This document shows positions 1 to 25,309 of a stretch of 25,309 nt of DNA, in pieces. The stretch is from a virus. Within the stretch, counting starts at the first letter, position 1; each line of letters begins with the position of its first letter. A model generated the notes under the pieces. The model did not search any database, was not told the origin of the DNA, and worked only from the letters and a program-made list of their open reading frames with translations. The position numbers and the translations under genes were made by a program. The DNA lies in IMG/VR virus record IMGVR_UViG_3300009152_000189, positions 1 to 25,309 of that record; one strand, 5' to 3'.

Positions 1-804
1 ACGTTGTCATTTGATATTGGAGGGGCAGAGAGAGCAACTGTTTCTACAACCGGGCTTGACGTAACATCTGGAACACTCTCACAGGGTGGCACAGCAGTAA
101 GTCTTTCTGGCCACTCCCACTCAGCCGCATCAACCTCCGCCTCTGGCGTGGTGCAGTTGAGTGATTCAGTAAGCACTACGAGCAGCGTGCTTGCCGCTAC
201 GCCGACTGCCGTCAAGACCGCCTATGATCTTGCTGTTGCTGCGGCGGAAAATGTTCATCGTTCATTTGGTTTCAGTTCATCAGCAATTGAAACGTGGTCA
301 AGGGCTAATGCGCCTACTACCTCGGCAAGTTGGGCGAGCACTCAACGTGTTCAGTTTGCAATGTTTACACCAGTAAAAAATCTTACAGTTAGCACAGCAT
401 CTTTGTATGTCGCTGGAACCGCAGCGGGAACAACAACAACTGCAAGGATGGGGCTATACACATGGAATGAATCAACTGGAACAGCAACGCTTGTAGCACA
501 AACGGCAAATGACACTACATTATTTAGTACAGTTAATACCGTACAATCTCGTTCGTTTGATACGACTGGAGGGTATCCAGCATCTTATTCCTTGGTTGCT
601 GGAACTACATACGCATTCGCAGCAATTTGGGTTGGAACTACCACTCCGACGGTACTAGGACTTTCTTTTGCAGCAGTTAGCTCCCACCAAGGAATCGGTG
701 GAGCACGAGTTTCAGGATTAAAAAGTTCTCAGAGTGATCTTCCATCAAGTGCTTCTTCATTAACTGATACTGCGGTTTTCCGTATCTGGGGGAGGTTCTC
801 ATGA
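1..804 (+). CDS. Tail fibre / receptor-binding protein, 5'-truncated at the window edge
   Basis: The frame is open from the first base, and the text before the first possible start (TTG at 4) reads as fibre sequence, so the gene very probably begins outside the window. The visible 266 residues start with a stalk-like segment (FDIGGAERATVSTTGLDV). A segment around residues 36-80 follows with HSHSAASTSASGVVQLSDS and ATPTAVKTAYDLA, which matches the repeat seen in phage tail fibres of the P2 gpH / Phage_fiber_2 type. From about residue 87 the sequence becomes Thr/Ser/Ala-rich with aromatic strands and ends FRIWGRFS, which suggests a beta-sandwich tip that contacts the host. Such proteins trimerise and determine receptor choice. 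The stop overlaps the next start (ATGA). The fibre role is well supported; the tip assignment is inference. Confidence 0.8.
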   Translation, partial: TLSFDIGGAERATVSTTGLDVTSGTLSQGGTAVSLSGHSHSAASTSASGVVQLSDSVSTTSSVLAATPTAVKTAYDLAVAAAENVHRSFGFSSSAIETWSRANAPTTSASWASTQRVQFAMFTPVKNLTVSTASLYVAGTAAGTTTTARMGLYTWNESTGTATLVAQTANDTTLFSTVNTVQSRSFDTTGGYPASYSLVAGTTYAFAAIWVGTTTPTVLGLSFAAVSSHQGIGGARVSGLKSSQSDLPSSASSLTDTAVFRIWGRFS

Positions 805-962
805 CCGAAGAGACTATGTCAGTTCCCGTGCCAGTTCCTGTGGAGTATTCTCCTTGGACGCTTGACCCCGCGTCGGGTATGCTCGTCTCAATCGTCCGTA
901 GAGCGGATACGGGCGAGATTATTGGTAAGGCGGAGCGGATGCCTGAGGAGGGCCCAGAGTGA
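801..962 (+). CDS. Small acidic hypothetical protein (53 aa) behind the tail fibre
   Basis: This ORF starts at an ATG overlapping the fibre stop (ATGA). It is preceded by a strong Shine-Dalgarno sequence (GGGGGAGG, 787-794), which supports translation. The product reads MTEETMSVPVPVPVEYSPWT... and ends EEGPE. It has a Val-Pro repeat near the N-terminus, then a short mixed segment, with no membrane segment or cysteine. I do not recognise the family. Coupling to the fibre gene suggests a fibre-associated or assembly role, but nothing in the sequence proves this. The stop TGA is followed immediately by the ATG of the next gene. Confidence 0.6.
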   Translation: MTEETMSVPVPVPVEYSPWTLDPASGMLVSIVRRADTGEIIGKAERMPEEGPE

Positions 963-1421
963 ATGAAGCTACTGAGTAAGTGCGCAGTCTGCTCGAGCCC
1001 ACTCGTAGACGTCATCAACCGAAAGATGACCGAGGGCATGTCAGACATCAAGATCAGTCTCTGGCTAAAGGCCGAAAACTCGTATATCAGTCGCATCACC
1101 CTAGGAAATCACAAGCGCCAGCACCTTACCGACGAGCACATGAATGCTCGTAAGCAGGTAGCCAAGAAGGTGCAGCAGGCAGTACAGATTGAGGCTACCA
1201 ATAGCGACTTGGCCAAGCTTGTAAGCGGATACGTCTTCAAGATGGTTGAAAACGGGGATCTAGTTCCGACACTGTCGGAGGGACTCCGGGCCCAGGAAAT
1301 GCTGGACCGAAGAAAGGAAAAGAACGCAGATCGAGGTCTCGCAGTCGCAATGGCTGGGATTCTCGGGGGCGGATCATACACTCTGATTGCAGAGGAGGTA
1401 GACAATGAACAAGGAACTTAA
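963..1421 (+). CDS. Putative terminase small subunit-like protein with Cys/His motif and HTH
   Basis: The 152-residue protein begins KLLSKCAVCSSPLVDVINR. It has C7-x2-C10 and, after a helical stretch with HTH-like spacing (residues 24-49, MSDIKISLWLK then ISRITLGNH), a second pair H50-x3-H54. Together these could bind one zinc ion. Small phage proteins with a CxxC, a 'which residues to visit' helix-turn-helix and an HxxxH are often DNA-binding and lie near the large terminase, where they may recognise the packaging site. The rest (60-125) is predicted helical and charged. No other small-terminase candidate is visible before TerL, but five to eight small genes lie between them, which is unusual. 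It could instead be a regulator. The 3' end overlaps the holin-like gene by 17 bases. Confidence 0.5.
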   Translation: MKLLSKCAVCSSPLVDVINRKMTEGMSDIKISLWLKAENSYISRITLGNHKRQHLTDEHMNARKQVAKKVQQAVQIEATNSDLAKLVSGYVFKMVENGDLVPTLSEGLRAQEMLDRRKEKNADRGLAVAMAGILGGGSYTLIAEEVDNEQGT

Positions 1422-1617
1422 GGCTGTACTGGCGTCCTGGGGGCGCTCGTTCCTAGCCGCAGTAGTCGCCCAGCTGATCGTGCTTGGGGACGGCGTTCTC
1501 GACCTTAACCGTGACGGCATTCGCTCGCTCGCGGCTGCGGGCCTTGCAGCTGTTCTCCCAGTAATCCTTCGCTGGCTTAATCCGGACGATGTTGCGTTCG
1601 GGAACAAAGGAGAATAA
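1405..1617 (+). CDS. Holin-like small membrane protein, r1t-type
   Basis: The 70-residue product has two hydrophobic segments, about 13-29 (GRSFLAAVVAQLIVLGD) and 41-57 (SLAAAGLAAVLPVILRW), joined by a short polar turn, and a charged C-terminus. The pattern of an Arg-Ser/Thr-Phe near the start of the first segment, a Gly-Asp turn and an Ala-rich second segment matches the r1t-like holin family (Phage_r1t_holin). Members form inner-membrane lesions that let an endolysin out. The ATG at 1405 has an AGGAGG sequence at 1392-1397. The gene sits between the small-terminase candidate and the basic proteins, away from the cysteine-peptidase lysin candidate at 22000. A second coiled-coil membrane protein at 20698 is the alternative or partner. 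Confidence 0.6.
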   Translation: MNKELKAVLASWGRSFLAAVVAQLIVLGDGVLDLNRDGIRSLAAAGLAAVLPVILRWLNPDDVAFGNKGE

Positions 1618-1619
1618 CT

Positions 1620-2279
1620 ATGGCACCACCAAAGAAGGTAAACAGAAGCGTTGAAGGGTCAACTAAGGTCGAAAGCCGTGGAAACACAGGCAAGAGCACT
1701 CCTGGAAAGCGCTATTCCAGCGGAGCCCCCGCACGCGGGACTCAAGCTCGCAAGGATATCCTTGCTGATATGCAGCGCCTTGTTAACTACGTAAAAACCG
1801 GAAAGTTCAAGAACTGGAAAGAGAAGAAGAAGATCTGGGCGCAGATTGACAACTATCGGGTAGCACTTGGAACCCTTAAGGAGACCAACCGCAGGTCGAA
1901 GAGCAACGCCACCGGCGTAAGCACTTATGCCGACGGTACAATCAAAGTGAGGAAGGAAGCCGGATTTGATCGAGACTCCGGTCGTGGCGGTGGCCGCAAG
2001 TCCTCGCAGATGTCCGATGGCGGCGGGAAGCCTACTAAGCCGAAGGGCAAGCCAGGCAGTCCTAAGCCTCGTCCAGTATACGTACAGGCTGGGCAGTCGT
2101 TCGACTACATGCCGTTTGACGGCGCTCATCCAGAGAAGTCAAAGCGAACTGCAGCCCAGGTTTACAAGGATAAGATTGTAATGCCGGCTGAGAAGGCCAA
2201 GCAGGGAGAGTCACGTAAGGACTACATCCTGCGCAAGACTAAGGAAGGACTCGCCAAGGGCGGGACGCGTGGTCGATAA
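1620..2279 (+). CDS. Basic hypothetical protein (219 aa), Lys/Gly-rich
   Basis: The start ATG follows AAAGGAG with good spacing. The protein opens with a Lys/Ser/Gly-rich disordered stretch (residues 1-45). A helical block follows (about 45-95) with KDILADMQRLVNYVKTGKFK and a WKEKKKIWAQIDNY segment. It then returns to Gly/Lys/Pro-rich linker sequence (100-150) and ends with a short folded-looking part (FDYMPFDGAHPEKSKRTAAQ) and a basic tail. I recognise no catalytic motif. The composition fits a nucleic-acid-associated or virion-associated protein. It is the first of a run of basic proteins leading to the large terminase. The stop overlaps the next ATG (TAATG). Confidence 0.75.
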   Translation: MAPPKKVNRSVEGSTKVESRGNTGKSTPGKRYSSGAPARGTQARKDILADMQRLVNYVKTGKFKNWKEKKKIWAQIDNYRVALGTLKETNRRSKSNATGVSTYADGTIKVRKEAGFDRDSGRGGGRKSSQMSDGGGKPTKPKGKPGSPKPRPVYVQAGQSFDYMPFDGAHPEKSKRTAAQVYKDKIVMPAEKAKQGESRKDYILRKTKEGLAKGGTRGR

Positions 2280-2434
2280 TGTTGGGGAAGAAGAAGGCTC
2301 CAAAGAGCCAGCCAAACCCGAAACCAGATCGATCAAAGATTACCTACATGGTTAAGGAGAAGAGAACTCCTGGGATTCCAGCTAGCTCAGCTCCTTATCG
2401 ATATCGTACAGTTAAAACATCAAGGGGGCGATAA
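2279..2434 (+). CDS. Very basic small protein (51 aa), unknown
   Basis: The ATG overlaps the previous stop (TAATG). The product (MLGKKKAPKSQPNPKPDRSK...RYRTVKTSRGR) has 9 Lys and 6 Arg in 51 residues against 2 acidic residues, and no Cys. It is mostly Pro/Lys-rich and probably disordered, with a short YMVKEKRTPG segment in the middle. I do not recognise a family. The conserved stop/start coupling with both neighbours supports it as a real gene. A DNA- or RNA-binding role is only suggested by charge. Confidence 0.6.
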   Translation: MLGKKKAPKSQPNPKPDRSKITYMVKEKRTPGIPASSAPYRYRTVKTSRGR

Positions 2435-2607
2435 TGCCAGGAAAGAAGATGCCAGCGTTCCTCATGGATATGTATGCCAAGAAGGGCGCTAAGGTAAAAG
2501 GTAAAGTTAAGGCCAAGACAGCAAAGGGTAAGAAGCTTCCTAAGGGCGGCAAGACTCTCTTTGGCACCAACAAGGCCGGCCAGCGAACCGTAGCCCAGCG
2601 TGGCTAA
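2434..2607 (+). CDS. Very basic small protein (57 aa), unknown
   Basis: The ATG shares a base with the previous TAA and is preceded by AGGGGG. The protein starts MPGKKMPAFLMDMYAKKGAK, continues as an Ala/Lys/Gly repeat (KVKGKVKAKTAKGKK) and ends TLFGTNKAGQRTVAQRG. It has 15 Lys and 2 Arg against one acidic residue. The first 16 residues could form a short amphipathic helix; the rest resembles a histone-like tail. No enzymatic motif is present. It could condense DNA or decorate the inner capsid, but this is inference from charge only. Confidence 0.6.
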   Translation: MPGKKMPAFLMDMYAKKGAKVKGKVKAKTAKGKKLPKGGKTLFGTNKAGQRTVAQRG

Positions 2608-2902
2608 AACCCCAGCCTGGACCCGCAAGGAAGGTAAGAACCCTGCAGGTGGGCTGAATGCTAAGGGGCGTGCATCCTACAAGGGTGGCACGCTAAAGGC
2701 GCCAGTTAAGTCTGGCGACAATCCGCGTCGAGCGTCGTTCCTGGCCCGCATGGGTAACATGCCTGGGCCGGAGCGAGACTCTAAGGGGCGACCGACGCGT
2801 CTCCTGCTCTCCCTTCAAGCGTGGGGGGCTAGCAGCAAAGCCGACGCTAATGCTAAGGCCAAGGCGATCAGCGCTAGAAACAAGGGGAAGAAAAGTGCCT
2901 AA
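2600..2902 (+). CDS. Conserved phage protein (100 aa), DUF6321-like
   Basis: The GTG start overlaps the previous gene by 8 bases. The sequence begins MAKTPAWTRKEGKNPAGGLN and carries GRASYKGG, KAPVKSGDNPRRASFLARM and GPERDSKGRPTRLLLSLQAWG. It matches a family I know from phage genomes, which I believe is DUF6321. The number is from memory and should be checked. The central block with NPRRASFLARMG and RDSKGRPTRLLLSL is its most conserved part. The function is not known to me. It is the best conserved of the small basic genes, which argues that this cluster is a real module. The C-terminal tail is KGKKSA, and its codons also form the ribosome binding site for the next gene. Confidence 0.75.
   Translation: MAKTPAWTRKEGKNPAGGLNAKGRASYKGGTLKAPVKSGDNPRRASFLARMGNMPGPERDSKGRPTRLLLSLQAWGASSKADANAKAKAISARNKGKKSA
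2882..2899 (+). repeat. Repeated ribosome-binding/start cassette, copy 1
   Basis: The 18 bases AAGGGGAAGAAAAGTGCC recur with one change at 3006-3023. Each copy encodes the Lys-rich C-terminal tail (KGKK) of one basic protein and also carries the Shine-Dalgarno and GTG start of the next. This may reflect duplication of a small gene or selection for the same dual use. Confidence 0.6.
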
Positions 2903-3029
2903 GATGACTGTAGCTCAAAAGTACAAGTCGCTTAAGTCCCAGACAGAGCGAGCCGGTATGACCGTCAAGGAAAAGAAGGGCAAGCTCGTCGTGTCCAGGA
3001 AGTTGAAGGGGAAGAAACGTGCCAGCTAA
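2895..3029 (+). CDS. Very basic small protein (44 aa), unknown
   Basis: The GTG start overlaps the previous stop by 8 bases and has AAGGGGAAG just upstream; an in-frame ATG at 2904 is the alternative. The product MPKMTVAQKYKSLKSQTERA continues GMTVKEKKGKLVVSRKLKGKKRAS. It has 12 Lys and 3 Arg in 44 residues and a likely helix followed by a strand pair (MTVKEKKGKLVVSRK). No known domain is recognisable. It ends with the same KGKK tail type as its upstream neighbour. Confidence 0.6.
   Translation: MPKMTVAQKYKSLKSQTERAGMTVKEKKGKLVVSRKLKGKKRAS
3006..3023 (+). repeat. Repeated ribosome-binding/start cassette, copy 2
   Basis: AAGGGGAAGAAACGTGCC matches 2882-2899 at 17 of 18 positions and plays the same part. 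It encodes the KGKK tail of the 44-residue protein and the ribosome binding site and GTG start of the 52-residue protein. Confidence 0.6.
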
Positions 3030-3177
3030 AAAGGGACTTTACTACAACATCAACGCCAAGAAAAAGCGCATTGCCGCTGGATCTGGCGAGAAGATGCGTA
3101 AGCCAGGATCGAAGGGAGCACCTACATCCAAGGCGTTTAAGGAATCCGCAAAGACAGCTAGGCGCAGAACCGCTTGA
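3019..3177 (+). CDS. Conserved small basic phage protein (52 aa)
   Basis: The GTG start overlaps the preceding gene and has AAGGGGAAG upstream. The sequence MPAKKGLYYNINAKKKRIAA then GSGEKMRKPGSKGAPTSKAF is a text I associate with small uncharacterised proteins in marine and other phages (LYYNI.AK.KRI.AGSGE..RKPG). It has 11 Lys and 5 Arg against 2 Glu, no Cys, and ends in an ARRRTA tail. The function is unknown. The stop codon TGA lies inside the likely TTG start region of the large terminase, so the two genes are translationally coupled. Confidence 0.65.
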   Translation: MPAKKGLYYNINAKKKRIAAGSGEKMRKPGSKGAPTSKAFKESAKTARRRTA

Positions 3178-4676
3178 ACATTAATGCTGAGATTGCCCAA
3201 GATCTCGCCAGAGGTCGAACCGACATCGGTTTCTTTGCCTCTCGCTGGCTGGGTGTCAATCTCAATCCGGGCCAACTGGCCTGGCTAGAAGGTATGGTTG
3301 CCCGTGATGAGACAGGGTTCAGGCCCAAATACCTGACCACTGTGTGCAGCGCTGGCAACCGGGCCGGTAAGACTTTGGGGATGGCGGTTGGAGTCCTGCA
3401 CTCTGCCACCTACAAGCTGGGACTTCGTCCCCCGACCGCTGGGTCCATTGAGGATGCCGAACGTTGGACTACCGAGCCTTACGAATGGTATCACATTGGT
3501 ATCCAGCAGGAAACTGCTGAGTTGGTGCATAGGGAACTATCGATGCTTCTGCAAGGAGGCCACCCCGCCCAACGAGGTAGAGGATGTCCAATAGTGAAAG
3601 AGATCGGTCCAGTCTACAACTTCGAGAAGAAGTACCGTGGTGAGTACCTGTGGATCAAGGTCGATCCCATCTTCGGTGGGGCCAACATCCACTTCCGCAC
3701 CACCCAGGACAAGGCCAAGGCGCTCCTGGGCAAGGACATGAATGGCATCTCGTTCGACGAGGCAGCCTTCGAACCACATCTTCTCATGATCTACCAAGAG
3801 GTTTTGAACCTCCGACGGCTCTCGACGGGTGGACAGCTGCACTTCATTGGCACACCGACTGAGGGCATCAACGACTACTCAGACCTGTGGGAGCTGGGAA
3901 ACCCAATCAACCCAGACCGAAATGACCAGTTCATGAGCTTCCGGCTCTCGACTAGGGACAACGTAGGGTTCGGTCTTAACGCCGCAACGTTCGACTCCAT
4001 CGTGCGTCAGCAGGCAGAGTACCTTGTACCACAGAACATCGACGGTTACTTCATCGAGGCGAGAGATGCGTACTTCAACTCAGACATGATCGACAAGTGC
4101 TTCGTGGACTTTGAGGAGGAGATTGCTCCGACCAAGGGCCGCAGGTACTCCCAGGGCGTAGACCCTGGCATTTCATCAGACGCAACGTGGGCAGTCACTA
4201 TTGACTACACGGAGCGCGACATGATGGTAGGAGTTAGGTGCCGCCGCAAGGTTGGCAAGCAGACAATCCCATCGGTGGTGAACATGGTGCGAGAGGGGCA
4301 CCTGCTCTATAACCAGGACGGTGCTGCATGCACCAGCACAATTGACTCGACTGGCTTCGGTGGAAAGCTTTTCCGCCAGGAGTTCAGCATCATCAAGCCA
4401 CTGAGGGACTATGACTTCGGTGGCACGAGAGCCAAGAAGCTGGAGCTTCTGGCAGATCTCAAGGCCGTGATTGATCGGCAACAGCTCAAGCTCCCGCGCA
4501 AGGGTGCTTGGATGGAGCTCCGGCGCCAGCTGCTGGGCTACAAGCTAGATGACAAGAAGCTGGAGACTGATGCCGTAATGGCACTGGCGCTGTCGGTGAG
4601 GCACGCGACCAGAAACCCTTCGAACCCGGTGGCGAAGCCTGTGTTCAGTTACTTTGGGGAGATTGTAAATGGCTAA
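3174..4676 (+). CDS. terL: Terminase large subunit (ATPase-nuclease)
   Basis: This is the DNA-packaging motor that docks on the portal and cuts concatemeric DNA. The ATPase domain has a Walker A-type motif SAGNRAGKT (59-67) and a Walker B motif ISFDEA (192-197), with a coupling-type segment LHFIGTP (222-228). The C-terminal RNase H-like nuclease shows the expected acidic positions D330 (GVDPG), D391 (TIDSTG) and D466 (ETDAVMALAL). The length of 500 residues is typical. I chose the TTG start at 3174, which overlaps the previous stop, because the next in-frame ATG (Met41) would remove the usual N-terminal DIGFFASRWLG...L.PGQ segment. The 3' end overlaps the portal by 8 bases. Identification is firm; the exact start is less so. 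Confidence 0.95.
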   Translation: MNINAEIAQDLARGRTDIGFFASRWLGVNLNPGQLAWLEGMVARDETGFRPKYLTTVCSAGNRAGKTLGMAVGVLHSATYKLGLRPPTAGSIEDAERWTTEPYEWYHIGIQQETAELVHRELSMLLQGGHPAQRGRGCPIVKEIGPVYNFEKKYRGEYLWIKVDPIFGGANIHFRTTQDKAKALLGKDMNGISFDEAAFEPHLLMIYQEVLNLRRLSTGGQLHFIGTPTEGINDYSDLWELGNPINPDRNDQFMSFRLSTRDNVGFGLNAATFDSIVRQQAEYLVPQNIDGYFIEARDAYFNSDMIDKCFVDFEEEIAPTKGRRYSQGVDPGISSDATWAVTIDYTERDMMVGVRCRRKVGKQTIPSVVNMVREGHLLYNQDGAACTSTIDSTGFGGKLFRQEFSIIKPLRDYDFGGTRAKKLELLADLKAVIDRQQLKLPRKGAWMELRRQLLGYKLDDKKLETDAVMALALSVRHATRNPSNPVAKPVFSYFGEIVNG

Positions 4677-7065
4677 GGAAAAGTTTAAAAAGATTAATAC
4701 TAACTTCGTAGACGGCAAAGCTCGTGCTACGTTGTATACCGATGATCCTAACATTGCTCCTGCATCAACGATTGCCTCCATCCGCGAGACAGTTGCTAAG
4801 GCACGTCAGGAAGTCAAGGGCAAGAAATCTCCTATTCCTCGCGCAGGAACGGTCGGCTCCCCAAAGGTTGAGTCGTCAGCTAAAACTACGAGCGCCAGCC
4901 AAACTGCCGCAATTAAAGCCGCCATTGAGAAGGCACGCCTCGAGATCCGTGGTGCACAAACCAACAATGTTTCTGCACCTGGGACACCGATCAAGACTGA
5001 GCTTACACCAGCTGCCACAAAGGGCCGTAAGGCAAACGCACTCCCCAGCGCAGTTGCCAATGGTCGCTCGAAGAAGGCCGGATCGGGCCGCACCATCAAC
5101 GATGCAGTCATCTCCGGTGGCAAGGTCCGCGTTGCTAAGATCAATCCAAAGTTCGACCGACTGCAGGCCCTCACCGCCGAGCAGAAGAAGGGCATGTCCC
5201 TTGAGCGCCAGCGCCTAAACCAGATTGGAGAGGTAGCTGAGGAGAACGAAGACTACCTTCTCGCTCTTGAGGCCATGAACCGAAAGCAGCTGGTTGAGCC
5301 AGAGCAGAACCGAATGCGTGCGATCTACCGGCGCTACGACCACTACTTCCACCCTAATACCTTCACACTTGGTGGAGCAGACCACTGGGCAGAGGACCCA
5401 AGCGCACGGCTATCAGGACGCTCGCACGTGTCGGTCAACCTGCACGCCTCATACGTCCAGATCCCAGCATCACTGCAGGCTGTAACCCCTGTCATTAACT
5501 ACGTACCAACGGGTCCTACCGAAGGCGAGCGAAACCAGGCTTCACGCAGAGAGCGTCTCATGTACGCTTGGTGGGATTCCAATGACATGGACCTAAAGCT
5601 CGAAGAGGCAGCTCTTCTCAAGGCCCTGTACGGTAACACAGCTGCCAAGATCTTCTGGGATCCGATCAAGAAGATGCCACGCATCCAGATCGTCGACACC
5701 CCAGAGAACCTCTACGTTGGCTACGGAAGTTCTGACTACACTCGTGTAGACTGGGCTCTTTACAGCTACGGTCAATCCCCTCAGGCTGTACTTGAGGACT
5801 ACGGCGTTGACGTTATCCCGGTACGAGATGGCAACCAGTGGTTCCCATATACCTCGTCCAGCACGCATGACGACCCAATCGCCAGCATCTACCTGAACAG
5901 CTACCACCGCGATCCGATCCGCTACCAGACGGCGTACGACCAGATGAAGATCGAGATCATGGACTACTGGTACAAGCACCCTACTACCCCAGGCAAGCCA
6001 CCGCTCGTGTGCAACGCTATCATCGTCGGCAACACCGTCGTGAAGCGCACTGAGCACCCTGAGCTTGAGGGTATCATCCCTTACATCATGCTCCGGAACA
6101 GCATGATCCCAGGCAGCCCATACGGCAAGCCTGAGCTGTACGACATCGAGCAGCTCCTACGGGAGAAAGACGAGAAGATCACGGCGCAAGCCCAGATGAT
6201 TCACTCCGTCGTTGGCGGTCAGATGTGGCAGCTCACTGGTGCTGAGGCTCCCGATGAGGTCCCGGCCAACGCCATCCCGAAGCCAAACCAGGTCGCTACC
6301 CCTGGGGCCGGTAACCGCATTGAATCCATCAACCCATTCATTCCTCAGTTCCAAGTAGAGGATTACAACAAGCGTATCGACCGTGAACTTGCAGTCGCCT
6401 CTGGCTTGAACGATCTTCTACTTGGACTTGCTCCATCTAGCGTACTTGGCTCGAGCCGTGCGATTGCGCAGCTCATGGCCAACTACGAAGCTCGTATCTC
6501 CCCGAAGCGCAAGCTCCTCTACAGCTGGATCCAGCAGGTGTGGGAAGTGTGCGCACGCGTGTGGGAGAACAAGGACAAGGCAGTTGCTAACGTCATCGAT
6601 GGCGAATACTCCATCATGCTGACGCCTCCAGAGCTCACACCACGAGACACCATCGAGCTTGCTCAGACCGCTATTAACCTGGTGCAAAACCGACTCTGGT
6701 CGGCAGAGCGTGCGATGGATCGCATGGGCGTAAGCGACCCAGAGGGCGAGAAGGACCTGATCCGCGACGAGCAGACAGACGCCACGCTCAACCCAGCTGC
6801 GGTACAGACGATGGGTGCTCTCATCCAGATGTTCTCGCAGATGCAGCAGCAGGCTCCTGAGGCAGCTCAGCAGCAGGCAGAGGCAGGGCAGGCAAGCGCC
6901 ATGGAGGCTATGGCCAGCATGAATCCACCGCAGGGTGGCATGCCAATGCTGAACGCTCCAACCGATGGCGCCATGCCGCCACAAGAAGCCCTTCCTCAGA
7001 ACGCGCAAGAGGGCGGGGCAGATCTAATGTCAATGCTTCAATCAATGCAGGGAGGTAATGAATAA
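4669..7065 (+). CDS. Portal protein with long basic N-terminal extension
   Basis: The 798-residue product forms the dodecameric portal at the packaging vertex. The core begins at about residue 165. It includes a helical segment with ERQRLNQIGEVAEENEDYLL, the aromatic stretch RRYDHYFHPNTFTLGGADHW, a clip/wing region with FWDPIKKMPRIQIVDTPEN, and a long stem region with QLLREKDEKITAQAQMIHSV. It ends in a Gln/Met/Ala-rich tail (about 720-798). The position right after TerL and before scaffold and capsid fits. The first 160 residues are extra: Lys/Ala/Ser-rich, with two copies of a short helical motif (38-51 and 82-95). The ATG overlaps the terminase stop. Portal identity is from order and overall pattern. 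Confidence 0.88.
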   Translation: MAKEKFKKINTNFVDGKARATLYTDDPNIAPASTIASIRETVAKARQEVKGKKSPIPRAGTVGSPKVESSAKTTSASQTAAIKAAIEKARLEIRGAQTNNVSAPGTPIKTELTPAATKGRKANALPSAVANGRSKKAGSGRTINDAVISGGKVRVAKINPKFDRLQALTAEQKKGMSLERQRLNQIGEVAEENEDYLLALEAMNRKQLVEPEQNRMRAIYRRYDHYFHPNTFTLGGADHWAEDPSARLSGRSHVSVNLHASYVQIPASLQAVTPVINYVPTGPTEGERNQASRRERLMYAWWDSNDMDLKLEEAALLKALYGNTAAKIFWDPIKKMPRIQIVDTPENLYVGYGSSDYTRVDWALYSYGQSPQAVLEDYGVDVIPVRDGNQWFPYTSSSTHDDPIASIYLNSYHRDPIRYQTAYDQMKIEIMDYWYKHPTTPGKPPLVCNAIIVGNTVVKRTEHPELEGIIPYIMLRNSMIPGSPYGKPELYDIEQLLREKDEKITAQAQMIHSVVGGQMWQLTGAEAPDEVPANAIPKPNQVATPGAGNRIESINPFIPQFQVEDYNKRIDRELAVASGLNDLLLGLAPSSVLGSSRAIAQLMANYEARISPKRKLLYSWIQQVWEVCARVWENKDKAVANVIDGEYSIMLTPPELTPRDTIELAQTAINLVQNRLWSAERAMDRMGVSDPEGEKDLIRDEQTDATLNPAAVQTMGALIQMFSQMQQQAPEAAQQQAEAGQASAMEAMASMNPPQGGMPMLNAPTDGAMPPQEALPQNAQEGGADLMSMLQSMQGGNE

Positions 7066-9860
7066 TGGCCAGACGTGGTAGCTTCGGCAGATCAGGCACA
7101 ACACAGAACCTTTCTGTACTCGTGTACCAGCTGGTCAAGGAGCAGATGAGCACAGATCTTACGAACATCCTTAACGCCTACGAGACTAATATGAAGGATG
7201 GTAGATACACCACCCAGTTCAATGGTCAGAACGTAGACGGCGAGTACGTCATGACGTACCTGTCTCAGATGCTTTCTGGGTTCCCCCCCGGATCAACTGA
7301 GTACGAGACCCTTAACTCGCAGCTGTCAACATTCCGCTCACGATACCAGCGCGATGTCCAGAACCTTGTTATTGACTCGATGAACAACGGAACCCAGATT
7401 GACTTCGGCCTTCTAGGGCCGGCGTTCTCCAATAAAGGTATTGCAGAGGTAGAGCTTTCCGACGTCCGTAACTGGGCAGACGGAGAGATCGCTGCCTTGC
7501 TCGAGAATGGCGATAGCGCCCAGGCCGACAAGATCAAGGGCGCAGTCTTCGTTGCCGGGTTTAACGTAGAGAACGATGGCAAGGTTGCCGCTGTCAACAA
7601 TGAGTCTATGACCAGAGGGCAGTACAACAACTGGTTGAAGGGTCAGCTGAAGGCTGCTCTCGACGCTGGCTATACAAAGGACAGCGAGGCATATCGCGGC
7701 ATCCTCAAGCTACAGGCTGAGGCCGCGAAGCAGGCTAAAGTTGAGGGTGAAGGTAAGGCAGCAGAGGCGGTCGTCAAGAAGTTCAACGCTATCAAGACTG
7801 CACTAAACGACAAGGCCAGAGACATGCTACAAGCCTATGCTGATGCCAATGGTATCAACATGGCAGAGATCAATGCGCTCATTGGCCAGGCTAAGGGCGA
7901 CTTTGTTTACTACGAAACGATGCAGACTCTCGCTGCCCAGATTGGCAAGGGCGGGGAGTACGATGGATTCTACGGCGACGTAACGAGATTTGCTGGGGAA
8001 CAGTTGCTCTCAGAGTTTAACTCCTTGGTCGTAGGCAGCCAATCGCAACTTATTGACCTGAGGGAGAATGGCCTAGGCGGCTTGTCTGAAGAAGATAGGA
8101 TCAAGATAAAGGGCGACCTCGATGGAGAGATCGCCACTGGCAATGCGTACGTTTCACAAAGCGGTATCCCGTTTGGTTCCGGCGGAAGCCTGAGCGCACT
8201 TGATTCTTTGTATACTGGCCTAAGTTCTGCTGGCGTTTACTTTAGAAATGATGGGTCAACAAAGGTTGGGCAAGGCGGGCATCCTGAAGCTGTGTTTGAC
8301 GTCATGAAGCAGTTCGGTGATCAGCTTAAAGATGTTGAGGGGTATTCTCTTCTAAAGTCCCTTGCACAAGGCAACATCCCAGTAACTCTAATCGAAGGAT
8401 CTAGCGAGCTGATCCAAGATAACAACCCGCCAGACGGCGTGATTGGCGCAGCAGAATGGAAAACAGCTTTCGAGAATGGCCTTTCACGAGACACGTTTGC
8501 TGAGATCGAGGAAGCTGCCTCGACAAAGGCCGCTACACTTGTAATGCCATCTGTTGGTGGATCAGCAACAATCTCACCAAAGACTTTGGTATCGATTGTT
8601 CTTGGTGCCCACATGAGCAACCACCTTCTTGCGACTGGTGGTCAGGTTGTGATGAACTCAACTGGCATGGTTACAATCACCGACAACGCAGCGCCTGGCG
8701 GCCCTCTTGCACGCCCTGCCCTCATCAAGGTAGGTGGCAAGACATATGGCGGTATCAGCGAGCCTATGACCATTACACAGGTCACAGAAGGTGAGCAGGT
8801 AGCGTCTGACTGGGCTACCACCAACACAAACATGCAGATCAACGTATACAGAACTGGTGGTCCTGGCGACAAGAATGCCGGGATCTATGTCAGTATTGTC
8901 GGGGGACTCGAAGGCCCAAACGGCAAGGCGCCAAATGGCATTATTATCCCTTACGATAAGTTCAAGCGTTGGATGCGCGACGTTGCCGGTATTGACATCG
9001 ACGACAGAACATTCATGGTTCCAAACTCGCAAGAGCCAGCCGCTATCAGAATTGCCTCTACCGACAGAGCAACTGCGGAAGGAATCGATATCAATAAGGC
9101 TCTTGCCGGAATCACCAACCCAGATAGCGAATACTTCATTGGTAGATCTACTACTGGCAAGGGAGCTGGCATCATGCAGATCACAGAGGCTGGAGTTACC
9201 AGCCTACAGGATCCTGGGTTTATTACTGATCCAGCCAATGTCAAGGGAGCTATCGACGAGGCGTTCAAGAATCCATCAGATATCTTGTCTAGGGCTACTG
9301 CGTACGCAGCTGCAAGAGGCGAGCAGGTAACTCAGAAGGACTTGATCAAGGCCGTTTATGCCAGCATCCCTGGTATTCCTACGACGTACAACATGGACCT
9401 CCAGGCTGAACAGTTTGGTAAGTTCGGCGACGTTGGCGCAAGGATTACCGCCCTGTTCCCAACCATTAAAACTGGGGCTCTAGTGATTCCAAGTGGAGAG
9501 GGTACAGTGCCTGGGACAACGGGCCCAGCTCCGACTATTCCAGAAGGCCCAGTCCCATCGTGGAGGCAGAACCAGGGAACTGGTAAAAGTGTTAGTCCAA
9601 TGGAGGACAAGTACGGCAAACCTAACCCTTTGACCCCAACGCCGCCTGGAGGATCAGGGAAGAAGGATGGCGGCAGCCCATTTGGATTCCTGGGGGAAGT
9701 GTTCCGAAATATCCCAAATATCTTCGAGCCACCAAAGGTTGGTGGTACAAAGCCAGCTGGGATTAAGCCAACAACCGGAGTTAAGCCTAAAGACACCAAG
9801 CCAGTGTCGTACTCGCTCACTCCTAGAAATAGACCGCCTGGAACCGGGGGTGCCGTTTAA
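7065..9860 (+). CDS. Large putative virion protein (931 aa), function unknown
   Basis: The ATG overlaps the portal stop (TAATG) with GGAGGT just upstream. Residues 1-340 look helical and charged, including a Lys/Glu/Ala-rich coiled-coil-like part (190-260). Residues 490-650 are rich in beta-type and Gly-containing sequence. A segment at 682-735 (NPDSEY..., then GAGIMQIT and FITDPANVKGAIDEAF) faintly recalls lytic transglycosylase folds (E..F ... GxMQ ... DP..N...G). A Pro/Gly/Lys-rich disordered tail runs from about 810. No signal peptide is seen. Its place between portal and the giant protein suggests an internal or ejected virion component. I do not recognise the family, and the lysozyme-like resemblance is weak. 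Confidence 0.8.
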   Translation: MARRGSFGRSGTTQNLSVLVYQLVKEQMSTDLTNILNAYETNMKDGRYTTQFNGQNVDGEYVMTYLSQMLSGFPPGSTEYETLNSQLSTFRSRYQRDVQNLVIDSMNNGTQIDFGLLGPAFSNKGIAEVELSDVRNWADGEIAALLENGDSAQADKIKGAVFVAGFNVENDGKVAAVNNESMTRGQYNNWLKGQLKAALDAGYTKDSEAYRGILKLQAEAAKQAKVEGEGKAAEAVVKKFNAIKTALNDKARDMLQAYADANGINMAEINALIGQAKGDFVYYETMQTLAAQIGKGGEYDGFYGDVTRFAGEQLLSEFNSLVVGSQSQLIDLRENGLGGLSEEDRIKIKGDLDGEIATGNAYVSQSGIPFGSGGSLSALDSLYTGLSSAGVYFRNDGSTKVGQGGHPEAVFDVMKQFGDQLKDVEGYSLLKSLAQGNIPVTLIEGSSELIQDNNPPDGVIGAAEWKTAFENGLSRDTFAEIEEAASTKAATLVMPSVGGSATISPKTLVSIVLGAHMSNHLLATGGQVVMNSTGMVTITDNAAPGGPLARPALIKVGGKTYGGISEPMTITQVTEGEQVASDWATTNTNMQINVYRTGGPGDKNAGIYVSIVGGLEGPNGKAPNGIIIPYDKFKRWMRDVAGIDIDDRTFMVPNSQEPAAIRIASTDRATAEGIDINKALAGITNPDSEYFIGRSTTGKGAGIMQITEAGVTSLQDPGFITDPANVKGAIDEAFKNPSDILSRATAYAAARGEQVTQKDLIKAVYASIPGIPTTYNMDLQAEQFGKFGDVGARITALFPTIKTGALVIPSGEGTVPGTTGPAPTIPEGPVPSWRQNQGTGKSVSPMEDKYGKPNPLTPTPPGGSGKKDGGSPFGFLGEVFRNIPNIFEPPKVGGTKPAGIKPTTGVKPKDTKPVSYSLTPRNRPPGTGGAV

Positions 9861-12800
9861 TGCCACTGTACTACGATGATCCGCCACGAAGACTACCTGG
9901 TACTGAGGTAAGTACCAGGGATCTTCGGATTAATCTTGACATTGGCGGAGACCAGAAGGTAAAGGATCTGCGACCAGACGAGCAGCTGTTCGCTGCAATG
10001 GGTAGCGCGGTAACCGATACAATCAAGACTGGTATCTCCATTGGCAGCAAGCTGCCAATCCTTCCTGAAGCTGTAAAGCTTGTGGCTGACAGCCCAGTTG
10101 GCTGGACTATTGGCAAGACCCTTGAGGCCTTGCAGCTTGCGTCTAACGTGGTAAGCACTGGTGGGGCGTTCTTGCGCAAGGCAGTTACCCGCAAGGAAGA
10201 TCTTCCAGCAGACATCCAAAGAATGATTAACTCCGGCGCTGATGAGATGGATATTCTGGCATACATGGTAAAGACGCAACGAGCATGGAGCAACTCGCCT
10301 GAGGCCAACCTAGTTTTTAGCCTCCTTACGGATCCACTTACGTACACCCCTGCCGTGCTAGGCAAGGTTGGTATGCTTAAGCCCATTGTCGGCGTAGGCA
10401 CCGGAGTTGCAGGCGCCGCAGCAGGTGGAGCAGTGGCTGGGGCAATGGGCCTCGGGCCTATCGGATTAGTTGGTGGCGGTATCATCGGTGGCGTTACCGG
10501 CGCAAGAAAGGCTAGCCAGATTGCTGGCCGAGCCTTAGAGCGCGCAGGAAAGCTGCAGAGAGTTGAGCAGAGGGCAGCCCTAGCCGGAAGGGAAATAGTC
10601 CCAACCGCAGCCCGCGAGGCCGTTGAAGTTATCCCTGCTTCTATTGAAAAAGTTCCTGAAGCTGTAAGTTTTCTAAAGACAGTATTCAAGAAACTTAAGA
10701 CAGCTGAAGGTAAAGCAGACGCGGCAAAGCCTGGATTCATTGATCAGGTCTATGTGGATTCGATTATGGCCCAGATCACCAGGGCTGTACTTAGGACTGG
10801 CTCCGGTTATTCGGATGAGGTTAAAGAAGCAGTTATTTTCTTTTCCGGCGACAAGAACGCCGTAAATGCAGCTGAAGACGCCGCCAGAAAAGCCTTCGAT
10901 GCTGGGAAGATTACCGCGGAAGAAAGGGTTCGAAGAGTCAAGGAAGTAACAGACGAGGCAGCAAAGCATCAAGCTGTACTGGACGCAGAGTTTGGGCCTA
11001 TTAGGGACCAGATCCGAAAGGCCATCGACGACGCTCTGACCCCGCCCGCCGCACCGCAGGTACCCACAAAATCTCCATCATCTTTTGGTAAGGAAGCAGA
11101 GATCGCCGCATTTGGCGGTCCGCTTACTTCTTCAGAAAAACTTGCCATTGCTCTTAGCAAGCCAAGAGGCATGAACCTTAGCGAGAGACTCGCTGTTGGG
11201 CGACAGGCCACTCAGGCTATTGCCAAGGCAGAGAAAGTTCTTGAGGGCGCAACAGATCCAGGGATTATCCAGGCGCAGAAGAAGATTATCTCTAACGCAC
11301 AAGAGGCGATGAAGGACATCAACGCCATTGACGAAGGGATTATCTACGGAACATACAGCGCCCTTAGAGCAATAACTGAGGGCGCAGGCGGTCCGCTAAA
11401 ATACCTAGCCTCTGCCTTCACTGTACCTGCCCACATGCTTATGCAGAGAGAACTAGGTGGAGTTAGACTAAATGAGCGCGTTGCTAGGTACGGCGCCGGC
11501 ATCTTCGGAGACGGCGTAACCTCTGCATTCAACGAGCTTGTAGGTAGAGCTATTGCCAACTTCGGCATGATTGGCATGCAGAACGTCTTCCTTGGTAAGA
11601 ACACGTTCAGAGCAGCTAACGTAGCTGAGCGCATTGCCAAGGCATACTTCGACGCCAAGCAGGACCTCCGTATCCTTAGCGGTTCTGGAGCAGATGTTAA
11701 GTTCACGCCACAAGAAATCATTGAGCAGATGCGCACGAACGTTTCTGCTGCGGCTGCTCAGGGCGGAGACACTGGAATCGTTGGCATGTTTGACGCAACA
11801 AACCTTGAAGAGCTCACAAAGCGCATTGAGTTCCTGTCCAGCGTAGACCAGCAGGCTGCTGCGCTAACTCCTGGACGAGGTACCATTCCGCAGATTAAGG
11901 CTCTTGCCAACTACATCGAAAGCGAAATGAACATCGGTGACATCCAGGCTATTAGACGTGCCAATCCGGATGCCCCTGCTGGCCAGGTGTTTGAGAAGAC
12001 GTTTGTGTCCCAGATTAAGGAGTCAGGAGTAGAAGCATTCCACCAAGCCGGCGTTGATCAAATCAAGAATCAGATGGTCAAGCTTACATTTGAGGTTCGC
12101 AACAAGCAAGTTGCTAGAGCTATGTTCGAACAGCACGCCAAGTCGGCCACCATTGCCCTTGGGCAGAAGTGGGACGAGGTCGCAGATGCATGGCGAAGGA
12201 CGTTCGAAGAGAGATTTGGCAAGTTCTACGATGAGCGCGGTCTTCCAAAGAGTGAGAAGGCTATCGACGAAGCGGCAGAAGAGATGCTGTTTGTTCAGTC
12301 AATCGGCTACTCTGGTGCAAGCGAAGTCACCGGAACTGTTAACAGACTCTTCGATAGAGTACAAGCAGCTGACCCAACGTTGATTGCAGAGATCGGGCAG
12401 GAGTCATTCGAGCAGCTACAGAACATCTTTGCAGAGATTGGCGGTAAGGTCAACGTCGTATCTAAGTACCATCTGTTTAGCGACACGGCCACAGCGCTGC
12501 GTCATGCCTACATGCTCATTGAGAAGTCAACTCCAGAGGCTACGTCAAGATACGTAGACGATGAGGCTAGACTGGTAACGGTAAACATTGAGGACAACAT
12601 TAGCTCCAGCGTGGCCCGCAGAGCTGGCTCTTACGGCGACGTAGCCACGATCAAGCGACAGCTTAAGAAGATGGCTAGCAATCCTAAGGCGCCAAGAGGA
12701 TACGTTAAGATCCTCAACAAACTCATTGATGGTCTTGACAATACAAACAACCTTGACGATGTACGAGCCATGTGGGCTAAGACCGCAGCAGATGAGCTCG

Positions 12801-15463
12801 ACGACGTACGGGCTTTTGGCGGCACCAAGAATCACAAGGAGATCTACGAGTTCCTGCGCGAGGCTATTGACCAGGGTCTTACCTCTAAGAAGCTTTCGGA
12901 TCGGCAGATCGCCAGACTGTCGACAGCGCTCCGCATTATCGGTTACGATGCAGACTTCATTGCAGGTCTAAACAACGGTGCCTACAGGGTTGCCCTTGCG
13001 CCAACCAACAACATGATCTACAAGCCTTCCTTCCTAGAGACAGCTGCTGCGCAAGGCGGCAGGAGAACAGGTATGTTCTCAAACAAGATTGTTCCGTTCG
13101 TTGATAACACTAGCGAAAGCGTAATCAAAGTGTCGAAGAAGATGGTGCAAAATCCAGAGTACAAGTCTACGTTCCTTCAGGAGTTTGGCACTAAGATGTT
13201 TAGCGATATCCCACAGAAGTATATCACGGCATCTATTAGGCGGCGGATGGCTTCGTACCTAGCTCGCGGCGGCCTTGGCGAAGAGGCCGTAGATGCAGTA
13301 CTCGACGATCTTGTTCAGAGAGGTATCGCAAACGGCGTGTCCGCAAGGGGGCTTGAAACCACTGAGCATTACACTGCATTCAAGAACGCTATCGATAGGG
13401 TTGGCGGGGTTGGTGCTTATGAGACTTTTGTCCAGTCATACATGCGCAATACTATTGACGGGGCAACAAAGTTCGACCCAACCAAGGCAGTAATGTACGC
13501 CTTCCGTGGCGACAAGAACACTATCGGTCTTACGCAGTACGCGACCGGTGGAGCAAAGGTATGGATGCCATCTATTGCAGGGTTTACAGATAGGCTCTAC
13601 CCGACCCTTAAGTTTAAGATGAACCCAATCTACTTTATTCAGGAGTGGCTTGAGAGCCCTACCCTGAACGCCGCTCGAGGTGTCGACGTTGATACCCTAG
13701 CCAGCATTAGCCGAGACGGTGCAGTGTCCAACGTAAGCGCTGGCCAGCTAAGAAACCTAAGTGACGTTGGCCCGGAGACTCAGAACTATTTGGACAACGT
13801 CAACTTCCTAGCTGTTTTCCGAAACGACGCCATTGCACAGGCAACGACTGGGCGATACGATGATGTGGTCGCAGCCACTGGCCTGTGGCAGAACATCAAG
13901 ACCGGTCGATCCCTTGGCAAGCTTGCCCAGAATAAGGAGAAGTACCGAGACGCATTGGCACTCGACCTTACTGCAAAGACGTTCTCTGAGACGCTAAGAA
14001 ACAGAGACTTCAACACTTGGTCAGCCCTAGCTGCACACTACGGCACGACCGACGCCCGCGCAATCTTTACTAACTATGTGAACTACAGGCTTAGACTTGG
14101 CGACACGAAGCGTGTGCTCTCCGACATCGAAGCATCCAGGCCAGCAGGTGTTGGCTTCAACCGCATCCCTGACCCAGAAGGTAACGTCCGGTTTGCCGCT
14201 AAGGTAGAGCTAATCACTGGCAACAGCAGACTCACTGAAGAGCTGGCTGGGCAGTTTGGCGGTGCCAACCTTGGGCCGGAAGATCTATTTGAGTACTACG
14301 TCCAGAACCCACATATCTGGAGAGCAGAGCTGGACAAGCATATGATTTCCCTTCAGGATGCTGGCTACGACATGACTGAAATCCTACCTGTTGCTGAAAC
14401 CCTTCGCAAGAGGATCATCAGGCTGGAGGATGCCATTAAGGAGCAGGGCTACGTTCCAGAAGATATGCGTGCCTTCCTGCCCGCCGCCGGCCTTGCCGAT
14501 GCATCTGACAAGCTGGGCGAGGCACTCAATAGGCTTGACATTCAGAGCATCGAGCTGATTCACAAGCAGTCCGCACTCAGGACTCTTGCCAGCGCGTCTG
14601 GCATGATCAACCCTGAGGCGATGACAGATCTTGGCGACATGGTTGTGCAGACGCTGCTAGTTGGCAAGGGCTTCTCTACCGAGGCGCAGAACGTTATTGA
14701 CGCTGTGAACAGATCCATCGACGCTGCCAAGAGCAGTGGCGCCAACATGTTCACGGAAGGGCGGGCGTTCTCTGAGGCTGTAAGCGACGCAATGCGCAAA
14801 GAGATTGCAGCTGACCCAAGCCTGATTAAGGTGTTCCAGGAGAACAGCCTGGAGATTATCTCCAACCGTAGCGCGGAAGAAACAGTATACAATGCGTTCC
14901 AGTACGCATACACAAAGGCGCTTGAGCAGGCTAACAAGACAACGTACTACGCATCGCAGCGCTCGTTCTTTGAGCGAACCATTAACCACCCACTGCTTGG
15001 TTTCTATCCGTACAGCTACATGTTTAAGAAGATCCTACCAGAGTTTATCCAGCTGCTCTTCAAGGGTGGCTTTGGTGTTAAGGCCCCAGGCGCTGGATAC
15101 TCCGCATACATGAATGTCCGTGACTACGTAGAGGCCCAAATCGAGGAAGATCCATCGTTCCGTCGAGCGCTAGAGGCAAAGGCAGAGCTGATGTATATGA
15201 CAACGATGCTTTTCCCAGGCGTCCCATGGGATCTGTCGGTTGTGCCGTCTCCTATTCTAAGAAACGTTTACAAGAGAATCATGACGGACAAAGACATTAC
15301 TCTTCAGAACATCCTCATTGACGACACCATCAGTAAGTTCTCTGACTTCGGCCCATTCACCTCGATCCCTATGGCAATCGAAGGTGGGCTGCAAGCATTT
15401 GAAGATAATAGCCCGAAGCCTATCAGACGGGTTCCGTCTGCATTCCCTTCGAGCTTGGATTAA
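9860..15463 (+). CDS. Giant probable virion / ejection protein (1867 aa)
   Basis: This is the largest gene in the window, placed between portal and scaffold, where podoviruses keep internal ejection proteins. Residues 152-170 read FSLLTDPLTYTPAVLGKVG. Residues about 176-214 are a Gly/Ala-rich apolar stretch with many small-xxx-small steps (GVAGAAAGGAVAGAMG, then GLVGGGIIGG), a glycine-zipper-like membrane segment. The long middle (230-1690) is mostly helical, with no enzyme motif I can name. Near the C-terminus, about 1703-1750, FERTINHPLLGFYPYSYMF and then KKILPEF form an aromatic block that I associate with giant phage proteins of this type. The ATG shares a base with the preceding stop. 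An internal protein that enters the host envelope is the leading inference. A tape-measure role is less likely given the gene order. Confidence 0.88.
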   Translation: MPLYYDDPPRRLPGTEVSTRDLRINLDIGGDQKVKDLRPDEQLFAAMGSAVTDTIKTGISIGSKLPILPEAVKLVADSPVGWTIGKTLEALQLASNVVSTGGAFLRKAVTRKEDLPADIQRMINSGADEMDILAYMVKTQRAWSNSPEANLVFSLLTDPLTYTPAVLGKVGMLKPIVGVGTGVAGAAAGGAVAGAMGLGPIGLVGGGIIGGVTGARKASQIAGRALERAGKLQRVEQRAALAGREIVPTAAREAVEVIPASIEKVPEAVSFLKTVFKKLKTAEGKADAAKPGFIDQVYVDSIMAQITRAVLRTGSGYSDEVKEAVIFFSGDKNAVNAAEDAARKAFDAGKITAEERVRRVKEVTDEAAKHQAVLDAEFGPIRDQIRKAIDDALTPPAAPQVPTKSPSSFGKEAEIAAFGGPLTSSEKLAIALSKPRGMNLSERLAVGRQATQAIAKAEKVLEGATDPGIIQAQKKIISNAQEAMKDINAIDEGIIYGTYSALRAITEGAGGPLKYLASAFTVPAHMLMQRELGGVRLNERVARYGAGIFGDGVTSAFNELVGRAIANFGMIGMQNVFLGKNTFRAANVAERIAKAYFDAKQDLRILSGSGADVKFTPQEIIEQMRTNVSAAAAQGGDTGIVGMFDATNLEELTKRIEFLSSVDQQAAALTPGRGTIPQIKALANYIESEMNIGDIQAIRRANPDAPAGQVFEKTFVSQIKESGVEAFHQAGVDQIKNQMVKLTFEVRNKQVARAMFEQHAKSATIALGQKWDEVADAWRRTFEERFGKFYDERGLPKSEKAIDEAAEEMLFVQSIGYSGASEVTGTVNRLFDRVQAADPTLIAEIGQESFEQLQNIFAEIGGKVNVVSKYHLFSDTATALRHAYMLIEKSTPEATSRYVDDEARLVTVNIEDNISSSVARRAGSYGDVATIKRQLKKMASNPKAPRGYVKILNKLIDGLDNTNNLDDVRAMWAKTAADELDDVRAFGGTKNHKEIYEFLREAIDQGLTSKKLSDRQIARLSTALRIIGYDADFIAGLNNGAYRVALAPTNNMIYKPSFLETAAAQGGRRTGMFSNKIVPFVDNTSESVIKVSKKMVQNPEYKSTFLQEFGTKMFSDIPQKYITASIRRRMASYLARGGLGEEAVDAVLDDLVQRGIANGVSARGLETTEHYTAFKNAIDRVGGVGAYETFVQSYMRNTIDGATKFDPTKAVMYAFRGDKNTIGLTQYATGGAKVWMPSIAGFTDRLYPTLKFKMNPIYFIQEWLESPTLNAARGVDVDTLASISRDGAVSNVSAGQLRNLSDVGPETQNYLDNVNFLAVFRNDAIAQATTGRYDDVVAATGLWQNIKTGRSLGKLAQNKEKYRDALALDLTAKTFSETLRNRDFNTWSALAAHYGTTDARAIFTNYVNYRLRLGDTKRVLSDIEASRPAGVGFNRIPDPEGNVRFAAKVELITGNSRLTEELAGQFGGANLGPEDLFEYYVQNPHIWRAELDKHMISLQDAGYDMTEILPVAETLRKRIIRLEDAIKEQGYVPEDMRAFLPAAGLADASDKLGEALNRLDIQSIELIHKQSALRTLASASGMINPEAMTDLGDMVVQTLLVGKGFSTEAQNVIDAVNRSIDAAKSSGANMFTEGRAFSEAVSDAMRKEIAADPSLIKVFQENSLEIISNRSAEETVYNAFQYAYTKALEQANKTTYYASQRSFFERTINHPLLGFYPYSYMFKKILPEFIQLLFKGGFGVKAPGAGYSAYMNVRDYVEAQIEEDPSFRRALEAKAELMYMTTMLFPGVPWDLSVVPSPILRNVYKRIMTDKDITLQNILIDDTISKFSDFGPFTSIPMAIEGGLQAFEDNSPKPIRRVPSAFPSSLD

Positions 15464-15471
15464 AAGGAGGT
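15463..15471 (+). promoter_or_regulatory. Full-length Shine-Dalgarno for the scaffold gene
   Basis: AAAGGAGGT starts at the last base of the giant gene's stop and lies 4 bases before GTG at 15476. It matches the anti-Shine-Dalgarno sequence almost completely and is the strongest site in the window. It explains the use of GTG as start and fits a protein needed in large amounts. Confidence 0.8.
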
Positions 15472-15475
15472 CAAA

Positions 15476-15994
15476 GTGACCGACGAAGTCGTGCTGAACG
15501 ACCAGGACCAGTCGCAGGTAGAGCCTGCCACTGACCAGGATAACGACATCACCACTTGGAAGAAGCGTCTCGCTGGTAAGGACCAGGCTCTGACGGCTAC
15601 CAAGAAGCAGCTGGATGATATCAAGGCTGAATACGAAAAGGTTCAGACTTGGAAGCTCCAGATGGAAGAGGCAAGTCTCACGGAGTTTGAACGTGCGCAG
15701 CGACGCATCGCCACTTTGGAGAAAGAACTTAAGGTTACTCGGGAGTCCGAGAAGCGTGAGCGACTAGCCAAGGAATACCCAACCTACGCTTCGTGGGCTT
15801 CGAAGGTGGAGGCCCTCTCCGATGAGGAGCGTGCCGCTGAATTCGAGGCTCTCATGAAGACGGGCGGGGCTCCAAAGCAGGAGTTCACAGATCCAAACAA
15901 GCCGGCGAAGCAAGTTGCTTCGACCGGGAAGAAGCGCTCCTCTGAGGAAATTGTCAAGGACATCGCTGCCCTTGGCAATCCATGGGGCGAGTAA
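15476..15994 (+). CDS. Capsid scaffold-like coiled-coil protein
   Basis: The 172-residue product lies directly before the major capsid gene, the usual place of a scaffold. The N-terminus (1-27) is acidic and polar (DEVVLNDQDQSQVEPATDQD). Residues about 28-110 form a heptad-like, Glu/Lys/Gln-rich helix (KKQLDDIKAEYEKVQTWKLQ, then RRIATLEKELKVTRESEKRE). The tail has KKRSSEEIVKDIAALGNPWG. Scaffolds guide assembly of HK97-fold capsids and leave before DNA entry. The composition and position support this, with no protease domain fused. The next gene starts 14 bases later with its own ribosome binding site. Confidence 0.8.
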   Translation: MTDEVVLNDQDQSQVEPATDQDNDITTWKKRLAGKDQALTATKKQLDDIKAEYEKVQTWKLQMEEASLTEFERAQRRIATLEKELKVTRESEKRERLAKEYPTYASWASKVEALSDEERAAEFEALMKTGGAPKQEFTDPNKPAKQVASTGKKRSSEEIVKDIAALGNPWGE

Positions 15995-16008
15995 ATAAGG
16001 AGTAAATA

Positions 16009-17013
16009 ATGGCAACGAATACGCGTGCAGTTATTGACGGTAACTCGTCAAATGCATATTCAGCGCTTATTACGGAGCTCGTTTCGCAGCAGGCTCAGGA
16101 GAACCTGCGAGACCGTCTGGTCCATGCGATGCCGGGGAACTACACCTCGGGTCGCTTCCAGAAGGGCAGCAACGAGATCCGCTATGCGCGCTACCCAGAC
16201 CTCACCCCGCTTGGCATCGCGGATACCCTTACTGAGGCAGGAGCCCCGGCTGAGTATGATCTCACGATCACGACTGAGTCCTTCGTTCCTAAGCAGTACG
16301 GTAAGGTTCTCAAGATTTCAGACCTTGCGCAGCTCGACAGCCCGCATGACCTGATCGCAATCGCGTCGGAGCGCCTCGCACGAGCCGCAACCGAGTCGAT
16401 GGACCAGATCATCCGCGACGTTCTCAAGCAGGGCACGAATGTTCGTTACGCTGCAGGCCGCGCTGGGCGCTCAACTGTTGCTTCGACGGACAAGCTCACC
16501 GGCTTGGAGATCAAGCAGACCGTAGCCAAGATGAAGGCCGCTAACATCCCAACCTTCGCGGATGGGTTCTATCGCGCAATCATCCACCCTTCGGTTGAGT
16601 TCGACCTCTTGACCGACACGAGCACGAACGGCTTCCTCGAGGCCACGAAGTACACTAAGTCGCTCGACCTCCTCAACGGAGAAATCGGCGCGTACGCTGG
16701 TGTTCGCTTCTTGGTATCGCCACAGGCCGCGACGTTCACTGGCGGCGTTGGTGGTGCTCTCACCATCCACTCGTCGTTCTTCTTCGGGCCTGATGCCTAC
16801 ATCGTAGGCGACAGCCAGACGCTTCAGAGCTACTTCGTGGCTCCGGGCGGCGACCACAGCGATCCAATCGCCCAGGTTGCAACGCTTGGCTTCAAGATGC
16901 GCTTCGGTGCGATCCTCCGTGGCGAGGGCACGACCGGCGAGTTCGATGGTAGCAATACCTCGACTGGCCAGCCGCGATACCTCCGCGTGGAGTCGGTTGC
17001 TTCGACGCTCTAA
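16009..17013 (+). CDS. Major capsid protein, N4-gp56 family
   Basis: The 334-residue protein is the HK97-fold shell subunit. Characteristic text includes GRFQKGSNEIRYARYPDLTP, followed by GIADTLTEAGAPAEYDLTIT, then ESFVPKQYGKVLKISDLAQL and a helix with SERLARAATESMDQIIRDVL. The segments YRAIIHPSVEFDLL and GEIGAYAGVRFLVSPQA are typical of the P-domain and A-domain of N4-gp56-like capsids. An AAGGAG sequence precedes the ATG. It lies between the scaffold and head-tail adaptor. Identification is strong from the family signature. Expression is probably high, and a structured RNA element follows the stop. Confidence 0.93.
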   Translation: MATNTRAVIDGNSSNAYSALITELVSQQAQENLRDRLVHAMPGNYTSGRFQKGSNEIRYARYPDLTPLGIADTLTEAGAPAEYDLTITTESFVPKQYGKVLKISDLAQLDSPHDLIAIASERLARAATESMDQIIRDVLKQGTNVRYAAGRAGRSTVASTDKLTGLEIKQTVAKMKAANIPTFADGFYRAIIHPSVEFDLLTDTSTNGFLEATKYTKSLDLLNGEIGAYAGVRFLVSPQAATFTGGVGGALTIHSSFFFGPDAYIVGDSQTLQSYFVAPGGDHSDPIAQVATLGFKMRFGAILRGEGTTGEFDGSNTSTGQPRYLRVESVASTL

Positions 17014-17026
17014 TCGTAACTAGGGA

Positions 17027-17056
17027 GTGGGGGTCGGGCTTCGGCTCGGCCCCCGC
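17027..17056 (+). promoter_or_regulatory. UUCG-capped GC-rich RNA hairpin after the capsid gene
   Basis: Bases 17027-17039 pair with 17044-17056 as a 13-bp stem with three G-U pairs, closed by a C(UUCG)G tetraloop, an exceptionally stable cap. No run of U follows (GCAACCACAAGG), so it is not a normal intrinsic terminator. It may protect the capsid message from 3' decay, be a processing site, or lower read-through into the tail genes. The gap 17014-17073 holds nothing else except the AAGGAG ribosome binding site for the next gene. Confidence 0.6.
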
Positions 17057-17073
17057 AACCACAAGGAGACCTT

Positions 17074-17709
17074 ATGGCTATTACACTATCATCACTCAGG
17101 ACTATAGTACGGCGAGACCTGCGTGACTCTGGTGCCACTAAGACATGGAGTGACGACGAAGTCAACGACATGATCAAGTGGGGCGTCCAGGAGGTCTCGC
17201 GCATCCGACCACAGGAGACCTATGAAGAAGTTGCTTACACTGCTCCTGCCGTCGGAGCTTTCTTTACTATCAACACACTTACGCTCGACACTGTTTACCG
17301 TGTTGATGCGTATAAGAACAGCAAGCTTATCGCTTCGGTTCCATTTGCTCAGGATGCCCAGGCTACTGGTGGATGGGACTTCCTTAATGGAAAGCTGCAC
17401 ATGCCACCCTATCTCGTCCTGCCTGACGGATCTACACTGCGGGTGTTTGGATACAAGCACTATACGCAGCCCACGATTGACTCGTCCTCTATCGAGCTCG
17501 ACGACGATGCTACTAACGCCGTGCGTGCATGGGTCCAGAAGGAAGCGATGTTCATGCTGATCTCTGACCGCGTCCGATTCCAGCAATGGCAGGTCGCAGC
17601 AGGAGCATCAGACACTAACAGCATTCAGTTGGCCCAGCTTTACAGTGCGGCAGAGCGACGATGGGACAAGATCTCTAAGTCAGTGCGCCGCGTAAGGAAG
17701 ACACCCTAA
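17074..17709 (+). CDS. Head-tail adaptor / connector protein
   Basis: The 211-residue protein follows the capsid gene, where connector proteins of N4-gp56 phages are found. It begins with a helical segment (LRTIVRRDLRDSGATKTWSD followed by DEVNDMIKWGVQEVSRI), the usual start of gp6-like adaptors, then a beta-rich insertion (LDTVYRVDAYKNSKLIASVP) and C-terminal helices (AVRAWVQKEAMFMLISDRVR). Such proteins form a ring under the portal. AAGGAG precedes the ATG. The adaptor role is inferred from fold pattern and position. Confidence 0.75.
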   Translation: MAITLSSLRTIVRRDLRDSGATKTWSDDEVNDMIKWGVQEVSRIRPQETYEEVAYTAPAVGAFFTINTLTLDTVYRVDAYKNSKLIASVPFAQDAQATGGWDFLNGKLHMPPYLVLPDGSTLRVFGYKHYTQPTIDSSSIELDDDATNAVRAWVQKEAMFMLISDRVRFQQWQVAAGASDTNSIQLAQLYSAAERRWDKISKSVRRVRKTP

Positions 17710-18560
17710 TGGATCTTAGCGCAGCAGTAACTATCCAGCGTCCTGGGGCTGCGCCCCTGGATATCAATAGCATCCGCGACCCCAACTCCGTTGGGTCATC
17801 GCCTGTTTCTGGGTACATGATTGAGCAGGTAGACTTCTCATCTGTGCCCATTACTGCGTTCACGGAGGACACCCCGCTGGTGGATGGTGTTGACAGCTAC
17901 GATCCGTACCTGTCAGCACGCACCATTAACATTGTCCTGTCGGTATACGGCAGCAGCTACGGCGACTTCTGGGACAAGATAACTGCTCTTAACGCTGCGC
18001 TTCAGGCTCAGCCTATGGCTGCTAGTACCGCAACGTACGCTGCGCTGGAGGCGGACGGCAAGCGCAAGCTATCATTTAGTCAGCCTAAGGCCGTAGGATC
18101 ATATAGCCTGTACATGATGGTCCGTCCTATGGCGCTGCCAAGATTCGTCACGGACGCATCGTCTTCAGCAGGAGATCCAACAAGGGGATACTCAGTTAAG
18201 TGCAGCGTTAGCCTTATCGCAGAGGACCCATACAAGTATTTCGAAACAGAGTCTACTTTTTCTAGAGTTGGCAGTGGGGCCCTGACTATCTCCAATACCG
18301 GCACAACAGTTGCTTGGCCAACAGTTACCTGGAACGTAACATCACTTAGCACCGTATCATTCGGTACTGGCGATACCATTGTTCAGCACACAGGGGTATC
18401 AAGTAATGTTACCGACACCTTTAAGACCGCGCAGTCTACTAGCTCATCTACTTTAACAAGATACGAATTCTTTAGCCTGCCGCCTGGTAACAAGTCAATA
18501 ACTATATCTGGCCAGTCAGGGCAAACGGTAACTGTAACAATTAGAGAGGCTATCCTCTAG
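17709..18560 (+). CDS. Distal tail (Dit)-like protein
   Basis: The 283-residue protein shows the layout of siphovirus distal tail proteins. A first domain has an aR-I-x-L strand and a helix (ARTINIVLSVYGSSYGDFWD then KITALNAALQAQ), followed by KRKLSFSQP and a DPYKYFETES motif. A second beta domain has GALTISNTGTTVAWPTVTWN and later strands. Dit subunits form the hub ring joining tail and tip. The ATG overlaps the previous stop (TAATG). The next gene is a tip protein, in line with a Dit-Tal order. No tube or tape-measure gene precedes it, which is unusual for a long-tailed phage. The match is to the family pattern, not to a specific protein. Confidence 0.7.
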   Translation: MDLSAAVTIQRPGAAPLDINSIRDPNSVGSSPVSGYMIEQVDFSSVPITAFTEDTPLVDGVDSYDPYLSARTINIVLSVYGSSYGDFWDKITALNAALQAQPMAASTATYAALEADGKRKLSFSQPKAVGSYSLYMMVRPMALPRFVTDASSSAGDPTRGYSVKCSVSLIAEDPYKYFETESTFSRVGSGALTISNTGTTVAWPTVTWNVTSLSTVSFGTGDTIVQHTGVSSNVTDTFKTAQSTSSSTLTRYEFFSLPPGNKSITISGQSGQTVTVTIREAIL

Positions 18561-20701
18561 TGCCAGCTAAGAACATTGTAGTGATCCGTAGCCGTAATTC
18601 CTACGACTCTGCCGATGAGTTCTGGCAGGGTGCTCCCGTTGCCGTAATCACTGATGCGCGAGACATTGGCGTGCAGTTGTATGCTAACGATGGCGGATCA
18701 ATGTTCTTCACCTTGCCAGTTGACCATCCGGCTCTACCGCTAATCGACCCACTTAACCAGCACTACGTTGTGCAGCGCTGGAACGGCAGCAGCTATGATA
18801 CCATCCAATCTGGGTTCATCACCGACTATGACGCCAGTGCCAACGAGGTGGTCATCAATGGTGCGGACTACATGACCACTCTCAACAAGTACTACACCCC
18901 AATCCACGGCCCGGAGCTGGGGGCCAAAGCAATCCCAAACACAGACACTACAACTATTCTATCCACCACGCCTAGCGCAATCATCGCAGCAGCAGTGTCT
19001 AAAGATCGAGCAAAGTCGTCCGAAGGGTACGCTGTGTCCTCAACTGACTCCACCTATAAGAACGTAGGGAAAATTTCAGCCTACTCTGGCGCAGCCCAGT
19101 CATCTACCAACCCATCAGGTACTCGAGATGCAATCACTGTGGCGTATGAAGAGGTTTCAGGTGTCAAAACTGGGACAGTTATTCTGAGCGGTGCTCTATA
19201 TATTTGGAGAAGCTCAACAGCTAACACGTTTCAGGAAGGGGAGACCGGCAAGCTTATTGAGGGTAACTTCTCTATTGGTACCAGCTCTTCTGATAAGGGT
19301 AAGATTGGATTCATCATTAGCTCAAACCCAGGCGGACCACTTGCAAAGGTTGAGTTCGACGTATACATTGCGGTAAGCAGCCTAGACATTGGATATACGA
19401 GCGGTGGATACGGTGCCCTTAACTTCAGCGTAAAGCTACGACCGGTATCTAACTACGTCTCTGCCACAGAAGACCATACTGGATCAGACTTGAACAGGAC
19501 TCTCTCTATTCTTTCAGAGGGCGTAAGCTACGAGTTCTATGTAACCCCGTACTATGAGGGTAACCTTTCTCCATCAGACGCAACAGCAGACTTTGACCAG
19601 TACATCTGGGGCGCTACAACTCGCGCACCTGAGTCTACGTTTACTGCTGGCCTTCAGACTAACACTATTAGAGACGCTTTTGACGATCTTCTTGATCCAA
19701 ACGATCCAGCCAACATCCTTGACCGAAGCGATGACTACCCAAGTATTTCACCAGCACCAGTACCACTAATCAAGTTCATGTCACTAGAGCATCTAGGAAC
19801 AAACACAACAACCAAACACCCGTACGTGACAGCAGGTCAAGGCCCGGTAGACTTCATGCGTGACTTGGCAGATATCGAGATGGGATCTAGGTCTAATGGC
19901 GAGAAGGTTATATTTAACTTCTATGGGGTACCCTCCGCGTCTCCTGACGGGAAGAAGCTGAGTGTACACCACTCTGTCTCGCCAGACCCACAGGCTACCA
20001 TTATCTACCCTGGGCAGATCCTGGACTACAACGTAACAAACAAGCGTAGCGCCAAGGTTACCTCAGCCAGAGTAATACCTACCACGGACTTCCTCATCGG
20101 CTCCAGCACAGAAGGCTCATCAGGTTCTAAGACTAAGGGTGCTGTGAAGAACCCCGCAAGCGGCATAACTAGTTCCAGCCCTGCCCTCCCTAACGTCACC
20201 AGCCAGGGCGGATTCCTTTCGGCTGACGCAGCTGGGAACTTTGCACAGGGTATCATCAATGACTTCGGAGAAGACGCTGACACTCAAATGATTAAGATTT
20301 CTTTACGAACAGAGCAGTTCGGCCCTATTGGTGTGGCTGGTACGCCTAAGCTTGGCGAGACTGTTCGCGTGGTTGTTCGCCGTAAGAACGTTACGGTCGG
20401 TGGCGACGAGCTGTCCGGTCTGTACAATGTTGGCGGCATGCAGTGGCTAGCTAAGATCGACGGCACAGAGCGACTTGCTTTGGACCTGGTCAAGCCCAAC
20501 AAGTTCAAGGGCGCAGCCATTACCTGGGAGCGCAAGCCCAACCCGGCACCTGAGCCATCGAATGATACCCCGCCACAGCCGGGCACCCCGCCACCGCCAA
20601 GGCCACCAACGCCATCAACGCCACCTCGACCAGGCCCTAGCGGCACTGCAAGGCCAGGCATCCCGCGCATTAACGGCAGGCCTGATAGGTTCCAGCTATG
20701 A
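18560..20701 (+). CDS. Tail tip protein, ReqiPepy6 Gp37 / Tal-like
   Basis: The GTG start shares a base with the previous TAG. The first 120 residues read VVIRSRNSYDSADEF, GAPVAVITDARDIGVQLYAN, DGGSMFFTLPVDHPALPLID and GFITDYDASANEVVINGADY. This pattern of strand, paired 'l..p....pl..' segment and 'G.i......~v~v.G.d' matches siphovirus Gp37-like tail proteins. A middle insertion (about 130-330) looks beta-rich, perhaps fibronectin-like. A further tail-hub-like part has VDFMRDLADIEMGSRSNGEK and GETVRVVVRRK. The last 60 residues are a Pro-rich linker (PQPGTPPPPRPPTPSTPP), which may flex or attach a fibre. It probably forms the tail tip that contacts the host. Confidence 0.75.
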   Translation: MPAKNIVVIRSRNSYDSADEFWQGAPVAVITDARDIGVQLYANDGGSMFFTLPVDHPALPLIDPLNQHYVVQRWNGSSYDTIQSGFITDYDASANEVVINGADYMTTLNKYYTPIHGPELGAKAIPNTDTTTILSTTPSAIIAAAVSKDRAKSSEGYAVSSTDSTYKNVGKISAYSGAAQSSTNPSGTRDAITVAYEEVSGVKTGTVILSGALYIWRSSTANTFQEGETGKLIEGNFSIGTSSSDKGKIGFIISSNPGGPLAKVEFDVYIAVSSLDIGYTSGGYGALNFSVKLRPVSNYVSATEDHTGSDLNRTLSILSEGVSYEFYVTPYYEGNLSPSDATADFDQYIWGATTRAPESTFTAGLQTNTIRDAFDDLLDPNDPANILDRSDDYPSISPAPVPLIKFMSLEHLGTNTTTKHPYVTAGQGPVDFMRDLADIEMGSRSNGEKVIFNFYGVPSASPDGKKLSVHHSVSPDPQATIIYPGQILDYNVTNKRSAKVTSARVIPTTDFLIGSSTEGSSGSKTKGAVKNPASGITSSSPALPNVTSQGGFLSADAAGNFAQGIINDFGEDADTQMIKISLRTEQFGPIGVAGTPKLGETVRVVVRRKNVTVGGDELSGLYNVGGMQWLAKIDGTERLALDLVKPNKFKGAAITWERKPNPAPEPSNDTPPQPGTPPPPRPPTPSTPPRPGPSGTARPGIPRINGRPDRFQL

Positions 20702-20922
20702 CCAGGAGCCAGTTCGAGATCCTCTTGTCAAGACTTGACGACATCGACGTTCGTATGCGTGCCCTCGAGGTAGAGAGCGCCGGAAACAAAGCTGTGCGGA
20801 ATGCTAGACAAGCAGGCGATTTGGAGGCAAAATGGAAGGCAGGGATCGTGGCGTCCATTGTGGGCGGTGTCGTAACCCTGGCAGCCAAGGTGTACGACGC
20901 CTTGACAAACGGAGGTAAGTAA
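20698..20922 (+). CDS. Coiled-coil plus single membrane segment protein, holin-like (XhlA-type)
   Basis: The 74-residue product starts at an ATG overlapping the tail-tip stop (ATGA). Residues 6-45 are a coiled-coil-like helix (RLDDIDVRMRALEVE). Residues 48-66 (AGIVASIVGGVVTLAAKV) form one hydrophobic segment near the C-terminus. This layout matches small XhlA-type proteins and other phage holin-associated proteins. They help or regulate membrane disruption with a second holin. The gene sits two genes upstream of the HAD protein and three upstream of the cysteine peptidase. The alternative is an unrelated small membrane anchor. Confidence 0.55.
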   Translation: MTRSQFEILLSRLDDIDVRMRALEVESAGNKAVRNARQAGDLEAKWKAGIVASIVGGVVTLAAKVYDALTNGGK

Positions 20923-21638
20923 TGGCAAAGGCTAACCTAGTAGATCGCGTGGGCGAACTCAAGGAGCAGGGCCTGTCCTTCTCCAAGATTGGGGAGCTGC
21001 TCAACATGAGCAAGGACCAGGTTCAGAAGTTCCATAAACGCTACGCTGAGGGGATCCCGGAAGATCTCTTGCCAGCGCAAAAGAATGCTTCGAAGACTCC
21101 GCCGTTCGTGGGGATCGACATCGCCTACTTCGACATCGAGACAACGTTCAGCAACTGGCGACGCATGCTGTGCGGTTCGATTGCCGACAGCCTTGGTAAC
21201 GTCATCACGCTCAGTCACGACACGCACCCTGGCAAGAACTGGCAGGACGATAGCGTGCTGGTGAAGGCATACTGCGAGGAGCTCGACAAGTACGACGTGA
21301 TCGTCGGCTGGAACTCCAAGCTGTTTGACGTGCCAGTACTCAACTCGCGCATGCTGTACCACGGATTCAAGCCGTACAATCCACGCATGCACCTTGACCT
21401 TATGTACAAGGCGACTGGCTCATCCATTGCGATTGGCCGTAAGTCTCTGGACAATGTGTCCAAGTATTTCGGTGTCCAGAACAAGAAGACTCCGCTTGAC
21501 CCACGCACGTGGGACGATGCGGATCATGGCGACCGCGCAGCATACGAGAAGATCATCGAGCACTGCGAGGCGGACGTGCTGGTCCTTCGGGATGTGTACG
21601 CCAAGCTTAAGCCGATGGTGCACATCCTTCACCGATGA
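20922..21638 (+). CDS. HTH fused to a DEDD-type 3'-5' exonuclease-like domain
   Basis: The 238-residue protein has an N-terminal helix-turn-helix segment (about 7-41, VDRVGELKEQGLSFSKIGEL followed by LNMSKDQVQKFH). From residue 67 it has a DnaQ/YprB-like RNase H fold exonuclease. Motif I is YFDIETT (D71, E73), motif II is VGWNSKLFDVP (D136), and motif III is HCEADVLVLRDVY (H214, D218). The third motif has His where PolB-type enzymes have Tyr four residues before the Asp; I recall this variant from phage members. It may act in DNA degradation, proofreading or processing of replication intermediates. Fusion to an HTH is unusual and suggests DNA targeting. The ATG overlaps the previous stop. Confidence 0.8.
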   Translation: MAKANLVDRVGELKEQGLSFSKIGELLNMSKDQVQKFHKRYAEGIPEDLLPAQKNASKTPPFVGIDIAYFDIETTFSNWRRMLCGSIADSLGNVITLSHDTHPGKNWQDDSVLVKAYCEELDKYDVIVGWNSKLFDVPVLNSRMLYHGFKPYNPRMHLDLMYKATGSSIAIGRKSLDNVSKYFGVQNKKTPLDPRTWDDADHGDRAAYEKIIEHCEADVLVLRDVYAKLKPMVHILHR

Positions 21639-22003
21639 CCGAAGACGAAGTGCAGTCGCACTTTGACCGGAGTGTTGCCGTGGACTTTGACGACACTATT
21701 GTCGTCAGGGTCTTCGGCACTTTGGTTCCTGCCAAAGATTGCATCGAAGCGCTGCAGATTCTAAGAGACCAGGGGTACAGGATCATCATCCACTCAGCAC
21801 GATCATGGGAGCACTGGCAAGACAGGATCGAGAGAGAGAACGAGATGATCAACCTGCTTAATAGCTGGGAGATCCCGTACGATGAGGTCTATGCTGGTAA
21901 GGGTAAGCCACCAGCTATGGCGTACATCGACGACCGTGGGCTGCGGTTCGCAGACAACTGGATGGACATCGCAAGAGTAATCATTGAGAAGGGGAAAGTA
22001 TGA
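21635..22003 (+). CDS. HAD-superfamily phosphatase-like protein
   Basis: The 122-residue protein carries the HAD motifs in order: motif I VDFDDT (D17, D19, T21), motif II HSAR (S54), a Lys at 89 or 91 (GKGKP) and motif IV YIDDR (D99, D100). It is small and capless, like phage HADs that act on nucleotides, sugar phosphates or the polynucleotide 3'/5' end. The substrate cannot be told. The ATG overlaps the exonuclease stop (ATGA) and the next gene also starts by ATGA, so the exonuclease, this gene and the peptidase form one coupled group. End repair with the exonuclease is a possible role. Confidence 0.75.
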   Translation: MTEDEVQSHFDRSVAVDFDDTIVVRVFGTLVPAKDCIEALQILRDQGYRIIIHSARSWEHWQDRIERENEMINLLNSWEIPYDEVYAGKGKPPAMAYIDDRGLRFADNWMDIARVIIEKGKV

Positions 22004-22584
22004 GCAAGCTAAAGATCGTAACGCAAACGGATAGTATCGAGGGCAAGGATACAAAGGACATCAGCGATAACTGGATGGATGACTGCGCGTGGGCTACGCT
22101 TGCGTGTGCAGCTAACCATCTAACCGGGTCTAAGTTCAAGTCTGCAGACGCAATCAAGTGGGGCGAGAAGGTTGGGCGCAAGGACCGCGATGGCCTGCCT
22201 GACCCAACGTCGCTTGACCAGCTGGTAAAGGCTGGGCCACTGGCTGGCGTTAAGGTGACTAAGCCTAAGAACTGGTCGGCAGTAGAGGCTGCGATCAATG
22301 CTGGTGCAGTGATCATCATCAATGTTGATCAGGCCAAGAACTATCCGCCAGTTCGGATGAGCAAGTGGCATGTCGACCGTGAGAAGCGCAAGCCTGGCAA
22401 GCCGTATGGTCACGCCACCTGCGCAGCTAAGACGGCAGACGGGTATGAGTGGGCTGACCCAACGATGAGTGGCAAGGGCGACGAGGAGTATGCCGTTGTC
22501 CTACCGTGGGATAGCATCAAGCAGATCGCCCGGTCGAAGGGGGATGCCCCTCACACGAGGTGCCTGATCGTAACTAAGAAGTAA
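22000..22584 (+). CDS. C39-like cysteine peptidase, candidate endolysin
   Basis: The 194-residue product has a papain-like arrangement: C29 in WMDDCAWATLACAANHLTG, H138 in YGHAT and D153 in WADPT. This order and spacing fit the peptidase_C39_2 / cysteine peptidase-amidase fold. No signal peptide or cell-wall-binding repeat is visible. In phages such enzymes can act as endolysins that cut peptidoglycan cross-bridges, and it follows the coiled-coil membrane protein in the same transcript. A role in cleaving a host or virion protein is the alternative. The gene is the last before the terminator at 22612. Confidence 0.6.
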   Translation: MSKLKIVTQTDSIEGKDTKDISDNWMDDCAWATLACAANHLTGSKFKSADAIKWGEKVGRKDRDGLPDPTSLDQLVKAGPLAGVKVTKPKNWSAVEAAINAGAVIIINVDQAKNYPPVRMSKWHVDREKRKPGKPYGHATCAAKTADGYEWADPTMSGKGDEEYAVVLPWDSIKQIARSKGDAPHTRCLIVTKK

Positions 22585-22587
22585 CGC

Positions 22588-22616
22588 TTGACATCCCATG
22601 TGGGATGCCCTAAGAT
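22588..22616 (+). promoter_or_regulatory. Sigma70-type promoter of the recombination module
   Basis: TTGACA (22588-22593) is a perfect -35, followed by a 17-base spacer and TAAGAT (22611-22616), one change from the TATAAT consensus. The expected start is at about 22622-22624. It lies between the lysin candidate and the Cas4-like nuclease gene and is the only clear promoter I find in the window. The spacer contains a palindrome, and the -10 lies in the left arm of a terminator. Confidence 0.8.
22592..22607. promoter_or_regulatory. Perfect palindrome in the promoter spacer, candidate operator
   Basis: CATCCCA-TG-TGGGATG is a 7+7 inverted repeat beginning in the -35 hexamer and filling most of the spacer. 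Placement where a dimeric repressor would block RNA polymerase suggests an operator. No repressor gene is in the window. The same sequence is not obvious elsewhere here. Confidence 0.5.
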
Positions 22617-22647
22617 CCCCAGTGGACGGACCCACTGGGGGTCTTTT
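22612..22647 (+). terminator. Intrinsic terminator ending the structural/lysis transcript
   Basis: Bases 22612-22625 pair with 22632-22645 as a 14-bp stem with one G-U pair around a 6-base loop, and T residues from 22644 to 22647 follow. This is a standard rho-independent terminator for transcripts coming from the left. Its left arm contains the -10 of the downstream promoter. Transcripts starting at 22622-22624 would lack most of the left arm and should not terminate here. Confidence 0.8.
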
Positions 22648-22664
22648 AGTTTATAGGAGGAGCT

Positions 22665-23375
22665 ATGGAAACAATAGCTAAGGCGTTTGACCTGGGGTTG
22701 AAAGCCAACCGTAAGGATCGTCCTTCCGGTACGTTCTTCCGTGGCAGCAAGCTTGGCTCGTGCCTGCGACAGCAGTACTACGATGCCACAGGCGAGCCCG
22801 TCACTAACCCATTCGAGGATCGGCTGTACCGGATCTTTGAGCAGGGCCACGTCATCGCTGAGACCTTTGAGCGGAACCTCAAAGCGTCTGGGCTATTCGA
22901 CGAGTTTGAGTCTGAGGTACCTGTAGAGATGGAGAAGTACAACTTCTCTGGGAACATCGACCACCTTGTTCAGTGGAAGAATAGAGACCATATGTACGAG
23001 AACGGATGGGAAGTTATCGAGATGAAGTCGATGAACTCGAACGGCTTTAAGTACCTTAAGGGACCTAAGCCAGAGCATGCCATTCAGGCTGCTAGTTATG
23101 CGCTTGCGTTGGAGTATAACGGCTTCCTCCCCGAGGAGACCTACGATCAGCAGATCGCAGCTCGCGTTGTGTACGTCAGCAAGGATGACTTCCTGATTAG
23201 TGAGTATACTATTGACAGGTCCTGGTATGATAAGGCTATGCGGGTCCTCAAGATCGGCAACACGTTTAAGGAGCAAGGACGGATTCCGTTTAGGCTCCCG
23301 GTGCCGGAGGGTAAGGATCCCAAGAAGATGTGGCCATGCGGCGGGTGCCAATGGCTGACTAAGTGCAGGGGGTAA
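22665..23375 (+). CDS. Cas4/RecB-like PD-(D/E)XK exonuclease with iron-sulfur cysteines
   Basis: The 236-residue protein carries PD-(D/E)XK motifs: D99 (NIDHL), E119 and K121 (IEMKSM), and Q141 with Y145 (AIQAASYALAL). Four cysteines are placed as in Cas4/AddB-type [4Fe-4S] proteins: C33 in GSCLRQQYYD near the N-terminus, and C225, C228 and C234 at the C-terminus. An upstream His (H62, QGHVI) also fits the motif. The expected activity is 5'-3' or 3'-5' processing of DNA ends to give single strands for the ERF protein encoded next. There is no CRISPR array here, so a Cas role is not implied. The ribosome binding site is GGAGG; this is the first gene after the promoter. Confidence 0.85.
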   Translation: METIAKAFDLGLKANRKDRPSGTFFRGSKLGSCLRQQYYDATGEPVTNPFEDRLYRIFEQGHVIAETFERNLKASGLFDEFESEVPVEMEKYNFSGNIDHLVQWKNRDHMYENGWEVIEMKSMNSNGFKYLKGPKPEHAIQAASYALALEYNGFLPEETYDQQIAARVVYVSKDDFLISEYTIDRSWYDKAMRVLKIGNTFKEQGRIPFRLPVPEGKDPKKMWPCGGCQWLTKCRG

Positions 23376-23376
23376 C

Positions 23377-23898
23377 ATGGCGGATAAGATCAGTCTAGCT
23401 ACCAAGATCGCCAAGGTCATGGAGGCCGTTGGCTACGTGCAGAAGGGCGGCACGAACAGCGCCCAGGGGTACAAGTTCGTACAGGCATCTGCCGTTGCGG
23501 ACAAGGTACGCGCTGAGCTGAGCAAGCTCAACGTGTCGATGACCCCGACCAACATTGACGTGATTAGCGAGGGGCTGACACCGTCTGGTAAGCAGGCGCT
23601 GCTCACTCTCCGCTTCACTTGGACGCTCACCGACGGCGACAGTGGCGAGACTATCTCGTTCCAGTCCATCGGTACGGGGGCGGACAGCGGCGACAAGGCT
23701 GCGTATAAGGCAGCTACCGGCGCACTCAAGTACGCTCTGCTCACAGGGTTCCTGATCCCAACAGGCGATGACCCAGAGGCAGACGGCAAGACGGATGACG
23801 AGATCATTGCTGCTAAGGCTAAGGATCTCTTCAACGGGGTGGTTCAGCAGCCGACCAAGAAGAAGGCTGATGTAGTGGAAGAGGAGTTTGCATTCTGA
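23377..23898 (+). CDS. erf: ERF-family single-strand annealing protein
   Basis: The 173-residue protein has the ERF layout: an N-terminal helix, GYKFVQASAVADKVRAEL (31-48), a beta sheet with LLTLRFTWTLTDGD, then TGADSGDKAAYKAATGAL (100-117) and YALLTGFLIPTGDDPEAD. These are typical of P22 Erf-type recombinases, which anneal complementary single strands during phage recombination, repair or circularisation. The C-terminus is acidic and aromatic (VVEEEFAF), like the tips that phage and bacterial SSBs use to recruit partners. It directly follows the Cas4-like nuclease, which would make its substrate. Confidence 0.9.
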   Translation: MADKISLATKIAKVMEAVGYVQKGGTNSAQGYKFVQASAVADKVRAELSKLNVSMTPTNIDVISEGLTPSGKQALLTLRFTWTLTDGDSGETISFQSIGTGADSGDKAAYKAATGALKYALLTGFLIPTGDDPEADGKTDDEIIAAKAKDLFNGVVQQPTKKKADVVEEEFAF

Positions 23899-24278
23899 TG
23901 GCAAGACTAGACATCTGGCTGAGCGACAAGAAGACGCCAGTCAACAAGGTATCCAAGAACGGTAACAACTATCTCGAAGTGTACGGCACCATGCAGACGG
24001 CAGCGTACGAGGAGTGGGCAGACAGCGACCGCGCTAATGCCGCACCTGATCGGTACGCTTACGTGACGCTGCGGTTCTTTGACTCTGAGGCAGAGGATCA
24101 TGTCGGCAAGGTGTACGAGTGGGCTGTCTCGCAGGAGAAGGACCCGCGTCCGAACGTGCACGTAGTAGGCAAGCTCAACGAGGACCGCGAGTACAATGGC
24201 AAGATGTACTACACCATGCTGGTTTCTGACATCTCACCGTTGCGCTATGGTCCACTACGGGGCAAGAAGAATGCGTAG
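23898..24278 (+). CDS. Putative single-strand DNA-binding OB-fold protein
   Basis: The 126-residue product starts at an ATG overlapping the ERF stop (TGATG). It has beta-strand-like segments with alternating apolar residues (YLEVYGTM, YAYVTLRFF, VHVVGKLN and KMYYTMLVSDI), with a GKL.....Y.G......V. pattern like the middle of SSB proteins. Position between the annealase and a resolvase-like gene fits an SSB. It lacks the usual acidic C-terminal tip and ends GKKNA. I call this an inference. A small replication or recombination accessory protein is the alternative. Confidence 0.55.
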   Translation: MARLDIWLSDKKTPVNKVSKNGNNYLEVYGTMQTAAYEEWADSDRANAAPDRYAYVTLRFFDSEAEDHVGKVYEWAVSQEKDPRPNVHVVGKLNEDREYNGKMYYTMLVSDISPLRYGPLRGKKNA

Positions 24279-24627
24279 GCGAGAGCTTTCCATGAAGATC
24301 GTAGACAGCATCGAGGCGTGGAAGGCTGACGGCTTTGACGACTGCATCGTCGGAGTTGGCCAGCAGTTCACCGAAGGTGGCCAGGTCTTCATCTTCATCT
24401 ACAGCAAGAAGGCGATCATCGAGAGTATCGCCAATGACATCGTCGAAGAGATTGGCAACCGCGTCAACACGTCGGATGAGGAGCGAGCTGTGCTTGCTGG
24501 GTCAGCCTACGATGACGCAGTTGAGTTTTTCGACTACAACATCGCCGGTGCGTACATCGGGCGTGGCATGCCTGTGTTCTTGGAGGACACGTACGACAAC
24601 ATGGTGAGGGAGGTCCTAGGTGAGTGA
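24271..24627 (+). CDS. Hypothetical acidic protein (118 aa; 111 aa from a later ATG)
   Basis: The ATG at 24271 overlaps the previous stop by 8 bases. A second in-frame ATG at 24292 begins MKIVDSIEAWKADGFDD and may be the true start. The protein has IVGVGQQFTEGGQVFIFIYS and KKAIIESIANDIVEEIGNR, then DEERAVLAGSAYDDAVEFFD and an acidic end. It looks folded, with alternating strands and helices, but I recognise no family. Translational coupling to the OB-fold candidate and the resolvase-like gene suggests a role in DNA metabolism. Confidence is for a real gene, not a function. Confidence 0.7.
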   Translation: MRRRELSMKIVDSIEAWKADGFDDCIVGVGQQFTEGGQVFIFIYSKKAIIESIANDIVEEIGNRVNTSDEERAVLAGSAYDDAVEFFDYNIAGAYIGRGMPVFLEDTYDNMVREVLGE

Positions 24628-24967
24628 TGCCTCACGTAGGGGTAGACTCAACCGCTCGAGGGGTAATGCCTTCGAGCGGGAGGTCGCTAAGAAGTTTGGC
24701 GGCAAGCGAGTCGGACAGTACGGTGGACCGGAAGACGTAGCGGCAGGACAGTTCAACATCCAGGCCAAGTGTGGCCAGATGTTCAGCGAGAAGTACTGGC
24801 GCTGGTTGCAGGCGGTGCCACGCAAGGCGGACCAGACTCCGCTCCTCGTAGTCGGTGATGCTCCTGGGTCAGGGGCTAAGCGGAGGGTAGTAGTTATCAT
24901 CGAGGAGACCGACTTCCTCGATCTGATTGGAGGCGACGATGCAGAGACCACGGAAGAAACTGAATAG
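24620..24967 (+). CDS. Holliday-junction resolvase-like PD-(D/E)XK nuclease
   Basis: The GTG start overlaps the previous stop by 8 bases. The 115-residue protein has the motif order of Hjc-type resolvases: RGNAFEREVAKKFG (E19 and E21), GGPEDV (D39) and QAK (Q48, K50), followed by a strand ending PLLVVGD and RRVVVIIEE. The second acidic position of the core is Gln instead of Glu, a known variation in the superfamily. The expected role is cutting branched DNA before packaging or during recombination. It lies in the recombination module, 3' of ERF. The tail (DDAETTEETE) is acidic. Confidence 0.7.
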   Translation: MSDASRRGRLNRSRGNAFEREVAKKFGGKRVGQYGGPEDVAAGQFNIQAKCGQMFSEKYWRWLQAVPRKADQTPLLVVGDAPGSGAKRRVVVIIEETDFLDLIGGDDAETTEETE

Positions 24968-25112
24968 CTTTGACCTGGCAGTGTCCTGGGCAAAGATCTT
25001 TGAGCTTATTCGCAACCGGCTCAAGGAGTTGGAGGTACCAGATGCCGACAACATCGCAGCGGCTGCGGCAAACATTCTAGCTAAGGAGGGCGCCAATGGC
25101 GACAACACCTGA
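24939..25112 (+). CDS. Small hypothetical protein (57 aa)
   Basis: I chose the ATG at 24939 over the TTG at 24927 because GGAGG (24929-24933) sits 5 bases upstream. The gene overlaps the nuclease end by 29 bases. The product MQRPRKKLNSFDLAVSWAKI then FELIRNRLKELEVPDADN is a basic start with an amphipathic helix, followed by an Ala-rich helix (IAAAAANILAKEG). No family is recognised. Confidence 0.55.
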   Translation: MQRPRKKLNSFDLAVSWAKIFELIRNRLKELEVPDADNIAAAAANILAKEGANGDNT

Positions 25113-25293
25113 TGAGAAACAAGAAAACGATAACGGATATCAGAAGGTACTACGAGCGGCGAAAGCGGCAGTCCATGGAGTTGGGGAAAGAAGCCTACTC
25201 ATTGCGGCAGCAGCGGGACTTGCAGTCGGACTTGATCACCCTGCGCAAGCAGCAAGCCTTGCAATCCTCATCTATGTCGTCACCAAGCGGTAG
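25096..25293 (+). CDS. Small membrane protein (65 aa), unknown
   Basis: The ATG follows AAGGAGGGCGCC and overlaps the previous gene by 17 bases. Residues 1-31 are polar (MATTPDEKQENDNGYQKVL then RAAKAAVHGVGER). Residues 33-62 are apolar (SLLIAAAAGLAVGLDHP, AASLAILIYVV), probably one or two short membrane segments. A VTKR end follows. Position in the recombination block makes a holin role uncertain; I do not recognise it. Confidence 0.6.
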   Translation: MATTPDEKQENDNGYQKVLRAAKAAVHGVGERSLLIAAAAGLAVGLDHPAQAASLAILIYVVTKR

Positions 25294-25299
25294 GGTACC

Positions 25300-25304
25300 G
25301 GAGG
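25300..25304 (+). promoter_or_regulatory. Ribosome binding site for a gene outside the window
   Basis: GGAGG followed by CATTC lies after the last stop (25291-25293) and ends 5 bases before the window edge. A start codon at the expected distance would lie just outside, so the same-strand transcript continues. Confidence 0.5.
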
Positions 25305-25309
25305 CATTC

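What the first reader, a model, noticed from the sequence alone, without database searches (positions are those of the whole stretch)
22588..22650. A promoter whose -10 box lies inside a terminator, so only incoming transcripts can terminate
TTGACA-N17-TAAGAT places the start at about 22622-22624. The terminator stem has its left arm at 22612-22625 and right arm at 22632-22645, followed by T residues. RNA arriving from the left contains both arms and can terminate. RNA starting at this promoter lacks nearly all of the left arm and should escape. One 60-base stretch thus separates two transcription units. The layout is seen directly; its behaviour is inference.
Basis: partly seen in the sequence, partly recalled or inferred. 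Interest (0 to 1): 0.75.

Follow-up and report, generated by a model that had tools for sequence, protein, structure and literature searches.

The report
Phage promoter folded inside a terminator
In this uncultured phage and 36 related ones, a single 60-base stretch between two gene blocks is both the stop signal for RNA arriving from the left and the start signal for the next block, overlapped so that RNA started there cannot form the main stop structure; the sequence and its conservation are clear, but nobody has yet measured the RNA ends.

Summary
TTGACA (22588-22593), 17 bp, TAAGAT (22611-22616) overlaps a 14-bp intrinsic-terminator stem (22612-22625 / 22632-22645) followed by a T-tract; five of six -10 bases lie in the left arm. 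It is not chance: shuffled windows give this register 0.0075 times per strand, and the element sits at the same junction in all 36 relatives found (one is truncated). There TTGAC, the 17-bp spacing and TAAGAT are invariant while the spacer drifts to 24% identity, and the stem stays 100% paired with compensatory and G-U changes. In complete relatives the structural-gene block ends here and the recombination/replication block (Cas4-like, Erf, DnaB) starts here. A second, unrelated set of T4-like marine phages carries the same composite before an SSB-UvsX block, so the design arose at least twice. It scores as a weak terminator, so escape is probably incomplete. I rate it a new variant of known parts. 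No transcript-end data exist.

The parts
22000..22584 (+). last gene of the incoming (structural) block, 194 aa, no family match; its stop codon TAA ends 3 nt before the -35 box
22588..22593 (+). -35 box TTGACA; TTGAC invariant in all relatives
22593..22606 (+). spacer hairpin ATCCC-ATGT-GGGAT (longer palindrome CATCCCATGTGGGATG 22592-22607); function unknown
22611..22616 (+). -10 box TAAGAT, invariant; bases 22612-22616 are also the start of the terminator left arm and its A-tract
22612..22625 (+). left arm of the terminator stem (14 bp)
22621..22625 (+). inferred transcription start region (5-9 nt after the -10); not measured
   Evidence: inference from sigma70 promoter geometry; sequence
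22632..22645 (+). right arm of the terminator stem
22629..22643 (+). nested small hairpin GACCC-ACTGG-GGGTC that promoter-born RNA can still form
22644..22652 (+). T-tract TTTTAGTTT
22655..22660 (+). Shine-Dalgarno AGGAGG of the next gene
22665..23375 (+). first gene of the outgoing block: Cas4-like exonuclease
23377..23898 (+). second gene of the outgoing block: Erf-like ssDNA annealing protein

Best explanation
This is a composite boundary element: an intrinsic terminator whose left arm and A-tract are made out of the -10 region of a sigma70-type promoter reading the same way. RNA arriving from the structural block carries both arms, forms the 14-16 bp hairpin and is released in the T-tract. 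RNA started at the promoter begins about 22621-22625, inside the left arm, cannot form that hairpin, and runs on into the recombination/replication block with a leader of about 40 nt that ends in a good ribosome-binding site. Shown: sequence, fixed register, conservation, covariation, genome context, recurrence in a second phage group. Inferred: the start site, termination of incoming RNA, and escape of the new RNA (probably incomplete, because of the nested small hairpin).
For: All 36 viral loci encoding a relative of the downstream Cas4-like protein (62-99% identity) have the element in the same place, one truncated at the contig edge. In 21 distinct cores the mean pairwise identity is 0.92 for the -35 and 1.00 for the -10 but 0.53 (minimum 0.24) for the spacer, whose length is always 17, so the promoter is selected as a promoter. 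The stem pairs in 100% of 321 cells, against 29-59% when slid, with changes on both sides at 2 pairs and G-U forms at several, so it acts as RNA rather than as a DNA operator. Full-stem terminator scores average +21, close to lambda tR2 at +25 by the same formula. In the complete circular relatives it is the only TTGAC-N18-TANNAT match and separates the structural block from Cas4/Erf/DnaB. Folding full against start-truncated RNA: about -21 to -26 against -7 to -10 kcal/mol. An unrelated T4-like group has the same composite in front of SSB-UvsX-exonuclease in 52 of 80 loci with nearly fixed register; most of the rest keep the hairpin without the promoter.
Against: No transcript start or end has been measured. 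The nested small hairpin could terminate some promoter-born RNA. Four relatives (L005, L006, L015, L017) have weak T-tracts and full-stem scores of +6 or below. The relatives form a few clades, so conservation counts are not independent events.
Confidence: 0.77

Rival explanations
1. Attenuator reading: the nested small hairpin (22629-22643) makes promoter-born RNA terminate too, after about 22-30 nt, so the element is a terminator for everything unless a phage factor relieves it.
For: The small hairpin is paired in 23/23 distinct sequences with C-G, U-A and U-G at one pair; it abuts the T-tract; in some relatives (L019, L024, L027, L034) it scores +11 to +13.
Against: Average score -7, and down to -45 in L005; 5-bp stem of -4 to -7 kcal/mol. 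Part of the pairing is forced by the full stem and by the fixed -10. No antitermination gene was recognised in the genes searched.
Confidence: 0.15
2. Palindromic operator: the inverted repeat is a DNA-binding site for a repressor of the promoter, not a terminator.
For: A long perfect palindrome covering -10 and start site is a common operator position; a second palindrome lies in the spacer.
Against: G-U pairs are frequent (UG at one pair in 17 of 23, and at several others), which a DNA operator does not favour; a T-tract follows on one side only; stem strength and T-tract score like an intrinsic terminator.
Confidence: 0.05
3. Occlusion switch: the main effect is that polymerases arriving from the structural block pause and terminate over the promoter region and so keep the early promoter off late in infection, as lambda tR1 does to PRE.
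For: Pausing at a terminator overlapping a promoter causes strong interference in lambda (PMC6593788). Any incoming polymerase must cross this promoter.
Against: In lambda the orientation is convergent; here it is the same direction, and the release point (22646-22652) lies about 30-36 bp past the -10, so a terminating polymerase covers the promoter only partly. It can coexist with the best explanation.
Confidence: 0.1
4. Chance overlap of an unrelated promoter-like string with a terminator.
For: Bulk counts of promoter-like and terminator-like sites equal shuffles.
Against: 0.0075 expected per strand; invariant in all relatives with a drifting spacer; recurrence in a second phage group.
Confidence: 0.01

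Closest known systems
Ordinary intrinsic terminator followed by a promoter (tandem arrangement)
   Same: Separates two transcription units with the same two parts, same direction.
   Different: Normally the promoter lies after the hairpin. In 546 terminators from unrelated viral contigs, -10 boxes peak 22-51 nt after the start of the left arm (30 cases) and only 2 lie in the left-arm register. Here the start site is inside the left arm, so new RNA lacks the main hairpin.
Lambda tR1 overlapping PRE (PMC6593788)
   Same: A phage terminator physically overlaps a promoter.
   Different: Convergent promoter; the effect there is pausing-enhanced occlusion, not sparing of the new RNA.
Terminated-polymerase reinitiation (PMC6978380)
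   Same: Terminator next to a downstream promoter; polymerase that released RNA can diffuse and start again, 37-55% in single-molecule tests.
   Different: Tested with separated, artificial units; whether overlap improves it is unknown.
Leader attenuators and riboswitches
   Same: Alternative hairpins (full or nested) share one arm.
   Different: The choice here is set by where the RNA starts, not by a ligand, ribosome or factor.

Membership tests
Intrinsic (Rho-independent) terminator | G+C-rich stem of 7 or more bp directly followed by a T-tract | tested here: met
   14 bp, 6-nt loop, TTTTAGTTT; score +26 in the window
Intrinsic (Rho-independent) terminator | Pairing maintained as RNA (compensatory and G-U changes) | tested here: met
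   100% of 321 cells, changes on both sides in 2 pairs, G-U at several
Intrinsic (Rho-independent) terminator | RNA 3' ends in the T-tract without Rho | not testable with these tools
   needs transcription assay
Sigma70-type promoter | -35 and -10 hexamers at 16-18 bp | tested here: met
   TTGACA-N17-TAAGAT, 10 of 12; spacing 17 in every relative
Sigma70-type promoter | Selective conservation of hexamers over spacer | tested here: met
   0.92 and 1.00 against 0.53 identity
Sigma70-type promoter | RNA 5' triphosphate end 5-9 nt after the -10 | not testable with these tools
   needs 5' end mapping
Lambda tR1/PRE-type occlusion | Terminator reads against the promoter it overlaps | tested here: not met
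   both read on the + strand
Leader attenuator | Terminator lies wholly inside the leader of its own promoter | tested here: not met
   for the main stem: the inferred start lies inside the left arm; only the nested small hairpin lies in the leader

The most novel reading that the evidence does not exclude
The overlap is a relay: polymerase that terminates at the T-tract stays on the DNA, slides back about 30-60 bp and restarts at the overlapped promoter, so strong late transcription feeds rather than starves the recombination block, while the nested small hairpin sets how many restarts get through. The overlap would then be a recurring phage device and not just compact packing.
Probability: 0.12. 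Interest if true: 0.75.

Novelty: new variant of a known kind. Interest (0 to 1): 0.52.

Why it matters
A stop signal that ignores RNA born at the same place would give a compact insulated promoter: incoming transcription is cut off while the next unit starts within a few bases. Its conservation in one phage group and independent recurrence in another suggest that selection favours the overlap itself. It makes a clear prediction (the same site terminates or not depending only on where the RNA began) that a short cell-free assay can test, and it warns automated annotation that discards either the promoter or the terminator when they overlap.

Tried and rejected
Isolated phages: no near or protein-level match to the junction or the Cas4-like gene; weak hits of the hairpin to T5-like phages lie in other, convergent-gene contexts. 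The Cas4-like profile found no relative in bacterial genome contigs and no new viral locus beyond the first search. Other copies of the element in the genomes: none; weaker model hits on the opposite strand are the same palindrome. Rfam: no family. Lambda, phiC31, Bacillus phage Page and 50 kb of T4 showed no such overlap, but phiC31 uses its own promoters, so that scan does not test it. Ten literature searches found no paper on this arrangement in the held library; most subscription literature was not searched. From memory only: phiC31 early terminators lie close to its phage promoters (Ingham and colleagues, 1990s); I could not check how far they overlap. Spacer palindrome as a conserved operator: sequence not conserved between clades, so not pursued.

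Full report
OBSERVATION. Read directly, the 80-nt gap between the genes at 22000-22584 and 22665-23375 contains TTGACA at 22588-22593, 17 nt, TAAGAT at 22611-22616, a stem with arms 22612-22625 and 22632-22645 and a 6-nt loop, TTTTAGTTT, AGGAGG and ATG. The scan of 10000-25309 lists this as its best promoter (10/12) and its longest terminator stem (14 bp), while the totals of each class equal shuffles. In 400 dinucleotide shuffles of the whole window a promoter of 10/12 or better with its -10 in the left arm of an 8-bp or longer terminator occurred 0.0075 times per strand.

CONSERVATION. Searching 2.9 million viral contigs with the Cas4-like protein gave 36 loci (62-99% identity). All have the element directly upstream; L023 begins inside it. 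TTGAC, the 17-nt spacing and TAAGATCC are invariant. Between 21 distinct cores, mean pairwise identity is 0.92 for the -35, 1.00 for the -10 and 0.53 for the spacer, with a minimum of 0.24. The promoter is therefore held by selection apart from the hairpin. The stem pairs in 100% of cells, with both-sided changes in two pairs and G-U variants in others, against 29-59% paired when the partner is slid. G-U tolerance points to RNA pairing, not to a DNA operator. The sequences fall into a few clades, so counts are not independent events.

CONTEXT. Three relatives are circular assemblies of 41-43 kb (123-nt end overlaps). Upstream of the element in the window lie terminase, portal, head and tail genes and then a polymerase-exonuclease-like gene and two small genes; downstream, in the window and its relatives, lie the Cas4-like exonuclease, Erf-like annealing protein and a DnaB-like helicase. 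A block of opposite strand follows. The element is the only TTGAC-N18-TANNAT site in eight of the ten records searched; the other two have one more such match. It is single-copy in each by covariance model. In L005 the upstream gene ends differently but the element stays with the downstream gene. In 18 relatives the stop codon TGA of the upstream gene is inside the -35 box.

MECHANISM. A sigma70 start 5-9 nt after the -10 falls at about 22621-22625, leaving at most five left-arm bases. Folding shows -21 to -26 kcal/mol for the full hairpin and about -7 to -10 for RNA truncated at the start. By the d'Aubenton-Carafa formula the full hairpins average +21 (lambda tR2 +25 by the same formula) and the nested hairpin -7 (reference hairpins typed from general knowledge). 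So incoming RNA should terminate and promoter-born RNA should mostly escape. It pairs in all 23 distinct sequences with C-G, U-A and U-G at one position, although part of that is forced by the full stem. It abuts the T-tract, so weak attenuation of promoter-born RNA is possible. Folding also leaves the Shine-Dalgarno mostly open in promoter-born RNA (0.65-0.79 unpaired) but the start codon mostly paired (0.15-0.17 unpaired).

HOW UNUSUAL. In viral loci fetched by strong-promoter patterns that do not mention a hairpin, 2 of 441 TTGACA-N17-TATAAT promoters, and none of 114 GCTTGACA-N17-TAAGAT outside this family, have the -10 in a terminator left arm. Around 546 terminators there is no peak in that register (2 cases), but there is one at 22-51 nt after the left-arm start (30 cases), the ordinary terminator-then-promoter order. 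One of the two cases, L204, opened a second conserved family: in marine T4-like phages, upstream of an SSB gene followed by a UvsX-like recombinase and an exonuclease, 52 of 80 loci have TTGAC(A/T)-N17-TATAAT (variants in a few) followed at once by a terminator hairpin and T-run; most of the rest keep the hairpin but lack the promoter. Again the upstream stop codon abuts the -35 box in most, and the spacer drifts (0.45 identity). The two families share no recognisable sequence, so the arrangement arose at least twice, both times in front of a recombination/replication block.

COMPARISON. Each part is textbook. Overlap of a phage terminator with a promoter is known for lambda tR1 and PRE, but convergently and acting by pausing-enhanced occlusion (PMC6593788). 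Polymerase that has terminated can slide and restart at nearby promoters (PMC6978380), which makes an overlapped promoter a natural landing site; this is speculation here. I found no paper describing this arrangement in the held open-access library, which leaves out most subscription journals.

VERDICT. Real, conserved and recurrent. It is a new variant built from known parts; the functional claim is likely but unmeasured, and the 'only incoming RNA can terminate' wording is too strong.

Noticed in passing
L204 880-1150; L472-L551 upstream of the SSB gene: Second, unrelated family with the same promoter-in-terminator layout before an SSB-UvsX block of T4-like marine phages; several members keep the hairpin but have lost the promoter.
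   Followed up: partly
22593-22606: The 17-nt spacer forms a 5-6 bp tetraloop hairpin in about 20 of 23 distinct relatives, by unrelated sequences at different positions (mean -5.6 against -2.0 kcal/mol for mononucleotide shuffles). Role unknown.
   Followed up: partly
L018-L037, -35 box: The TGA stop codon of the upstream gene is embedded in the -35 TTGAC in 18 relatives.
   Followed up: yes
546 terminators in unrelated viral contigs: Consensus promoters cluster 22-51 nt after the start of terminator left arms (30 cases in two 15-nt bins against about 4 per bin elsewhere), i.e. promoters packed right behind terminators.
   Followed up: no
L191 441-520: A third overlap: TTGACA-N17-TATAAT followed by GAGGGTC-loop-GACCCTC-TTTTTTT, just before a thioredoxin-like gene; only one near-identical relative known.
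   Followed up: partly
L005 upstream of 4924: In L005 the gene before the element has a different C-terminus, yet the element is kept, so it seems to travel with the downstream Cas4-like gene.
   Followed up: partly
22000-22584: Conserved 194-aa gene before the element has no PHROG or Pfam match; by eye its NWMDDCAWATLACA and HATCAAK motifs recall papain-like or C39-like cysteine peptidases (untested).
   Followed up: no
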